Shown in pieces: positions 1-64,000 of a stretch of DNA of 64,000 nt. Both the position numbers and the translations under genes were made by a program. Numbering within the stretch: position 1 is the first letter of the stretch; each line of letters starts with the position of its first letter. The stretch comes from Colwellia sp. 12G3 (GTDB taxonomy: Bacteria > Pseudomonadota > Gammaproteobacteria > Enterobacterales > Alteromonadaceae), in the NCBI RefSeq assembly GCF_002836775.1, contig NZ_PJAQ01000054.1:186001-250000 (forward strand), in the 5' to 3' direction. The notes under the pieces are model-generated. The model saw only the letters and a list, made by a program, of their open reading frames with translations, was not told the origin of the DNA and did no database searches.

Positions 1-112
1 TGCCACAACGAGTACATTTGGCCAGTTGTCCCTGTTTTAATTGCGGCTTGTCGTAGAGCGCATCACACTGCTGACAGGCGACAAATAATAAGGTGTCAAT
101 TTTGTTGTTCAT
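1..112 (-). CDS. PqiA-family membrane protein, N-terminal fragment
   Basis: Partial gene running off the left edge. Reading the minus strand from the ATG at 110-112 gives about 37 residues that begin MNNKIDTLLFVACQQCD and continue to a second pair, CTRCG. Two CxxC pairs spaced like this at the very N-terminus are typical of paraquat-inducible protein A (PqiA/YebS) family inner-membrane proteins, which work with MCE-domain lipid-transport partners. Only the zinc-ribbon-like start is visible, so the family call rests on the two cysteine pairs and their spacing. Confidence 0.55.
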   Translation of the reverse strand, partial: MNNKIDTLLFVACQQCDALYDKPQLKQGQLAKCTRCG

Positions 113-121
113 TTAGCTTTG

Positions 122-282
122 ATACCAATGTCATTAAATTATTACCCACTTGCGCTGGTTAAAATACTCCAAGTCGGCGTTGCGCTCAATCCCAATAGCT
201 CGCTATTGCTCAATCACACTCCTTGAATCTGAAAATTTACCCTCATTGAATTTTGAACACTAAATTAATCCAAATGGTATTA
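122..282. repeat. Dispersed intergenic repeat family A, copy 1
   Basis: About 160 bp, starting ATACCAATG and ending AAATGGTAT, so the ends form imperfect terminal inverted repeats. The middle holds the palindrome CAATAGCTCGCTATTG and a conserved block GAAAATTTACCCTCATTGAA. Closely similar copies occur at 29157-29262 and 49333-49496. There is no coding capacity. It looks like a non-autonomous mobile (MITE-like) or REP-like element lying between the PqiA-like gene and the cytochrome gene. Confidence 0.75.
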
Positions 283-320
283 TTATCCATTTACCCGTTA
301 ATTTTGTAAAAATGTAATGA

Positions 321-349
321 AAAAAAAGCAGCGATAAACGCTGCTTTTT
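321..349 (-). terminator. Rho-independent terminator of the cytochrome c gene
   Basis: Stem GCAGCG / CGCTGC (328-333 with 339-344), 5-nt loop, flanked by a run of seven A before and five T after. On the minus strand it lies about 30 nt after the cytochrome stop codon, with a 7-T tract. The flanks would also allow weak termination on the plus strand. Confidence 0.85.
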
Positions 350-381
350 AGAAACTTATTAATGAAGCAACCAGGCCATTA

Positions 382-1338
382 TTATTTTAATGACGTGATG
401 TATTGTGAAACAGCTTCAATATCAGCATCTGATAATTTAATGGCGATATTACGCATAATGCCATTATTGTCATTACCACGACTTCCATCACGGAAGCTAG
501 CCAATTGCTTTTTCAAGTAATCCTGACTTTGTCCAGTAATGCTTGGGAAACCAGCTTGCTTCATGCCCTTACCTGTAACACCATGACAAGCAATACAAGC
601 GGTAATACCTTTAGCAGCATCGCCACCTAAGTATAATTTATGTCCAGCTTCGTTTGACTCACCAGTACCTGCTTTAGTTGTTTGTACTGCAAAAAATGCC
701 GCTAAGTCATGCATGTCTTCTTGAGTTAGCCCTGCAACCATACCGGCCATTACTGGGTCTTTACGGTTACCTGATTTGAAGTCAGCTAATTGCTTAGCAA
801 GGTAGTTAGCACTTTGACCAGCAAGACTAGGGTACATAGGTATTAAGCTGTTACCGTCAGCACCGTGACAAGTTGCACATACCATTGTTTTGCTCTTACC
901 TGCGGCTACATTACCTTTGTAAATTGCTGCTGCTGGTGTAGACGAAACGATTTCAACAGTACCTGCTGCAGGAGCGGCACTTGTTGGCGCTGCATCTGCA
1001 CTTGTATCTGAACTTGCTGCTGCAGCTTGTTCGTTTACATTAGGTAAACTTGAAAAATGAGCGGCTAAATCAGCCATATCTTCATCAGATAAGTTAGCCG
1101 CCATAGGTGCCATCATGGCATCAGTACGAGCGCCTGACTTAAAATCTTTTAATTGCTTGATGATATAAGCATCATTTTGACCAGCAAGGTTAGGAAACAT
1201 AGGACTTGCACTAACGCCGCTAGGACCGTGACAGGCACTACAAGCACCTGATTTTTCTTTACCTGCGTTTGCATCTGCGGCTTGTACAGCACTTACTGAA
1301 CTTAAAGCTACAAATAGCGAAAAGATAATTTTTTTCAT
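382..1338 (-). CDS. Tri-haem cytochrome c4-like periplasmic protein
   Basis: A 318-residue secreted cytochrome. A signal peptide (about residues 1-20, ending VQA) is followed by three class I cytochrome c domains with CxxCH haem sites: CSACH (residues 33-37), CATCH (about 153) and CIACH (about 245). Each domain has a downstream Met in a c4-like context (for example MMAPMAANLS and VMAGMVAGLT). An Ala/Ser/Pro-rich linker separates domains 1 and 2. Cytochrome c4 normally has two haems and about 200 residues and passes electrons from the bc1 complex to terminal oxidases, so this form has one extra domain. It is divergent from engB, the usual neighbour of c4 genes in gammaproteobacteria. Its own terminator follows the stop codon. 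Confidence 0.88.
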   Translation of the reverse strand: MKKIIFSLFVALSSVSAVQAADANAGKEKSGACSACHGPSGVSASPMFPNLAGQNDAYIIKQLKDFKSGARTDAMMAPMAANLSDEDMADLAAHFSSLPNVNEQAAAASSDTSADAAPTSAAPAAGTVEIVSSTPAAAIYKGNVAAGKSKTMVCATCHGADGNSLIPMYPSLAGQSANYLAKQLADFKSGNRKDPVMAGMVAGLTQEDMHDLAAFFAVQTTKAGTGESNEAGHKLYLGGDAAKGITACIACHGVTGKGMKQAGFPSITGQSQDYLKKQLASFRDGSRGNDNNGIMRNIAIKLSDADIEAVSQYITSLK

Positions 1339-1551
1339 TGAGTTGCTCTCTGCTTGTCATTAATTACGTAGCTGTTTGAATCATAATAATAGCTATCTAA
1401 TTAAAAAATGATAAAAAAGTATGATGGATGTGTCGGCATTTTACACGAATATTAGCGCCGTGTAATAGTGGATAAGTAAAAATCGAGCAAAAAAAAGCGT
1501 AATTTCACTGTTTTATGCATTTATTTAATAATAAAAGCGAAAGAAAAACGC

Positions 1552-1557
1552 TATAAT
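1552..1557 (+). promoter_or_regulatory. Candidate -10 box of engB
   Basis: A perfect TATAAT lies 18 nt before the GTG start codon at 1576, implying a very short 5' leader of roughly 10-13 nt. No convincing -35 hexamer sits 16-18 nt upstream, so the assignment is tentative. No strong Shine-Dalgarno sequence is visible before the start codon. Confidence 0.4.
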
Positions 1558-1575
1558 GGCGAAAATTTTAAACGA

Positions 1576-2259
1576 GTGAAGCCCTTGTCTTCTACAAAGA
1601 TACATTTAACTAAAGCCGCCTTTACCATTAGCGCCCCAGATATCCGTCGTTTACCGGCTGATTCTGGTATTGAAGTTGCTTTTGCTGGGCGCTCTAATGC
1701 AGGTAAATCAAGCGCTTTGAATACGCTAACCAATCAGCGTGGTTTAGCTCGCATTAGTAAAACTCCAGGTCGAACTCAGCTTATCAATGTATTTGAAGTA
1801 GCAGAGAATCGACGCCTTATCGATTTACCCGGTTATGGTTTTGCCCAAGTGCCATTAGCCATGAAGAAAAAATGGCAAAAAGCGTTGGGTGAATACCTCG
1901 AAAAACGTCAGAGTCTAAAAGGACTCGTCGTTTTAATGGATATCCGTCATCCATTGAAAGACTTAGACATGGATTTAATACAGTGGGCCGCAGATAGCGA
2001 CTTACCCGTATTAGCTTTATTAACTAAGTGTGACAAATTATCACAAGGTAAACGCAGCTCTGAAGTACTTGCTGTGAAAAAAGCGTTAGCATCATTAAAT
2101 GCTGATATTAAAGTACAGGCTTTTTCTTCGCTCAAATATACGGGCAAAGAACAAGCTGATGCCATTATTTGTGAGTGGCTTGAACAAGAAGCAGAAGACT
2201 ATGTACTACCTGATGAAGATGACTTTGATGATTCAGATGAATTTACTGAAGAAGATTAA
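1576..2259 (+). CDS. engB: Ribosome biogenesis GTPase EngB (YihA/YsxC)
   Basis: A 227-residue TRAFAC GTPase needed for assembly of the large ribosomal subunit. Visible motifs are the P-loop GRSNAGKSS (about residues 38-46), the G2 region around KTPGRTQ, G3 in DLPGYGFA, G4 TKCD and the late G5 region (AFSSLKYTG). An acidic tail ([11 protein letters not shown]) extends the C-terminus. The start is a GTG at 1576; there is no in-frame ATG nearby, and the next upstream ATG (1556) is out of frame. It is divergent from the cytochrome c4-like gene, a conserved arrangement. A terminator follows at 2344-2375. Confidence 0.96.
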
Positions 2260-2343
2260 TATTGTCGTAAAGTAAGATTGTCATAAAGTAAGAGCAGCGC
2301 AAAGTGATATGAAGGTACAGTAAGTAAACCGTACTGTTAAAGA

Positions 2344-2375
2344 GGGAGAAAGCATTACGCAATTCTCCCTTTTTT
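2344..2375 (+). terminator. Terminator of engB
   Basis: Stem GGGAGAA / TTCTCCC (2344-2350 with 2363-2369), 12-nt loop, followed by six T. It lies 85 nt after the engB stop codon and before the convergent ABC transporter gene. Confidence 0.85.
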
Positions 2376-2432
2376 GTGCCTGTTTTTTGGTAATGACTTA
2401 ACCAGACTTAAGTTAAATAATTACCCGTGATA

Positions 2433-4238
2433 CTAGCTTAGTTTTTTGAACTGTAATTCCACTAACCGTTGATACAACTCGCAGTTCTGCAATAACGATT
2501 GATGATCGCCCATTTCGATTATACTGCCTTGATCTAATACCGCAATTTGATCAGCATGTTGTATTGTTGATAATCGGTGCGCGATTATAATGGTGGTGCG
2601 GCCACGCATTAATTCTTCTAATGCTTGTTGCACATGATGCTCACTTTCACTATCAAGGGCACTGGTCGCTTCATCTAATAACAAAATATGTGGGTCTTTT
2701 AATATTGCTCTTGCGATAGCGATACGTTGGCGTTGACCGCCAGAAAGACGCACACCGCGCTCACCTAAAAAGCTATTATAACCTTCAGGTAATTGGCTTA
2801 TAAACTCATGAGCATGGGCTTTTTTAGCCGCCGAAATCACTTCTTCATCACTCGCCTCTGGTTTGCCGTAACGTATATTGTGAAAAACATCACTGCTAAA
2901 TAATGCCGGCTGTTGAGGCACTAAAGCCATTTGTTGGCGAAGATCTATTGGATCAAGCTGACGTATATCTGTACCGCCTAGGGTAATACGACCAGACTGA
3001 GGGTCATAAAAACGTTGTAGTAACTCAAATAGCGTTGTTTTCCCAGCGCCAGATGGACCGACTAAAGCCAATACCTTTCCTTGCGAAGCGACTAAGTTAA
3101 GCATTTTTGTTGCCGCTTGATCCGGCCGAGACGGGTAGTTAAAACTTACCGCTTCAAAGGCAATTTGTGCGTTGAGATCTTTAGCTGAAATAGTATTTTT
3201 AACAGGAGGCAGGATATGGCTTTCAACCTGTAAAATCTCAATTAGTCTTTCGGTAGCACCAGCTGCACGCTGTAACTCACCTAAAACTTCTGAAATAGTG
3301 GCTAAAGAAGACGCGACTAAAATGGCATAAAAGACAAAAGCGCCTAAATCACCACCGCTCATTTTACCTTGAATAACATCGCTACCGCCGACCCATAACA
3401 TGCCGGTAATGGCGCCAAAAACAATAATAATAACACCGGCAATTAATGTCGCACGCTGCATTATACGATTGCGACCAATATTAAATGATTTTTCAACTTC
3501 TTCACCAAAGGCGAGTCTTTCATAGGGTTCGTGGGTATAACTTTGCACCGTTTTAATATGTTCAATTGCTTCGCCAGCATAACTACCAACATCGGCCATT
3601 GAATCTTGGCTTTTACGAGATAATTTTCTTACCTTACGACCATAAAACAATATTGGCACCAAGATAAAAGGCACCGACAGTAAAACAATAAAAGTGAGTT
3701 TGATATTCGTGGCGAATAACATCACTAAGGCACCGAGTAGCATTAATACACTGCGGATAGCCATAGAAAATGAAGAGCCAATAATACTCTGTAATAAGGT
3801 AGTATCGGTGGTGATACGCGACATAATATCGCCACTACCATGGGTTTCAAAATAGCTGGGGTGCAAGGTAATGACATGATTAAACACGGCCAAGCGAATA
3901 TCAGCACTAACCCGTTCACCTAACCAGGATACCAAGTAAAATCGAGAAAATGTCCCCCCAGCAATTAATACGGTAATAGCCAATATAAAGAGTACTGCTT
4001 GCTGTAATTGCTCAATGGATTGTTGAGCAAAACCCTCATCAATGAGCATTCTAACTCCTTGACCCACAGACAGCATTACCGCAGCGGTAAAAATTAGTGC
4101 AATGAAAGCGGCTAATACGTGACCTTTATAGGGACGAATAAATTGAATGAGTTCAAAGAGTATGGCAACTTTCTTAGTTGGCTCATTCTTGTTTGAAGCT
4201 GATTTTGTAAGTGAGTCGGCTGAGGATTTTTCCGACAT
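2433..4238 (-). CDS. ABC exporter, fused permease/ATPase (MsbA-related)
   Basis: A 601-residue half-transporter. About six membrane segments occupy residues 40-320, starting with AAFIALIFTAAVML. The nucleotide-binding domain has Walker A GPSGAGKTT (about residue 392), the signature LSGGQRQRIAIARA, Walker B ILLLDEATSALD and the H-loop in IIIAHRLSTI. It should act as a homodimer in the inner membrane and export a hydrophobic or lipid-like substrate; the sequence does not reveal which. The length and motifs match the MsbA-related subfamily rather than MsbA itself, and no lpxK follows it. It is convergent with engB and appears to be a single-gene unit. Confidence 0.9.
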   Translation of the reverse strand: MSEKSSADSLTKSASNKNEPTKKVAILFELIQFIRPYKGHVLAAFIALIFTAAVMLSVGQGVRMLIDEGFAQQSIEQLQQAVLFILAITVLIAGGTFSRFYLVSWLGERVSADIRLAVFNHVITLHPSYFETHGSGDIMSRITTDTTLLQSIIGSSFSMAIRSVLMLLGALVMLFATNIKLTFIVLLSVPFILVPILFYGRKVRKLSRKSQDSMADVGSYAGEAIEHIKTVQSYTHEPYERLAFGEEVEKSFNIGRNRIMQRATLIAGVIIIVFGAITGMLWVGGSDVIQGKMSGGDLGAFVFYAILVASSLATISEVLGELQRAAGATERLIEILQVESHILPPVKNTISAKDLNAQIAFEAVSFNYPSRPDQAATKMLNLVASQGKVLALVGPSGAGKTTLFELLQRFYDPQSGRITLGGTDIRQLDPIDLRQQMALVPQQPALFSSDVFHNIRYGKPEASDEEVISAAKKAHAHEFISQLPEGYNSFLGERGVRLSGGQRQRIAIARAILKDPHILLLDEATSALDSESEHHVQQALEELMRGRTTIIIAHRLSTIQHADQIAVLDQGSIIEMGDHQSLLQNCELYQRLVELQFKKLS

Positions 4239-4478
4239 AATATCCCTTAGTTTATTGCTAGTAATAATGTGGGTTAAGCGACTAGCGGATGAGTGATTGC
4301 CAATAGTTTACGCTTTTCATAACCGTTGAACTAGATAGCATTATCTAAATATGTAAGAGCAAGTTACCTTTCAAAGGGGAAACCTGAAAAAATTTACCTA
4401 GGGGAGTTAATATGTAAGGGATTGTCAGATAAAGCATCATCATCAAAAATCGAGATATGTTCACTGAATTTTAGACAG

Positions 4479-4531
4479 AAAAAAGCCGATGGTATTATCT
4501 TTACTACTAAGTAGGCAAGAAAGGCATCGGC
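4479..4531 (-). terminator. Terminator of a degraded minus-strand gene
   Basis: Long hairpin with arms GCCGATG and CATCGGC (4485-4491 with 4525-4531) plus inner pairing around CTACT/AGTAG. On the minus strand it ends in six T. No intact gene now reads into it, so it probably belonged to the remnant at 4.7-5.3 kb. Confidence 0.6.
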
Positions 4532-4571
4532 ATAAGCTTATGGGGAAGCTACAAAAAATTATTACAATAAG

Positions 4572-4648
4572 TGTTCGCTTAAGAACAAAGTGATTATAGA
4601 GTAGGAACTCTATATAAGTAAAGCTATTTCTAGAGTAGTTACTCTTTT
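4572..4648. promoter_or_regulatory. Three short palindromes of unknown role
   Basis: GTTCGCTTAAGAAC (about 4573-4586), then AGAGTAGGAACTCT (4598-4611) and AGAGTAGTTACTCT (4632-4645). The last two share the arms AGAGT/ACTCT around a 4-nt spacer and start 34 bp apart, as paired operator sites often do. No intact gene starts here to assign them to. Confidence 0.3.
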
Positions 4649-4966
4649 TATTTGATTTAGATCATTATTAAGGCGTTTATGGTGTGTGGATATTCATAAA
4701 TGATGAGAAACGAATCATTTATGAGAAAATTTAACATATTAGTTACGTTTTGTGATTGTTCCTAATCTTGGAAATAAACCTCCCGTATGATCACTAATGG
4801 CTAATTGAAGCCATAAAGTATTCGTGGATAATAATGTCTGCAAATTCAAAAAGCCGTCTTTACAAGCAAATATTATAACCATAGCAACTTGCCCAAACGG
4901 TTCTAAAGTATGATGTTTTATTGTCACAGTATTTTGCTGAAATTCTATGCCGTCTAAATTTGTATG

Positions 4967-5359
4967 TTACTTATGACCGGTTGCTTTTTCCAGAAAACAC
5001 CAAAGAATTGGCATAGTAAGCATGTGAAGTATGATACTTCTTTGTCGACTTACAGGAAGACCATTTACACCATCAACGCCACCATCTGCCACTAAATCGG
5101 TCCACCCAGAGTCATCAAAGAAATTCTGAGTATTAGAGCCTATAATACGTAATTGTTCAGTTGTATCGAATAATGAAAAATAAAAACCTTTTATTGTTCC
5201 GTTAGTTGAGGTAAATGAAAGCCACTCATCGCTACTTATATTATCAATCTGACCCCAGTTTGAGTCACCATTACCCGTATCGACACCTAAACCGTCGTTG
5301 TTGTCAAAATTTGCTTCCTCAATAATCGCAACATTGTAGTGGCATAATGAACTTGGCCA
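4967..5359 (-). pseudogene. Start-less remnant of an unidentified gene
   Basis: An open frame of about 130 codons with no start codon, continuing in the same frame after the stop codon of the recombinase remnant. It reads, in part, ANFDNNDGLGVDTGNGDSN and later DDSGWTDLVADGGVDG, an acidic and glycine-rich composition common in secreted bacterial proteins. It ends at a stop codon at 4967-4969. The missing 5' end at the recombinase junction suggests truncation by the integration or deletion that brought the recombinase here. Function unknown. Confidence 0.4.
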
Positions 5360-5976
5360 CTACTTTTTAAGCTTTAATTCCTTTTTAATACGGTAGACTG
5401 TAGCAACGCCACACTCTGATATTTTTGCTACTTCTTCAGCAGTAAGGTTTTTGTTTAAGTATGAAAGTACCTTAGCTCTAATCTCTTGGTTCTTAGTACT
5501 TCCGCCAATCTTTTTACCTGCACTTATAGCACGCTGTTGTCCTTGTTTGATTCGTTCTATGCGCTTGTCGTTATCAATACGAGCCATTGTCGCCATAAGA
5601 TCTAAAAGCATGTTATTGATAATCGATAATATGCTAGCGGTGATATCATCAGAACTCAAAAGAGTAGGGTAGTAGGAAGATCAACAACGACAAGCTTAAG
5701 CCCTTTATCACTGATGATAGCTTTTAGTTTCTCCCAGTCACTCATAGGTAATCTCGATAGTCTATCTACACTTTCAACAAGTAAGATTTCACCTTGTTCT
5801 GATTCATCTAATAGCTTGTTTAATTGAGGTCTATTGAGTTTAGTTCCAGAGAAGCTTTCAATGTACTTGTCAGCTATTTCTAGCTTATGCGCTTTGCAGA
5901 ATTCTGTCAGTAATTGCATAGCTCTATTTGCATCTGGCTCTTTAGTTGATGCTCTTAAATAAATTCTTGTATTCAT
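5360..5976 (-). pseudogene. Serine recombinase (resolvase family), frameshifted
   Basis: Two overlapping frames (5656-5976 and 5360-5659) together make one resolvase/invertase-type recombinase of about 200 residues. The first carries the N-terminal catalytic part: RIYLRASTKEPDANRA with the nucleophile Ser, then VESVDRLSRL and LVVVDLPTT, before it stops. The second resumes with LLSSDDITA, continues through the long dimer helix (NNMLLDLMATMARIDNDKR) and ends in a helix-turn-helix (TAEEVAKISECGVATVYRIKK). The frame slips by one base between DLPTT and LLSSDD, near CCC and TTTT runs at about 5665-5675, which would kill the protein unless it is a sequencing error. A stem-loop (5336-5363) overlaps the stop codon. 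Repeats upstream may be its recombination site. Confidence 0.8.
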
Positions 5977-6019
5977 AACAACTCACTATTTTTTATCAAT
6001 GAATACAGGCAGCTTAATG

Positions 6020-6130
6020 ATTATTGATAAACTATCAACCAATATTCTGACAACATTAATTGATAGGTTTTTTATACTGATATGATGTTAAAAATAGTTA
6101 TCACTAGCTCATAGTTGATTGATAGTTCCA
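6020..6130. repeat. Possible recombination (res-like) site of the serine recombinase
   Basis: Immediately upstream of the recombinase start are several repeats of the half-site TTGATA/TATCAA: ATTGATAAACTATCAA (6023-6038, a near palindrome), AATTGATAGG (6058-6067), and AGTTGATTGATAGTT (6112-6126). Clustered inverted half-sites next to the gene are how resolvases organise their res sites. The rest of 5977-6424 is AT-rich. It includes a 35-codon minus-strand frame ending at about 6139 (reads VTRSLRNAQKVTMFSKAEC) that has no start codon and looks like a leftover piece. Confidence 0.35.
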
Positions 6131-6424
6131 CTTTGTTCAAATTAGTCGCTTTGAATAAGTTTCTGTGGCGCTATGGGCACATTCCGCCTTAGAAAACATG
6201 GTCACTTTTTGCGCATTTCGTAAGCTACGAGTGACTAAATCAATACTTCAGCTCCTACCACAACAATGTCATTAACTTAATCATTTAACACATTTAAATA
6301 CAGTACCTAATTTTTCTCCATGGTACGCCAGTTATTTTGTTCTCATATAAACCCTCAATTAAGTCAGCTGATAGAATATGCCTGACTCGCTACGTATAAA
6401 AAGGTAAGGTACTCACCAATTAAA

Positions 6425-9400
6425 TCAATGCCCTTTATTCAAAAATTGTTTTAAGGTATCGAGTACTCGATCTTTATTAATTGGCTTAACCAAGTAATCA
6501 TCCATACCTGCATCTAAACATTTTTCTTTATCACCGAGCATCGCATTAGCTGTCATCGCCACAATTGAAATATCTTGATACCTTTCTCCAGCTTTACCGG
6601 CACGAATTAACGTTGTTGCTTCGTAACCATCCATTTCAGGCATTTGACAATCCATAAAAATAAAATCAAAAGGCTGGCTGTCATCACTTGAGTTAAGTTT
6701 TTCAAGCGCATCTCGACCATTGACGGCAATAACGCATTGACTCAAGCCTATTTTCTTTAACATCCCCATAGCAACCATCTGATTGATTCGATTATCTTCA
6801 ACGAGTAATAACTTAATTCCTTGTAACCAATCCGTGTCGGTATCTTCAGGTTTTGCTATGTCTTGTGTCACGGTATTACTCGCTTTATTTTTTTCGAACG
6901 TATCTATTAAGCTATTTAAAGCTTGATGCAAATTTTTTGTAATCACGGGTTTAGGGAAGTGACCATCAATGCCAATTTGGGTGCAATCAATTAAATCATG
7001 CTGGGTAGCCATTGGCGTCATAAATATTATCTTTAGTTGATCTAATAATGAAGAAGAGCGAAGCGTTTTTACTAAGGACAAAGCATCTATATCAGTTATC
7101 TGACGGTTTAGTATCATAAGATCAAAACAAGAATTCTCTGACGATTCTGTTAATACAGACAATGCATGCTTACCACTTGTCATCAGGTGAGCATCAATGT
7201 GCCAAGCAAGCAGTTGTCGCTTAATCATGTCACCACAAGCGTGATTATTTTCAACAATAAGCACTCGTTTACCTTGTAATTCTTTTATCGGAAGAGACTG
7301 TAAAGAATTAGGCGATTTTTCTATGATTAACTCGCAACTAAAAGTGCTTCCTTGACCCTCAATACTTTCTACGCTCACACTCCCCTGCATACACAAACAC
7401 AACTTTTTAACGATAGCGAGCCCAAGACCCGTTCCACCATATTTTCTCGTAGTTGAAGCGTCTACCTGGCTGAATGCCTCAAATAAACTGTCTTGTTTAT
7501 CTTTTGAAATACCAATGCCGGTATCAGACACCGCAACAATAATACGCCAATGGCTTGGTGAGTATTCCTGCTGACTAATGCGAATAGTGACTTCACCCTG
7601 CTCGGTAAACTTAATTGCATTCGCCAACAAATTTGTGAATATTTGACGGATGCGGTTAGAATCTCCCTTCACTAGAGATTCTTCGATATCAACAAGATCC
7701 AGTATTAATTCTAAATTTTTATGTTGCGTTTGTTGTGCGAAGGCCTCAGCCAAGTCACCTGCCATTTCACGCAGATTAAAACTGATATTTTCAAGTTCTA
7801 ATTGATTAGCATCAATTTTTGAGAAGTCCAACACGTCATTAATCAATGATAACAGTGATTTGGCGCTTTGCTCGGCGATTCCAATACGATGTTGTTGTTC
7901 TTGATTTAGCGGTGATTCTTTGACTAAATCAAGCATGCCAATAACGCCATTCATCGGTGTTCTGATTTCATGACTCATGCTGGCAAAAAATTCATTCTTG
8001 GCCCTAACAGCTATTTCTGCTTGCTCTTTAGCTTTGGTTAGCGCTATTTCATTTTCAATTGTTTCGGTAATGTCATAGTTCACCCCTATCATTGAAATAG
8101 GTTTTTTGTCATCATCAAAACTAAGAATTGCCGCCGCTTTGATGTGTTTTATTTTTCCATCTGGCCAAATAATTCTAAATTGAGAATCAAACTTACAACG
8201 ATCTTTAATGGCTTGTCGTAACTGCTCAGTTGTTCTCTTGATATCTTCAGGATGTAACCCGTGCTCCCATGACTCATAAGCACCAGAAAATGTATCAGGT
8301 GTAATGCCATACAGCTTAAACATCCAGTCATCCCATTTCAATTCATCCGTGATGAGATTTAATTCCCAGATCCCAATACCTGCAGAATCTGCCGCTAAAG
8401 TGATACGTTGACTATGTGCTGCTATTTTATGTTGTGCACTCATTTTGTCGGTAATGTCTTGAAACGAGCCAAACAATCGAATGCACTGCCCATTTTCAAA
8501 ATCTGACTGGCCGCGAGCTGACACCCAAACTTCATTGCCTTTTGCCGTAATAAGTTGGAGCTCTTGTTCGAAGGATTTTCCCTCACTAATACATTTTTTT
8601 ATTAATATCTCGATGGTTTCTCGACTTTCTCCCTCTTTATAAAAGTTAATAGCTGTCGCTAATTCAGGTTGATAATCACTTGGCAATTCATGTATCTCTT
8701 TTGTCATGTCTGACCAAAAAAGACTATTATTAACCATATCAATTTCCCAAGCGCCGATACGTGCTTGTTGCGCCATTTGCTCCATTATTGATTGTTGTGA
8801 TATCAATTTATTTTGATGGTTAGCTCGAGTTAATTCGGCGCTTATCCAATAAGAGAATAATTGAATTAATTCTAACTCACGATCGGTAAATGGTTTAGGT
8901 GATGGCTCTGGGCCTGAAAAATTTAGCGTACCATATCGGTGACCTTCCACCACTAACGGTACGCCAATATAACTTTCTAAACCAAAAGCGTGATAACACG
9001 GGTGCTCTTTTATTTCACTTTTACCTGCCTGGTGAAAGGCGATAGGATTGTCTGCTTTTAGGGTATGGCAACAATAAGTACTTCCTAATTCAAACTTATC
9101 ACCAGGATTAATTTCTTGATTGGGAGTATGGCAATACATAACTCGATATTCTTGATCATGAATTTGGCTGATCAAGGCTAAGGGTAAATTAAATATTTGT
9201 TTACCAAGTATCAATATATCTTGAATTTTTTCATTGAGTGTTTTGTCTACATCGGAAGTGATTTGATGCAAATGATTGAGTGCTAGTTCAGTTTGCTTAA
9301 TATCGCTAATATCGCTTTGAATGATGATAAATGACTCAATTTTATCTTCAACATTTAACAGTGGAACTATTGTGGTATTTAACCACAATTCTCGCCCCCC

Positions 9401-10333
9401 CTTAATTTTATTAATCGATTCACCATGCCAATACTCATCCGCTAAACACTTTTTAAAAACATCTTTATAATATTCTAAAGGATAACTCTCTCCGCATATA
9501 TCAAACACGCTTCGGCCAATGATTTCCTCTTCTCTATAACAATAAAAATCAATAAATCGCTGGTTAACGTCGGTAACAGTACCATTTTTATCCATGTCTA
9601 TTCGGAAGACAATCGCATGTTTATTCATCGCAAGTGTTAATTCAGCACTTTTTTGTTTGGCAATAAATAGCTCTTGGTAGTTTTGACTGATGAGTCTTTG
9701 TAAAGGACGAAAAATAAAAAAACTAATAGCGATCAGTAATATTATCGTAGCTAACCATAAACTCACAACAACTATATAAATAGAGGTGATGCGCTGCTTA
9801 ACATGCCGTTCAATTTTTGTTACCGTGCGATCAAGATTCGCTAATAACTGTTCAACTCCTTCACGAGAAAATTGTCTTTCCATCAACCGTGTTGCTCTAT
9901 CAATATCTTGAATTTCACTCAGTTCAATGGCACTTTTAGCGTAAAGGTTAACTCTTTTATTAAGATAATAGGGTGCATTAAAATACAATAAAGACACTTC
10001 TTTAGGAAAAGAGTTTGATTCATTTACCACGAGTTCAGATAATACATTTTGATTAGTACTAAATGTATTGGCTGTTTGAATCAAGTGCTTTTGGATGTTT
10101 TCATCAACATTATCAGCCATTAAACCTTGGTATTGCTGATAAGAAAGCAAGGCAATTTTTTGAGACAACATTCGTTGTTTACCAGCGATATTAATAACTT
10201 CGGCATCTTTGTCTTGCTGTTTAAATAATCCCATTAAGCTCAAAAAGGAAACTGTTACCAAAATAGCAATAAGCGAAGTCGCTAACAGGTTTCGCCGTTT
10301 AATTTTTTGTTGTAGCACTTTAATAACTGCCAT
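6425..10333 (-). CDS. Hybrid sensor histidine kinase with PilJ-type, PAS and GAF sensors
   Basis: A 1302-residue inner-membrane hybrid kinase. Order: membrane helix (about 16-35); a periplasmic PilJ/NarX-like four-helix sensor with INIAGKQRMLSQKIA (about 45-60); second helix (about 185-208); PAS (230-345); GAF (365-500); two more PAS domains (about 520-780), the last followed by a PAC-like segment; HisKA with the phosphorylatable His in SMSHEIRTPMNG (about 787); an ATPase domain (N-box LANAIKF, G-box GTGLGLAI); then two receivers. Receiver 1 has Asn (about 1075, LMILNRQI) where the phosphoacceptor Asp should be, so it cannot be phosphorylated normally. Receiver 2 is intact (FMDCQMPEMDG, Asp about 1226). 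There is no HPt domain, so a separate HPt protein would be needed to pass the signal on. Signal unknown; PilJ-type domains in related proteins sense small anions or surface cues. AAGG precedes the ATG. Confidence 0.92.
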   Translation of the reverse strand: MAVIKVLQQKIKRRNLLATSLIAILVTVSFLSLMGLFKQQDKDAEVINIAGKQRMLSQKIALLSYQQYQGLMADNVDENIQKHLIQTANTFSTNQNVLSELVVNESNSFPKEVSLLYFNAPYYLNKRVNLYAKSAIELSEIQDIDRATRLMERQFSREGVEQLLANLDRTVTKIERHVKQRITSIYIVVVSLWLATIILLIAISFFIFRPLQRLISQNYQELFIAKQKSAELTLAMNKHAIVFRIDMDKNGTVTDVNQRFIDFYCYREEEIIGRSVFDICGESYPLEYYKDVFKKCLADEYWHGESINKIKGGRELWLNTTIVPLLNVEDKIESFIIIQSDISDIKQTELALNHLHQITSDVDKTLNEKIQDILILGKQIFNLPLALISQIHDQEYRVMYCHTPNQEINPGDKFELGSTYCCHTLKADNPIAFHQAGKSEIKEHPCYHAFGLESYIGVPLVVEGHRYGTLNFSGPEPSPKPFTDRELELIQLFSYWISAELTRANHQNKLISQQSIMEQMAQQARIGAWEIDMVNNSLFWSDMTKEIHELPSDYQPELATAINFYKEGESRETIEILIKKCISEGKSFEQELQLITAKGNEVWVSARGQSDFENGQCIRLFGSFQDITDKMSAQHKIAAHSQRITLAADSAGIGIWELNLITDELKWDDWMFKLYGITPDTFSGAYESWEHGLHPEDIKRTTEQLRQAIKDRCKFDSQFRIIWPDGKIKHIKAAAILSFDDDKKPISMIGVNYDITETIENEIALTKAKEQAEIAVRAKNEFFASMSHEIRTPMNGVIGMLDLVKESPLNQEQQHRIGIAEQSAKSLLSLINDVLDFSKIDANQLELENISFNLREMAGDLAEAFAQQTQHKNLELILDLVDIEESLVKGDSNRIRQIFTNLLANAIKFTEQGEVTIRISQQEYSPSHWRIIVAVSDTGIGISKDKQDSLFEAFSQVDASTTRKYGGTGLGLAIVKKLCLCMQGSVSVESIEGQGSTFSCELIIEKSPNSLQSLPIKELQGKRVLIVENNHACGDMIKRQLLAWHIDAHLMTSGKHALSVLTESSENSCFDLMILNRQITDIDALSLVKTLRSSSLLDQLKIIFMTPMATQHDLIDCTQIGIDGHFPKPVITKNLHQALNSLIDTFEKNKASNTVTQDIAKPEDTDTDWLQGIKLLLVEDNRINQMVAMGMLKKIGLSQCVIAVNGRDALEKLNSSDDSQPFDFIFMDCQMPEMDGYEATTLIRAGKAGERYQDISIVAMTANAMLGDKEKCLDAGMDDYLVKPINKDRVLDTLKQFLNKGH

Positions 10334-11024
10334 AAGCCTTAATATTATCCTTTTAATGTTCTGACGTTCATATACAACGATAATTTTAGTTGTGAATCGA
10401 ATTAAGTTATTGAAAAAGCTTGGTTTTTAACCTGTGTAGGTCCACTATATTTCATATTTATCATCAGTTCTACTTATCATCAGTTCTACTTATCATCAGT
10501 TCTACTTATCATCAGTTCTACTTATCATCAGAGTAAACTGGCACTCATGCCATTAATGATTTATTTCTTTAAACGTTCTATCAGGAAAATAGAGTACATT
10601 TTAACCGACCAATTACCTCAACTAAATAGTCGCCTAAAAACGTCTAACCAGCTTATTTTTGACCGTGGATTTATTTTTACCACAAGAATTTTAGTCAAAA
10701 AATAGAGTCGTGATTCCTCCCCAATCTAGAACAAAAGCCCCTACATTACTGCCGAGGCTTTCATTTAAATTAGCGAGCTGAACGATAAGTCAGCTTAAGT
10801 AAAAGCTTTAACGGTTTTTTTGTTGAGTATTACCTAACCGAAGCACTTTTACCTTCTCTACCTTCAAGGATAATAGACAGTAGAATATATATTCTATCTG
10901 GCTAATTCCCCCTCGCGAGAGAGAAACTATAAACAATACCCTATAGGAATAGCCGCTAATTACGGGGAACGCTGAGTTCTCGTCTTTAACGTTTCTGACT
11001 AACACCCATCACTTGCTTTTCAGG
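10334..11024. other. Intergenic stretch between kinase and beta-barrel gene
   Basis: About 690 bp with no convincing gene. It holds the promoter side of the hybrid kinase, the 16-bp tandem array at 10458-10531, and a weak hairpin AAAGCC...GGCTTT (about 10734-10761). A 65-codon minus-strand frame at 10808-11005 has no ribosome site or recognisable similarity and is not called. Confidence 0.5.
10458..10531. repeat. Tandem repeat, 16-bp unit, 4.6 copies
   Basis: The unit TTATCATCAGTTCTAC is repeated four times without any mismatch (10458-10521), followed by a partial fifth unit (10522-10531). It lies about 125 bp upstream of the hybrid kinase start codon. The perfect identity means recent expansion, so copy number may vary between strains. 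Confidence 0.95.
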
Positions 11025-12188
11025 CTAGAAAGGGTGACCTAAAGACATATAAAAGCCTTTATTATCATCTTTGCCTATTGCTCCTTCCATCCTAACAATC
11101 ACACCTGCGTCAGGTTTTATCGCGTAAGACATACCTAGCGATACTGATGGAAAGATGTTTTTACTGTCAGAACATGACAATGATTCTCGTTTTGTTTTAC
11201 CATGTAAACAAGCTACTGCGGCATAAGCTATCATGCCCCACTTATCATTGAAGCTATATCGCTCGTCAATTTGTAGAGAACTTACATACGGCGCTAAATA
11301 TTGGCCTGAGGTATAACCTTTAATACTTATAGAGGCATAAGCCGCAGGTGGCGCACCTGAGGTATATTGACCTGTAGCATTAATCGCAAGTACGTGGTTA
11401 TCACCATGACCAAGATAATAATTATATTGCGTTCTATAACTATCAAAACTTTCGTCTCCATCTAGGCTTTTTCTATAGGCGATATTACCAAATTTAAAAA
11501 ATTGCCCTGAAGTTGCGGAACGAGGACGGTTTCGACTATCAAACTCAATATTTATTCCTAGCCCCTGAGATGTAAAACCGGCAACTTGCTCTAATGACGT
11601 TGTATTATTCGATCTATTTGTGATGGTGTAATTATTGATATTGGTATTTATCGAAGGGATATCATCCAGACTATAAATAGCATAATTAGTACTTACGCCT
11701 TGAATACCAATAAACCAGTCATCGTAAACTCTATATGACCAATTTGCATAATTGACTGAAATAGAATCTTGGGTTTTTAGCGGGTAACCTGAACCTAAAA
11801 AATCATCATAGTCGTTATTAATTTCACCACGCACAATAGCAGCAGTGATACGTTGATTATTTTTATCAAAATATGCTTTACCAAAACCCACTAAGGTGTA
11901 GGAATCAGTATTTGAATAGTTACCTATAAGGCCAAACATTGAATCTGGAGACTCCTTATCAAATGCCTTAAGATACCCAGACATTAAGCCAATCGTAGTA
12001 CTCAACTTAGGATCAGAAGAAATTAATGGGGTAAATAACCATGCCGATTTTTTTTCATCTGCTTTCTTGTCAGCAGAAATTTCAACTGGCGTATTATTGC
12101 TATCAACCTCTGCCCTCTGTTGTTCTGAGGCAACTGACGAGAGTGATAACATACTCACAACGAGTGAAAAAAAAGACAAAAAATTCAT
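11025..12188 (-). CDS. Outer-membrane beta-barrel protein, Omp85/surface-antigen (BamA/TamA) type
   Basis: A 387-residue protein with a signal peptide (about 1-20, ending SVAS), a polar Lys/Asp/Glu-rich stretch, and then a beta-barrel. The barrel resembles the C-terminal part of Omp85 surface antigens: FTPLISSDPKLSTTIGL opens it, EFDSRNRPRSATSGQ and GINIEFD match the usual hairpin repeat, and the last residue is Phe, the outer-membrane insertion signal. No POTRA domains are present, so it is not BamA or TamA but a short stand-alone barrel of the kind often labelled surface antigen. It appears to be a single-gene unit. Substrate or function cannot be read from the sequence. Confidence 0.75.
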   Translation of the reverse strand: MNFLSFFSLVVSMLSLSSVASEQQRAEVDSNNTPVEISADKKADEKKSAWLFTPLISSDPKLSTTIGLMSGYLKAFDKESPDSMFGLIGNYSNTDSYTLVGFGKAYFDKNNQRITAAIVRGEINNDYDDFLGSGYPLKTQDSISVNYANWSYRVYDDWFIGIQGVSTNYAIYSLDDIPSINTNINNYTITNRSNNTTSLEQVAGFTSQGLGINIEFDSRNRPRSATSGQFFKFGNIAYRKSLDGDESFDSYRTQYNYYLGHGDNHVLAINATGQYTSGAPPAAYASISIKGYTSGQYLAPYVSSLQIDERYSFNDKWGMIAYAAVACLHGKTKRESLSCSDSKNIFPSVSLGMSYAIKPDAGVIVRMEGAIGKDDNKGFYMSLGHPF

Positions 12189-12327
12189 ATAAAATAAAGC
12201 CTATAATTAATTATAAATAGACAAGAATAATAGGTACTAGCCGGTACGTGTATCGGCCTCCAGTAGTTTAATTTACTCTTAATAATAGTAACTAGTAGCC
12301 CCACCTTTAAATTTATAAAAAGGTAAT

Positions 12328-12489
12328 TCACCATAAATTGCACAACATTAAATAGTCTTTGATGTTGTCAGTACTACTCATTAACTGTAAGAGGCCACCA
12401 TCAGCCCATTCAATATAATCATCAATATCTGCATTTAGTGATGAAAAATCTATGTCATTGTGCCCCCGTAAGCGAGTTAGATCTAACCG
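12328..12489 (-). pseudogene. Short start-less coding remnant
   Basis: A 53-codon open frame without a plausible start codon, containing GHNDIDFSSLNADIDDYIEW and ending DYLMLCNLW before a stop. The composition is protein-like, but the frame is closed by a stop just upstream. It occupies most of the gap between the beta-barrel gene and the chemoreceptor. Not recognised. Confidence 0.3.
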
Positions 12490-12544
12490 TCACTGATGCC
12501 ACCTAAGTTGCTCATTGAATAACGTGTTTAATAACATCACAAGA

Positions 12545-14859
12545 TTATTTAAAACGAGTCACTTGCTCTTGTAAATCACTTGCAATACCCGACAAGGTAA
12601 GACTTGCACTGGACACTTCTTTTGATGCAGAAAATAACTCGGTTGCTGACTGCTCCACCTGTTGCATGTTTTGTAAGATTGAATCGCAAGTATATTGTTG
12701 CTCTTCGCTCGCAGAGGCTACCGTAAGATTAATTTTATCTAACTCTTTAACCCCCATTAACAAACCATCTAAAGAAGCAGTTACTTCATCAAATAATTGA
12801 ATACCACCCTGAGCCGAAATAGAAGCACGTTCCATTGAGTTAACGGCTTCGCCAGCGACAGCAGTGAGTGAACCAATATTTTGTTGAATCTCAACGGTGC
12901 TTTGCTGTGTCCTAGTCGCAAGTTGTCTAACTTCGTCTGCAACAACAGCAAAACCTCGACCATGCTCTCCAGCTCTAGCAGCCTCTATTGCAGCATTAAG
13001 TGCCAAAAGGTTAGTTTGCTCAGCTATTGATGTAATAACATTTAGCACATCATTAATACTGTCAACTTTCTCTTGTAAATGACTGAGCGTTTCTGTTGAT
13101 TGAGTAACCTCTTCAACCAAGAGCTTAATATTATTTTTCGCTAAATTCGCTCGTTCACTATTTTCTTCTGTCATTTCTTTAGCTTGTGATGTTTGATTCG
13201 AAGCATCAACTGAGCTTTCAGCTACCTCTTTAATCGCGAGATAAAACTGGCTTAAGGCTTCATTAATTTCATGAGACTGAGCTTGTTGGTCATATGCTGA
13301 TTTATTTGTTTGTTCCGTGGTCGCGCTTAGCTGAGCGCTAGACGCCGCAATACTTTCAGCGTTTATCTTTATTGAATCAACAATACCCTTCATCATTAAT
13401 AAGAAACGATTAAAGTTCTGGGTTACTTTATCAATTTCAGTTATACCACAATCTTTTAATACACATTTAAATCAGCATCACCACTATTCAGTTTGGTAAC
13501 TTCATCGCCAAGTTTATTAATAGGTTTGGTTAAAATGACAGACAACCAGTACCCTAGTAATAACGTAATGAAAGCTAAAATCAATATCACTATCACCGCC
13601 GACTGCCATATGCGCCCACTAAGCACACCGATTGCACGATAAGCTTCGGCTTCATCAACCTCTGAAAGCAATGCTAAGGTATGTGTACCATATTGAATTG
13701 GACCATAAGCTGATAAAACCGACTCCCCCCGATAATCATCTAATACGGTAAACCCTTTTTTACCCTTAAGTGCTGACTCTGAAGCTAAGCCATTAACCGT
13801 TTGTATACCTACTGTGGTATTTTGGCGTTTAATTGAATTCGCAGTTGATGGGGAGTCTTTCTTAATAACGGCTAAATACCCTTGCTTATCTTCAACAAAA
13901 AAGCGGCTCTCATTAAGTAAAGTTCTTTCATTACCAACTAAATAAGTTTCACCATTCTCACCAAAGCCTTTATTTTTCCAATCATTTTTGTGAGTCATAA
14001 TGCTATTTATTTCTGCTATAGGCATTTGAAAAATTAAAATAGCCTTTTGCTCGCCATCTATTTCAATAGGGCTAGCAATAAAGCTCGCTTTACCGTTATA
14101 AGAAGGTAAATAATTCTTAAAATCTGAAATATAGGTTTCATTCTTAGATAAGTTTTTAGCTTTATTAAAAGCTTCAGCAATGCCCGTTTGAGCATAAGGG
14201 CCATTCACTAGATTGGTGGCATAATCGAGTTCTTTAAAAACACTATAGATAATATTGCCGGAGGCACTATCGACAATAAAAACATCGTAAAAATTAAACT
14301 GTTGTAGAAAAAATTGAAAATCTGGATGATAACGCTGATGTACTTTGGCATAACTTGTGTCACCTTCAGGTAACGTTAATTTATCCTTTTCCCCCAAACT
14401 ATTAGGATTATTACCAATAAAGTCATATTGTAATAATTTAGTGGTGTTACTTAGATTTTCATATAACGGTTTAGTCGCTATCTCTTTAACATTTAAAACA
14501 CCAAATTTCTTGCCAAATTCATCGGTATAATAACGTTGAAGAGTGCCATTGATACTATCTATTGATAAGTTATTTCGCTCTAACTCATAGGCATTAAAAC
14601 TAGTAATGAATGCCTTGGCCGCTAACTCTGTTTGGGTATTAGCAGATAAAGTAATAATTTGCTTTTGTATATGAGCAAAATAACCTTTAATCTGTGAGGT
14701 AATTGACTCTCGTTTGGCGATTAAATCGCGTTGCGATTCTTTATGGATATTGTTCTCTAATTCAGCAATCGACATACTTGTAATTAGAACCACTACTGCA
14801 ATACTTGCTGTTAGCACAGCTGCTACCATACTCAACAAAATACGTATTTTAAAACTCAT
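12545..14859 (-). pseudogene. Methyl-accepting chemotaxis protein, interrupted by a frameshift
   Basis: Two adjacent frames make one complete chemoreceptor. The first (to 13456) has a membrane helix (ILLSMVAAVLTASIAVVVLI), a large periplasmic dCACHE-like ligand domain, a second helix (VIVILILAFITLLLGYWL) and the start of a HAMP domain, stopping after DADLNVY. The second (12545-13396 plus untranslated upstream codons reading [19 protein letters not shown]) completes HAMP and carries the methylated helices and the conserved hairpin tip with [19 protein letters not shown]. Shifting frame by one base at about 13460 joins GDADLNV to [10 protein letters not shown] exactly as in intact homologues. 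The ATG at 14859 is preferred over the upstream TTG at 14871. As written the gene cannot make a working receptor. Confidence 0.85.
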
Positions 14860-15182
14860 AAATATACTCAATTAAGACAACAAAATATGGACAAGTAATT
14901 CTTAGAGGCATCGCTGATAGTAATAATATTGCAACTTATCCAGCTAATATGTTTACCTTTGCCATGGTTAACTACTTTACTTTCTTCTTGATATTATTTG
15001 CTAGTACATGAGCTTACATTTGTTTTACACAGTACCTCACTGAACGCAATAAAGCGACAAAAACGCTAAAATGACTTTATTATATAAGTACGATAGAAAT
15101 CAAGTTAAATGGAATTACGACAATATGTACGAGTCATTTACTGTTATATTAGGAATAACTTGATTTCATAAGGATAATTGAA
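14860..15182. other. Divergent promoter region
   Basis: 323 bp between the chemoreceptor and the HTH-receiver gene, AT-rich, so promoters for both should lie here. I see no hexamer pair good enough to call, no repeat and no coding frame. AAGG at 15170-15173 is the ribosome site of the plus-strand gene. Confidence 0.4.
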
Positions 15183-15761
15183 TTGAATATAAGTGATAAA
15201 TCACTTTTAACACCCCCAGAAGCGGCAAAACTACTGCATGTTGCACCAACAACTATTCGTCATTGGGCTCAAATTGGTCGCTTGCCTTTCATTACGACTC
15301 CCGGTGGACATAGACGATTCGACAAAAACGATATCTTATTCTTGATGTCTCAACCTAATTCAAGCACTAAAAATACTTTTTCTATTTTGATCATTGAGGA
15401 TGATAAAGAGTTTGCTGATATGCTTACGCAATTTTTACAAAGCCTTTTCCCTCAGACTAAAATAAAAATGGCGTACAGTCCTTTTGATGCAGGTGAACTA
15501 CTCCATACTTTTAAGCCTGACTTGGTGATGCTCGATTTAATGATGGCTGGTATTAATGGATTTTCTATTTGCCACCGCATTAAAAGCGCACCATCCACAG
15601 CAAATATTATAGTGATTGCAATGACAGGTTTACTAACAGATGATAATGTGAAAAGGATAGTCGAATTAGGGGCTAAAACTTGCTTTGGGAAACCACTAGA
15701 CTTTACGCTTTTACAAAAAACTATTGAGGGATTTATCGAGCAAAAAAGGCCTTCGATATAA
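15183..15761 (+). CDS. Response regulator with N-terminal MerR/excisionase-type HTH
   Basis: A 192-residue protein of unusual order. Residues about 8-55 form a helix-turn-helix of the excisionase/MerR type (LTPPEAAKLLHVAPTTIRHW followed by the wing GGHRRF). A receiver domain follows (residues 66-188), with acidic pair EDD, phosphoacceptor Asp about 117 in VMLDLMMAG, Thr in AMTG and Lys in GKPLD. Most response regulators put the receiver first. The start is TTG at 15183, nine nt after AAGG; no ATG exists before the HTH. It lies 69 bp upstream of a PAS kinase and a lone receiver, which should form one signalling circuit with it. Phosphorylation would be expected to control DNA binding; targets unknown. 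Confidence 0.85.
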   Translation: MNISDKSLLTPPEAAKLLHVAPTTIRHWAQIGRLPFITTPGGHRRFDKNDILFLMSQPNSSTKNTFSILIIEDDKEFADMLTQFLQSLFPQTKIKMAYSPFDAGELLHTFKPDLVMLDLMMAGINGFSICHRIKSAPSTANIIVIAMTGLLTDDNVKRIVELGAKTCFGKPLDFTLLQKTIEGFIEQKRPSI

Positions 15762-15830
15762 ACGTCAAGAAAAAGCTGAACATGTCTTTTTTATTACTAT
15801 TACCTGATTCTTTTACATAGAAGTATAGCC

Positions 15831-17657
15831 ATGCCAATTAATGCAAAAAATAACATCTATGAGCAATTCTTCAAACTATCTATTGATATGCTGTGTGTGG
15901 TTAACAAAGCGAGATATTTTCAAACGGTGAATCCATCATTTAGTCGGGCATTAGGATATAAAGAAGAAGAGTTACTCTCCAGCCCTGTTATTGACTTTAT
16001 ACACCCGGATGATGTTGATAGAACAATTAGAGAATTTGAACAGCTAGGTTCAGAGCTAGACTCTTTATCCTTTGAAAATAGATATAGACACAAAAACAAC
16101 CATTATGTCACTTTTTCATGGAACAGTTATATCGATCCTGATTCAGGGCTTGTATATTGCGTTGCTCGTGATATTACACAACAAATAAAAGTTCAAAGTA
16201 AGCTTAGCTATTTACAAAACGCGTTAGAGCAAGAAACTGTTTATGCTGAAACAGATATGCGAGGCGTTATAACTAAAGTAAACAGAAAGTTTTGTGAAAT
16301 ATCAGGATATTCCGAAGAAGAATTATTAGGTAACACACATAAATTAATTAATTCGGATTATCATCCAACCGCATTCTTTAGCGCTATATGGAAAACAATT
16401 TCTTCCGGTAAAGTTTGGTCTGGAACAATCAAAAATCGTAAGAAAAATGGGGATGACTTTTTCGTACAAAGTATTTTAATCCCTATATTTGATAATAGTA
16501 ATCAAATAGTTAATTACATTGCAATAAGACAAGATATCACTGACAAGGTAAATAGTGAACATAACCGCGTAAAGGCTCTTGAAATATTGAGTGAGACCAG
16601 TGCAGTAGCAAAGATTGGTGGCTGGGAAATGAATGCAGCTACGGGGGTTCTATCGTGGACAGATGAGACTTTTAGAATATTAGAAGTTGAACAAGTTGAT
16701 GGGTTAACGCCATTACTACCTGAAGGGTTACAGTTATTCATTACTACCGATCAGCCCATCATTGAGAAAGCGGTGAATCGAGCTTTAGAGTTTGGCGAAC
16801 CTTATGCGTTAGAGCTACAAGCAAGTACACCTACAGGCAATATAAAATGGATATATACCAATGGTAAAGCAAACTATAAAGATGGAAAAATTGTCACTCT
16901 ATCAGGGACGATTCAAGATATTCATGAACGTAAACTTATTGAAATAAAATATAACCAAGAAAGACACAAAAGCATTATTAGTGCTAAATTTTCAGCACTT
17001 GGAGAGTTGTCCGCAAGTATTGCTCATGAGATTAATAATCCCTTAGCTGCTATCTCTGGCTTCGCTGAATTATTACAATTAACTCGTGTAAAATCGTCTC
17101 CTGAAGATATATTTGAAAAATCAACGGCAATTTTAAAGTCTTGTGATCGAATTCAGCATATAGTTAAAAGCCTTAAAAGGTTCTCTAGAAGCGATGTAAA
17201 AAGTGAATATACTTCCGCTTCTCTGACAAATATTATTAATGAAGCGGTCATACTCACTACCCCTAAATTAGCTCATCGACTCGTTAAATTACAATGCAAT
17301 CATATCGAAAATAGTCAAATTCTATGTAATGAAATAGAAATAGAACAAGTGATTGTAAACTTGGTCAATAACGCGATAGATGCGGTATCAGCACTTTCTG
17401 ATAAATGGATTGATATATCAGTGACAGAAACTAAACTACACTATAGCATTTCTATTACTGATGCTGGTCTAGGGGTACCATTAGACGAACAGGTTTCAAT
17501 ATTTGAACCTTTTATAACATCAAAGGATTCAACTGAAGGCACGGGTCTAGGTCTATCTATTGTGAAAGGAATATTAGATAGTCACGGGGCAAAAATATCA
17601 ATAGATAACAACAATGAAAATACATGCTTTATTGTTGATTTCCCAAAACTAAAATAA
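15831..17657 (+). CDS. Soluble PAS-domain sensor histidine kinase
   Basis: A 608-residue kinase with no membrane segment. Three PAS domains come first: residues about 8-120 (SIDMLCVVNKARYFQTVNPS), 130-250 (ETDMRGVITKVNRKFCEISG) and 260-375 (GGWEMNAATGVLSWTDET). Then HisKA with the His in SASIAHEINNPLAAI (about 397), and the ATPase domain with N-box VNLVNNAIDA and G-box GTGLGLSIVKG. The HEINNPL form of the H-box is typical of NtrB-like and PAS-rich kinases. It should sense an intracellular signal and phosphorylate the flanking receivers. The downstream receiver gene starts 15 bp after its stop codon, so the two are co-transcribed. Confidence 0.9.
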   Translation: MPINAKNNIYEQFFKLSIDMLCVVNKARYFQTVNPSFSRALGYKEEELLSSPVIDFIHPDDVDRTIREFEQLGSELDSLSFENRYRHKNNHYVTFSWNSYIDPDSGLVYCVARDITQQIKVQSKLSYLQNALEQETVYAETDMRGVITKVNRKFCEISGYSEEELLGNTHKLINSDYHPTAFFSAIWKTISSGKVWSGTIKNRKKNGDDFFVQSILIPIFDNSNQIVNYIAIRQDITDKVNSEHNRVKALEILSETSAVAKIGGWEMNAATGVLSWTDETFRILEVEQVDGLTPLLPEGLQLFITTDQPIIEKAVNRALEFGEPYALELQASTPTGNIKWIYTNGKANYKDGKIVTLSGTIQDIHERKLIEIKYNQERHKSIISAKFSALGELSASIAHEINNPLAAISGFAELLQLTRVKSSPEDIFEKSTAILKSCDRIQHIVKSLKRFSRSDVKSEYTSASLTNIINEAVILTTPKLAHRLVKLQCNHIENSQILCNEIEIEQVIVNLVNNAIDAVSALSDKWIDISVTETKLHYSISITDAGLGVPLDEQVSIFEPFITSKDSTEGTGLGLSIVKGILDSHGAKISIDNNNENTCFIVDFPKLK

Positions 17658-17672
17658 GAGTTAATAAAAATC

Positions 17673-18005
17673 ATGCCAATTAACGTTGTTTATATAGATG
17701 ATGAAGAAGTACTTTGTCAGCTATTCAAAGAATATTTACACTCAGATGAGATAAATATTACTGTTTTTACTGATGAAGGCCCAGCCATTGAGTATTGCAA
17801 TAATACAAAGCCAGATATGATATTTATTGATTACCGCTTAAAAAAACAAACAGGGGTAGATGTAGCTAAAGCAATAACTTGTATATCGAAGAAAATACTA
17901 ATCACCGGCGAACTTGATGTAACACTAGATAAATGCTTTGAAGATAAGATTGAAAAGCCCTTTAGGTTGGCTGAAATTAAAGAGTACATTATTAAAAATA
18001 ACTAA
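17673..18005 (+). CDS. Single-domain response regulator
   Basis: A 110-residue stand-alone receiver: acidic pair in YIDDEE (about 8-12), phosphoacceptor Asp about 52 in MIFIDYRL, Thr in LITGEL and Lys in EKPFR. There is no output domain, so it would act as a phosphate relay or sink, or bind a partner protein, as CheY- or Spo0F-like proteins do. It follows the PAS kinase after 15 bp and ends the three-gene cluster. It runs into the remnant TetR gene on the other strand. Confidence 0.88.
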   Translation: MPINVVYIDDEEVLCQLFKEYLHSDEINITVFTDEGPAIEYCNNTKPDMIFIDYRLKKQTGVDVAKAITCISKKILITGELDVTLDKCFEDKIEKPFRLAEIKEYIIKNN

Positions 18006-18032
18006 GAACAATTAATATGATGGCTATGTTCC

Positions 18033-18306
18033 CGCTAAGTGTCGTTTTAGGGTCATCATCAATACTTAAAGTATCAAAGCTGGTATTCCAGCTGACAATA
18101 ATCTCGGTGAGTCATTGTTGGTAAAGGTCAGTTTTATCATCGAAATAATAATGAATGTTTGCTCTTGGGATACTTGCTCGTTCGGCAATACGCTTAATGG
18201 ATGCGCCTTTAAAACCTTGGGTTACAAATTCTGTTTTAGCCGCAGTTAAAATAAGCGCCACATTCTTTTGGCGAATTTGTCCGACTGATTCTTTCTTTTC
18301 CTGCAC
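18033..18306 (-). pseudogene. TetR-family regulator (RutR-like), stop codon and 3' truncation
   Basis: The first 64 codons encode a TetR DNA-binding domain (RQKNVALILTAAKTEFVTQG, then GASIKRIAERASIPRANIHYYFDDKTDLYQQ), closest in pattern to RutR, the pyrimidine-sensing regulator. A TGA stop follows at 18112-18114, but the same frame continues with LTEIIVSWNTSFDTLSIDDD, which fits the next part of a RutR-type protein, and then ends near the 3' end of the receiver gene. The ligand-binding domain is therefore mostly gone. RutR-type proteins control pyrimidine and purine catabolism elsewhere, and the purine cluster starts 1.5 kb away, but a link is only inference. Confidence 0.75.
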
Positions 18307-18795
18307 AGATACCTCATAACATCATTTTTAGTTGAGAAAAGAACTGTATAACAAGTCTTAGCCTACAGCTATAGCTTTCTGGTAAATGGAATCAATAATT
18401 GCGATAAATCAAAAGTATGACAAGTAATACTAAGTGGATAATGGCGAGTGTTTGCTTTTAGCCATATAGGTGTAGGGGGGAGTAATAAAGTATCAGAGTG
18501 AAAACTCGGTTAACCAGTTTAACTTTTTACCACTTTGAATTTATCTCCTTAAATAGTCCGCTTTGTCACCAACAGCGGTTATAGAGACTTAAAATTACAG
18601 CTCTTCCGACAAAAAGCATGCAGTTAACAGGAAACCTTGGGGTTAAAGGAAGAATTATCACCCTATGTTAATCAGAGGCATTTATTTAGTTTAGGCTTTA
18701 TTTTTCTATATTTATTTTAGATATTTTGTAATGTTTGGTAGTGATCTCCTTAAGAACAGTAATCGTATAACCGTAAAAGTTAATGAAGGATAACA
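18307..18795. other. Intergenic region upstream of the OmpV-like gene
   Basis: 489 bp without a coding frame or clear repeat. It should hold the promoter of the OmpV/MipA-like gene, whose ribosome site AAGGA lies at 18786-18790. I see no terminator or operator I can support. Confidence 0.35.
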
Positions 18796-19566
18796 ATGAA
18801 TATAAAATTTTTGGCGATATTTTTTCTGAGTACAATAATCAGCACAAGTGTATTATCGAAAGAAAACAGAGGTAATGCACGTGAACAAGTTGAACCTATA
18901 GGTTATTTATATGGCTTAGGAATCGGTATCAACCAAGAAATATACAAGGGCTACAATTATCGTTTTATCCCTTTACCTATATTAGGCTATCGCGGAGAAA
19001 ATTTTAGAGTATTAGGCCCTTTTATTAGTTATGACGCTATACAGTTTTCTGATTTAGAAATAACGCTACAAGCAGCACCACGCTTTCAAGGTTTTGATGA
19101 CTCAGATAGTTATATTTTTGAGAATATGACAGATAGAAAGTTTTCTATGGATGCAGGCATAGGTTTAACTTACGAAAAAAATAACTGGAAAATTGGCCTA
19201 TCAAGTATGTTTGATGTGCTAGGTCGCTCTAAAGGGTTTGAAGCAAAAACCAACTTATCTAAAGTCTTTAGCGCTGGCCCTATATTCTTCGAGCCTAGTA
19301 TCAGTATTAGTTATTTAGATGATAACAATGTTAATTACTATTACGGGGTCAACGAAAACGAAGTCAATAATAATACCTACCAATATCAAGGAAGTTCTGC
19401 CGTTAACACAACTATCGGGTTTTCAGTTGCTACACCAATATTACTTGGAGGTTTTACTCAATTAGCCCTTGATTATACTTGGTATGATTCATCAATAACC
19501 GATAGCCCATTGGTGCAAGACAAGACTAATTTAAGTGCTCGCCTTTTGTTTAGTAAATTCTTTTAA
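18796..19566 (+). CDS. MipA/OmpV-family outer-membrane protein
   Basis: A 256-residue secreted beta-barrel. The signal peptide (about 1-21, ending VLS) is followed by alternating polar/hydrophobic strands: LYGLGIGINQEIYKGYNYRF, PLPILGYRGENF and DAGIGLTYEKNNWKIGL. It ends in FSKFF with a terminal Phe. This pattern and length match the MipA/OmpV family (MltA-interacting protein or osmoregulated porin-like). The start has a good AAGGA site. It stands alone, convergent with glcB. Whether it is a porin or a scaffold cannot be told. Confidence 0.82.
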   Translation: MNIKFLAIFFLSTIISTSVLSKENRGNAREQVEPIGYLYGLGIGINQEIYKGYNYRFIPLPILGYRGENFRVLGPFISYDAIQFSDLEITLQAAPRFQGFDDSDSYIFENMTDRKFSMDAGIGLTYEKNNWKIGLSSMFDVLGRSKGFEAKTNLSKVFSAGPIFFEPSISISYLDDNNVNYYYGVNENEVNNNTYQYQGSSAVNTTIGFSVATPILLGGFTQLALDYTWYDSSITDSPLVQDKTNLSARLLFSKFF

Positions 19567-19679
19567 CCTAATTATTTATGCCATACCAGACCTGTTAGTC
19601 ATTCCAGTATGTATCTTATTACTCCTAACAATAGGTGAAAGTGATGCGAATAATGGGCTATTAGCAAATCTTACTTAAC

Positions 19680-19718
19680 AAAAAGCAAGATAACTTACGG
19701 GGTAAGTCATCTTGCTTT
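19680..19718 (-). terminator. Terminator of glcB / purine cluster
   Basis: Long hairpin: AAAGCAAGAT (19682-19691) pairs with ATCTTGCTTT (19709-19718), with further pairing of ACTTAC/GTAAGT around a GGGG loop. On the minus strand it ends in five T, 61 nt after the glcB stop codon. A fragment resembling one end of repeat family B (GTCATTCCCGTG) follows at 19732-19743. Confidence 0.85.
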
Positions 19719-19779
19719 ATATGGTCAGTCGTCATTCCCGTGATCACATTATCGGGCACGCATTTTTATAGCTAATGTA

Positions 19780-21981
19780 TTAATACGAGGCTTTTACTTC
19801 CACACGACGTTGATGCAATAACGGCTCAGTATAACCGCAGGGCTGTTCTTTACCTGTGAAGATGAGTTCCGCTGCCGTTTTAAAGGCAATGCTATGCTCT
19901 AAATCAGTCGACATTGCTATGTAACTGGTATCATTAGAATTTTGCTGATCAACAATAGGCGCCATACGTTTTAGTGACTCATTCACTTGGCTTTCACTGA
20001 TCACACCATGATGTAGCCAGTTACAAATGTGCTGACTAGATATTCTTAAGGTGGCTCTATCTTCCATGCGGGCAACATTATCGATGTCAGGTACTTTAGA
20101 GCAGCCAATGCCTTGGTTAACCCAACGCACCACATATCCCAATAAGCCTTGAATGTTGTTGTCTAATTCTTTTTGAATGGCCGCAGCTGACAAGTCAGCT
20201 TGGTTTTTCAATAAAGGAATAGTCAATAAATCAGTTAAATCATTGATTGTGCCAGGTAAAGAAAACTCAGCTTGCATAACGTTTTGCACGGCTTGCACAT
20301 TGACTTTGTGATAATGCATCACATGTAAAGTCGCTGCGGTAGGTGAGGGTACCCAAGCACAGTTTGCACCTGATTGTGGATGGGCTATTTTGTTTTTTAC
20401 CATGGCTGACATTTGGTCAGGTATGGCCCACATGCCTTTACCTATTTGTGCTTTACCTTGCAGACCGGCTTGCAAACCAATTCTAACATTGCGAAGTTCA
20501 TAAGCCTTAATCCACGGCTCATCTTTCATTAATTCTTTTTGTGCCATAGCACCAGCAAGCATGCTGGTATGTATTTCATCACCGGTACGGTCTAAAAAGC
20601 CAGTATTGATGAAGGCAACCCGTGTTTGTGCTGCGCGAATACATTCTTTCAAATTCGCTGAGGTACGGCGTTCTTCATCCATAATACCCATTTTAATGGT
20701 ATTTTCCGCCAAGCCTAAATGCCGCTCGATGGCGCTAAATAAGTCATGACTAAAAGTAACTTCTTCAGGGCCGTGCATTTTAGGTTTTACAATGTAAATG
20801 CTGCCTTTTTGGGAGTTCTTAAATTTAGAGCTGCCTTTTAAATCATGTAATGAAATTAAGGTGGTGATAAGTCCATCGACAATACCTTCAGGTACATTTT
20901 CATCTTTTTCGGTGACGATAGCATCCGTAGTCATCAATAAGCCGACATTACGAATAAACTGCAGGCTTCTTCCTGATAGTGAAAAAGGCGCTTGGCTCGG
21001 TGATAAATAATCACGATCGTGATTTAAGGTACGAGTTATGGTTTTGTCACCTTTTTGAATGATCTCAGCAAGGTCACCTTTCATTAAACCTAACCAGTTA
21101 CGGTAAACAGCGGTTTTATCACTAGCATCAACCGCAGCAATAGAGTCTTCACAATCTTGAATAGTGCTTAAGGCTGACTCTAATACGACATCTTTAACAA
21201 AGGCGGCATCGGTTTTACCAACAATGTTATCTTTATCTATTTGGATTTCGATGTGCAAACCATTATGGCGACAAAGTAGCGCTGACGGAGCATCGGTAGA
21301 GCCATTGTAACCGACAAATTGTGCTGCATCTTTTAGCTGAACTTGTTCGCCAGAGAATAAGGTAACAGTGAAGTTTTTCTTAACGATATGATACTGCACC
21401 GCATCAATATGACTGCCAGATGTTAGTGGTAATGTATCGTCTAAAAACCTGCGCGCGTATGCTTGCACTCTACGTCCGCGAACAGGGTTGAATGTTTTAG
21501 TTTGTTGGGCACCGTTATCATCGCCGATAACGTCTGTGCCATATAAAGCGTCATACAAACTACCCCATCGTGCGTTTGCGGCATTAAGGGCAAATCTTGC
21601 ATTCATCAAAGGAACAACCAGTTGAGGGCCTGCTACCAGAGCAACCTCATCATCAACATTTTTAGTGGAGATAGTAAAATCTGCTTTTTCTTCTACCAGA
21701 TAGCCTATTTCTTTTAAAAACAATTGATAGCGTTGTTGGTCAAAAGGTTGGTCAAAAGGTTGGTTTGCTGCATCACTGTGCCATACATCAATTTGTGCTT
21801 GTAAATTAGCTCTGGTAGCTAATAGCTTTTGATTACGCGGAGTAAACACAGCTAAAATTTCAGCAACAGAATCCCAGAAGTGATTGGTCTTGATCGCAAG
21901 ACCCGGTAACACTTCATTTTCGACTAAATTAACTAGGCAGCCAGCAACCTTATAACCGTGCTTGATGGTTTTTTGCTTCAT
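19780..21981 (-). CDS. glcB: Malate synthase G
   Basis: A 733-residue enzyme condensing glyoxylate with acetyl-CoA to malate. It matches the long monomeric G isoform (about 720-730 residues) throughout: GLHIEIQID, RTLNHDRDY, the conserved block QIGKGMWAIPDQM and the signature WVPSPTAATLHVMHYHKVNV. As the last gene of the purine cluster it consumes the glyoxylate released by ureidoglycolate lyase, so purine carbon enters the TCA cycle. Only 9 bp separate its start codon from the puuD stop, which implies co-transcription. A strong terminator follows. A glycolate-oxidation role is possible too, but no glc genes are nearby. Confidence 0.96.
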   Translation of the reverse strand: MKQKTIKHGYKVAGCLVNLVENEVLPGLAIKTNHFWDSVAEILAVFTPRNQKLLATRANLQAQIDVWHSDAANQPFDQPFDQQRYQLFLKEIGYLVEEKADFTISTKNVDDEVALVAGPQLVVPLMNARFALNAANARWGSLYDALYGTDVIGDDNGAQQTKTFNPVRGRRVQAYARRFLDDTLPLTSGSHIDAVQYHIVKKNFTVTLFSGEQVQLKDAAQFVGYNGSTDAPSALLCRHNGLHIEIQIDKDNIVGKTDAAFVKDVVLESALSTIQDCEDSIAAVDASDKTAVYRNWLGLMKGDLAEIIQKGDKTITRTLNHDRDYLSPSQAPFSLSGRSLQFIRNVGLLMTTDAIVTEKDENVPEGIVDGLITTLISLHDLKGSSKFKNSQKGSIYIVKPKMHGPEEVTFSHDLFSAIERHLGLAENTIKMGIMDEERRTSANLKECIRAAQTRVAFINTGFLDRTGDEIHTSMLAGAMAQKELMKDEPWIKAYELRNVRIGLQAGLQGKAQIGKGMWAIPDQMSAMVKNKIAHPQSGANCAWVPSPTAATLHVMHYHKVNVQAVQNVMQAEFSLPGTINDLTDLLTIPLLKNQADLSAAAIQKELDNNIQGLLGYVVRWVNQGIGCSKVPDIDNVARMEDRATLRISSQHICNWLHHGVISESQVNESLKRMAPIVDQQNSNDTSYIAMSTDLEHSIAFKTAAELIFTGKEQPCGYTEPLLHQRRVEVKASY

Positions 21982-21990
21982 TTTTTACCC

Positions 21991-23190
21991 TTATTCTTTG
22001 TCTTTTCTTTGGTTTAACCAAAGTGACAGCGTTAGACGTTCTTCGTCGGTCATTTTGGTTTTGTTCATAAATGGCATGTCTTTACTGTCAATAACACGCG
22101 CTTGAATTCGTGGTGCCCATTGCTTGATAGAAGCAATATCTGTGAAAATAACGCCTGCTTGCGGAGTTTTAAACATATCATCCGTGGGTGCTTCTGAATG
22201 ACAGGCACTACAACGGCTTTCAATAATCTGTTGTACTTGTACATCAGTCACTACGTGTTGTTTCTGCTCGGCTGTTAGTTCAACTGTTTTGGGTGCAATA
22301 GCGTAAGCAAGTACGATAGTGGCGATAATAGAGCCAACTAAGACCATAGGTTTTTGTTTGCCAAAATGACGTAAAACAAAATACTGACGAACGGCAGCTG
22401 TGATCAAAATAATTGCCATCAATACTAACCAGTTAGCACTGTGGTTATAGGTAATTGGATAATGATTCGAAATCATAATGAATAACACGGGTAAGGTGAT
22501 ATAGGTATTGTGTGTTGAACGTAATTTAGCGTTAAGACCATATTTAGAGTCAGGCTTAGAGCCCTCTTCTACTGCTTTTACTAAGGCACGTTGTGATGGC
22601 ATGATGCCAAAAAACACGTTGCCAGCCATGATAGTGCCTAAAATAGCACCCATATGCATGTAGGCACCACGCGCACTAAATACTTGCGTTAAACCGTAAG
22701 ATAAAGCCGTAGCAATAACGAATAAAATAACCGCTAATACTAAGCCGTGATCTTTAAGTTTGGTTCTCACTAATAACTCATAACTACCCACACCAATAAC
22801 AATAGAGCCTAGGCCTAAGCCAATTGCTTGCCATTGTGTTAAATCTTTCACGCGCGGGTCAATTAAGTAAGACTCAGCGCCGACATAAAACATTAGCGAT
22901 AATAATAAGAAACCCGTGATCCACGTGGTATATGCTTCCCACTTAAACCAATGCAAGGTTGTTGGTATTGTTGGTGGCGCTAATTTGTATTTTGCTACTT
23001 CGTAAAAGCCACCGCCGTGAATAGCCCAGAGATCACCTGAAATGCCTTTTTCTTCTTTCCATTCGGGTGGTTTTTCAAGATGGTTATCTAACCAAACAAA
23101 ATAAAATGAGGCACCGATCCAAGCGATACCAACGATTAAATGTGCGAAACGAATGATTAAATTTAACCACTCAGTAATATACGGGTCCAT
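21991..23190 (-). CDS. puuD: Membrane-bound urate oxidase with C-terminal cytochrome c (PuuD)
   Basis: A 399-residue inner-membrane protein with about eight helices (residues 1-300), starting ITEWLNLIIRFAHLIVGIAW, the conserved PuuD opening. A periplasmic cytochrome c domain closes it, with CSACH at about 328 and candidate Met ligands near its end (DMPFMNKTKMT). PuuD oxidises urate to 5-hydroxyisourate and passes electrons through the haem to the respiratory chain instead of making hydrogen peroxide as soluble uricase does. No soluble uricase is in the cluster, so this fills the step between xanthine dehydrogenase and UraH. It is coupled to glcB (9-bp gap) and separated from guaD by 384 bp that contain two structured repeats, so puuD-glcB may have their own promoter. 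Confidence 0.94.
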   Translation of the reverse strand: MDPYITEWLNLIIRFAHLIVGIAWIGASFYFVWLDNHLEKPPEWKEEKGISGDLWAIHGGGFYEVAKYKLAPPTIPTTLHWFKWEAYTTWITGFLLLSLMFYVGAESYLIDPRVKDLTQWQAIGLGLGSIVIGVGSYELLVRTKLKDHGLVLAVILFVIATALSYGLTQVFSARGAYMHMGAILGTIMAGNVFFGIMPSQRALVKAVEEGSKPDSKYGLNAKLRSTHNTYITLPVLFIMISNHYPITYNHSANWLVLMAIILITAAVRQYFVLRHFGKQKPMVLVGSIIATIVLAYAIAPKTVELTAEQKQHVVTDVQVQQIIESRCSACHSEAPTDDMFKTPQAGVIFTDIASIKQWAPRIQARVIDSKDMPFMNKTKMTDEERLTLSLWLNQRKDKE

Positions 23191-23272
23191 AGTCTTTCCT
23201 TTTGTACGCTTACTCGTAGTAAGCGTTTTATAATTTTATGATTAACTAGCTAACTCAGGAGCTTGTTGAAAA

Positions 23273-23337
23273 GTCATCTTCGAAGATCCATTACTTTTTA
23301 GAAACTGGATCCCCGATTAATACACCACGGGGATGAC
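23273..23337. repeat. Structured intergenic repeat family B, short copy
   Basis: 65 bp bounded by GTCATC and GATGAC inverted ends. Inside are the palindrome ATCTTCGAAGAT, the block ATCCATTAC...AACTGGAT, and the stem ATCCCCG/CGGGGAT (with a 12-nt loop). The same plan (GTCAT end, hairpin, ATCCATT, AAACTGGAT, GAATGAC or GATGAC end) recurs in the longer copy at 61653-61821. Confidence 0.65.
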
Positions 23338-23477
23338 GTCCTTGAGCCATGTGCATAACAACGTAATTTTAATTAATTACGTTGTTAAATAATTATTTCT
23401 CTTAAGCGATGTTGCCTTAGACCCAGCTAGGCAACCGTCTGTTATATGTAATACACCATTAGTGAATTAGTTGATGA

Positions 23478-23559
23478 CTGAAGTTTGTGAGTACAAAGAA
23501 GAAGCACGGAATTTATAACTATAAATGAGTACTTCTGATGCCGTATTCGCAAGCTTCAG
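23478..23559. repeat. Structured intergenic repeat family C, copy 1
   Basis: Outer stem CTGAAGTTTG / CAAGCTTCAG (one mismatch) encloses a core, GAAGCACGG...TATAACTATAAATGAG and TACTTC (23501-23535), whose ends GAAG/CTTC pair. The core is shared with the copy at 63848-63912, which has a completely different outer stem. Confidence 0.6.
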
Positions 23560-23574
23560 GTATTAAATAATTTG

Positions 23575-24927
23575 TTAATTAACCTTTTCGCCCATGATGT
23601 GAGTAGCTTTGACATGACGATCGTCACCCAACATGCTCAAGACAAACAGCTTTTCAGTTAACGTTTTACAGCGTTTGATGCGAACATCCATTAAAGGCGT
23701 TGCTTGGTAATCAAGTACAATAAAATCAGCTTCTGCGCCTTTGGTGAAGTTACCAATAGTACCTTCTAAATCTAAGGCAACTGCGCCACCGAGCGTGGCT
23801 AAATACAATGATTTGTACGGGCTTAATTTATCGCCACGTAATTGCTGAGTTTTATAACCTTCGTTGAGTGTGGTCAACATAGAGAAGCTGCTACCAGCAC
23901 CTATGTCAGTACCTAAACCCACATTGACATCAAACTGCTCAGCTTGTTTTAAGTTAAAACAACCACTGCCTAAAAATAAGTTTGAAGTAGGACAAAAAGC
24001 AATCGCAGAATTGGTCTCACTTAAGCGCTGACATTCATGGTCGTGTAAATGTACACCGTGAGCAAATACACTACGGCGACCTAATAAACTGCTTTTATCG
24101 TACACATCAAGATAACCCTCACTGTCTGGGAATAACTCACTCACCCAAGCAATTTCATCTTTGTTTTCTGATAAATGGGTATGTAAATAAACGTCAGGAT
24201 ATTCTTTTAATAACTCACCGGCTTTATTCATTTGCTCTGTTGAACACGTAGGAGCAAAACGTGGTGTGATTGCATACTGTAATCTGTCGGTATTGTGCCA
24301 TTTTTCAATAAGTGACTTGCTGTCGTTATACCCTGATTCAACAGTATCTTGTAAATCGTCTGGGCAGTTTTGATTCATTAAAACTTTACCGCAAATCATG
24401 CGTAATTTTTTCTGTTGGGCGACAGTGAAAAAAGCGTCAACCGACTCTTTATGCACCGTACCAAATACAAGAGCAGTCGTTGTTCCTGCATCTAATAATT
24501 GCGTTAAGAAAAATTCGGCTACACGTTTACCGTGTTCAATATCACTAAATTGTTTTTCTTCTGGGAAGGTGTAATTTTCAAGCCATTCAAGTAATTGTTC
24601 GCCGTAAGATGCGACCATTTCAGATTGTGCATAATGCACGTGAGTATCAATAAATCCTGGCATGATTAGGCCATTGTCATATTGAGTAACGACTACATCG
24701 GCTGGTAATGTTGTTAGTAAGTCTTTGGCATTACCGACGGCTTCGACTAAGCCATTGTTAATGACTAAAAGTCCATCTGCAAAGTACTGGTAACTTTCTT
24801 CTTTCGCGACTTTGGCAGGATCGGCTAAAAAGTGTAGTACTTCGCCACGAAATGCTTTGCAGCCGGTATTGGTTGGTTTACTTATTACTTCACTCTTTGA
24901 AGAAATTTTTGCAGTGTTATTCGACAT
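23575..24927 (-). CDS. guaD: Guanine deaminase
   Basis: A 450-residue amidohydrolase converting guanine to xanthine and ammonia. Zinc ligands and signature motifs are visible: GFIDTHVHYAQSEMVASYG (about residues 90-108), HTHLSEN (about 247), FAHGVHLHD (about 290), SNLFLGSGCF and GLGTDIGAGSSFSML with the catalytic Asp. The long family length and the PGFIDTHVHYAQ form identify guanine deaminase rather than other aminohydrolases. It feeds guanine-derived xanthine to XdhAB. It sits between allA and puuD; 108 bp separate it from allA. Confidence 0.95.
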   Translation of the reverse strand: MSNNTAKISSKSEVISKPTNTGCKAFRGEVLHFLADPAKVAKEESYQYFADGLLVINNGLVEAVGNAKDLLTTLPADVVVTQYDNGLIMPGFIDTHVHYAQSEMVASYGEQLLEWLENYTFPEEKQFSDIEHGKRVAEFFLTQLLDAGTTTALVFGTVHKESVDAFFTVAQQKKLRMICGKVLMNQNCPDDLQDTVESGYNDSKSLIEKWHNTDRLQYAITPRFAPTCSTEQMNKAGELLKEYPDVYLHTHLSENKDEIAWVSELFPDSEGYLDVYDKSSLLGRRSVFAHGVHLHDHECQRLSETNSAIAFCPTSNLFLGSGCFNLKQAEQFDVNVGLGTDIGAGSSFSMLTTLNEGYKTQQLRGDKLSPYKSLYLATLGGAVALDLEGTIGNFTKGAEADFIVLDYQATPLMDVRIKRCKTLTEKLFVLSMLGDDRHVKATHIMGEKVN

Positions 24928-25035
24928 ATTACTTAACCTATTACTTATGTATTTTACTGTATCTGTGTATTGATGATTTGGTGCTGCTAGCCTTTAAAAT
25001 TGACTGTGATTAGCTTATTGCACGCTATCTAAATT

Positions 25036-25542
25036 TTAATCTAAATTAATGATGATTGAACCGTCGAGTTTTTCTACATCGCAGTTATCACCTTCTCCGC
25101 CGCGATCGACTACGAGAAAGTCACTGACATCATTGAGTGCTAAACAAAAGTGATGCCAAGTACCTTTATGGTAATTTACCCCTTGCTCAGCGCTTGCTAA
25201 AAACACTTTAATGGCTGAGATATCAAGTTCACCTGCGGGGGCAACCACCACCACATAAGGCTGCTTGCTCATAGGAATAAATGCTTGGCTGCCCAAAGGA
25301 TGACGTTCCATCATTTCGATCGGTAAAGGAAAAGCCAGCGGGGTGGAACGAAAAATATTAAGCAAGGTTTTACCCTGTTGCTCAGCAACGTCAACATCAG
25401 CAAGGTTGTGATAACGCATAGTGTGGCCATCATTAATGGCGAAATGTTCAGCACTTTCGGACACTGAAATAACATCCCCATAAGCGGAGAAATTCTCTGC
25501 CGTTAGCTCTTGGGGTATAACATTAATGATTTTACTGGTCAT
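25036..25542 (-). CDS. allA: Ureidoglycolate lyase
   Basis: A 168-residue cupin-fold enzyme that splits ureidoglycolate to glyoxylate and urea. Family motifs: MERHPLGSQAFIPM (about 78-91), GVNYHKGTWHHFCLAL (about 120-135) and DFLVVDRGGEGDNCD (about 139-153). It is the last nitrogen-releasing step before GlcB takes up glyoxylate. It lies 101 bp after uraH on the minus strand. Two urea per urate are released by allantoicase plus this enzyme, so urea must be exported or hydrolysed by a urease elsewhere. Confidence 0.94.
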   Translation of the reverse strand: MTSKIINVIPQELTAENFSAYGDVISVSESAEHFAINDGHTMRYHNLADVDVAEQQGKTLLNIFRSTPLAFPLPIEMMERHPLGSQAFIPMSKQPYVVVVAPAGELDISAIKVFLASAEQGVNYHKGTWHHFCLALNDVSDFLVVDRGGEGDNCDVEKLDGSIIINLD

Positions 25543-25643
25543 CTTATCTTCTCTGTTAATTATAATGCTTAGCTATTAATATTTTTCTACTGGCTAGAAA
25601 CTATTGTGTATAAATTTTTTTGCTAAACCTTACTTAGGTAGGC

Positions 25644-25985
25644 TTAACTACCGCGGTAAGTAGAGTATCCATAGGCGGTTAGCAATAATGGAATATGGTA
25701 ATGCGTGCCACTGGCGTCAATTTCAAAAACGATATCGACGTAGGGATAAAAGCCGGTTTCGTTATTGGCTTTAAAATAACTAGCGGTGGCAAAATGCATA
25801 CGGTAAACACCAGCGGGTAATTTTTCATTATCAGCTAATAAACCCGGTAAACGACCATCACCATTAGTGACACCACCATTTACTTCTTTCCAACCTTTAC
25901 CGTCTTGCGCAAACAAGGTAATCGGTACATTTTGCGCGGGTAAACCACGGGTAGTATCAAGTATATGGGTAGTAATTTGACTCAT
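25644..25985 (-). CDS. uraH: 5-Hydroxyisourate hydrolase (transthyretin-like)
   Basis: A 113-residue transthyretin-fold enzyme that opens 5-hydroxyisourate to OHCU. Diagnostic features: the N-terminal HILDTTRG, the central NGDGR with the catalytic Arg, HYHIPLLL and the C-terminal tetrapeptide YRGS that separates HIU hydrolases from true transthyretins. There is no signal peptide, so it is cytoplasmic. It is 27 bp downstream of uraD, the next enzyme in the path, and both act on unstable intermediates of the PuuD reaction. Confidence 0.96.
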   Translation of the reverse strand: MSQITTHILDTTRGLPAQNVPITLFAQDGKGWKEVNGGVTNGDGRLPGLLADNEKLPAGVYRMHFATASYFKANNETGFYPYVDIVFEIDASGTHYHIPLLLTAYGYSTYRGS

Positions 25986-26012
25986 ATTTGTTCCTTAAAA
26001 GTATTATTCGGA

Positions 26013-26534
26013 TTAGCCTTCAGTTAATGCGTTTCCGAAGGCTTTAGTAATACGTAGTTGAAAGATTTTTCGTTGCTCTTCAGCGGCATTAACCAACTCT
26101 TGCGCTTTGTTATTAGGTAAACGTGTCTGTAATAAATCAGACATTTGTTTAGCACTTTTACCTGTCGCACAAACAATAAAGATAAAGCCAAATTTTGCTT
26201 CATAGTCGCTGTTACCTTGAGAAAGTACTTCAAGTACATCGTCATTGGCTTCTTTAACTAATCCTTGCTCGTTACCTGCTAATTCTTTGGTATTAGCATA
26301 CTTAGCACGTAAACTGCTGACATCACCAATTTTTGGATGGCCTTCAAACGCTTCAAAATAATCTTGTTCAGTTAAACCTAGCCAAGCATCATCAGCGGCT
26401 TTTTTTATTGCCGTCGTATCAGCAAATGGACGCGCTGCTACCATGTTGTTTACCCAAGTGCTTGAAGTACAGCATTGCATAAACGTATGACTTGCCTCAG
26501 CTACGGATAATTGGTTTAAATCTTCTAATCTCAT
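26013..26534 (-). CDS. uraD: OHCU decarboxylase
   Basis: A 173-residue enzyme that decarboxylates 2-oxo-4-hydroxy-4-carboxy-5-ureidoimidazoline to S-allantoin. Motifs: HPKIGD with the catalytic His (about 65-70), SNEQ-type segment AGNEQGLV, and FGFIFIVCATGKSA (about 116-129), plus the C-terminal R.TKAF. It sits directly upstream of uraH (27 bp), as expected for sequential steps that keep allantoin stereochemistry. Confidence 0.95.
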   Translation of the reverse strand: MRLEDLNQLSVAEASHTFMQCCTSSTWVNNMVAARPFADTTAIKKAADDAWLGLTEQDYFEAFEGHPKIGDVSSLRAKYANTKELAGNEQGLVKEANDDVLEVLSQGNSDYEAKFGFIFIVCATGKSAKQMSDLLQTRLPNNKAQELVNAAEEQRKIFQLRITKAFGNALTEG

Positions 26535-26604
26535 TATAGTTTCCTCTATTTACTCTTTCTCTGTGTAACGACATCTAAATAAATGCCGTTACTTAGCATG
26601 CTTA

Positions 26605-27657
26605 TTAACCTTGACGGTTACCAAAAACACGCAGTCGAGAAATACCACCATCAGGGAAAATACTTAAACGTACGTGAGTAAAAGGTTGATCTTTTTCTGT
26701 GATGATTTCTTTAGTAAATAAATGTTCACGATGCGCATACAACTTAGTACTTGGAATAATCGGCGTCCAAGTAACGCTCGGTGCATTTTCAGTGAAATCA
26801 TCGCTATCGCTGATACAACCTTCAAGCATGAAAGTATCAGGAAAGTTACCCTTAAAGTGACAGGTATCTATGATGACTTTATTAACACTACCCGTAGCGG
26901 CAAGTTTAACAATTGACCAATCTGGACCTGGATCACGACGACGTTTAGTTTCCCAACCATCACCCATGTTGGCGCCACGGCCAGGCATGATTAGGTTGTT
27001 TTTATCACTGAAAAACATATCGCTTACTAACAACGCTTTTGCACCATTTTTAATCGAAGCTAAATCAATAAGTTCACCGTCAACAAAGTCATTCCAGTTT
27101 ACATCTGCTTCACCATAAACACGGAAACGCGCAATACCACCATCAGGGAACATAGTTAAACGTACATGAGTAAAGGCGGTATTATTCGATATTTCAAACA
27201 GATTTTGGCTATGCGCTTTAACGTCAGTCGCTTCAAAAATTGTCTGCCAAACGGTATCTGCATTTGGCTGTACTTCACTAACACAAGCTTCTACGGAAAC
27301 TTTTTCTGGCGCGTTGCCACGAAAGTAGTTGGTATCGATATCAAAAGCGCGAATAACGCCACTGATGCCTAAACGGATAATACACCAATCAGAATCACGA
27401 CCATTATTACGGCCATAACTTCTGCGTGATTCCCAACCGTCCATCCATTTACCACGTTCAGTAAATTTCTCTTCGATAAAAATACCACGGCCTACTTTTA
27501 ATAAGTTTTCCATTTCTGCGAAGAAATCATCACTACAAGACAGTGTTTCACCACCCACTTTTTCGCTGGCTAAATCTACATAATGCGTTTTTAATTTTTG
27601 CTCTAATACCGCTTCTTCTGCCGACAATTTGTTTTGTGCTAACCAATCTTCAATCAT
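26605..27657 (-). CDS. alc: Allantoicase
   Basis: A 350-residue enzyme that hydrolyses allantoate to ureidoglycolate and urea. It has the two tandem jelly-roll repeats of the family: the first (about 45-180) with GKWMDGWESRRSYGRN and GISGVIRAFDIDTNYFRGN, the second (about 215-345) with NMGDGWETKRRRDPG and VIIDTCHFKGNFPD. Each ends in a similar FTHVRL.(M/I)FPDGGI.R.RV.G motif. Using allantoicase rather than allantoate amidohydrolase means nitrogen leaves as urea, matching AllA downstream. It lies between allB and uraD. Confidence 0.96.
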   Translation of the reverse strand: MIEDWLAQNKLSAEEAVLEQKLKTHYVDLASEKVGGETLSCSDDFFAEMENLLKVGRGIFIEEKFTERGKWMDGWESRRSYGRNNGRDSDWCIIRLGISGVIRAFDIDTNYFRGNAPEKVSVEACVSEVQPNADTVWQTIFEATDVKAHSQNLFEISNNTAFTHVRLTMFPDGGIARFRVYGEADVNWNDFVDGELIDLASIKNGAKALLVSDMFFSDKNNLIMPGRGANMGDGWETKRRRDPGPDWSIVKLAATGSVNKVIIDTCHFKGNFPDTFMLEGCISDSDDFTENAPSVTWTPIIPSTKLYAHREHLFTKEIITEKDQPFTHVRLSIFPDGGISRLRVFGNRQG

Positions 27658-27757
27658 TTCTTTTCTCCAGTTACTGCATTGTCAGGCAAGCCTTTGTCGA
27701 CTCTGATACATTGCGTGAATGTTAATTTTATTATTTTGATTCAGTATTTTACCAAGC

Positions 27758-29113
27758 TTACAACTGACCTTTAAGTAGTGGTCTACCTATTGGCGAATTA
27801 ATGAATTCATCTTGCTGATAAACATGAAAACCACGCACAAAGGTATGGTTTACTTGACCAAATACTTTGCGACCTGCATAAGGGGTAATGTTGTGCTTAT
27901 GTTTGATCATTTCGGTGGTAATGGTGTATTCAATCGTTGGATCAAAAACACAAAAATCTGCATGGTTACCTACTTTAATAGCACCTTTAATTCCATCTAA
28001 ACCAGCAAATTTAGCGGTTTCTAGTGACATTAAACGTGCTAAATCTACCAAGGTAAAACCACGGTCTTTGGCTTCAGTCCAGATTAAAGAGAGACCAAAT
28101 TGTAGTGCTGAAATACCGCCCCATGCTTTTTCAATATCGCCGGTATCAATATGTTTTAATTCTGGCGTACAAGGAGAGTGATCAGAAACGATAAAGTCTA
28201 AGCGACCATCGGTAATGGCTTGCCATAAATGCTCACGATTTTTGTTTTCACGAATTGGCGGACAACATTTGAATAATGTTTTGCCATCTGGAATATTTTC
28301 AGAGGCAATGGTTAAATAATGAGGGCAGGTTTCAGCGGTAAAACGTAAACCTTCAGACTTTGCTTGTGCAATGGTGCTTAATGCTTCATCAGAGGATAAA
28401 TGCACGATATGCACTTTACAATTATCACCGGCTTCTTTTGATTCACGTGCCATATCAACCATTAACGAGATAGCATTGTTTTCCCAGCTTTTTGGCCGTG
28501 ATTCTAAGAAAGAGTCGTATTTTTTAGTGATTTCAACGTCATCAAAATGACCACAATCTAATTCAGCATGAATCAAATAAGGTACATCATATTTAGCTAA
28601 AATAGGCATAGCAGCGCGCATATCTTTGGCTTCAACAGGTGGGAACTCTTCGATACCAGAATCAATCAAAAAGGATTTAACACCGAGAACACCAGCAGAG
28701 AGTAACCCATCAAGTTCATCAATATTATCAGGGATAACACCGCCCCAAAAACCACAATCTACCCAAAGTTTATCGTCAACAGAGTCGAGCTTTTCTTGAA
28801 AAGCGGCTTTGGTCGTTGTGACTGGAATACAGTTTAACGGCATATCTACTAAGGCGGTGATACCACCTGCAGCAGCAGCTTGAGTAGCGGTATTAAAACC
28901 TTCCCATTCAGTACGACCAGGTTCATTGATATGAACGTGAGAGTCGACTAAGCCAGGCATAATAACTTGTTCACCAAAGTCTTTAACTTCGCAGTTGAGT
29001 GCTTGGCCATAAGGGTGAATAGCATGAATCAGCTGGTCTTTGATTTCGACGCAAGCCGCGATCATGTTTCCTGCAATGACTACTTGTGTACTTTGTAGAG
29101 CAAAATGGGACAC
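27758..29113 (-). CDS. allB: Allantoinase
   Basis: A 451-residue cyclic amidohydrolase opening allantoin to allantoate. Motifs: PGLVDSHVHINEPGRTEWEG (about 50-69) with two metal-binding His, GVKSFLIDSG with the Lys normally carboxylated to bridge the metals (about 145), HAELD, HIVHLSS and the late Asp in FIVSDHSPCT. The TEWEGF form and AAAAGGITALVDMPLN separate it from hydantoinases and dihydroorotases. It follows xdhC after a 251-bp gap containing a family A repeat and an inverted repeat, so it may start a second transcript. Confidence 0.94.
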   Translation of the reverse strand: MSHFALQSTQVVIAGNMIAACVEIKDQLIHAIHPYGQALNCEVKDFGEQVIMPGLVDSHVHINEPGRTEWEGFNTATQAAAAGGITALVDMPLNCIPVTTTKAAFQEKLDSVDDKLWVDCGFWGGVIPDNIDELDGLLSAGVLGVKSFLIDSGIEEFPPVEAKDMRAAMPILAKYDVPYLIHAELDCGHFDDVEITKKYDSFLESRPKSWENNAISLMVDMARESKEAGDNCKVHIVHLSSDEALSTIAQAKSEGLRFTAETCPHYLTIASENIPDGKTLFKCCPPIRENKNREHLWQAITDGRLDFIVSDHSPCTPELKHIDTGDIEKAWGGISALQFGLSLIWTEAKDRGFTLVDLARLMSLETAKFAGLDGIKGAIKVGNHADFCVFDPTIEYTITTEMIKHKHNITPYAGRKVFGQVNHTFVRGFHVYQQDEFINSPIGRPLLKGQL

Positions 29114-29156
29114 CTTGCTAACTCCTCTAATGTAATGAACCTGTTAAATGTGTTTT

Positions 29157-29262
29157 CCAATGGTCTAAATATCCAATAACTTCATTGCTTTCAATCCCAA
29201 TAGCCAGCTATTAGTCAATCGAGCGCCTTGTTCTTGAAAATTTATCCTCATTGCTTATTTTA
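29157..29262. repeat. Dispersed intergenic repeat family A, copy 2 (short)
   Basis: Shares with the other copies TCCAATGGTCTAAAT, CAATCCCAATAGCCAGCTAT, CAATCGAGCGCCTTG, and TTGAAAATTTATCCTCATTG. The right-hand terminal repeat is missing, so it is a decayed or truncated copy. It lies between allB and xdhC inside the purine cluster. Confidence 0.7.
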
Positions 29263-29280
29263 AAATGAAAGTTGTAAGCT

Positions 29281-29320
29281 GAACTCAATTTAATAGCTAT
29301 AACTCTCTCAAATTGAGTTC
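29281..29320 (-). terminator. Inverted repeat between xdhC and allB
   Basis: Perfect 11-bp arms GAACTCAATTT and AAATTGAGTTC with an 18-nt loop, 45 nt after the xdhC stop codon. There is no T-tract, so termination would be inefficient; it may instead stabilise the xdhABC transcript end. Confidence 0.4.
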
Positions 29321-29364
29321 ATTTCAGTAAATATGTGCGAGCATATCTTTGTTTATTTGGTTTG

Positions 29365-30264
29365 CTAACTGACTATTTCTTCTGTCATTAAGCTTTTCAA
29401 TTCTTGCCAAGCGATGCCTTTTTTTGAACTCTGTGGCTTGGCATTTTTTTGTTTATTAACCGTTGGATTAGTTAATGTTTTTTCAGCCAGTTTGGCTTGA
29501 TAAAGCTGAATGATTTCACCGGCAACTGACACGGCTACTTCCATTGGTAACTTGCCTTGAACTTGCGCTAAACCAATCGGGCAGTTCATCTTATCTACTA
29601 AGCTTTTTTCTATATCGCGATGTTGAAAGCGCTGTTGAAAACGACGCCATTTGGTATCCGAAGCAATTAAGCCTGAATAAGCAAAATCAGCACGTTTTAA
29701 AATATTATGGCTAATGTCAAAATCAAGTTGATGGTTGTGCGTCATCACAATGTAGTAGCTGTTTGCTGGCATGCTTGCCACTTCTTCTTCGGGATTTTCA
29801 CTAATAACCGCAGTAACATTAGAATAACTGTCGATATCATCTGGAAATTGCTCAGCGCGGTTATCTACCCAAGTAATACTGCAAGGTAAGCCAGCTAAGA
29901 TGGGGATCAGTGCTTTACCGACATGTCCTGCGCCAAATAGCATGATATTGGCACCACTAGCGCTAAAACATTCAAATAATACGCTGGCATCACCACCACA
30001 ACATTGACCTAATTGTGCGCCTAACTGAAAATGTTCTAGTTGCTGACAAGCTTCACCGGACGTTAACAACTGATGAGCATGTTTAATCACCTTATGTTCA
30101 AGATGACCACCACCGATAGTGTCAAAAATATCTTCATTGGTTATCACCATTTTGGTGCCACTATTACGCGGTGTTGAACCGGTTACACCGACAATTGTCG
30201 CAACAACATAAGCTTTGCCTTGTTTGTTTAGTTGGTGTACCGCGCCGGTCCAATTAATCTTCAT
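29365..30264 (-). CDS. xdhC: Xanthine dehydrogenase accessory protein XdhC
   Basis: A 299-residue maturation factor that binds molybdenum cofactor, supports its sulfuration and hands it to XdhB. The N-terminal XdhC/CoxI motif is present: VATIVGVTGSTPRNSGTKMV and DTIGGGHLEH, with the conserved GQCCGG further on. A Rossmann-like second half follows with IMLFGAGHVGKALI (about 129-142). It lies 58 bp downstream of xdhB, the standard xdhABC order. Confidence 0.94.
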   Translation of the reverse strand: MKINWTGAVHQLNKQGKAYVVATIVGVTGSTPRNSGTKMVITNEDIFDTIGGGHLEHKVIKHAHQLLTSGEACQQLEHFQLGAQLGQCCGGDASVLFECFSASGANIMLFGAGHVGKALIPILAGLPCSITWVDNRAEQFPDDIDSYSNVTAVISENPEEEVASMPANSYYIVMTHNHQLDFDISHNILKRADFAYSGLIASDTKWRRFQQRFQHRDIEKSLVDKMNCPIGLAQVQGKLPMEVAVSVAGEIIQLYQAKLAEKTLTNPTVNKQKNAKPQSSKKGIAWQELKSLMTEEIVS

Positions 30265-30322
30265 GATGATATTCCTATATATTCCGCTTGCTGAGTGAGT
30301 TAAGAGCGAATGAAAGGGTTAA

Positions 30323-32740
30323 TTACTTCGCCACACTCGCTGTGGTTGTTGCTTTAAGCGCTTCAACCGCAAATAACACACGCTCAGGTGTCGCCGGTGT
30401 GTCTAGTTTAGGACTAACTTTGTAGTCAGCGACACTGGCAACGGCATCTTTCAATGCTGACCATACAGCCATACCTAACATAAACGGTGGTTCACCAACC
30501 GCTTTAGAGTTATAAATAGTGTGTTCACGGTTTGGCGCATCAGGTACTAAGGCAACACGAAAATCTTCTGGTGCATCGTTAATTGCAGGGATTTTGTAAG
30601 TCGCTGGATTATTTGAAAGTAAACGACCTTGCTCATTCCATACTAATTCTTCTGTCGTTAACCAACCCATGCCTTGCACAAAAGCCCCTTCTATTTGCCC
30701 AATATCAATCGCTGGGTTAATTGAGTGACCAACATCTTGTAAAATATCAGTACGCAGTGTTTTGTACTCACCGGTTAAGGTATCCATGATTACTTCAGAA
30801 ACACAAGCACCTGTTGCGAAGTAGAAGAACGGACGTCCTTTACCACTAGCACGATCATAGTGAATCTTAGGTGTTTTGTAGAAACCAGTAGAAGATAATG
30901 AAACACGATTCATGTAAGCAATTTGCGAGAACTCAGCAAAGCTAAAGGTTTGTTCGCCAACAATAACATTGTTGTTTTCAAAGTGAACTTGCTGTGCTTC
31001 AACGTCATATTTATCACAAGCAAAGTCAATTAAACGTTGTTTGATGCTTTTAGCTGCGGCTTCAGCCGCTTTACCATTTAAGTCAGTACCTGAAGAGGCC
31101 GCTGTAGGCGATGAGTTGGGTACTTTATCAGTACGGGCAGCAGAACAAGCAACCGTATCAACATCAACTTGGAATTCTTCAGCAACAATTTGCGCTACTT
31201 TAGTATTCAAACCTTGACCCATTTCAGTACCACCATGGCTTAAGTGAATTGTGCCATCAGTGTAAACATGAACAAGTGCACCGGCTTGGTTCAAATGCTG
31301 TACCGTGAATGAAATACCAAATTTCACTGGTGTTAAGGCAATACCCTTTTTCAAAATTGGACTAGTAGCGTTAAATTCAGTAATGGCTTTACGACGGGCT
31401 TGGTAGTCAGAACTTTCTTCTAATGATTCAATGATCTCGCTTAAGTTGTTATGTTCAATGGTTTGATCATAATGAGTAACGTTACGTTCTTCTTTACCGT
31501 ATAAGTTAATTTTGCGGATTTCTAATGGATCTTTACCTAGGTGACGAGCAATTTCATCCATGATCAGTTCTATAGTCATCATACCTTGAGGACCACCAAA
31601 ACCACGGTAAGCGGTATGAGAAACAGTGTTTAGTTTACAGCGGTTACCGGTAATAGTTGCTTGATCTAAATAGTAAGCATTATCTGAGTGAAACATCGCT
31701 CTATCAACAATCGCATCAGATAAATCAGGTGAGTAACCACAGTTACCATTTACTTCGATGTTAATGCCTTTGATTTGACCATTTTTGTCAAAACCAACGG
31801 TGTAGTTGTTTTCAAATGGGTGACGTTTACCTGTCATTACCATATCGTCTAAACGCGCTAACTTAAACTTAACGGGGCGTTTTGTTTCATTTGCAAGTAA
31901 AGCGGCAATACATGCCCAAGGTGCAGCTTGCGTTTCTTTACCACCGAAACCACCACCCATACGACGCATATCAACTAATACTTTGTTTAGTGGAATATCA
32001 AGTACTTCAGCGACCAACTTTTGTACTTCACTTGGATGTTGTGAAGAAGTGTAGATGTTCATACCACCATCTTCAGTAGGCTCTGCTGTTGAAACTTGGC
32101 CTTCAAGATACATATGCTCTTGACCACCAACAACGATCTCCCCTGATAATTGATGCTCAGCAGCCGCAATTGCAGATTCAGAATCGCCACGTTTCAACGT
32201 ATGTGGCGGACGAACAAAGCTTTTTTTAGCTAAAGCGTCTTTTACGGTAAGTACTGCTTCAAGTTCTTCATACTCAACTTTTGCCAATTTAACGGCTTTA
32301 CGTGCCAAGTCGAAACTTGTTGCTGCAACGGCGAAAAGTGGTTGACCAACAAATTCTACTTTACCAATAGCTAATACTGGGTCACCTGGAAATACCGGGC
32401 CGATATCAGTATGACCTGGTACATCTTCAACGGTAATTACTTTTACCACACCTTCTGCCGCTTTAACGGCAGATAAGTCCATTGAAATGATATTTGCATG
32501 AGCCATGGTTGATTGACCAACGGCTGCATGTAATTCGCCACGAAGAGAGGGGCGGTCATCAACATAAATGGCTTCACCCGCTACTTGCTTGTCAGCACTT
32601 TCATGTTTTTTAGAGCGACCTACGCCACCTAAACCAATATTTTTTTGTCCGTTAACTACATCTTTGTCAGCGTTAGTTTTTACCGTGTGTAAATCGGCTT
32701 TTTTTACATCACTTTTCTTTATATTTATTAGACTACGCAT
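30323..32740 (-). CDS. xdhB: Xanthine dehydrogenase, molybdopterin-binding subunit
   Basis: An 805-residue large subunit carrying the molybdenum cofactor. Features: the first domain with SADKQVAGEAIYVDD (about 47-61), GGGFGGKETQA in the cofactor cleft, AYRGFGGPQG, GTEMGQGLNTKV, and the catalytic Glu in the late segment NSKAVGEPPFMLG (about 752). It oxidises hypoxanthine and xanthine to urate together with XdhA. Its ATG overlaps the xdhA stop by one base (TAATG), so translation is coupled. Length matches bacterial two-subunit enzymes (about 780-800). Confidence 0.96.
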   Translation of the reverse strand: MRSLINIKKSDVKKADLHTVKTNADKDVVNGQKNIGLGGVGRSKKHESADKQVAGEAIYVDDRPSLRGELHAAVGQSTMAHANIISMDLSAVKAAEGVVKVITVEDVPGHTDIGPVFPGDPVLAIGKVEFVGQPLFAVAATSFDLARKAVKLAKVEYEELEAVLTVKDALAKKSFVRPPHTLKRGDSESAIAAAEHQLSGEIVVGGQEHMYLEGQVSTAEPTEDGGMNIYTSSQHPSEVQKLVAEVLDIPLNKVLVDMRRMGGGFGGKETQAAPWACIAALLANETKRPVKFKLARLDDMVMTGKRHPFENNYTVGFDKNGQIKGINIEVNGNCGYSPDLSDAIVDRAMFHSDNAYYLDQATITGNRCKLNTVSHTAYRGFGGPQGMMTIELIMDEIARHLGKDPLEIRKINLYGKEERNVTHYDQTIEHNNLSEIIESLEESSDYQARRKAITEFNATSPILKKGIALTPVKFGISFTVQHLNQAGALVHVYTDGTIHLSHGGTEMGQGLNTKVAQIVAEEFQVDVDTVACSAARTDKVPNSSPTAASSGTDLNGKAAEAAAKSIKQRLIDFACDKYDVEAQQVHFENNNVIVGEQTFSFAEFSQIAYMNRVSLSSTGFYKTPKIHYDRASGKGRPFFYFATGACVSEVIMDTLTGEYKTLRTDILQDVGHSINPAIDIGQIEGAFVQGMGWLTTEELVWNEQGRLLSNNPATYKIPAINDAPEDFRVALVPDAPNREHTIYNSKAVGEPPFMLGMAVWSALKDAVASVADYKVSPKLDTPATPERVLFAVEALKATTTASVAK

Positions 32741-34233
32741 TAGTAATTCACCACTCGTGTTTCAATAACTTCTCTTGTCTGGGCACTTTGTAGCTCTAAA
32801 TAGCATTTCTCGATAAGGTTTTGAGCTACGGTCAGACGATACTTACTCGACGCACGTACATCAGTCATAGGCTGAAAATCAGTCGCTAGCGCTTCTTTAG
32901 CTTGTGCTACTAGCTCTTTCGTTAAGCTATTACCTTGCCCATCACCTAGTAATACAGCTTCTGCCGCGAGGCCACGCTTAGGAATACCCGCCATACCGCC
33001 GAATGCTAAACGCACATTGGTAATTTTTTGGCCGTTTTCTGTAGGTGTTTGCTCAATGAAGAATGCGGCTAATACCGCAGAAATATCATCATCTAAGCGC
33101 TTGGATATCTTGTAAAGCTTAAGTGTTTGACCAGCAAGGGGCTTAGGAATTGTAATAGACTTGATGAATTCAGAGGTTTGCAGAACCGTTTTCTTGTAAT
33201 CAAGGAAAAATTCTTCAACTAAGATAGTACGCTCTTTGCCGTTAAGGTGCAGCGTCATCGTTGCGCCAAGTGCAATTAATGCAGGAGGCATATCGCCGAT
33301 AGGCGAAGCGTTACCTATGTTTCCGCCTAAAGTACCGGTATTACGAACTTGTTTCGCACCAATACGCTCAATCATGTCACCAAGATCTGGGTAGTAGTGG
33401 TGTAAAGTATCGATAAAATCACTGTAGGGTAATGCAGAACCAATAACTATTTCAGACTCAGTTTCTTCAATAGTGGTTAATTCAGCAACGTTGCCTACAT
33501 ACACTAGCTTTTTAACAACAGCTAAGTTTTGGGTAACTGAAAGGGCTAAATCGGTACCACCAGCCACTAACGTTGATTTTGGTTCACGTACTAATTCTGT
33601 TGCTAACTCATCAATGTTCTGCGGAGCGATATAAGTATTACCATTACCATTTAATGTAGGGGTTGGTAATTTATCTAGCTCAGTAAGTGTTACTAGCGTT
33701 TGTTGGTAATGCTTAGCAAAAGAATCGTCTTGATTACCTTCGCTAGAAGTCATTGCCGCTTCAATTATTGAACGGTAACCCGTACAACGACATAAATTTC
33801 CTGCTAATGCTTCTAGTACTTCAGCACGATTTGGTTTGTTATTTTGCTTATGTAAAGCAAATGACGACATTACAAAACCTGGCGTACAGAAGCCACATTG
33901 TGAACCGTGGTTATCAACAATCGTTTGCTGAGCATGGTGCAATTTAGCGCCATCTTTTAAGTCTTCAACGGTGATCAATTGCTTGCCATGTAAATTACCG
34001 ACAAAGGTAATACAGGCGTTAATTGATTTATAAGTAAGTTGACTAGGTTTTTCAGAATCTAGTTCAGCGAGTACTACGGTACAAGCACCACAGTCACCGG
34101 AAGCACAGCCTTCTTTTGTACCCGATTTAAATTGCTCTTCACGTAAATATTGTAAAACCGTCGTATTAGGATCTAAGTTTTCAATATTTACTAGCTCGTT
34201 GTTTAACAGGAATTTTATTGTATTTGCTACCAT
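32740..34233 (-). CDS. xdhA: Xanthine dehydrogenase, FAD/2Fe-2S subunit
   Basis: A 497-residue small subunit. Residues 1-165 hold two 2Fe-2S domains: the plant-ferredoxin type with CASGDCGACTVV and the helical type with CGFCTPGFV and CRCTGYRSI. An FAD domain follows (about 205-390) with TLVAGGTDLAL and the flavin motif TLGGNIGNASPIGDMPPALI, then the CO-dehydrogenase-type C-terminal domain. Electrons from the XdhB molybdenum centre pass through these to NAD. It is the first gene of the cluster; the promoter candidate upstream carries a palindrome over its -35 region. Confidence 0.96.
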   Translation of the reverse strand: MVANTIKFLLNNELVNIENLDPNTTVLQYLREEQFKSGTKEGCASGDCGACTVVLAELDSEKPSQLTYKSINACITFVGNLHGKQLITVEDLKDGAKLHHAQQTIVDNHGSQCGFCTPGFVMSSFALHKQNNKPNRAEVLEALAGNLCRCTGYRSIIEAAMTSSEGNQDDSFAKHYQQTLVTLTELDKLPTPTLNGNGNTYIAPQNIDELATELVREPKSTLVAGGTDLALSVTQNLAVVKKLVYVGNVAELTTIEETESEIVIGSALPYSDFIDTLHHYYPDLGDMIERIGAKQVRNTGTLGGNIGNASPIGDMPPALIALGATMTLHLNGKERTILVEEFFLDYKKTVLQTSEFIKSITIPKPLAGQTLKLYKISKRLDDDISAVLAAFFIEQTPTENGQKITNVRLAFGGMAGIPKRGLAAEAVLLGDGQGNSLTKELVAQAKEALATDFQPMTDVRASSKYRLTVAQNLIEKCYLELQSAQTREVIETRVVNY

Positions 34234-34290
34234 TATTCTTTCCGCTTTAATTTTGATTTTTAGTGTCGATTCGAATATTCGTATGAATTG

Positions 34291-34324
34291 ACTATAGCAG
34301 AATCATAAGTTGACACAAGTGTCA
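34291..34324 (-). promoter_or_regulatory. Candidate xdhA promoter with overlapping operator palindrome
   Basis: Reading the minus strand, TTGTGT, 16 nt, then TATAGT preceded by TGC (extended -10) gives a good sigma-70 promoter about 60 bp before the xdhA start codon. The -35 box lies within the near-perfect palindrome TGACACAAGTGTCA (34311-34324), placed where a repressor would block polymerase. A second palindrome, CGAATATTCG (34272-34281), lies downstream of the -10. The regulator is unknown; the rest of 34234-34677 holds only the AT-rich upstream region of the next gene and its AAGGA ribosome site. Confidence 0.55.
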
Positions 34325-34677
34325 GCTTTGATTTATTTGTTCATTATAGCTTTGAGTAAATACACTAAACAGCGAGTTATTATTTTTAGATAGCAGGAAG
34401 TAATGGTTGGTTCTTAGTGTTTATCTTGTTATAAAACAGTATTTTACGTGGTTTTTTTTAAAGAAGGTTATTTCAGTTTATCAGCGCATATTTATCAGTA
34501 AGCTATTCATAATGCTAATTTCACCATGTGAAATTAATCTGATTGAATAAGTATCCATGGGTGTTTTATAACGCTATATTTCTAGGATTTTTCTATTTTG
34601 AGCAATAACTAGCTTTTTAATAGGACTTTCAAGGCTGTTTTTCTCATTGTGGTGTTCTCAAAAAAAAGGAAGACTCA

Positions 34678-36333
34678 ATGAAACTTAATAAATTAGTAAC
34701 GGCGCTATTTTTATCAGTAACAAGCCATGCACTTTTTGCTGGTGACAGTATTAAAGTAATAGAACCTATTATGGCGACAATTCCTGCGGGCAGTTTTGAA
34801 ATGGGCTCAACGGAAAGTGAAAACTCACAACCCCTTCATAAGGTAAATATCTCCGAATTTAGCATGGGTAAGTATGAAGTGACGGTGAATGAATTTCGTC
34901 AATTCGTAGAGGCAACCAACTATGCGGTACCACAAGAATGTCGTCATCAACTTAATGGTTGGTTCAGGCAATCATCAAAAGGAAACTGGGAAACCAATGC
35001 ATTAAACACGAGTGAGTTTCAACCAGTGGTTTGTATTAACTGGCAAGCGGCTAATGCTTATACTAATTGGTTAGCCAAAGAGACCGGTAAACCGTACCGT
35101 TTACCCAGTGAAGCTGAGTGGGAATATGCCGCAAAAGCAGGTACCAAAACCGATTATTTTTATGGTGAAGACCCAGATTTAACCAAAGTATGCGATTACG
35201 CTAATACTGCTGATCTAACTGGTGAAACTGTTTTACAACGTGATGGCAATACTAGTTATTACAATTGGTCGGGCGAATTGTCACATTGTGATGACCATTC
35301 TGCTTACGCCAGCATAGTTGGCATGTACAAAGCCAATCAGTTCGGTTTACATGATGTAGTAAGTAATGTGTTAGAGATGCTCGCCGATTGTCGAAGTGAA
35401 GATTACAGCAACACGCCAAAAGATGGCTCAGCATATATAGATGAAAAATGTGAAAGCCGCTCAACACGTGGTGGAAGTTGGCACTGGAGTCATTGGCCAT
35501 CAGCCCAGCGAGGTAGTATCCCGGAAGACTTTTCCGGTGGTGTTGATGGTTTTAGGTTAGCACTTGACGGCAAAGCACCCAAATTATCCTCAGCAACGAC
35601 ATCGTTTTTAACCAAGTTAACCTTTGCCCAAGAACAAGAGCAAAAACGACGCGATATACAGCCTTCATTTCCAGTTGCGGTCAGTAATGTGAAATTACAG
35701 CAAGATAATGGTGTGGTGACTATTACTTGGGATAAAAGTCTTGATAAGGATATTGAAAGTTACCGTGTTTACCGTAATGAAGTTTCAGGTGGTATGTTTA
35801 AATTGTTAGCGACAAATTTAACTGAAACAAACTTTACCGAGAAATATGTCGGTACAATGAAAATTGAGTACACGGTTGTGGCGGTTAAATATCATCAACA
35901 GAGTTATTATAGCGAACCAGTATCAACGCTAGCTGGTTGGGTAAGAATTCCTGGTCGTGTTGAAGCCGAATCAGCGGCAGAGTCTAGTGACAGTTCACTG
36001 GCAAGAACCTCTGATGTAGATGGTGGTTATAACTTTACTGGCGCGGGAGGTATTGGTGCAGATGCTTTGTTTACCTATCAAATTGAAGTATCTGAAGCAG
36101 GAACTTACCAACTTGAATATCGCGTTGCATCACCACGTGATACTAAAGGTTTTGAAGTACTAGCGAATGATAAAAGTATTGGTATTGAGCTGGTAACTCA
36201 AACAGGCGGATATCACGAGTGGAAAACGCAACAAGGATTAGCAGTTCAACTGAAAAAAGGTAAAAATACCGTGACCTTGAAATCATTGGATAATAACTGG
36301 AAACTAAATTGGTTAGCAGTTAAAAAGATATAG
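34678..36333 (+). CDS. Secreted SUMF1/FGE-fold protein with Fn3-like and CBM6-like domains
   Basis: A 551-residue exported protein. Signal peptide 1-21 (ending LFA); a SUMF1/formylglycine-enzyme fold about 30-300 (ATIPAGSFEMGSTESENSQP, GKYEVTVNEFRQFV, YRLPSEAEWEYAAKAGT, STRGGSWHWSH, GGVDGFRLAL); a fibronectin-III-like domain about 335-415 (VTITWDKSLDKDIESYRVYR); and a carbohydrate-binding-like beta-sandwich about 420-551 (GRVEAESAAESS, then NTVTLKSLDNNWKLNWLAV, the CBM6 ending). The region after RGGSW, where true formylglycine-generating enzymes carry their active-site Cys pair, has none, so sulfatase activation is unlikely. Six other Cys suggest disulfides. Probably a surface or periplasmic polysaccharide-associated protein; function unknown. 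Good AAGGA ribosome site. Confidence 0.8.
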   Translation: MKLNKLVTALFLSVTSHALFAGDSIKVIEPIMATIPAGSFEMGSTESENSQPLHKVNISEFSMGKYEVTVNEFRQFVEATNYAVPQECRHQLNGWFRQSSKGNWETNALNTSEFQPVVCINWQAANAYTNWLAKETGKPYRLPSEAEWEYAAKAGTKTDYFYGEDPDLTKVCDYANTADLTGETVLQRDGNTSYYNWSGELSHCDDHSAYASIVGMYKANQFGLHDVVSNVLEMLADCRSEDYSNTPKDGSAYIDEKCESRSTRGGSWHWSHWPSAQRGSIPEDFSGGVDGFRLALDGKAPKLSSATTSFLTKLTFAQEQEQKRRDIQPSFPVAVSNVKLQQDNGVVTITWDKSLDKDIESYRVYRNEVSGGMFKLLATNLTETNFTEKYVGTMKIEYTVVAVKYHQQSYYSEPVSTLAGWVRIPGRVEAESAAESSDSSLARTSDVDGGYNFTGAGGIGADALFTYQIEVSEAGTYQLEYRVASPRDTKGFEVLANDKSIGIELVTQTGGYHEWKTQQGLAVQLKKGKNTVTLKSLDNNWKLNWLAVKKI

Positions 36334-36349
36334 CGATTTAAAAGCATAT

Positions 36350-36382
36350 GTATCAAAAGCCTACAGGTTGTTAGCTTTTGGT
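36350..36382 (+). terminator. Hairpin after the SUMF1-fold gene
   Basis: TATCAAAAGC (36351-36360) pairs with GCTTTTGGTA (36373-36382) with one G-T pair, 18 nt after the stop codon. No T-run follows, so it is a weak terminator or a transcript-end structure. Confidence 0.4.
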
Positions 36383-36550
36383 ACGTATCACTCAAGGTTA
36401 TAATTATTACTTAACCTAATGAAATTAGATTAAAATTTTACCGGATATTGAATAATGTTATTGTAGTGTTAACTATAATATATTAGCGATAAATATAATT
36501 AACTAACATTTATCGCGACTTGCTCTCTGCAGAGCAAGACAAGGACTGTC

Positions 36551-38959
36551 ATGACATTTTATGGATTTGAAACTTTCCACATTATTTTATTTTTTCTAAT
36601 CATTTATGCTATTTATATTTCACTTATTAGATACCCTAAGGTGCAATATGATAAGGATATACAGAATAAATTGCGTTTAATGGGCTTTAAGTTAAATCAT
36701 AAAGTAAGTAAAAACGCATTTACCTTCTTATCGACAATCGCAGCAGCCGTTTTTCAAGATCGGGGTTTAACATCATCAAATATGAAATTAAGAAGAGATT
36801 GCACCATTTCATGGCTAATCTTTAAAAAGACAGAAGACTTTAGCTACATTATTTTTAATTTTTTAAGAGCTGAAGAGGGGTATTTTGATAACGCTATTGT
36901 ACTGAGCTTTTATGATTTCAAGAATGATAAAAGTGATTTTAATGACATACTTGAAGCGGTAGAACTCTCAGAATTTATTGAGCTTTATGATAACGGAAAA
37001 TATATCTCATTAGTGATTGAGTATAATTCAATTGCAGAGCAAAGCTTAATAAATATACTTGCTGTTTTGGGTATTAATAATGCTAAATATCCAAGCAAGC
37101 CTATCACAGCAGCAACAGAGCATGAGCATACTCAAAATAGCATTAAACATATAATTGATTCTGTTTGGGTGCAGGGGTCTTTACTCTTCGCCTTATGTTT
37201 TTGGTGGGGTAATTTAGTGCTTTACTCTATGCAAACGTTAAGCCTCACACTTCCTGATGATGACTTCATTCCTATTTATTGGGAAAGTAGTCCAATAGGT
37301 TTCAGCTTTTTTTTCGTGATTCAGTTAATATGTTTATACGTTTTTTCTAAGGTGTTCTTAACATTAATTAACAAAAATAAAGAAGAAAATTCGTTCATTA
37401 ATGCTTTATATACAGCATTAATTTCTCTAGCTTTTTTATCACTAAATTACTTCTCTGGGTTTGAGGCAGAAAATAACTTTGTCATGGAAACCGAGCGAGT
37501 TTTGCTGGCAGCAGAGCAAGAACTGGATAATAACATCAGCCAAGCTGATGTTGAGTTTTCATCCAAAAATATTCCGTTAATTTCGCCGGAAATAATTAAA
37601 ATGGTCAAAAATTCAGAGTTTAAATCTCTCTCCAGCAAGCTTGAAACTTACCATACATTATTAGCATCAGATATTTCTTATGATAGCTTGCTTTATAAAG
37701 TGTACCTGTCATTTTCAATTGATGATAAACAAGTGCTAAGCGCTATTCTTCGTTGGAAAAGACAACAACCGGAAAATTTACAACCTGTACTTGCAGAGGC
37801 TTTTTATTACTATGGTAAAGCTTGGCGTACGAGAGGAACAAATGGTTCAAGTTCTACCCCAGTAGAAGATATTAAAGCCATGGAGGTCTTATTGCTAAAG
37901 AGTAAAAAGTTATTGGCAGAAGCAAAGGCTAATAATCGCTTTGAGTTAGTGGCTACTGCTCTGATGATTGATGTAAATAGAACTTTGGGGGATTACGATC
38001 TTGCTCAAGAAATTTATAGTGACGTTATCGGTAAATTTGAAGGCTCTTACTTACTCAGATATCGATTTTTAATTGCCGCTCAACCTAGATGGGGCGGTAA
38101 CTATAGAACAATAAAGCGTGTTGTTGACGAGGCCCAATTTCATAGTGATAAAAATGATCAGTTAGTTTTATTAAAAGGTTACTTATTTGAAGAAGCTGGT
38201 GATATAGCAGCTATAGACGGTGATCATCATGAGGCGGGGATATTTTATAGTAAAGGACTTAAATTCGGCTCAAATGATAAATTATTATGGAAGAAAGGTA
38301 AAAGTGAATATCGTCAGCAGCATTACTCTTCAGCACTAGGTTTTTTTAATCAATCCATTGCATTGAATAGTAATGATCATGACTATTACTATTGGCGATC
38401 TTTAACGCAAACGCGTTTAAAAAATTTCCGTGCTGCAAAAGAGGATCAGCTCTTGGCCAATGCATTACAATCTAATAGTACAAAATATAATGAGAAGACT
38501 GAAGCGCTTACACAAGTAGTGGGTAATGCAAATTATCGGGAATACTATGGATTTTCATTATCAGGGGATGTAAAAGATAAAGCGTTATTAGTCAGTGATA
38601 AAGCAGTAAATGAACAAGCATCTCTTTTATATAAAGAGGCATTATCATCAATCAAAAAAAATGATGCTGATTGGGCAGCAATTAAGTTAATAGAAGCGAT
38701 TGAAATTGATCCACACCAAATAGAGTTTTATCTGGCATTGGATATGGTATTAGGTCAAACAAAACAATGGCAACCCATAATTAATTATTGGCGGAAGTTT
38801 ATCGCGTTATACCCAGACAATAACAGAGCCCATTTTGAAATTAGTGGTACTTACCATCATTATAAAGATGCAAAAAAAGCACTGTATCATCTTAAAAAAG
38901 CTGCTGTTCTAGGACATATAGAAGCCAAAAAATCATATGAAAAGCTTAATCTTAATTAA
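36551..38959 (+). CDS. Membrane protein with C-terminal TPR-like repeats
   Basis: An 802-residue protein I cannot name. One membrane helix at residues 7-26, a cytoplasmic-looking region, then about three more helices (about 204-225, 250-272, 284-304: SLLFALCFWWGNLVLYSM, FFVIQLICLYVFSKVFLTL, LYTALISLAFLSLNYFSG). The rest is helical with tetratricopeptide-like repeats (for example LGFFNQSIALNSNDHDYYYW and EPHRAHFEISGTYHHYKDA-like units near the end), so it should bind partner proteins. It has a good AAGGA site. It ends 11 bp from the convergent CadC-like TPR regulator, and the two share a membrane-plus-TPR design, but a functional pairing is only a guess. Confidence 0.6.
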   Translation: MTFYGFETFHIILFFLIIYAIYISLIRYPKVQYDKDIQNKLRLMGFKLNHKVSKNAFTFLSTIAAAVFQDRGLTSSNMKLRRDCTISWLIFKKTEDFSYIIFNFLRAEEGYFDNAIVLSFYDFKNDKSDFNDILEAVELSEFIELYDNGKYISLVIEYNSIAEQSLINILAVLGINNAKYPSKPITAATEHEHTQNSIKHIIDSVWVQGSLLFALCFWWGNLVLYSMQTLSLTLPDDDFIPIYWESSPIGFSFFFVIQLICLYVFSKVFLTLINKNKEENSFINALYTALISLAFLSLNYFSGFEAENNFVMETERVLLAAEQELDNNISQADVEFSSKNIPLISPEIIKMVKNSEFKSLSSKLETYHTLLASDISYDSLLYKVYLSFSIDDKQVLSAILRWKRQQPENLQPVLAEAFYYYGKAWRTRGTNGSSSTPVEDIKAMEVLLLKSKKLLAEAKANNRFELVATALMIDVNRTLGDYDLAQEIYSDVIGKFEGSYLLRYRFLIAAQPRWGGNYRTIKRVVDEAQFHSDKNDQLVLLKGYLFEEAGDIAAIDGDHHEAGIFYSKGLKFGSNDKLLWKKGKSEYRQQHYSSALGFFNQSIALNSNDHDYYYWRSLTQTRLKNFRAAKEDQLLANALQSNSTKYNEKTEALTQVVGNANYREYYGFSLSGDVKDKALLVSDKAVNEQASLLYKEALSSIKKNDADWAAIKLIEAIEIDPHQIEFYLALDMVLGQTKQWQPIINYWRKFIALYPDNNRAHFEISGTYHHYKDAKKALYHLKKAAVLGHIEAKKSYEKLNLN

Positions 38960-38970
38960 GGACTGTGGGT

Positions 38971-40884
38971 TTATAAATTAACAGCTAACAGCTTTTCCTT
39001 ATTATCTTGTAACCAGTATTTATTGGCATTGTCCTGAATGTATTGCGAGTAGAAGTCGTAGTTCACTTGTGCGATTGGATCACTACATAGTAATAAGGCT
39101 ATATCTAAACTCAGGTCTTTATTTCCAGCAAGTCTTGCTTGTTCAAAAGTGCGCTGTGCATGGTGATTGAAAAGCTCAGTGTTTACATTCGCTTGTGCTA
39201 GCAAGGTTTTAAGATAAGAATTTTGTGCATTATCCGTCGCATTACTTGTAATCAAGGCTTCCGCCTCTATCAGCCTGTCTTGTTTGAGATAATGTTGCAT
39301 TAATTGTCGTCGACTAGATTGCGCGACCCAATGGTCCGGTGTTAACTGTGTATATTCCAATACCTGTTTCCAATGGGGTTCTTTATCTGAAGGCGTTTTA
39401 GCAAAAATAGCGTAATGAAAGGGGATTTTAGCAAAATGATAAATAGGCAATTGGTAACTTTTCATCTTACTTTCGGCTTGTTGTAAGTACAGGTATCTGT
39501 CTACTTCTTCATGGTGTTTATGCGCGAGTACAGATAAGTAGGTTAGTGCATCTAATTCACGTGGCACGTCTTTGGCATCAAGAGATAATTGTGCCGAGTT
39601 AAGTAAATTCACTTTAATCGCGGCATAATCATCTTCTTGATGGTCTAACCATGAATGAGCAAGCCACGCATCGGCTTGACGTTTTAAATCGCCAATTTGC
39701 TCAAAGTACTTAATGGCTGAAGTCAGTTTATGTGAACTTAGTTCATATAACTCTTTACGGGTAAGGATTTGACTCTGAAAAAGTAAGGCATTTCCCAGTT
39801 GTTGCCAATTGCCTTGTCCCTCCGCACTATTCGCCAATTTATCTGCCATGACCATGGCCTTTTCCAATTCTCCCATTTGAATATAGGCACTAATTAACGC
39901 CCCTAAAATAATGAGATCATTAGGAGAACGTTGGTGTGCGATGGATAAGTTTGCTTGTTTAAGTTCTGGCGTTTGCGCGTTATTGAGTAGGTCATAAATG
40001 ACATTCTGCTGTAAATGCTGCTGTAATTGTTTGATAACGTCATCGGTAGAAACACCGGTTAACTGTCCTTGCCAATCAGCAAAAGGCCCTTTCACTAGAA
40101 AATCAATATAACTCTCTTGGTCATGTCTGCGAACTTGCGCCGTTAATATTATTGGGTGAGTAGGCGCTAAGCTGCGATATTGCAGCTCTAGGGTATTGTT
40201 AAACTCTGCAGTGGTGATATTGGGTATCGCGGTGAAATCAAAATATTCGTTATCATCAAGAGTAATACTATCTTCAAGGCGAATGTCATCTTTACCTTGG
40301 ACGTTCGAAATAGGAATGTAAGCAATATTTTTCAGTACACTTTCGCCTTGTGGAGCCGTTGTACTTTGAAAAGTGATTACAACAATAATGAACAGCATTA
40401 CACTAGCAATCAATGCGTATGACCAATAATTCTTTACTTTAGCCTGTGCTGTTGTCGGTAAAGGGCTTGGTGCAGAGCTAGGTAAAGCACTCTGTGATGT
40501 GTTCGATAGAGTAGCCGGAGAAATGGCCGGCGAGGTACTCGATGGAACAACAGCATTATTAGTTGTTCGGTTTTGTTCAGATACTGATAATATCATTTCA
40601 GTAGCTAACAGCCACTGATAGCCTCGCTTAGGAAACGTTTTAATGGCATCGTTACCAAATAAACTTCTTAAATGACTAATGTTTTGAAATACCGCTTGCT
40701 CAGAAACGACTTTACCTTGCCAGACTTGCGCTAGAATATCGTCCTTACTCAGCACTTTGTCTGCTTGTTCAATAAGTAGGGCAAGTAGTTTCGCTTCGTT
40801 GTGGCGAATGGCTAATGACTGGCCATTTTCTACTAAGACTAGACTCTCGCTGTCAAATTCAAAATGTTTAAAGCTATAACGCAT
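38971..40884 (-). CDS. CadC/ToxR-like membrane transcriptional regulator with TPR domain
   Basis: A 637-residue one-component regulator. Residues 1-98 are a winged helix of the OmpR/PhoB type (LAIRHNEAKLLALLIEQADK, DDILAQVWQGKVVSEQAVFQ, HLRSLFGNDAIKTFPKRGYQ). A Ser/Pro-rich linker leads to one membrane helix (about 153-173, YALIASVMLFIIVVITF). The periplasmic part (to 637) is helical with TPR-like units (QMGELEKAMVMADKLANSAE). It should sense a periplasmic condition and act directly on DNA from the membrane. No obvious target is adjacent other than the convergent TPR protein. It is one of two such regulators in the window. Confidence 0.85.
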   Translation of the reverse strand: MRYSFKHFEFDSESLVLVENGQSLAIRHNEAKLLALLIEQADKVLSKDDILAQVWQGKVVSEQAVFQNISHLRSLFGNDAIKTFPKRGYQWLLATEMILSVSEQNRTTNNAVVPSSTSPAISPATLSNTSQSALPSSAPSPLPTTAQAKVKNYWSYALIASVMLFIIVVITFQSTTAPQGESVLKNIAYIPISNVQGKDDIRLEDSITLDDNEYFDFTAIPNITTAEFNNTLELQYRSLAPTHPIILTAQVRRHDQESYIDFLVKGPFADWQGQLTGVSTDDVIKQLQQHLQQNVIYDLLNNAQTPELKQANLSIAHQRSPNDLIILGALISAYIQMGELEKAMVMADKLANSAEGQGNWQQLGNALLFQSQILTRKELYELSSHKLTSAIKYFEQIGDLKRQADAWLAHSWLDHQEDDYAAIKVNLLNSAQLSLDAKDVPRELDALTYLSVLAHKHHEEVDRYLYLQQAESKMKSYQLPIYHFAKIPFHYAIFAKTPSDKEPHWKQVLEYTQLTPDHWVAQSSRRQLMQHYLKQDRLIEAEALITSNATDNAQNSYLKTLLAQANVNTELFNHHAQRTFEQARLAGNKDLSLDIALLLCSDPIAQVNYDFYSQYIQDNANKYWLQDNKEKLLAVNL

Positions 40885-41132
40885 CGTTTACTTAAGTACC
40901 TGAATGATTGTTTCGCATTTATCTTAACTGATTAGTTATCAAAGTGTCAGGGTGGATTGTGTAAATATATTTCCAGTTGAAATTTTATTATCTTAAAGTA
41001 ACGACTTGCTAGTATTCATTTACGTGGCATTATTGATTTAATTTTATTACCTTATTGATTTTGTCGACGGTGTTAGACGTTGTTAGACGTTTGATATTCA
41101 CTAAATTCAGGCTGAAATCAGCGGAGTTGTTA

Positions 41133-41831
41133 ATGTTTCCTCGAAGTAGTCGCCTAACCTTAATTATTATGGCGTTGAGTTTGATTGGCTTATTTTCATT
41201 TGGTGCTATAGCCCATGGTGTAGATGAAAGTACCCGTCTATTTTTACAAAACAATACCGGGGTTCAGTTTTTCCCTTTTATGTACATTGGCGCAAAACAT
41301 ATGGTGACCGGGTACGATCACTTGCTGTTTTTAGCGGGTGTTATTTTCTTTTTATACAAGAGCAAAGACATATTACTTTATGTCAGTATGTTTACTTTGG
41401 GTCACAGCTTAACTCTACTCTTTGGTGTGCTCGGCGATATACAGGTAAATGCCTATATTATTGATGCTATTATTGGTTTTTCTGTGGTGTATAAAGGCTT
41501 TGATAATTTAGGTGGCTTTCAGCGCACTTTAGGTTTCAGTCCAAATGCTAAAATGGCAGTACTGGTTTTCGGCTTATTTCATGGCTTTGGCTTAGCGACA
41601 AAGCTACAAGAGTTTCAGCTACCCCAAGATGGCTTATTAGCGAATTTAATCGCGTTTAATATAGGCGTAGAACTAGGGCAATTTACCGCGCTAATGTTGA
41701 TATTATTGCTGATTAGCTTTTGGCGAAAACATCATTCATTTAAGCAATTTTCAACGGTAAGCAATACCTTATTAATGAGCGCAGGTTTTATGCTGATAGG
41801 TTTTCAGTTAACTGGTTATTTTACTGTTTAG
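41133..41831 (+). CDS. HupE/UreJ-family membrane protein
   Basis: A 232-residue integral membrane protein with a cleavable or anchoring N-terminus (LTLIIMALSLIGLFSFGAIA) and about six helices. Family motifs: HMVTGYDHLLFLAGVIFF (about 65-82), FTLGHSLTLLFG (about 102-113), GLFHGFGLA and FNIGVELGQ, with conserved His and Asp that in HupE/UreJ proteins are linked to nickel or other metal uptake. I chose the ATG at 41133 because GGAG lies 6 nt upstream and the signal-like helix then starts properly; a longer TTG start at 41055 adds a polar stretch with no ribosome site. It is followed by a small anchored protein. No hydrogenase or urease gene is nearby, so the substrate is open. Confidence 0.82.
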   Translation: MFPRSSRLTLIIMALSLIGLFSFGAIAHGVDESTRLFLQNNTGVQFFPFMYIGAKHMVTGYDHLLFLAGVIFFLYKSKDILLYVSMFTLGHSLTLLFGVLGDIQVNAYIIDAIIGFSVVYKGFDNLGGFQRTLGFSPNAKMAVLVFGLFHGFGLATKLQEFQLPQDGLLANLIAFNIGVELGQFTALMLILLLISFWRKHHSFKQFSTVSNTLLMSAGFMLIGFQLTGYFTV

Positions 41832-41894
41832 TAAGCTAAACAGTTTATTATCAAAGAAATAATTTACTAAATTCGATATTGAAGAGATATATTT

Positions 41895-42431
41895 ATGCAA
41901 CATACGTTATCAAATAAGGCCTTGTTAAAATCAACCATTATCGCTGTGGCGATTGCTGGCTTAGTGCTCGTTAGTTTTATATTACCAGCAGAATATAATA
42001 TAGACCCAACAGGTGTTGGCACCAAACTGGGCTTAACGGCTTTAGCTAATCCGGTGGCTACTTCGGAAATTAAAACTAAACAAAATCAGAGTAATACAGA
42101 TAACCAACAAGCAGCCGATATTATTGAAGTTATAGTGCCTGCAGGACGTGGTGTTGAATATAAATTCGCAATGACGCAATTTAAGAAAATGGAATACCAA
42201 TGGCAAACAGATGACACAGCACTTTTCTTTGACTTACACGGAGAACCTGAAGGTGATACTACGGGGTATTATGAAAGTTATGCTATTGCGACGTTAACTG
42301 AAATGAAAGGTAGTTTTACTACGCCATTTACTGGTATTCATGGCTGGTATTGGAAAAACACTTCAGATAAACCGGTTACTGTGAAGCTTAACGTAAGTGG
42401 CGAATACACTATTGTTGGCTTAAAGAAATAA
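41895..42431 (+). CDS. Membrane-anchored periplasmic protein, partner of the HupE/UreJ-like protein
   Basis: A 178-residue protein with one N-terminal helix (about 12-32, STIIAVAIAGLVLVSFIL), then the motif PAEYNIDPTGVGTKLGLTAL seen in a conserved family usually called transmembrane anchor protein. A linker rich in Gln/Asn/Thr follows, and then a beta-rich domain (IEVIVPAGRGVEYKFAM; FTGIHGWYWKNTSDKPVTV) that resembles a small cupin- or cupredoxin-like sandwich without obvious metal-binding Cys. It starts 63 bp after the HupE/UreJ-like gene and is probably co-transcribed with it. Function unknown. Confidence 0.65.
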   Translation: MQHTLSNKALLKSTIIAVAIAGLVLVSFILPAEYNIDPTGVGTKLGLTALANPVATSEIKTKQNQSNTDNQQAADIIEVIVPAGRGVEYKFAMTQFKKMEYQWQTDDTALFFDLHGEPEGDTTGYYESYAIATLTEMKGSFTTPFTGIHGWYWKNTSDKPVTVKLNVSGEYTIVGLKK

Positions 42432-42478
42432 AGCTTTTGGCTGGTTTTAACTCGATTTTAGTGAGCAGTTACTAATGG

Positions 42479-42910
42479 TTAGATCTTTAATAATTGATTG
42501 ACTAACCACGAGTTATCTTTTTTTATTAATTGTATTTGTCTTACTTCTTTATAAATTCTCTCATTGCGTTTTCCGGTTAATAAAACGGTCATACTTACTT
42601 GGATATTAGCTGAATCAATTACTGTTGTGGCTAATCGTTGAGTGTTTATGGTCACTGAGTCGAATGATAAGTTAAGTCCGCGTCGCGAAAAATTATTAAG
42701 CGTTTTATATTTTATGATTTCTTTTTTAAAGCTGACAGAACTCAGTGAAAGGGCGGCATTTAGATCTTTTTGATTATATATCGCATCAAAAAATGCAATG
42801 GTGATATCTGCTTCTGACGGGCCAGATACTTCTTCAGTACAGCTAGTGGTTAAGTAAAGCATAGATAATATAAGTAATAAACCCATATAACGCACTAGAG
42901 GTATCATCAT
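42479..42910 (-). CDS. Small putative lipoprotein
   Basis: A 143-residue protein with a hydrophobic N-terminus and Cys at about 24 (LYLTTSCTEE), an imperfect lipobox because Thr replaces the usual Leu at -3. The mature part (SEADITIAFFDAIYNQKDLN...) looks like a small NTF2-like or DUF-type alpha+beta domain with a hydrophobic end, NSWLVNQLLKI. It is convergent with the anchor protein gene. Not recognised beyond this. Confidence 0.55.
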   Translation of the reverse strand: MMIPLVRYMGLLLILSMLYLTTSCTEEVSGPSEADITIAFFDAIYNQKDLNAALSLSSVSFKKEIIKYKTLNNFSRRGLNLSFDSVTINTQRLATTVIDSANIQVSMTVLLTGKRNERIYKEVRQIQLIKKDNSWLVNQLLKI

Positions 42911-43073
42911 GATTTTTCCTTTTTTTATTATATTAGCTTGTTATTTTTATCTAAAGTTAGCTATGAGGTAAATAATTTAAACGAGTATTAACTCACGCTA
43001 AATGTACAAGTAAATTAGTCTGGTTGTTATAACCATAGCCTTTAGGATTGAGAAAAGAAAAGGGGAAAGTAAA

Positions 43074-43796
43074 CTATTTTAATTTTTCTTTAACTGAAGA
43101 AAAAGGAGAAAGCTTTAGCGCAGTGAGAATAAACTGCTTAAAATTAATCGGCATAATAACGAACAAAGCAATGCCTTTATCAAAGTTAGGATTTATCTGA
43201 CAATAATAGTTTATTTCACTTTTTTCACTGGCTTTAAACGAGTTCACCTCTGACTCACTGTAATTACTACTGCGACCCACATTGAGTAAACAACGTAAGT
43301 TGAGTAACGAACTCAAGTCTCCACTGCCATTGAATTGCTCAAATAACTGTTTGGGTTGCTTTGCTAATTTTTCACTTGGCCAAACTATTGCCGCTTTGTT
43401 GGCGATAGCACGATACATCGCTGGGCTTAACATGGTATCCGCGTAATAAATATTTTTCAGAGGATTTTTAAGCCAATATAAAAAAGCCTGCGTCATTGAG
43501 AATATAAAGGTATTCCCACCCTTTCGGTATTGAGGGTAAAACGCCGCTGATGCTCTAATCAGGATCTCTTGCTCACTTTTGGTAAAAGTAATCAAACAAT
43601 AACCGACGACTTCTTTTTGATAATAATAGATTCGAAGCTTTCGTGAAAACACATCATTGGCATCAAAGTACTTACTAAAATACAGTTCAGCGTCAACATC
43701 ATTGAAGCTAGAAGTAATTAATTTAATAAGTGCTTTTTTAAGAGGGCTATCGAGCCATTTTTTAGATTGGTCGTAGTCAATAGAATTAAGGTTCAT
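43074..43796 (-). CDS. Uncharacterised protein, possible GNAT-like fold
   Basis: A 240-residue cytoplasmic protein with no signal or membrane helix. Its middle (RIYYYQKEVVGYCLITFTK followed by IRASAAFYPQYRKGGNTF) has the strand-loop-helix pattern of N-acyltransferases, with an R.GG stretch where the acetyl-CoA loop (RxxGxG/A) would sit. The match is weak. It is divergent from the dipeptidase gene and separated from the small lipoprotein by 163 bp. I do not assign a function. Confidence 0.5.
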   Translation of the reverse strand: MNLNSIDYDQSKKWLDSPLKKALIKLITSSFNDVDAELYFSKYFDANDVFSRKLRIYYYQKEVVGYCLITFTKSEQEILIRASAAFYPQYRKGGNTFIFSMTQAFLYWLKNPLKNIYYADTMLSPAMYRAIANKAAIVWPSEKLAKQPKQLFEQFNGSGDLSSLLNLRCLLNVGRSSNYSESEVNSFKASEKSEINYYCQINPNFDKGIALFVIMPINFKQFILTALKLSPFSSVKEKLK

Positions 43797-43955
43797 ACGG
43801 TACTTCTAGCTGATTATTGTTGTTTTGGCTATTTTCGATCTTAGCACGGCTAAAAAATCCATTCACCTTATAGAAACTAGATTTAATCTCTTATACTTTG
43901 ACATTAGTGCTTAGCATTGGCAAAGTAATTTTTTAAATGCCAAAAGATAATAATA

Positions 43956-45275
43956 ATGAAACAAATAAGCGCTCACATAAGTAAAAATCATAGCAAAAAA
44001 AATCAATTTAAACCTTCCCCTTTAATGGTCGCGGTTCTTTTATCTTTAGGTGTGGCAGTAAGTGCCTGCCAAGATCCTAATGCTGGCGTGCAAAGTGCGG
44101 CAAAGACCACTGAAACAGAGAAATCAGTAGAAGTTGCTGTGGTTGACCAAGCACAATTAGCCCAAGAAATTTCGAAGAAATATATTATTACTGATGGCCA
44201 TATTGATGTACCGTACCGTTTAGAAGAACTATTCGAAAATGTTGCTGAGCATACAGAACATGGCGATTTTGATTTTCCAAGAGCTGTTGCCGGCGGCTTA
44301 GATGCGCCATTTATGTCGATATATATTCCGGCATCACTTGAAAAAACAGGTGGCAGTAAAGCCCTCGCTGATAAATTGATCACTATGGTTGAAGACATAG
44401 TGAAAGAAGCACCTGACAAATTTTCCTTAGCTTATTCAACGGCTGAAATTGAAAAAAACTTTGCTAAGGGCATCATTTCGTTGCCAATGGGCATGGAGAA
44501 CGGCAGTCCAATTGAAGGTGATTTAGCTAACCTTAAACATTTTTATGACCGCGGTATCCGCTATATTACGCTGACCCACTCAAAAGCTAATCATATTTCA
44601 GACTCCTCTTATGACGAAGCTCGCCCAGCTGGTGGTTTAACTGATTTTGGTAAAACATTAGTAGCAGAAATGAATAATGTTGGCGTTATGGTAGATGTTT
44701 CTCACATATCTGATGATGCCTTTAATGATGTGATGGCGGTAAGTAAAACACCTGTTATTGCTTCACACTCTTCTGCTCGTCACTTTACGCCAGGTTTTGA
44801 GCGTAATATGAGTGATGACATGATTAAAACGCTAGCGAAAAATGGTGGTGTTATTCAAATCAACTTTGGCTCTAGCTTTATTACTCAAAAAGCCATTGAG
44901 TACGGTAAGGTGCGTAAAGAAGCAATCAAAGTTTTCACGGAAGTAAACAAACTCGACAAAGAGAGTGCTGAAATTACAGCATTTAAAGATGAATACAAAA
45001 TCAAAAACCCATACCCATACGCAAGTTTAAATGATGTTATTGATCATTTTGACCATGTTGTTAAATTAGTGGGTATTGATTATGTGGGTATTGGCTCTGA
45101 TTATGACGGTGTTGGTGATAGCCTGCCAAGTAACCTAAAAGATGTGGCTTCATACCCAAATTTGATTGAAGGCTTGTTAAAGCGAGGTTACAGCGAGCAA
45201 GATATTGCCAAGATTCTTTCAGGCAATGTGATGCGTGTTTGGAAAGCTGTTGAGGTTTATGCTGCACAGCATTAG
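43956..45275 (+). CDS. Membrane dipeptidase (renal dipeptidase type, peptidase M19), lipoprotein
   Basis: A 439-residue zinc dipeptidase. The N-terminus carries a hydrophobic stretch ending in the lipobox VSAC (Cys about 38), so it is an anchored lipoprotein. Metal-binding motifs: DGHIDVPYR (about 75-83), GMENGSPIEGDL (about 172-183) with the bridging Glu, MVDVSHISDDAF, PVIASHSSARHF and GIGSDYDGVGD near the end. Such enzymes split dipeptides, including D-amino-acid forms, at the cell surface or in the periplasm. It is a single-gene unit with two terminator-like hairpins downstream. Confidence 0.93.
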   Translation: MKQISAHISKNHSKKNQFKPSPLMVAVLLSLGVAVSACQDPNAGVQSAAKTTETEKSVEVAVVDQAQLAQEISKKYIITDGHIDVPYRLEELFENVAEHTEHGDFDFPRAVAGGLDAPFMSIYIPASLEKTGGSKALADKLITMVEDIVKEAPDKFSLAYSTAEIEKNFAKGIISLPMGMENGSPIEGDLANLKHFYDRGIRYITLTHSKANHISDSSYDEARPAGGLTDFGKTLVAEMNNVGVMVDVSHISDDAFNDVMAVSKTPVIASHSSARHFTPGFERNMSDDMIKTLAKNGGVIQINFGSSFITQKAIEYGKVRKEAIKVFTEVNKLDKESAEITAFKDEYKIKNPYPYASLNDVIDHFDHVVKLVGIDYVGIGSDYDGVGDSLPSNLKDVASYPNLIEGLLKRGYSEQDIAKILSGNVMRVWKAVEVYAAQH

Positions 45276-45293
45276 GTTTAAATAGTTACTAGC

Positions 45294-45337
45294 CCTCATT
45301 AATTTAGCTTAACCCAATTTAGCTAAAATTAATGAGG
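45294..45337 (+). terminator. Long inverted repeat after the dipeptidase gene
   Basis: CCTCATTAATTTAGCT (45294-45309) pairs with AGCTAAAATTAATGAGG (45321-45337) with one bulged base and an 11-nt loop. It lies 19 nt after the stop codon. No T-run follows, so it probably acts together with the next hairpin. Confidence 0.5.
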
Positions 45338-45355
45338 ACTGTTTTGCACATTAAC

Positions 45356-45402
45356 AATTGCCAATCATCTTGCTTATTAAGTATTGAAATTGGCAATTTT
45401 TT
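45356..45402 (+). terminator. Rho-independent terminator after the dipeptidase gene
   Basis: Perfect 10-bp stem AATTGCCAAT / ATTGGCAATT (45356-45365 with 45389-45398) followed by T residues to 45402. It lies between the dipeptidase and the convergent protease gene. Confidence 0.75.
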
Positions 45403-45459
45403 ATATCCGATACTATTTTAAGACGAATGATTACTCGCCCAGTTCAGGTCAAGCACTAG

Positions 45460-46797
45460 TTATAATGACGGGTCAAAATCAAAGCGAGTTAAGATGTTAT
45501 TTAACGGCTTATCTAAGCTAGCATAACGCCATTGTGATAATGCGTTTTTTGCCGCTTGCTCAAATACCCCTTTTGGCGTCGATTCAGTCACGACAATATT
45601 ATTTACCCTTCCATCCAAACTGATGCTAAAAGACATAGTGACACTGCCATGTACTTTATTCGTTAGTGCTGCTTGTGGCCAAACAGGCTCCGCATGGTGA
45701 AGTAACGTTCTGTCGCGTGTCTTAATTTTGGCTTTAAGCTGATTAACTTGTGAACTCACTTTTTTTGTTAAGACTCGGGCGCCATGAAAATCATTCATAT
45801 TAAGTTGTGTGACTTGTTTCTCGCTATTGGTTATTACCGTAAAAGCGCGATTAATATCCGGAGAGTACCAGTGGCCATTGTTTGCTTTAAGTAACCGTGT
45901 TTGTCGCGCTTTACCTGCCCATCGATAGCAAATCTCTTGCCCACAAGGTTCAAGAATAAACTCACTTTTATCTTCGAGTAAATAGCTGCCTAATAAGGCC
46001 GATATTTCGTCTGTAGTAGCATCACTGGCGACATAGTTAGTACGTGGTAATGCGTGTTCCTGTAATGTATCGGGTGATGATTTTACTGTATTCTCTACCC
46101 AAGATTGATGTGCACTTGTACGGGTGTAATATTCTTCGACACCATAAAGTCCCTCACCTTGTTCATTATTACGTTGATGTGAGCTAACCCCGGCAACTTT
46201 AAAGCCCGATGGTGTGGTAATAAATGCTGGGCCACCGCTATCTCCAGGACCGCTAATTCCTTCAAGTATCAGTGCTTTATTTTCAGGACTATCAAAATCA
46301 AATTTTATCCATAACGCTTCTACGTCATCAATGATATTTTCAGCATGGTTTATTCTCTCACTACTACCGGTAACGCCTAATTGTCCGTTGCCTGTATCAC
46401 CCTGACCGACAAACCAAACATGCTGTAATTTTTCATCATTATTTTGATAGATAGCGGTACTTGTTACGCCCGTGACTTTTCGATCAAGTTTCAGTAGTGC
46501 AATATCATGATTGAGGTTGTTTTGTTGATTATATTGCGGGTGCACAATAATATAGTCGACTTGGTATTGATTACCGCCAATGATAACTTTCTGCTGAGCG
46601 GGTAGGTAAGGAGTGCCATGGGCAGCGGTTAAAATCCATTGTTGATTAATTAAGGTACCTGTTAAATAGGTGAGGTTGATCACGCTTGGATATTGATTGT
46701 CGGATACTTGATAATTCACCGCTGGTGTATCATGACGAATAATAATGGCTTGGCTAATAAACGTTGTGCAAAGTAAAAGTAGTAGTAAATATTTCAT
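45460..46797 (-). CDS. Trypsin-like serine protease fused to a TonB C-terminal domain
   Basis: A 445-residue secreted protein. The signal peptide (about 1-17) leads into an S1 protease domain with the full triad: His60 (ILTAAHG), Asp98 (NHDIALLKL) and Ser187 (GPGDSGGPA). After a spacer (about 240-350) containing a paired Cys (EPCGQEICYRW), the last 85 residues are a TonB C-terminal domain (EPVWPQAALTNKVHGSVTM, then GRVNNIVVTESTPKGVFEQA and ALSQWRYA). TonB domains normally end periplasmic energy-coupling proteins; here one is joined to a protease with no membrane anchor other than the signal. It is divergent from a small CadC-like regulator 165 bp away, which may control it. Confidence 0.85.
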   Translation of the reverse strand: MKYLLLLLLCTTFISQAIIIRHDTPAVNYQVSDNQYPSVINLTYLTGTLINQQWILTAAHGTPYLPAQQKVIIGGNQYQVDYIIVHPQYNQQNNLNHDIALLKLDRKVTGVTSTAIYQNNDEKLQHVWFVGQGDTGNGQLGVTGSSERINHAENIIDDVEALWIKFDFDSPENKALILEGISGPGDSGGPAFITTPSGFKVAGVSSHQRNNEQGEGLYGVEEYYTRTSAHQSWVENTVKSSPDTLQEHALPRTNYVASDATTDEISALLGSYLLEDKSEFILEPCGQEICYRWAGKARQTRLLKANNGHWYSPDINRAFTVITNSEKQVTQLNMNDFHGARVLTKKVSSQVNQLKAKIKTRDRTLLHHAEPVWPQAALTNKVHGSVTMSFSISLDGRVNNIVVTESTPKGVFEQAAKNALSQWRYASLDKPLNNILTRFDFDPSL

Positions 46798-46962
46798 GGC
46801 AGCCTTAAAGTAGGGAATGGATCTATAAATGTGTAATTGCCTTTATCCACTAGGTATTAAAACATTACCAGTTTATGCTACGTAACAAGTTATATTCTTT
46901 AGCTATCCAAAACCTATCGAGCTATTTAAGACTTGTTAATGAATTGAAAATAAAGAATTTTA

Positions 46963-47724
46963 ATGATTATTAATAAAAACATCACCATTGAAATATTAAT
47001 GAGTTCACCCTTTAACAGTGGTGGATTAACAGTGAATTTCAGCCAAAACAGGGTGGAATATCAACAGAACATATTGGTATTACAACCTAAAGTATTAGAG
47101 CTTTTAGTCCTGCTGTGTGCCGCACAAGGTCAAACCCTTAGCAAACAAACGTTAACTGCCGCTTTATGGCCAGAGACTATTGTTGGCCCTGATTCGTTAG
47201 CGAATTCAGTGACTCGTTTACGTAAAGTACTGGGTGACGATGCTAAGAATCCACAGTTTATTGAAACGGTGCAGCGAAAAGGTTATCGCTGGTTACAAGA
47301 GGTTGATCTCACCAAGCATAAAATAACCAATAGAGAAACTGTACTGGCTTTTACTGGAGTAGCCATTTCAGCGGCTTTTATTTGGGCAATATATAGCACA
47401 TTACTTACGCCAAATGTAAATCCGAGCATAACATCTGCAAAAGCGGCAGAAGAAATAACAACAGGAGGAGAAAAGTTTCCTTTCCCCGACTTACATATCG
47501 AACGCTTAGCTGAGGGTGGTTATGAAATTCAGGTAGGTATTGATGGGGAGTTAACGGAAGAGCGAAAAGTAGCTATGTTAAAAGAAATCAAGCGTATTAC
47601 CGGTGAAGAACACTCTGATATGATTTTTACCATTGACCCAATTAAGCATGATTGTAAGCAAGAAAAAGGTGTCAAAGGCCAAGTGGTTTGCGCAGATAAA
47701 TCGCTGAAAAAGACAAACCACTAA
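46963..47724 (+). CDS. CadC/ToxR-like membrane regulator, short form
   Basis: A 253-residue protein: winged helix about residues 20-110 (LVLQPKVLELLVLLCAAQGQ, LWPETIVGPDSLANSVTRLR, FIETVQRKGYRWLQ), one membrane helix about 126-148 (VLAFTGVAISAAFIWAIYST), and a short periplasmic domain with two Cys (DCKQEKG, QVVCADK). The start at 46963 has no clear ribosome site; an ATG 12 codons later (46999) is also possible. It is divergent from the protease-TonB gene, a common place for a regulator of its neighbour. The paired Cys might make it redox-responsive. Confidence 0.82.
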   Translation: MIINKNITIEILMSSPFNSGGLTVNFSQNRVEYQQNILVLQPKVLELLVLLCAAQGQTLSKQTLTAALWPETIVGPDSLANSVTRLRKVLGDDAKNPQFIETVQRKGYRWLQEVDLTKHKITNRETVLAFTGVAISAAFIWAIYSTLLTPNVNPSITSAKAAEEITTGGEKFPFPDLHIERLAEGGYEIQVGIDGELTEERKVAMLKEIKRITGEEHSDMIFTIDPIKHDCKQEKGVKGQVVCADKSLKKTNH

Positions 47725-47804
47725 GTAGTGTACCTAAAACTAATCAATGCGTGAGACGCAATTATTTTTCAAGGTGATAGCTAAGGTAATAGCTAGGACG
47801 GTTT

Positions 47805-48386
47805 CTAAGGTGAAAACGCAATCGCTCGTACTTGTAAAATAGCTTCGCCACCGTCTTTGTCTGTCATGCTTGGTGTTAAATAAATTGCGTCAATATGCTC
47901 AGGTAATATGCCGTGATCTATTGAACTTTCTGGTGTCCATTTTGGTCGGTAGAAGTCTTTCAAATCAACTTCTTTTGTTGTCCAGCCTTTGGTTTCCGGT
48001 AATTTAATTTGGTAATGGGCATAACTCTGGTCACCATCTTTCCCATATTCGAGCTGTGATAACTTAATGATCAGGGGAATATCACACTGGTAAGTTAACC
48101 GTATTTTCTGATTACCTGCTAATGAAGCCATAGGGAGTTTATGAATAAGCTCTATCCATGAGTTTCGCTTTTCATCAACTCGAGGGACACGTTTGAATTT
48201 AATCCAAATACCGCCATGTCTAATAAGCTTTTCGTTAATAATGGCTTCACTGCCATAGGGATCAGTATCATAACTCCATAGATGTTTATCCAAAGGGCTA
48301 AGCGTATTGTCAGCCTCCGCGGGCATTGCAGATAAGAAGAGGAAACTAACCAAGCTAGCAAACAGCGATGTTTTGAAAAAGTGCAT
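47805..48386 (-). CDS. Secreted protein of unknown function
   Basis: A 193-residue protein with a clear signal peptide (about 1-25, ending AEA). The mature part (LWSYDTDPYGSEAIINEKLI; RLTYQCDIPLIIKLSQLEYG; near the end EHIDAIYLTPSMTDKDGGEA) looks like a beta-sandwich of the CBM or complex-I-intermediate-associated type, with a single Cys. It lies 88 bp after the SBP-like gene on the same strand, so the two may share a transcript. I do not recognise the family. Confidence 0.6.
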   Translation of the reverse strand: MHFFKTSLFASLVSFLFLSAMPAEADNTLSPLDKHLWSYDTDPYGSEAIINEKLIRHGGIWIKFKRVPRVDEKRNSWIELIHKLPMASLAGNQKIRLTYQCDIPLIIKLSQLEYGKDGDQSYAHYQIKLPETKGWTTKEVDLKDFYRPKWTPESSIDHGILPEHIDAIYLTPSMTDKDGGEAILQVRAIAFSP

Positions 48387-48474
48387 TTATATCCTTTAAA
48401 TTAATGTGCAAGCAGCGTAATGATAAAACAAGCTAGCCCTTCAAGATAGTTTTTAGGTCACCAGCTAAGGTTAT

Positions 48475-49311
48475 TCATTGCGATTTAGGAGGTAGATGTA
48501 TAGTGTCCATCTGAGATTGCTGTTGCCAGTCATTCACATCATATTTTGCTAATATCTGTTTTAGCCGGCCACTTTCCCTAAGCGCCTGTAAACCTTCATC
48601 AAACACAGGTATTAATGCTTTATCGAATAACGATGAAAAGCCCAGAAATAGTGGGGTAAAGTCTCCCTGTGTACCCGCATAAACGATAGTGTAGTTGGGT
48701 AGTTTTGCTAAGTGAAATTGTACAGTGAATCGAGAGTCTAGCAATATATCCAAGCGTTTCATTTGTAGCATATCTAACTGTTTTTGCAGAGGAGAAATGC
48801 CACTAGCCGAAAAAATGTGTGAGGTATTCTCTTCTATTAAATGACCGAGATCCGTGCCGTATTGATAGCCATTAATGGTACCTAAAATAGCATTGTCTTT
48901 TAACTTAGTTGCCAAATCATCAATATTTTTAAAACGCCAGGGTTGATCAGCATGTACATAGAAATCATTGTATAAGCCACCAAAACTGGTCTGGCTTTGT
49001 TGGAGCTGGAACTCAGCTATATGCTGTGGTGTTAAGGCAAGTAATATATCTACTTTGCCCTTCTGAGCGAGATCTAGTGCTCTTGCTAAAGGCATTAGAG
49101 ACAACTTCACTTTGATTGTATTATTGGCTGCTATTTCCTTCACTATCTCAACCAAAAAACCCGGTAAAGTTCGGTCATCGCAGATATAAGGACACCACTC
49201 ATCAGACGCTACCACTAAGGTTTTCGCCTGTACTTGTGCAATAGAGACACTTAACCACAAAAGGGGAAAAGTGAAGCTCCAAAGTCTTAGTTTTGTAGTG
49301 AGTTTTATCAT
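48475..49311 (-). CDS. Periplasmic solute-binding-like protein (SBP family 3)
   Basis: A 278-residue secreted protein. Signal peptide about 1-29 (ending VQA), then the type-3 binding fold: TLVVASDEWCPYICDD, GFLVEIVKEIAAN, ALDLAQKGKVDILLALT, and the late IPVFDEGLQALRESGRLKQI. There is no transporter permease or ATPase beside it, so it may be an orphan binding protein that feeds a sensor rather than an uptake system; such orphans are common in these bacteria. Two Cys near the N-terminus (CPYIC) may form a disulfide. Ligand unknown, possibly an amino acid. Confidence 0.8.
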   Translation of the reverse strand: MIKLTTKLRLWSFTFPLLWLSVSIAQVQAKTLVVASDEWCPYICDDRTLPGFLVEIVKEIAANNTIKVKLSLMPLARALDLAQKGKVDILLALTPQHIAEFQLQQSQTSFGGLYNDFYVHADQPWRFKNIDDLATKLKDNAILGTINGYQYGTDLGHLIEENTSHIFSASGISPLQKQLDMLQMKRLDILLDSRFTVQFHLAKLPNYTIVYAGTQGDFTPLFLGFSSLFDKALIPVFDEGLQALRESGRLKQILAKYDVNDWQQQSQMDTIHLPPKSQ

Positions 49312-49332
49312 GCCATTCTTCTCATTAAAACT

Positions 49333-49496
49333 TATACCAATGGTACTAATTAATTGCCCATATTCAAATGGTCTTAATTTACAATTTCTGCGTTGCGCTC
49401 TATCCCAATAGCTAGCTATTACTCAATCACGCGCCTTGAACTTGAAAATTTATCCTCATTGAATTTTGATCACTAAATTAATACAAATGGTATTAC
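49333..49496. repeat. Dispersed intergenic repeat family A, copy 3 (best preserved)
   Basis: About 164 bp, beginning TATACCAATGGTACTAATT and ending TTAATACAAATGGTATTA, so the ends are imperfect inverted repeats of about 16 bp. The middle has CAATAGCTAGCTATT and TTGAAAATTTATCCTCATTG. It matches copy 1 (122-282) over nearly its whole length. It lies between the SBP-like gene and cusA. Confidence 0.8.
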
Positions 49497-49501
49497 TTAA
49501 G

Positions 49502-49534
49502 AGCCATAAGTGACCGCGAAAGTCACTTATGGCT
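49502..49534 (-). terminator. Hairpin at the end of the cus operon
   Basis: A perfect 13-bp stem, AGCCATAAGTGAC (49502-49514) with GTCACTTATGGCT (49522-49534), 7-nt loop, 57 nt after the cusA stop codon. The T-tract is poor (CTTAAG follows on the minus strand), but the stem is long and exact. Confidence 0.6.
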
Positions 49535-49591
49535 TATAATCAACATAATTGGTCATATAACAATCAATAAAAATGTTACTTTCTGTATTAT

Positions 49592-52500
49592 TTAGTTATC
49601 GAGATGCTTGGGTAAGCCCGCTGCCCGCCACAAATAATAGAGTGCTGGCAAAACAAGTAAGGTTAATAGCATAGCACTTGCCATACCGCCCACCATAGGT
49701 GCTGCGATACGACTCATTACTTCTGAGCCTGTACCTGAGCCATATAATATGGGTAATAAACCAATAATGACAGTGCCACCGGTCATCATAATAGGTCTAA
49801 TCCTTAAGCCTGCGCCATAGAGTACAGCTTGTAATAGCTCGTCTTTACTCGTGATTCTTCCTTCATTATCGCTCAATAAGGCATGATATGCTTGATTCAA
49901 ATAGACCAGCATAATAACGCCAATTTCAACGGCGACGCCAGCAAGGGCTATAAAACCAACACCTACCGCGACAGAAAAATTAAAACCTTGTAAATACATT
50001 AGCCAAATACTACCGACCATCGCTAGCGGCAATGTGCCTAATATCATCGCTACTTCTACTATATTTCTAAAACTTAAATACAGTAATACAATGATGATGG
50101 CTAAGGTTAGCGGCACCACATAAGTGAGTTTTTCTTTCGCCCGCTGCATGTATTCATATTGACCTGCCCACGCAATAGAGTAACCCGCAGGTAATTTTAA
50201 TTGCTCATCAACCACTTTTTGTGCGGCATTAACATAACTGCCAATATCTACACCCTCGATGTCAATAAAGGCCCAGCCATTTAAGCGAGCATTTTCAGAC
50301 TTGATACCAGGCGGTCCATCTTCAATAAATATATGGGCAACATCACCGAGTGAAATACGTTGACCATTCGGGGTCACAATAGGCAGCAGTGATAACTGCT
50401 CTGGTGAATTTCGGTAATCTTGAGGATAACGTAAACTGACAGGATAACGCTCTAAACCCTCTACGGTATTGGTTACATTCATACCACCAATAGCGGTAGC
50501 AACCACTTGCTGAATATCACTAATATTTAAGCCATAGCGTGCGGCTTTGCCTCGCTGAATATCAACCTTGATGTAGCGACCACCTGCAACACGTTCTGAG
50601 TACACAGAGGCTGTGCCGGGTACGTCAGCTAGAATGGTTTCCAATTGCTGACCTATTTGTTGAATCACATCGAGTTTGGGACCCGCTATTTTAATACCAA
50701 CGGGTGTTTTTATGCCGGTTGCTAACATATCAATGCGGGTTTTAATGGGCATAACCCAAGCATTGGTGACTCCAGGGAGTTTAACTAAGGCATCAAGTTC
50801 TTTTTTCAAGCTCTCCGTGGTAACTCCTTCGCGCCATTCACTTTGTGGTTTCAGCTGAATAAAGGTTTCTATCATGGTTAACGGGGCGGGATCTGTGGCC
50901 GTTTCCGCACGACCTACTTTACCAAAAACGGTTTTTACTTCAGGTACGGTTTTAATGAGTTTATCGGTTTGTTGTAACAGCTGCCTTGCTTGACCAATAG
51001 AAATGCCGGGATAAGTGGTTGGCATATACATGAGGTCACCTTCATCCAGTGGCGGAATAAACTCACTACCAATTTTATCAAGGGGGTATAAACCAATGAG
51101 TAGGACAACAACAGCGGCAGATAAAGTTACTTTAGGGAAACGTAATACAGCTTTGAGGGCGGGCATATACAACGCTGTGAGTAAGCGATTTACAGGATTT
51201 TTATGTTCTGCTAAGACTTTACCGCGAATAAAATAGCCCATCAGTACGGGTACTAAAGTAATAGCTAAGCCAGCCGCCGCTGCCATGGCGTAAGTTTTTG
51301 TATAAGCCAATGGTGAGAACATTCGACCTTCTTGCGCTTCAAGGGTAAAAACAGGCATAAAACTTACGGTGATGATCAGTAAACTGAAAAATAGTGCCGG
51401 ACCTACTTCACACGCTGACTCGGTAACTATCTTCCAGCGATGTTCATTACTGATCGGTTGATCGTTAGGCAAGCGTTCTAAATGTTTATGCATATTTTCA
51501 ATCATGACAATAGCACCATCAACCATAGCGCCGATGGCAATGGCAATACCACCAAGTGACATGATATTAGCGTTCAATCCCTGGGCGTGCATGACGATAA
51601 AGGCGGTTAAAATGCCGATGGGGATACTGACAATCACCACTAAAGAGGAGCGTAAATGAAACAGAAAAATAATACAGACCAAGGCAACTACCGCAAACTC
51701 TTCTAACAGTTTCATCGCTAAATTTTCAACTGCACGCTCAATTAATGCCGATCTGTCATACACAGGAACAATTTCTACGCCATCGGGTAAGCCCTTTTTT
51801 AGTTGTTCAAGTTTGGCTTTTACGCCATTGATGACTTGTTGAGCATTTTCACCAAAGCGCATAACGACAATGCCGCCAACGGTTTCGCCTTCACCATTTA
51901 GCTCGGCAATACCACGACGCATCTGAGGACCAGTAACTATTTCAGCGACATCTTTAAGTAATAACGGGGTGCCATTTTCATTGACGCCCAGCGGAATGTT
52001 CTCAAGATCATCAACACCTTTCAAATATCCAGTAGCACGTACCATGTATTCAGCTTCGGCCATTTCAACCACCGAAGCACCAATTTCTTGGTTACCTTGT
52101 TTGATTGCGGTTTGAATAAGCGATAATGGAATGCCAAACGCTCTGAGTTTGTCTGGATCAACTTGTACTTGATATTGCTTAACCATACCGCCAAGTGCGG
52201 TAACTTCTGAAACGCCTTTTACCGTTTGCAATTCATACTTTAAAAACCAATCTTGTATACTACGCAATTGACTTAGATCGTGTTGACCCGTTTTATCAAT
52301 AAGCGCATACAAATATACCCAACCGACACCGGTTGCATCAGGACCTAATTGTGTCTTCGCATCATTTGGTAAGTTTGGCGCTACTTGACTTAAATACTCT
52401 AATACTCGAGAGCGAGCCCAATAAAGATCAGTATCTTCGTCAAAAATGACATAAACATAAGAGTCTCCGAAAAAGGAGAAACCACGGACAGTTTTTGCAC

Positions 52501-52732
52501 CGGGTACTGATAACATAGCCGTTGTTAGTGGGTAAGTCACTTGATCTTCAACCACTTGAGGAGCTTGTCCTGGATAGCTAGTTTTGATGATAACTTGCAC
52601 ATCTGATAAATCAGGTAACGCATCAACGGGGGTATTTTTTACTGAATATAAGCCGATCCCGACTAAAATCATGGTCGCTAATATGACAAAAAATCGATTG
52701 CCAACCGACCAACGTATAATCCCGCTGATCAT
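49592..52732 (-). CDS. cusA: Copper/silver efflux RND permease CusA
   Basis: A 1046-residue inner-membrane proton antiporter of the heavy-metal RND family. Twelve helices in the usual 1+6+5 plan, the essential Asp in IAIGAMVDGAIVMIEN (about 404-419), and periplasmic Met residues placed like the CusA triad: DEGDLMYMPTTYPG (about 565), TRIDMLATGIKTPVGI (about 615) and IGGMNVTNTVEG (about 665). The Met set points to monovalent Cu/Ag rather than Zn/Co. It overlaps cusB by 4 bp (ATGA), so the two are translationally coupled. Transcribed last in cusCBA and followed by a hairpin. Confidence 0.93.
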   Translation of the reverse strand: MISGIIRWSVGNRFFVILATMILVGIGLYSVKNTPVDALPDLSDVQVIIKTSYPGQAPQVVEDQVTYPLTTAMLSVPGAKTVRGFSFFGDSYVYVIFDEDTDLYWARSRVLEYLSQVAPNLPNDAKTQLGPDATGVGWVYLYALIDKTGQHDLSQLRSIQDWFLKYELQTVKGVSEVTALGGMVKQYQVQVDPDKLRAFGIPLSLIQTAIKQGNQEIGASVVEMAEAEYMVRATGYLKGVDDLENIPLGVNENGTPLLLKDVAEIVTGPQMRRGIAELNGEGETVGGIVVMRFGENAQQVINGVKAKLEQLKKGLPDGVEIVPVYDRSALIERAVENLAMKLLEEFAVVALVCIIFLFHLRSSLVVIVSIPIGILTAFIVMHAQGLNANIMSLGGIAIAIGAMVDGAIVMIENMHKHLERLPNDQPISNEHRWKIVTESACEVGPALFFSLLIITVSFMPVFTLEAQEGRMFSPLAYTKTYAMAAAAGLAITLVPVLMGYFIRGKVLAEHKNPVNRLLTALYMPALKAVLRFPKVTLSAAVVVLLIGLYPLDKIGSEFIPPLDEGDLMYMPTTYPGISIGQARQLLQQTDKLIKTVPEVKTVFGKVGRAETATDPAPLTMIETFIQLKPQSEWREGVTTESLKKELDALVKLPGVTNAWVMPIKTRIDMLATGIKTPVGIKIAGPKLDVIQQIGQQLETILADVPGTASVYSERVAGGRYIKVDIQRGKAARYGLNISDIQQVVATAIGGMNVTNTVEGLERYPVSLRYPQDYRNSPEQLSLLPIVTPNGQRISLGDVAHIFIEDGPPGIKSENARLNGWAFIDIEGVDIGSYVNAAQKVVDEQLKLPAGYSIAWAGQYEYMQRAKEKLTYVVPLTLAIIIVLLYLSFRNIVEVAMILGTLPLAMVGSIWLMYLQGFNFSVAVGVGFIALAGVAVEIGVIMLVYLNQAYHALLSDNEGRITSKDELLQAVLYGAGLRIRPIMMTGGTVIIGLLPILYGSGTGSEVMSRIAAPMVGGMASAMLLTLLVLPALYYLWRAAGLPKHLDN

Positions 52733-54324
52733 TGGCTTGCTCCTGTAGCGATTGTGCCTTTTATGGCGTTGTCAGGCATTTGATGTGACATGCCTTTTGT
52801 CATTGTCATCGCACTGACTATAACAAATTCGCCCTGCTGAATTTCGAAGGTAAACATCAAATAAGCATCAAGCGTAAAAAGCGTCATATCAACATTTTCA
52901 CCAACGATGAAATCAACACTAGCAGGTTCACGGTTCCATTTTTCAATGGCTTCACGATCGATAGTGACCATGCGGTGATCGGTCATCACGGCAGTGACAG
53001 TACCGTGCACTGTTGCGGAAATAATCTCGTTAACCGCTGTTGTTTCAGTCATGTTGTCTTGGTGTTGTTCTAAATCCATACGTTGAAAATCAGACGTTTT
53101 GCTTGATTCTGAATCAAGCAGAAATTGCGCAGAGCTGACCACTATTTCGTTTTCGCTTAAGCCGGATATAATTTCCACATGTTTACTATCAAAACGGCCA
53201 ACTGTTACTGCAATAGATTTAAAGTAACCTTCACCAAGGGCAAGGACCACACGGTCTTGATTGCCTGTTCGAATTAAGGCTTCCTTAGGAATAAGTAGTG
53301 CTTTCTCATCGGTATTACTATGAATGGTGATCTGGGCAAACATATTCGGTTTAAACTGACCATTTTCATTGCTAAAGCGCAAGCGGACTTTGACGGTGCG
53401 GGTTTGGGGTTCTAAAGTAGGGTAAACAAAATCAACATGCCCTTGCCATACTTTTCCGGGTAAATAATCAAGTGTCATGGTAATGGGAGTACCTTGTTTT
53501 ACTTGCCCAGCTTGGCGTTCAAAGACCTCAGCTTTTACCCATACCTGTGATAAATCACCGATAGACATCAACGTTGAGCCTGGTTTAACAAAAAAACCTT
53601 CTCGGATATTAAGGTTTTCGATAACCCCATTTTGTGGAGCAAAAAAAGTAATGTTTTGCTGAACTTTACGTGTTTGTTTTAATTCGTCAATAGCCGATTG
53701 AGGCAATTGTAAAGCCACTAGTCGATTTTGTGCAGCTGTGATTAAGCGTTCATTCTTCCTGTTTAATGCGAGTAATAATTCCTCTTGAGCATTGACTAAT
53801 TCAGGTGAATAAATTTTATAAAGCGGCTGTCCTTTAACGACAGGTTCACCAATTGATTTTACAAAAAGTTTGTCTACCCAGCCTTGCACTCGAGGATGAA
53901 TGTGTACTAATTTATCTTCATCATAAGTGACATAACCGACCGTATTAATTTTAGTCTGTAGGCTTTGTATCTTAGCGCGGGTAGTGCGTACACCAAGGTT
54001 ATTAATAACACTGGGAGATATTTTTATTGTGCCAGCACCTTCATTTTTTTCGTTACTGGATTGATTGTCATAATAAGGGATTAAATCCATGCCCATGGGC
54101 GACTTACCTGGTTTGTCCCGTTGATAATTGGCATCCATGGGTGCTACCCAATAAAGTGGCTTATCCTCTTTCTCTATGGCAACTTCAGATCCTGGTTGTG
54201 GTTGACTTGGTAGCAACTTTACTACAATTAACGTAATGATGGCACCAAGCACTATGCCGGTAATTAAGCTGCCCTTAGTGGCTGATTTTTTGCTGTTATT
54301 TTTGTCAGTATTATTAGTGTTCAT
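52729..54324 (-). CDS. cusB: Copper/silver efflux periplasmic adaptor CusB with fused metal-binding domains
   Basis: A 531-residue membrane-fusion protein. One N-terminal helix (about 19-40), then a heavy-metal-binding motif YWVAPMDANYQ...GKSPMGMDLIPYYD (about 58-87), the beta-barrel and lipoyl-hairpin core (GWVDKLFVKSIGEPVVKGQP, IREGFFVKPGSTLMSIGD), and at about 435-515 a CusF-like beta-barrel (GTVTAVMTDHRMVTIDREAI, with VDMTLF and a Met-rich end). CusF is normally a separate metallochaperone; here it is joined to the adaptor. ATGA overlaps link it with both cusC and cusA. Confidence 0.9.
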   Translation of the reverse strand: MNTNNTDKNNSKKSATKGSLITGIVLGAIITLIVVKLLPSQPQPGSEVAIEKEDKPLYWVAPMDANYQRDKPGKSPMGMDLIPYYDNQSSNEKNEGAGTIKISPSVINNLGVRTTRAKIQSLQTKINTVGYVTYDEDKLVHIHPRVQGWVDKLFVKSIGEPVVKGQPLYKIYSPELVNAQEELLLALNRKNERLITAAQNRLVALQLPQSAIDELKQTRKVQQNITFFAPQNGVIENLNIREGFFVKPGSTLMSIGDLSQVWVKAEVFERQAGQVKQGTPITMTLDYLPGKVWQGHVDFVYPTLEPQTRTVKVRLRFSNENGQFKPNMFAQITIHSNTDEKALLIPKEALIRTGNQDRVVLALGEGYFKSIAVTVGRFDSKHVEIISGLSENEIVVSSAQFLLDSESSKTSDFQRMDLEQHQDNMTETTAVNEIISATVHGTVTAVMTDHRMVTIDREAIEKWNREPASVDFIVGENVDMTLFTLDAYLMFTFEIQQGEFVIVSAMTMTKGMSHQMPDNAIKGTIATGASQ

Positions 54325-55814
54325 AATGTTTCCTCACGCTGAGCAAAAGTTTGTTGTAGCATTGCAGACGTATTTTCAAAGGTATGATTCGTTGTTAAAC
54401 TACCGACAAAAAGGTAATTCAATTCTAAAATTATTTTTTGTTCTTCCACGGCAATTTTTAGCTGTTCAATTTCAGCATTAAGTACGGCAATACGTGATCT
54501 GACTACTTCTGAAAAATCACCATCATCATTGGTATAGGCTGTTAATGAAGCTTCTGCTTGGTCATGTATTTGTGGCAACAATCTAGTGTTATAAAGTGTT
54601 TTACGGCTATTAAGGCGTGACAAACGACCTTGTGCACTCGAGAACGCACCGAGTAGTTGACGTAGTAATAATATTTTTTCTGTTTTGACTGCTTCTGTTG
54701 CTGAAATAGCTGATTTGACTGTCATATCTTGACGATTATCAGTAAAAAGTGGCAGGTCAAAAGTCACACCTACAGAGAATAAGTCTGCACGACTATTACC
54801 CATAGGGTCATCATCTCGATAACCATAACTCGCATTAACACCCCATTCAGGCTTATATGCTTGCTCAGCTAAATTGATACCTGTTTTCGTTGCTAATATT
54901 TTTTTATCAAGCGCGAAAACAGCCGGATGTTTAGCAAAGTGTTGAGCGAGCTCTTCAACGGATAACCAATTGTTATTACTCGCTAACTTATTACTTTCAG
55001 AATGCGCGCTGGCTAAACCCTTATGAATCAAGTCTAGCTGAGGTAACTGCATGGTTAATTTCATATCGTGTAACTGACTAAGAGCATCTATTGTCTCTTG
55101 CGTTGTATTAGCAAGAAAAGCCATTGATAGCCATTGGGATAACATGCCTAAATAAGCATTTTGCTGTTGCGCTAATATGTCTAGCCTATCATCGAGCCGA
55201 GTTAACTCAAGTTGCGCACGAACAATATCTTGCTGGCGAGTTTTACCTAACGTAGAGGAATAACTGGCTTGGGCAACATCAACTAATTGTTCGAACAACG
55301 AGCGATTTTTTTCTATGAGGGTAATACTTTGTTGCACCCGAAAAGCATCAAGCCACAAACTACCAACAGTAACTGCAACTTTTGCTTCTCTGTCGCTTCG
55401 TTGAAAGGGATACGCTTCACTTTGAATACGCAACTGCTGATTTTTTATTGCCAGGCTATCACCGCGAGGAAACATTTGGGTTATACCTACCTTTAGCTGG
55501 GTCATACCTTCTTGGGCAAAATCAAAACCGTCAGTGGGTAGGTTAGCTAGTGCGATAGACATTTTAGGATCAGGCAAACTTGAAGCAGCATGACTCATGG
55601 CTTCAATGGCTTGTTGCTGATGTTTATTACCCGAGAGCCAAGGGTCATTTTTTTGCGCTGTGATTACGGCGTCTTTAAACGACCAGACTTTCTTATCGTC
55701 GGCATAGTTATGATCAGCAGCATTAATAATGGGGCTATAAGCGAATAAGCCACTAAATGTTATAGCGCTGGTAATCGCTATGATCGCTTTAACTGGAAAA
55801 GAAAATGAAAACAT
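54321..55814 (-). CDS. cusC: TolC-family outer-membrane efflux protein CusC
   Basis: A 497-residue outer-membrane channel. Signal peptide about 1-32 (ending INAADH), then two TolC repeats of coiled helices and strands (SLPDPKMSIALANLP; WGVNASYGYRDDDPMGNSRADLFSVGVTFDLPLF). There is no lipobox Cys, unlike E. coli CusC. An excellent ribosome site (TAGGAGGG, 55825-55818 on the minus strand) precedes the ATG, so this is the most strongly translated start of the operon. It overlaps cusB by 4 bp and should complete the CusCBA conduit from periplasm to outside. Confidence 0.9.
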   Translation of the reverse strand: MFSFSFPVKAIIAITSAITFSGLFAYSPIINAADHNYADDKKVWSFKDAVITAQKNDPWLSGNKHQQQAIEAMSHAASSLPDPKMSIALANLPTDGFDFAQEGMTQLKVGITQMFPRGDSLAIKNQQLRIQSEAYPFQRSDREAKVAVTVGSLWLDAFRVQQSITLIEKNRSLFEQLVDVAQASYSSTLGKTRQQDIVRAQLELTRLDDRLDILAQQQNAYLGMLSQWLSMAFLANTTQETIDALSQLHDMKLTMQLPQLDLIHKGLASAHSESNKLASNNNWLSVEELAQHFAKHPAVFALDKKILATKTGINLAEQAYKPEWGVNASYGYRDDDPMGNSRADLFSVGVTFDLPLFTDNRQDMTVKSAISATEAVKTEKILLLRQLLGAFSSAQGRLSRLNSRKTLYNTRLLPQIHDQAEASLTAYTNDDGDFSEVVRSRIAVLNAEIEQLKIAVEEQKIILELNYLFVGSLTTNHTFENTSAMLQQTFAQREETL

Positions 55815-55991
55815 AACTCCCTCCTAAGGGAATAATTATTGTAATGAATGCGAAGTCACTATTAACCTATTAACCCGTTTGCTATTGGCATTAAATTAAA
55901 AGGACTAGATGCTTTTTGTGTCGTCGATGGTTTGTTAGTTGTCACTGATAATTATTTAAAACAACAAAATTTAGACGCAATGAGGCTGTGA

Positions 55992-56441
55992 TTAGCTAAG
56001 TATAGGTGGTCTATAAAGGGAGATAAGTGTTTGACTAGCAGCTAAAGCAATAGGGGTGTTTATCTTACTTTCAATGGCAAAAACAGGGGTGAAATTAATG
56101 ATGGTTGAAAATGCTGATACGGTAGAACAACCCGTTGTTAAGCAGTCACATTCTTGAGCACAGCAATCTTCGCTAGCCATAGTAGAGCATGATGTTGTCA
56201 TCGTTTCTTCATCACATTCAGACATCGTACTCATATCATGAGTTGAGCCGTCTGTTTCTTCCATCATATGATGTGAACCTTTCATCGATGACATTACAGC
56301 CATAGATTGCTTACTTGTCATGCTATAAAACATAGATATAGACGCCATTGATTGACCAATAAAGATCAAACTAAGCAATAACACCATCATTGTTTTATTT
56401 ATCAAAGTAGGCACAAGCAGCACTTGGGTTATACGAAACAT
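55992..56441 (-). CDS. Met/His/Cys-rich small membrane-associated protein of the copper operon
   Basis: A 149-residue protein with an N-terminal hydrophobic helix (about 17-36, TMMVLLLSLIFIGQSM). The middle is packed with metal-binding residues: MSSMKGSHHMMEETDGSTHD, then CDEETMTTSCSTM, EDCCAQECDC and TGCS. The C-terminus SLYRPPILS is the ending seen in DUF2946/CopL-like proteins that sit beside copper genes. It is 177 bp upstream of cusC on the same strand, so it likely heads the operon and binds Cu or Ag in the periplasm. Exact role unknown. Confidence 0.75.
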   Translation of the reverse strand: MFRITQVLLVPTLINKTMMVLLLSLIFIGQSMASISMFYSMTSKQSMAVMSSMKGSHHMMEETDGSTHDMSTMSECDEETMTTSCSTMASEDCCAQECDCLTTGCSTVSAFSTIINFTPVFAIESKINTPIALAASQTLISLYRPPILS

Positions 56442-56748
56442 ACTCTGATCTTAACACTAATAAAAATAATATATCAATAATATCAAGGCGAATAAATTTA
56501 CTCATAACTCATCGCTATATTATCGAGCTTATAATATGCTGAATTGGAGTCGAGGATGAAAGACTGTTTTTCGATAAATAGTTGTTAGGAAGACAAATTT
56601 TATCAGAACGATAGCATGTGATTCATAAAAGGTGTAAAGCTTTTACTTCCGCAGCATACGACAGAGAAATATAGAAAGCTTACGCTCAGGTTTCTTTCTT
56701 GCTATTATCGAATTTTAACGAAAAATCAACAGCTTAATTGGATTTTAC
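56442..56748. other. Divergent promoter region of the copper operon and glpK
   Basis: 307 bp, AT-rich. On the minus strand TTGATA followed after 17 nt by TTATTA (about 56460-56490) is a weak promoter candidate for the copper operon. I could not find a CueR- or CusR-type dyad I trust. No glycerol-regulator operator is evident before glpK. Confidence 0.35.
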
Positions 56749-58227
56749 ATGAGTGACTATATTTTAGCCATAGATCAAGGTACCACAAGCTCTAGAGCTA
56801 TTTTATTTAACCGTGAAGGCGATAAAGTACATTCTGCTCAAGAGGAGTTTCCACAATATTTTCCGAATGACGGTTGGATTGAGCATGATCCGATAGATAT
56901 ATGGCAAACGGTAGAACGTACCTTTAAAAAGGTCATTGCCAAAATTGACATGAGTAAAGATACTGTCAGAGCCATTGGTATTACCAATCAACGTGAAACT
57001 ACATTGATATGGGATCGAAAAACAGGTGAACCATTATATCGAGCCATCGTTTGGCAAGACCGTCGTACCAGTGAATATTGTCAGCAACTTAAAGATGAAG
57101 GTAAAGAAGCATTAATCAGTTCCAAAACAGGGCTATTAATCGACCCTTATTTTTCTGCTACCAAAATAGTTTGGATTTTGGATAATGTTGACGGTGCTCG
57201 CTCCCGCGCTGAAAGAGGGGAGTTAGCCTTTGGTACAGTCGACAGTTATATATTATGGAAGCTAACAAGTGGAAAAGAACATCGTACTGATGCAACTAAT
57301 GCATCGCGCACTATGTTATTTAATATACATACGCAGCAATGGGATGAAGATTTATTAAAGCTTTTTAATATCCCTCGCGGGTTATTACCTGAGGTGATGG
57401 ACTCTTCCGATAACTTTGGTGTTACAGAGCAAGGCATTATGGGGATTGAAGTTCCTATATTAGCTATGGCCGGAGATCAGCAAGCAGCATTATTTGGGCA
57501 GACATGTTTCCGAGAAGGTATGGCCAAAAGTACCTATGGCACAGGCTGTTTTATGATTGTCAATACAGGTGATATCGCGTTGAAATCAGAAAATAGGTTG
57601 CTATCAACTATAGCCTATCGACTTAATGGCAAAGTAACTTATGCTTTAGAAGGGAGTATTTTCATCGCAGGGGCTACCGTACAATGGTTACGAGATGGCC
57701 TGAAACTAATTGATGACGCAAGCGATACTGAACCTTTAGCACGGCAAACACCTGTTGATCATGGAGTGTACTTAGTGCCTGCATTTACAGGCTTAGGTGC
57801 TCCTTATTGGGATCCAAATGCCCGGGGAGCAATCATTGGTTTAACTCGAGATACAGGTATTAAAGAAATTGTTACTGCTGGTTTGCAATCTGTTTGTTAT
57901 CAAACTAAGGATTTACAAAAAGCAATGGAAAATGATGGTGAAAGACCTGTTGCATTTCGCGTTGATGGTGGCATGGTTGTGAATAATTGGTTGTTGCAAT
58001 TTCTTGCTGATATCTTAGGTACAACGGTTGAGCGGCCACAAATGACTGAAACAACAGCATTAGGTGTTGCTTATCTTGCCGGACTAAAGGCAGGTATATA
58101 TAACTCACTTGAAGAGTTAGAAACTATGTGGAAACGTGACACATGTTTTGAACCTAAACTTGATAAACCAACTCGCGATGGCTTGTACCATGGTTGGAAA
58201 AATGCTGTGCGCCGTGTTCAAAGTTAA
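56749..58227 (+). CDS. glpK: Glycerol kinase
   Basis: A 492-residue FGGY-family kinase that phosphorylates glycerol to glycerol-3-phosphate. Motifs: [16 protein letters not shown] (residues 5-20), [32 protein letters not shown] and the FGGY signature [16 protein letters not shown] (about 404-420). It is alone, without glpF or glpD in the window, so uptake and oxidation genes must be elsewhere. The next gene on the same strand is a small membrane protein 213 bp on. Confidence 0.96.
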
Positions 58228-58440
58228 TAAATTAATAAGATAAATCAATCTCGTTCTTTACCTCGAAAGGCAAGTTTTTATAACGATTAAAGAATATTTT
58301 TCTCAGTACTTGTGAACGCTCATAAAGTGAAAGCCACTTAATAGAATTGCTATCTTTGGCACTTGCCATTTTTACCTATGCTCAGGTACTATCGTTTACA
58401 GTTACAAGACTTGGTATATATATTAGAAATAAGGAATTTT

Positions 58441-58863
58441 ATGCGTGGAGCAGGTGGAACATCAGGTGGTTTAGGGCAGTTTTTCATTGGATTAATTATG
58501 ATGTGTGGTGGTTTTTACTTACTGCTTAATGCTATTACAGTCAGTTCTAGCTTCGGTATGGGCATGCGTCTTTATGGCTTTTCTGCCATGGGTGGTAACT
58601 ACAGCGTAACTAGCGGTATGGTGATGATCCCGTTTATGTTTGGTGTTGGTATTATTTTCTATAACAGTAAGAATCCTATTGGCTGGATATTAGCACTAGG
58701 TTCTATTACTGGTTTAATTTTCGGGGTGATTTCTTCGATTCGTTTTAGCATGAGAACAATGACATCGTTTGATTTAATTGTCATCTTAGTGCTCTCAATG
58801 GGTGGGATTGGTTTATTTTTAAGGTCGTTGAAGAAAATGGATGCGGCAATGCCGGCTGAATAA
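58441..58863 (+). CDS. Small Gly/Met-rich membrane protein
   Basis: A 140-residue protein with about four hydrophobic segments (FFIGLIMMCGGFYLLLNAIT; MVMIPFMFGVGIIFY; GWILALGSITGLIFGVI; FDLIVILVLSMGGIGLFL) and a short polar C-terminus. I chose the ATG at 58441 because AGGA lies 5 nt upstream and the protein then begins MRGAGGTSGGLG; longer frames from 58363 have no ribosome site. Family not recognised; convergent with the SPFH gene. Confidence 0.65.
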   Translation: MRGAGGTSGGLGQFFIGLIMMCGGFYLLLNAITVSSSFGMGMRLYGFSAMGGNYSVTSGMVMIPFMFGVGIIFYNSKNPIGWILALGSITGLIFGVISSIRFSMRTMTSFDLIVILVLSMGGIGLFLRSLKKMDAAMPAE

Positions 58864-58886
58864 TAAATAATAAAGTCAGTTAGATA

Positions 58887-58917
58887 AGGTATAGCACAAT
58901 GAAATAGTGCTATACCT
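58887..58917. terminator. Bidirectional hairpin between convergent genes
   Basis: Perfect 11-bp stem AGGTATAGCAC / GTGCTATACCT (58887-58897 with 58907-58917), 9-nt loop. It sits between the ends of the small membrane protein gene and the SPFH gene, with no strong T-run on either side. Confidence 0.6.
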
Positions 58918-58937
58918 CAACCACTTAAAGTGAAGGA

Positions 58938-59870
58938 TTATTTCTCCTTCATATTCCATAAAATATCTTGGCCACTACCCATGACCGTGGTTGGTAGTTT
59001 CCCATCCCACTGTTGCGCTTTAACATACTCTACTAAGGTTTTATTAGATTTGATGGCAGCTGCTTTTTTCATCATTGCTTCCGCTTCCGCTAAACCTTTT
59101 ACTAAAATAGCTTCAGCTTCTGCTTTTGCTTCTATTTCAATGGCATAAGCACTACCATCGGCACGCGCTTTTTCAGCATCACGCTTAGCTTCTGCAGTGT
59201 TTACCTCACGTTGCGCTTCAAGCTTTTGGCGTTCTAAGCGATGCTTTTCTGCTGCAGCTAAGTTCTTTTCTGTTTGCTTAGTTTCTATGCTTTGTAAGTA
59301 CTTTTGAGGTAATACTAAATTTTCAATTTGTACGCTATCCAGTTTTACTGGAAATTCGGACATAGCATCTAAGAGTGTTTCTTCAATTTTTTGAATCACT
59401 TGACCACGATTCTGAATGATTTGTTCTGCTTTAAAACGTGCTAGCGCATCTTTAGTTGCAGATCGTAAACGTGGGTCTAAAATACGGTTTTCAAATTGAT
59501 CTAAGCCGCCGTAACCTTTATATAACTCAAAAGCTTCTGCACGAATTACGGTCCAGTTAACGGATACTTCAGCTTGTACGGGCATTTGCTCGAACGTTGA
59601 TGCTTTGAGGTTTTCTGAGTTTTTTCGCGTACGTATTTCTAATTCTTCAACAGTGTCGGCGAAGGGGATTTTTGTATGCAGACCTGGATTTACTTGCGTG
59701 GTTGCTTCACCGAAACGTTTGACAATACCGACATGACCTTCATCAATGGTGTAGGGTACTTGCCATAAAATAAGCGCCGCAACAACGGCAGCAGAAATTT
59801 TTCCAAAATGTTTGGTTATTTGAGCCGTATCCAGATCGACTGGTGTTTTTGTCATTCCATTTTTCAACAT
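58938..59870 (-). CDS. SPFH/prohibitin-family membrane protein
   Basis: A 310-residue protein: one N-terminal helix (about 24-42), then an SPFH (band 7) domain (VGIVKRFGEATTQVNPGLHT; KASTFEQMPVQAEVSVNWTV; RLRSATKDALARFKAEQIIQ) and a long Ala/Glu/Lys-rich coiled coil (about 205-275). This is prohibitin-like architecture, related to HflK/HflC, which form membrane scaffolds around proteases. AAAGGA precedes the first ATG, supporting the start at 59870. It stands alone downstream of the ilvA terminator. Confidence 0.86.
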   Translation of the reverse strand: MLKNGMTKTPVDLDTAQITKHFGKISAAVVAALILWQVPYTIDEGHVGIVKRFGEATTQVNPGLHTKIPFADTVEELEIRTRKNSENLKASTFEQMPVQAEVSVNWTVIRAEAFELYKGYGGLDQFENRILDPRLRSATKDALARFKAEQIIQNRGQVIQKIEETLLDAMSEFPVKLDSVQIENLVLPQKYLQSIETKQTEKNLAAAEKHRLERQKLEAQREVNTAEAKRDAEKARADGSAYAIEIEAKAEAEAILVKGLAEAEAMMKKAAAIKSNKTLVEYVKAQQWDGKLPTTVMGSGQDILWNMKEK

Positions 59871-59960
59871 GTATTTTCCTTTATTGTCATTAATAGCTCA
59901 GCAATTATTATTAGATATTTATCTTAAGAATAATTGTAACTAGAGTGTTAATAACAATAA

Positions 59961-59985
59961 AGCCTTGACATAATATGTCAAGGCT
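59961..59985 (-). terminator. Terminator of the ilv operon
   Basis: Stem AGCCTTGACA / TGTCAAGGCT (59961-59970 with 59976-59985) with a 5-nt loop; the minus strand continues TTTATTGTT. It lies 45 nt after the ilvA stop codon. The plus strand also continues with T-rich sequence. Confidence 0.8.
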
Positions 59986-60030
59986 TTTGTTTTTATCTAC
60001 CAATTTAGTATGAAATTTTAGTTGATAGAG

Positions 60031-61584
60031 TTAATTCAAAAAGGTTTGATAAGCGAGATTGTCGGTTTCTTCTTGCCATTGATAACCAAGATCATCAAGG
60101 TGTTGGAAAAATTCGCTTTGCTGACTTTTATCAAGATCAAAGCCAGCCAATACCTGACCAAATGCTGCACCGTGGTTACGGTAATGAAATAAGGTAATAT
60201 TCCAATGTTCACCCATAGCGTCTAAGAACTTTTCTAATGCGCCAGGATGCTCAGGAAACTCAAAACTAAATAGTCGTTCATGGTTACTATTTTTAGTTGA
60301 ATTTGGGCTTTTACCACCGATCATGTAGCGAACATGCAGCTTTGCTAGTTCATTGTCGGTGAAATCTCTCACTAGATAGTTTGCGCTTACTAATCCTTGC
60401 AGTAACTGTTGACGTTCTTGCACACTGCCACCAAGGCGAACACCGACAAAAATTTCAGCACTAGGCTTACCAGAAAATCGATAGTTAAACTCTGTAATGG
60501 CACGGTTACCGATAGATTGGCAAAAACGTTTAAAGCTGCCTTTTTCTTCTGGAATAGTCACCGCCAATATTGCTTCTTTCTTTTCACCTAATTCACAGCG
60601 CTCTGATACATAACGCAAGGTATGAAAGTTCATGTTTGCGCCTGAAAGTATTGCTGCTAATGACTCATTACCTTTGCTAGTTTGCGTATATTTTTGTAAA
60701 CCGGCTAATGATAATGCGCCAGCAGGTTCGGCAATAACACGCGTTTCTTCGAAAATATCTTTAATTGATGCACAAATTTCATCGGTTGTTACCGTGATCA
60801 CTTCATCGCAAAACTGTTGAATCAAGCCAAAAGTATTTTCGCCAATGCGTTTAACCGCCACGCCATCGGCAAACAAACCTACTTGCGTTAAATCGACAGG
60901 TTTCCCTGCCTCAAGTGCCGCTTTTAAGCAGGCTGAATCTTCAGCTTCAACACCAATAATGCGAGTGCTTGGGCTTAGTTGTTTTAAATAAACCGACATA
61001 CCCGCGAGTAAACCACCGCCGCCAACAGGTATAAACACCACATCAGCATGGGGCAATTGCTGTAAAAGTTCTTTTGCTACTGTGCCTTGTCCAACAATGA
61101 CTTCAACATCATCAAAGGGGTGAATAAGGGTCTTGTTTTCTGCTTTGGCATATTCAACTGAAGCGGCTTGTGCTTCATTGAAACTATTACCCACTAAACG
61201 TACTTCACCACCAAAACGCCTAACATTATCTACTTTGATGTCAGGGGTGGTTTTGGGCATGACGATAGTTGCTTTAATGCCAAGTTTTTTGGCAGCCAAC
61301 GCTAATCCTTGGGCGTGATTACCCGCAGAAGCAGCGATAACACCATGAATACATTGTTCTTCAGTTAAAGTATTAAGTTTGTTATAAGCACCACGTAATT
61401 TAAATGAATGAACGGGTTGCTGATCTTCACGTTTTAAATAAATTTGGTTATTTAATCGTGAGGATAGTTTATTCAATGACGTCAGTTCAGTTTCAACCGC
61501 TAGATCATAAATAGGGGCGAGTAGAATACGACGTAAGTAATCTAATGGTGTTTGTGGTGATGCTTGTTTGAGCGTTTCTGTCAT
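60031..61584 (-). CDS. ilvA: Threonine ammonia-lyase, biosynthetic
   Basis: A 517-residue PLP enzyme making 2-oxobutanoate from threonine, the first committed step to isoleucine. The PLP lysine is in HSFKLRGAYNKL (about 61-64), the phosphate-binding loop is VGGGGLLAG, and GNHAQG is present. Two ACT-like regulatory domains fill about 330-517 (EEKGSFKRFCQSIGNRAITE; LFSFEFPEHPGALEKFLDAM), the length and layout of the isoleucine-inhibited biosynthetic enzyme rather than the catabolic TdcB. It follows ilvD after 269 bp that hold a long family B repeat. Confidence 0.96.
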   Translation of the reverse strand: MTETLKQASPQTPLDYLRRILLAPIYDLAVETELTSLNKLSSRLNNQIYLKREDQQPVHSFKLRGAYNKLNTLTEEQCIHGVIAASAGNHAQGLALAAKKLGIKATIVMPKTTPDIKVDNVRRFGGEVRLVGNSFNEAQAASVEYAKAENKTLIHPFDDVEVIVGQGTVAKELLQQLPHADVVFIPVGGGGLLAGMSVYLKQLSPSTRIIGVEAEDSACLKAALEAGKPVDLTQVGLFADGVAVKRIGENTFGLIQQFCDEVITVTTDEICASIKDIFEETRVIAEPAGALSLAGLQKYTQTSKGNESLAAILSGANMNFHTLRYVSERCELGEKKEAILAVTIPEEKGSFKRFCQSIGNRAITEFNYRFSGKPSAEIFVGVRLGGSVQERQQLLQGLVSANYLVRDFTDNELAKLHVRYMIGGKSPNSTKNSNHERLFSFEFPEHPGALEKFLDAMGEHWNITLFHYRNHGAAFGQVLAGFDLDKSQQSEFFQHLDDLGYQWQEETDNLAYQTFLN

Positions 61585-61652
61585 TAGATTTACCTAAAAA
61601 ATTATTATCAATTACTGTCAATTACTTGAAATATAAAGCTAACTCACAAGTC

Positions 61653-61821
61653 GTCATGCTCGAGTTTTCTTGTCGAGCATCCATTCACTAAAAACTGGAT
61701 TCAGGAGAATGTGCATCAGGATAATTGCTCCTGCATTATCTAATAAGGTACTTCCTGTACCGTCTGCATTCTCTAATAAGTAGCATCCATGCTACGTCCG
61801 ATAAGAACACTCGGGAATGAC
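61653..61821. repeat. Structured intergenic repeat family B, long copy
   Basis: About 170 bp bounded by GTCATGCTCGAG and CTCGGGAATGAC, inverted ends. Inside are a chain of hairpins: GCTCGA...TCGAGC, GGTAC TTCCT GTACC and GTAGCAT CC ATGCTAC, and a direct repeat of TCTAATAAG. It lies between ilvD and ilvA, so it is transcribed with the operon. Confidence 0.75.
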
Positions 61822-61853
61822 AATATAAAAGTCAGTTTAATTATTCAGTATTA

Positions 61854-63713
61854 TTAATCTACTAAACCATCAAGCAATGCACGGTTTCGAACAGCACCTT
61901 TATCGGCACTGGTTGCCAACATAGCGTAGTTTTTTAATGCATAGCTAATTGGACGAACTCTATCTTTTGGTTTCCATGCTTGTTTACCTTTCGCTTCCAT
62001 TGTAGCGCGACGGGCATCAAGTACTTCTTCAGAGACTTGTAAGGTAATTTCACGCGTTGGAATATCAATGTGAATGATATCACCTTGTTCAACTAAGGCG
62101 ATTGTACCGCCATCAGCTGCTTCTGGAGAAACATGACCAATAGATAAACCAGATGTACCACCAGAGAAACGACCGTCAGTTAATAAGGCACACGCTTTAC
62201 CTAAACCCATAGATTTTAAGTAAGTGGTTGGGTAAAGCATTTCTTGCATGCCTGGTCCACCTTTAGGGCCTTCGTAACGAATTACGACGACTTCACCAGC
62301 AAGTACTTTTTTGTCAAGAATTGCAGCAACTGCTTCGTCTTGGCTTTCAAATATGTGTGCAGGGCCTGTGAATACTAAGTTATCGTCACTTACACCCGCC
62401 GTTTTAACAACACAGCCATCAGGTGCAATATTACCTGAAAGTACGGCTAAACCACCTTCTAATGAGAATGCGTTTTCAAGACTACGGATACAACCATTGG
62501 CACGGTCATCGTCTAATGTATCCCAACGACAGTCTTGACTGAATGCTTTAGTAGTACGTATACCTGCAGGACCTGCACGGTAGAATTTTTTAACATCTTC
62601 ATCATCTGTTAACGTAATGTCATATTTAGCGATAACATCTGCTAACGTGGTACCTAAAACATTCGGCACATCAGTATGTAATAAACCAGCACGATCTAAT
62701 TCACCTAAAATACTAATAACACCACCAGCGCGATGCACATCTTCCATGTGGTACTCAGGTGTTGAGGGGGCAACTTTACATAACTGTGGTACTCGGCGAG
62801 ATAATTCATCCATGTCTTTCATGGTGTAATCAATTTCAGCTTCTTGTGCCGTTGCCAGTAAATGCAAGATAGTGTTGGTTGAACCACCCATAGCAATATC
62901 TAAACACATAGCATTGTGTAATGCTTCTTTACAGGCAATATTACGTGGCAGTGCAGACTCATCGTTATCTTGGTAATAACGTTTAGTCAATTTAACGATT
63001 TCTTTACCCGCCTTTAAGAATAATTGTTCTCTATCAGCATGTGTTGCCAACATCGAACCATTACCTGGCAGAGCTAAACCTAACGCTTCAGCTAAACAGT
63101 TCATTGAGTTTGCAGTGAACATACCAGAACATGAACCACAGGTAGGACAGGCAGAACGTTCAATTTTATCACTGTCTTCATCACTGACTGTTGGATCTGC
63201 ACCTTTAATCATGGCATCAACTAAATCAAGCTTAATAATTTGATCGCTAAGTTTGGTTTTACCGGCTTCCATTGGACCACCAGAAACAAAAATTACAGGG
63301 ATGTTTAAGCGCATTGCCGCCATCATCATGCCAGGAGTAATTTTGTCACAGTTTGAGATACAAACCATGGCATCAGCACAATGGGCATTTACCATGTATT
63401 CAACTGAGTCGGCAATTAAATCACGTGAAGGTAAGCTATAAAGCATGCCGCTGTGACCCATGGCAATACCATCATCAACAGCAATAGTATTGAATTCTTT
63501 GGCAACACCGCCTGCTTCTTCTATGGCACCGGCAACTAACTGTCCCATATCTTTTAAGTGAACATGACCCGGAACAAATTGTGTAAAAGAGTTAACTACC
63601 GCAATAATAGGTTTTCCAAAATCACCATCTGTCATGCCTGTAGCGCGCCATAAAGCACGAGCACCAGCCATATTACGGCCTTGAGTAGAAGTTGCAGATC
63701 TTAATTTAGGCAT
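61854..63713 (-). CDS. ilvD: Dihydroxy-acid dehydratase
   Basis: A 619-residue Fe-S enzyme that dehydrates dihydroxy acids in valine and isoleucine synthesis. Visible are [16 protein letters not shown] at the N-terminus, [15 protein letters not shown] and [17 protein letters not shown] with the cluster cysteines, and [11 protein letters not shown] near the end. The ATG at 63713 is chosen because it gives the family start [15 protein letters not shown]; a frame from a GTG at 63764 adds 17 unrelated residues. Between ilvE and ilvA, as in ilvGMEDA operons. There is no strong ribosome site. Confidence 0.96.
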
Positions 63714-63847
63714 GATTTTTACATTCCAATTGGTGTTTGAGAAAGGCTTATTTTGAAAATTCACTTTGTGCTTACAGCGCTAAATGAACTTTTAAAATGA
63801 GATTTATTTTATAAAACAAAGAACAGTATAGTCGAAGCTAGTTCGGT

Positions 63848-63912
63848 TAAATTTCAAGGCAGGAAGTGCGCAGCTTATAAGTATAAGTGAGTACTTCCAA
63901 CGATGAAATTTA
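63848..63912. repeat. Structured intergenic repeat family C, copy 2
   Basis: Outer stem TAAATTTCA / TGAAATTTA (perfect, 63848-63856 with 63904-63912) around a core that pairs GGAAGT with ACTTCC (63862-63867 with 63893-63898) and reads CTTATAAGTATAAGTGAG inside. The core matches the copy at 23478-23559. It lies between ilvE and ilvD. Confidence 0.6.
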
Positions 63913-63940
63913 GCGAATTAGCAATGACGTAAACCAAAAA

Positions 63941-64000
63941 CTATTTTACAGGATCTAACCAGCTTTCTGGCACTTCAGTAGTCCCATCAAAAATACCAAA
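63941..64000 (-). CDS. ilvE: Branched-chain amino acid aminotransferase, C-terminal end
   Basis: The last 19 codons of a gene entering from the right edge: FGIFDGTTEVPESWLDPVK and stop. The ending FGxFxGxTE...WLD.V is that of the large class IV aminotransferase IlvE (E. coli ends with a closely similar segment). The position just upstream of ilvD fits the ilvE-D-A operon order. Only 60 bp are visible. Confidence 0.75.
   Translation of the reverse strand, partial: FGIFDGTTEVPESWLDPVK

Follow-up and report, generated by a model that had tools for sequence, protein, structure and literature searches.

A purine-degradation gene group of Colwellia sp. 12G3 whose last gene encodes a malate synthase G (GlcB) of its own is probably the core of a wider regulon, which, judging from the sequences, would be governed by a RutR-like TetR repressor acting at the palindrome TTGACACNNGTGTCAA. 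New here is this conserved palindrome before xdhA, which is associated with the DNA-reading helix of the RutR-like TetR regulator. The window, i.e., the whole 64,000-nt stretch of DNA that was analysed, carries the eleven genes of the group in the order xdhA-xdhB-xdhC-allB-alc-uraD-hiuH-allA-guaD-puuD-glcB, running from 34233 to 19780 (ORF coordinates), all on the minus strand.

The first three genes encode the small subunit of xanthine dehydrogenase (xdhA, 32740..34233; NCBIfam TIGR02963, 590 bits against a cut-off of 467), its molybdopterin subunit (xdhB, 30323..32740; TIGR02965, 1332 against 849.5) and an XDH accessory protein (xdhC, 29365..30264; TIGR02964, 310.6 against 161.6). They are followed by genes for allantoinase (allB, 27758..29113; TIGR03178, 568 against 358), the urea-releasing allantoicase (alc, 26605..27657; TIGR02961, 415 against 278), OHCU decarboxylase (uraD, 26013..26534; TIGR03180, 206.5 against 139.4), 5-hydroxyisourate hydrolase (hiuH, 25644..25985; TIGR02962, 145 against 87), ureidoglycolate lyase, which forms glyoxylate and urea (allA, 25036..25542; NF002954, 286 against 212), guanine deaminase (guaD, 23575..24927; TIGR02967, 627 against 375), a membrane urate oxidase with a C-terminal cytochrome c-like domain (puuD, 21991..23190) and a cluster-specific malate synthase G (glcB, 19780..21981; TIGR01345, 1053 against 989). 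Curated NCBIfam equivalog cut-offs were thus exceeded by 10 of the 11 proteins, PuuD being the exception, and these ten scores, the PuuD domain match and the ORF ends bear out the preliminary description of a complete same-strand set from guanine and xanthine to malate. The intergenic spacings from xdhA to glcB are -1, 58, 251, 100, 70, 27, 101, 108, 384 and 9 nt, and since the gaps vary along the run, separate promoters are possible for allB and puuD; in a promoter scan, sigma-70-like sites were fewer than in shuffled sequence (25 versus 51).

The gap between guaD and puuD contains a conserved non-coding element (23449..23574, minus strand), with 94-97% identity across 125-126 nt in several Colwellia loci. 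In examples such as L089, L090 and L098 the guaD DNA is 83-87% and the puuD DNA 76-86% identical, and in L230, L233 and L254 mere pieces of the element are left. L090 is the locus of Colwellia piezophila ATCC BAA-637, a culturable relative that shares the gene order of the window cluster. An Rfam search of 17500-36000, the element included, gave no match. On the window strand alone the element folds with z = -2.8, 2 of 200 shuffles being equally good, and its consensus fold of 7 pairs has no compensatory change.

The window GlcB contains the MSG insertion domain (PF20658, 93 bits). It is not the only malate synthase of the genome, as a second GlcB is encoded at C11:657294-659420, about 3 kb from isocitrate lyase. 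In a tree, 27 of 28 cluster-type GlcBs group together (support 100/99), apart from the shunt GlcB, and the GlcB of L104 lies on a long branch. All 17 loci with a cluster-type GlcB have puuD adjoining glcB, and such a GlcB was found beside puuD in 15 of the 36 congeners examined; by its sequence, the window glcB is a cluster-specific second malate synthase G that belongs to the cluster. The direct puuD-glcB coupling proposed earlier holds in part: the gap is 9 nt here, but it ranges from 9 to 283 nt across 36 loci (tblastn ends, a scale that reads the window gap as 12 rather than 9 nt; the own copy is among them and some genomes are counted twice), and it is 274 nt in G304 although this genome has the nearest GlcB (95%). 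Moreover, 7 of the nearest 18 named loci lack glcB at its slot, with one locus too short to tell, and the presence and absence of glcB require at least three changes on the PuuD tree. Strict coupling was therefore rejected, as the spacing is not conserved across loci.

The predicted operator, TTGACACAAGTGTCAG (34310..34325), lies 76 nt ahead of the start codon of xdhA and has one mismatch to TTGACACNNGTGTCAA. Its position is conserved in 12 of 12 examined congeners that have this cluster and in six other loci. Of the 73 loci whose sequence extends 250 nt or more ahead of xdhA (it was too short in seven more), 19 have TTGACACNNGTGTCAA with at most two mismatches, 29 a RutR-like form, TTGACCANNTGGTCAA, 25 neither and none both; the loci are related, so these counts are not independent. 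Among 3001 random 300-nt control stretches from the same loci, the two forms occurred in 0.7% and 0.6%, respectively. The window site is of the TTGACACNNGTGTCAA form and differs by 5 mismatches from the RutR form, which, by the RutR consensus, we take to be a RutR-type operator. The two forms go with different regulators: the recognition helix I[PA]R[AT]NIHYY accompanies TTGACACNNGTGTCAA, while regulators with the helix LPK[TA]N[VIL]LYY stand beside TTGACCANNTGGTCAA in 10 of 13 cases and beside TTGACACNNGTGTCAA in 0 of 13. One locus, L110, is among the 25 without either form despite a similar regulator.

Of the 11 named puuD-glcB loci, 10 have a RutR-like TetR gene downstream of glcB. In the window, this position holds a 5' part of such a gene (18022..18297, minus strand), truncated and with an in-frame stop, and 18036-18489 matches the 5' region of an intact TetR gene on contig C2 with 98.2% identity; the local regulator copy is broken, and an intact one lies on C2. 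A rearrangement seems to have separated the regulator, aminotransferase, porin, malic enzyme and bhc genes of contig C2 from the catabolic genes of contig C41, and to have left the broken copy behind glcB. In G304 the run malic enzyme-porin-operator-aminotransferase-TetR-glcB-puuD is still contiguous. The C2 regulator stays below the RutR cut-offs of TIGR03613 (172 < 368) and PRK15008 (149 < 230), and so does the regulator of L063 (196 < 368 and 171.5 < 230).

The own genome (5.06 Mb) contains four TTGACACNNGTGTCAA sites at up to one mismatch, each with one, where a hand estimate predicts about one per genome by chance and the reversed pattern gave none. They precede xdhA, the aminotransferase/Tsx-like porin/malic enzyme genes, bhcBCD, and cytidine deaminase/pyrimidine phosphorylase genes. 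The bhc products, encoded on C2, exceed their cut-offs (BhcB 589 > 550, BhcC 727 > 690, BhcD 580 > 500), and at the bhc site at least 22 nt show no difference between the own genome and five relatives. No canonical bhcA was found in the stretches adjoining bhcBCD; about 12 kb away lies a class-V aminotransferase gene, whose product scores 209 < 650 as BhcA and has alanine-glyoxylate aminotransferase as its best solved relative. The interval between the aminotransferase and porin genes holds a site (at most two mismatches) in 9 of 9 relative loci with both genes. The porin matches Tsx below the threshold (22.1 < 27.2 bits), and the genome has two further malic enzymes. Elsewhere, the site precedes an NCS2 permease gene (L104), a glyoxylate carboligase gene directly after puuD (L109) and a TPP-enzyme gene with the same Pfam make-up as that carboligase (L111). 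In the own genome, glyoxylate carboligase was rejected as a sink (best match 331.5 bits < 711).

An alternative, which we consider unlikely, is that the cluster serves ordinary purine scavenging, mainly for energy or guanine amino nitrogen, with glcB merely detoxifying glyoxylate and the other operator-bearing genes being unrelated. The coming and going of glcB within one cluster type fits this alternative, as do the acetyl-CoA required by GlcB and the interpretation of SAR11 PuuD purine operons as yielding energy, glyoxylate and released urea (PMC11698098). Sites are also absent before bhc or NCS2 genes in several relatives: L097 has none within two mismatches near bhc, though bhcD-C-B follow the regulator there, and an NCS2 orthologue lies near the cluster in L096, L100 and L104 but is preceded by a site only in L104; these absences make the regulon reading slightly less likely. 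The own NCS2 permease gene has a site with two mismatches about 500 nt upstream. Against scavenging, all four sites of the genome lie at nucleobase or glyoxylate genes, 5 of the 6 congeners covered downstream have the bhc genes, together with the site, some 4-10 kb away from the gene for malic enzyme, and gcl is preceded by the site in L109.

It is quite improbable that the palindrome is read not by TetR but by another regulator, such as the IclR/BhcR-type protein encoded beside bhcB, making the regulon glyoxylate-driven. One conserved site does lie between bhcB and the IclR-type gene and could belong to the latter, whose match to the BhcR model is below cut-off (155 < 350), and BhcR responds to glyoxylate (PMC11323563). 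However, TTGACACNNGTGTCAA tracks the TetR recognition helix and gives way to the RutR-like palindrome where the helix is RutR-like, and the site is also found in L095, L100 and L104, the examined stretches of which showed no IclR-type gene. Control by the TetR repressor, which would bind the predicted sites, therefore remains our preferred reading.

PuuD residues 4-298 match Pfam Urate_ox_N (PF06181) with 420 bits against a cut-off of 26.9, and a profile search gave no NCBIfam match for the protein. A CSACH motif lies within its last 100 residues; CXXCH is kept in 115 of 115 PuuD matches spanning >90% of the query (some genomes enter this count twice), and Cys327, Cys330, His331 and Met372 are invariant across 42 PuuDs. 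Among C-terminal domains of 31 PuuDs, Haem_bd, Cytochrome_CBB3 and Cytochrom_C (Pfam, E <= 1) matched 30, 29 and 26, respectively, with the scores of the window PuuD itself below the cut-offs. The cytochrome domain alone gave fold matches mostly to cytochromes c, which were weak (best Foldseek E 0.86, Z <= 3.0); for the whole model Foldseek returned nothing at E <= 0.001, VIA-align found common helical arrangements only, and a PDB sequence search gave no match. The domain match and the conserved motif uphold the earlier assignment of a PuuD-type urate oxidase with its own cytochrome c domain. PuuD was tested in Agrobacterium as a cytochrome c urate oxidase (Doniselli et al., 2015, PMC4562309), with a PF06181 membrane domain and a C-terminal CXXCH domain as in the window protein; malate synthase and glyoxylate never occur in the main text of that paper, whereas here glcB is part of the cluster. 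That the cytochrome scavenges superoxide without feeding respiration, an option named by the discoverers, who saw no specific azide inhibition, is quite improbable, since catalase rose with peroxide-forming uricase but not with PuuD and the discoverers favour cytochrome-mediated electron transfer (PMC4562309).

The preliminary description had also cast purines as a nitrogen source and raised urease and a purine permease elsewhere in the genome. The nitrogen role is weakened: a profile search of the own genome (a draft of 68 contigs, rated 100% complete) found no urease alpha, and the best urea carboxylase match was 551 < 1304 and covered profile positions 1-443 only. Nitrogen supply from urea through either enzyme was therefore rejected, urea is taken as the end of the allantoicase route, and most purine nitrogen probably leaves as urea. 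The NCS2 (purine/pyrimidine) permease family is present elsewhere in the genome. Its strongest match, C1:486494, adjoins upp and scores best to uracil permease among named permeases; the copy on C19 is the better purine candidate because purine loci, L096, L100 and L104 among them, contain its orthologue.

In the proposed pathway, purines and nucleosides would enter through the Tsx-like outer-membrane channel, a role that we infer for the porin, and the NCS2 permease. By known chemistry, electrons of XDH would pass to NAD and those of urate through the PuuD cytochrome to the respiratory chain. Two ureas would be released per purine and, as no urease was found, probably excreted. Glyoxylate may then have three outlets: condensation with acetyl-CoA to malate by GlcB, conversion to glycine by the class-V aminotransferase, if glyoxylate is indeed its substrate, and the BhcC-B-D route, in which glycine and glyoxylate would give aspartate with net carbon gain. 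GlcB alone cannot yield net carbon because it consumes acetyl-CoA, which the malic enzyme could regenerate by forming pyruvate from malate. The earlier interpretation is partly supported: the gene set is complete, and the likely complement of GlcB lies outside the window, in bhcBCD, the aminotransferase and the malic enzyme behind the same operator. A broader reading, which we hold tentatively and which could well be wrong, is that helix and operator changed together, so that a RutR-like repressor became a dedicated purine regulator in Colwellia and its kin, uniting uptake, degradation and interchangeable glyoxylate outlets (glcB or gcl-hyi-glxR, plus bhcBCD with the feeding aminotransferase, and malic enzyme), with purines alone supporting growth as a source of carbon and energy and urea excreted.

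Marine microbes both release and consume purines. If the proposal is true, a group of cold-sea bacteria recovers purine glyoxylate by way of malate synthase G and of the beta-hydroxyaspartate cycle, which the papers considered here treat mainly for glycolate; urea carries purine nitrogen back to the sea, and the system offers a testable case in which a family of regulators switched its recognition sequence along with the pathway under its control. A marine purine study follows purines only to glyoxylate and urea (PMC11698098).

Among the matches listed, no title or abstract describes a purine cluster together with malate synthase G or with the beta-hydroxyaspartate cycle; RegPrecise tables may already contain a RutR regulon for purines. 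E. coli RutR, which reads a 16-bp palindrome, is similar in being a TetR-family protein acting on nucleobase genes at a palindromic site (PMC10891134), and RutR regulons with taxon-specific motifs have been reported (PMC5343134). In contrast to E. coli RutR, the C2 regulator is below the RutR cut-offs and has another recognition helix and operator. The marine SAR11 PuuD purine operons, many without urease, share NCS2 permease, XDH, PuuD, HiuH, UraD, allantoicase and ureidoglycolate lyase with the present system, and the reading is the same in that energy and glyoxylate would be kept and urea released; malate synthase never occurs in the text describing them (PMC11698098), whereas here the cluster includes glcB, and its operator also stands before bhcBCD and before the aminotransferase and malic enzyme genes. 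In P. aeruginosa, PA1498-PA1502 form an allantoin-inducible glyoxylate pathway, likewise an assimilation module for purine-derived glyoxylate near purine genes, but it leads to pyruvate via 2-phosphoglycerate (PMC12694930), the routes proposed here being malate synthase G and the beta-hydroxyaspartate cycle. The latter cycle was studied in Paracoccus for glycolate, in a paper whose introduction names purines as a glyoxylate source (PMC11323563). In Paracoccus as in the own genome, bhcB, bhcC and bhcD adjoin an IclR-type gene, but here the bhc genes have no canonical bhcA alongside, are linked to purine genes and carry the purine operator in front.

The run of eleven genes claimed in the preliminary description is present at exactly 19780-34233 on the minus strand, transcribed in the order xdhA, xdhB, xdhC, allB, alc, uraD, hiuH, allA, guaD, puuD and glcB. 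Ten of the 11 genes score above the curated cut-offs of NCBIfam equivalog models, PuuD is a strong match to Pfam Urate_ox_N, and the widest intergenic gaps lie before puuD (384 nt) and before allB (251 nt). Guanine is converted to xanthine by the guaD product and xanthine to urate by XDH; PuuD, HiuH and UraD lead from urate to allantoin, AllB, allantoicase and ureidoglycolate lyase from allantoin to glyoxylate and two ureas, and GlcB joins glyoxylate and acetyl-CoA to malate. With gene identities taken from profile scores and the pathway logic from established biochemistry, the cluster covers all steps from guanine and xanthine to malate, as had been proposed.

A CSACH motif lies within the C-terminal 100 residues of the window PuuD; CXXCH is retained in 115/115 PuuD matches spanning >90% of the query, and a 42-row alignment shows no variation at Cys327, Cys330, His331 and Met372. 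Cytochrome c-type Pfam families match 26-30 of 31 PuuD C-terminal domains weakly, at E <= 1, with the window PuuD scoring below their cut-offs, and structure comparison with cytochromes c gave weak matches. Urate oxidation by PuuD without peroxide is described by Doniselli et al. (2015; PMC4562309). Short open frames of 211-274 aa (L170-L173, in genomes G003, G029, G059, and G111) match only two parts of Urate_ox_N, and perhaps represent a separate membrane family related to the PuuD membrane domain.

The closest named PuuDs are from Colwellia (91-89% identity), and Urate_ox_N was matched in 71 of 295 genomes of the order, with partial matches only in G029, G059, and G111. Among 80 named loci, the best of >589 found, glcB is directly 3' of puuD in 11 (seven of the 80 have <2400 nt downstream), and xdhC, allB, alc, uraD, hiuH, allA, guaD and puuD occur together in 18, nine of them with glcB. 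The named loci with glcB belong to Colwellia, Shewanella hanedai, Psychrosphaera, Thalassomonas, a Kangiella MAG and one Pseudoalteromonas. Within the genus, 15 of 36 other genomes encode a cluster-type GlcB (71-95% identical), and puuD adjoins its gene in 17/17 loci (these 15 congeners, strain 12G3 itself and G003). The congener G194 instead carries a shorter, strongly diverged cluster (PuuD 48%) without allB, alc, allA and glcB. The other GlcB of strain 12G3, 58% identical to the cluster GlcB and encoded ~3 kb from the isocitrate lyase gene, is the expected shunt copy. In a midpoint-rooted tree of 42 GlcBs, 27 of the 28 cluster GlcBs form one group (support 100/99), and all 28 lie on one side of a branch whose support is weaker (69/86) because the GlcB of L104 sits on a long branch. 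Presence of glcB needs four changes on the 36-row PuuD tree, at least three of them forced by well supported branches, from which we infer that glcB is a facultative module occupying one slot of the cluster. In L231 of G299, a close relative, a second glcB copy, truncated and with a stop, lies downstream of the cluster (from 18554).

A palindrome at 34310-34325, 76 nt upstream of the xdhA start codon, is a putative operator. Across all 73 loci (72 distinct) in which >=250 nt precede xdhA (seven more were too short), the window's form, TTGACACNNGTGTCAA, was found at <=2 mismatches in 19 and the RutR-like TTGACCANNTGGTCAA in 29; 25 loci have neither and none has both. The background in random 300-nt stretches from the same loci is 0.7% and 0.6%, respectively. 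The 19 include the window. Of the 15 congeners with cluster-type GlcB, 12 were fetched for the comparison, and all 12 are among the 19, 11 having the form at <=1 mismatch and one at 2; the diverged cluster of G194 (L049) has TTGACCANNTGGTCAA. Where a regulator was read, either on the locus itself or elsewhere in its genome, TTGACACNNGTGTCAA pairs with the recognition helix I[PA]R[AT]NIHYY (L095, L100, L101, strain 12G3, G003, and six congeners); in G003 an additional regulator adjoining xdhA has LPKANIHYYF. The helix LPK[TA]N[VIL]LYY occurs in 13 regulators beside Alteromonas/Vibrio-type clusters, 10 with TTGACCANNTGGTCAA at <=2 mismatches and none with TTGACACNNGTGTCAA. Exceptions are L110 (ISRPNVHYYY, neither form) and L113, L116, L117, and L144 (LPKANIHYYF or LPKANLHYYF, neither form at <=2 mismatches). 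Since the loci are related, these counts are not independent events.

This regulator is a RutR-like TetR-family protein scoring under the RutR cut-offs. Of the best 80 of >589 loci, 11 have puuD-glcB, and in 10 of these the regulator gene is found 3' of glcB; in loci without glcB it is often directly 3' of puuD. At its place, the window holds only a broken 5' piece, truncated and with an internal stop (18022-18297, minus strand); contig C2 carries an intact copy. Window positions 18036-18489 match the 5' region of the intact gene over 454 nt at 98.2% identity, and because of this near-identity the split of regulator and cluster looks recent. Misassembly is a possible explanation of the split; regulator and cluster are together in G304, the nearest genome by GlcB. 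The duplicate lies near a MipA gene (18796-19566) and marks what looks like a chromosomal break between C2 and C41, the contig of the cluster.

In the 5.06 Mb genome, TTGACACNNGTGTCAA at <=1 mismatch has four sites and the reversed pattern none. Besides that upstream of xdhA, one lies between a class-V aminotransferase gene, whose product has alanine-glyoxylate aminotransferase as best solved relative, and a Tsx-like porin gene (a sub-threshold match), with malic enzyme next; one between bhcB-bhcC-bhcD, all above their cut-offs, and an IclR-type gene; and one upstream of cytidine deaminase and pyrimidine nucleoside phosphorylase genes. At the last pair (C4:14534; L224, ~9500) both operator forms stand side by side, which suggests cross-talk of purine and pyrimidine regulators. 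All nine relative loci having the aminotransferase/porin pair carry the site at <=2 mismatches, and at the bhc site at least 22 nt are invariant in strain 12G3 and five relatives, with flanks partly altered. Downstream sequence fetched from six congeners places the bhc genes ~4-10 kb from malic enzyme in five of them; in the stretch from G302, neither was seen. In L097, bhcD-C-B directly follow the regulator, with no site at <=2 mismatches. In L109, the operator precedes a glyoxylate carboligase gene immediately 3' of puuD, followed by genes for hydroxypyruvate isomerase, tartronate semialdehyde reductase and glycerate kinase; in L111 the gene behind the operator encodes a TPP enzyme with the same Pfam composition, and in L104 an NCS2 permease, whose gene is present in L096 and L100 with no operator site. 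This distribution, a pattern with gaps, indicates that different lineages have put different glyoxylate outlets under one operator.

In the guaD-puuD gap, a minus-strand non-coding element (23449-23574), 94-97% conserved in several relatives and there more conserved than its flanking genes, has lost an inner stretch in others; it gave no Rfam match and no covariation support. A further stretch (about 23254-23367, minus strand), unalignable in most relatives, is shared at least at its start by G304 and may be a small mobile element. The xdhC-allB gap holds an interspersed repeat (29153-29275) with copies at 49363-49461 (83%), at 180-248 (78%) and on contig C1 (L088, 90%). Just upstream of xdhA are two genes (34678-38959), one sulfatase-modifying-factor-like with CBM6 and one DUF4034/TPR; G304 lacks the pair there, though aligning on both sides, and the former gene has a 65% DNA match on C4. 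An RND efflux set at 49592-55814, whose adaptor protein has a CusF-like domain, probably serves copper/silver export.

Purines had also been proposed as nitrogen and carbon source. The former is weakened by the genome, in which urease alpha gave no match (four of 14 control genomes give one) and urea carboxylase none above cut-off; hence degradation via allantoicase should yield urea that is of no use to the cell, as likewise argued for many SAR11 (PMC11698098). As to carbon, the glyoxylate-to-malate step is indeed present, but GlcB uses one acetyl-CoA per glyoxylate, a demand also pointed out for P. aeruginosa (PMC12694930), so that glcB alone would serve energy or anaplerosis and not net growth. 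No glyoxylate carboligase was found at its cut-off in the genome. Two net routes for glyoxylate are known, one being the beta-hydroxyaspartate cycle, and purines are named among glyoxylate sources (PMC11323563).

We propose a regulon in which every functional step is predicted from sequence. Purine would take the RutR-like repressor off its operators, porin and permease would import purines or nucleosides, and the eleven-gene group would turn these into glyoxylate and urea while providing reducing power. Glycine would come from the aminotransferase and be condensed with glyoxylate by BhcC, BhcB and BhcD leading on to aspartate; GlcB would form malate, and malic enzyme pyruvate and thereby acetyl-CoA. 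PuuD clusters and urea release have been described before, as has the beta-hydroxyaspartate cycle. Among the open-access matches listed, no paper links purine genes with either malate synthase G or this cycle, and relative to these matches such a link appears new.
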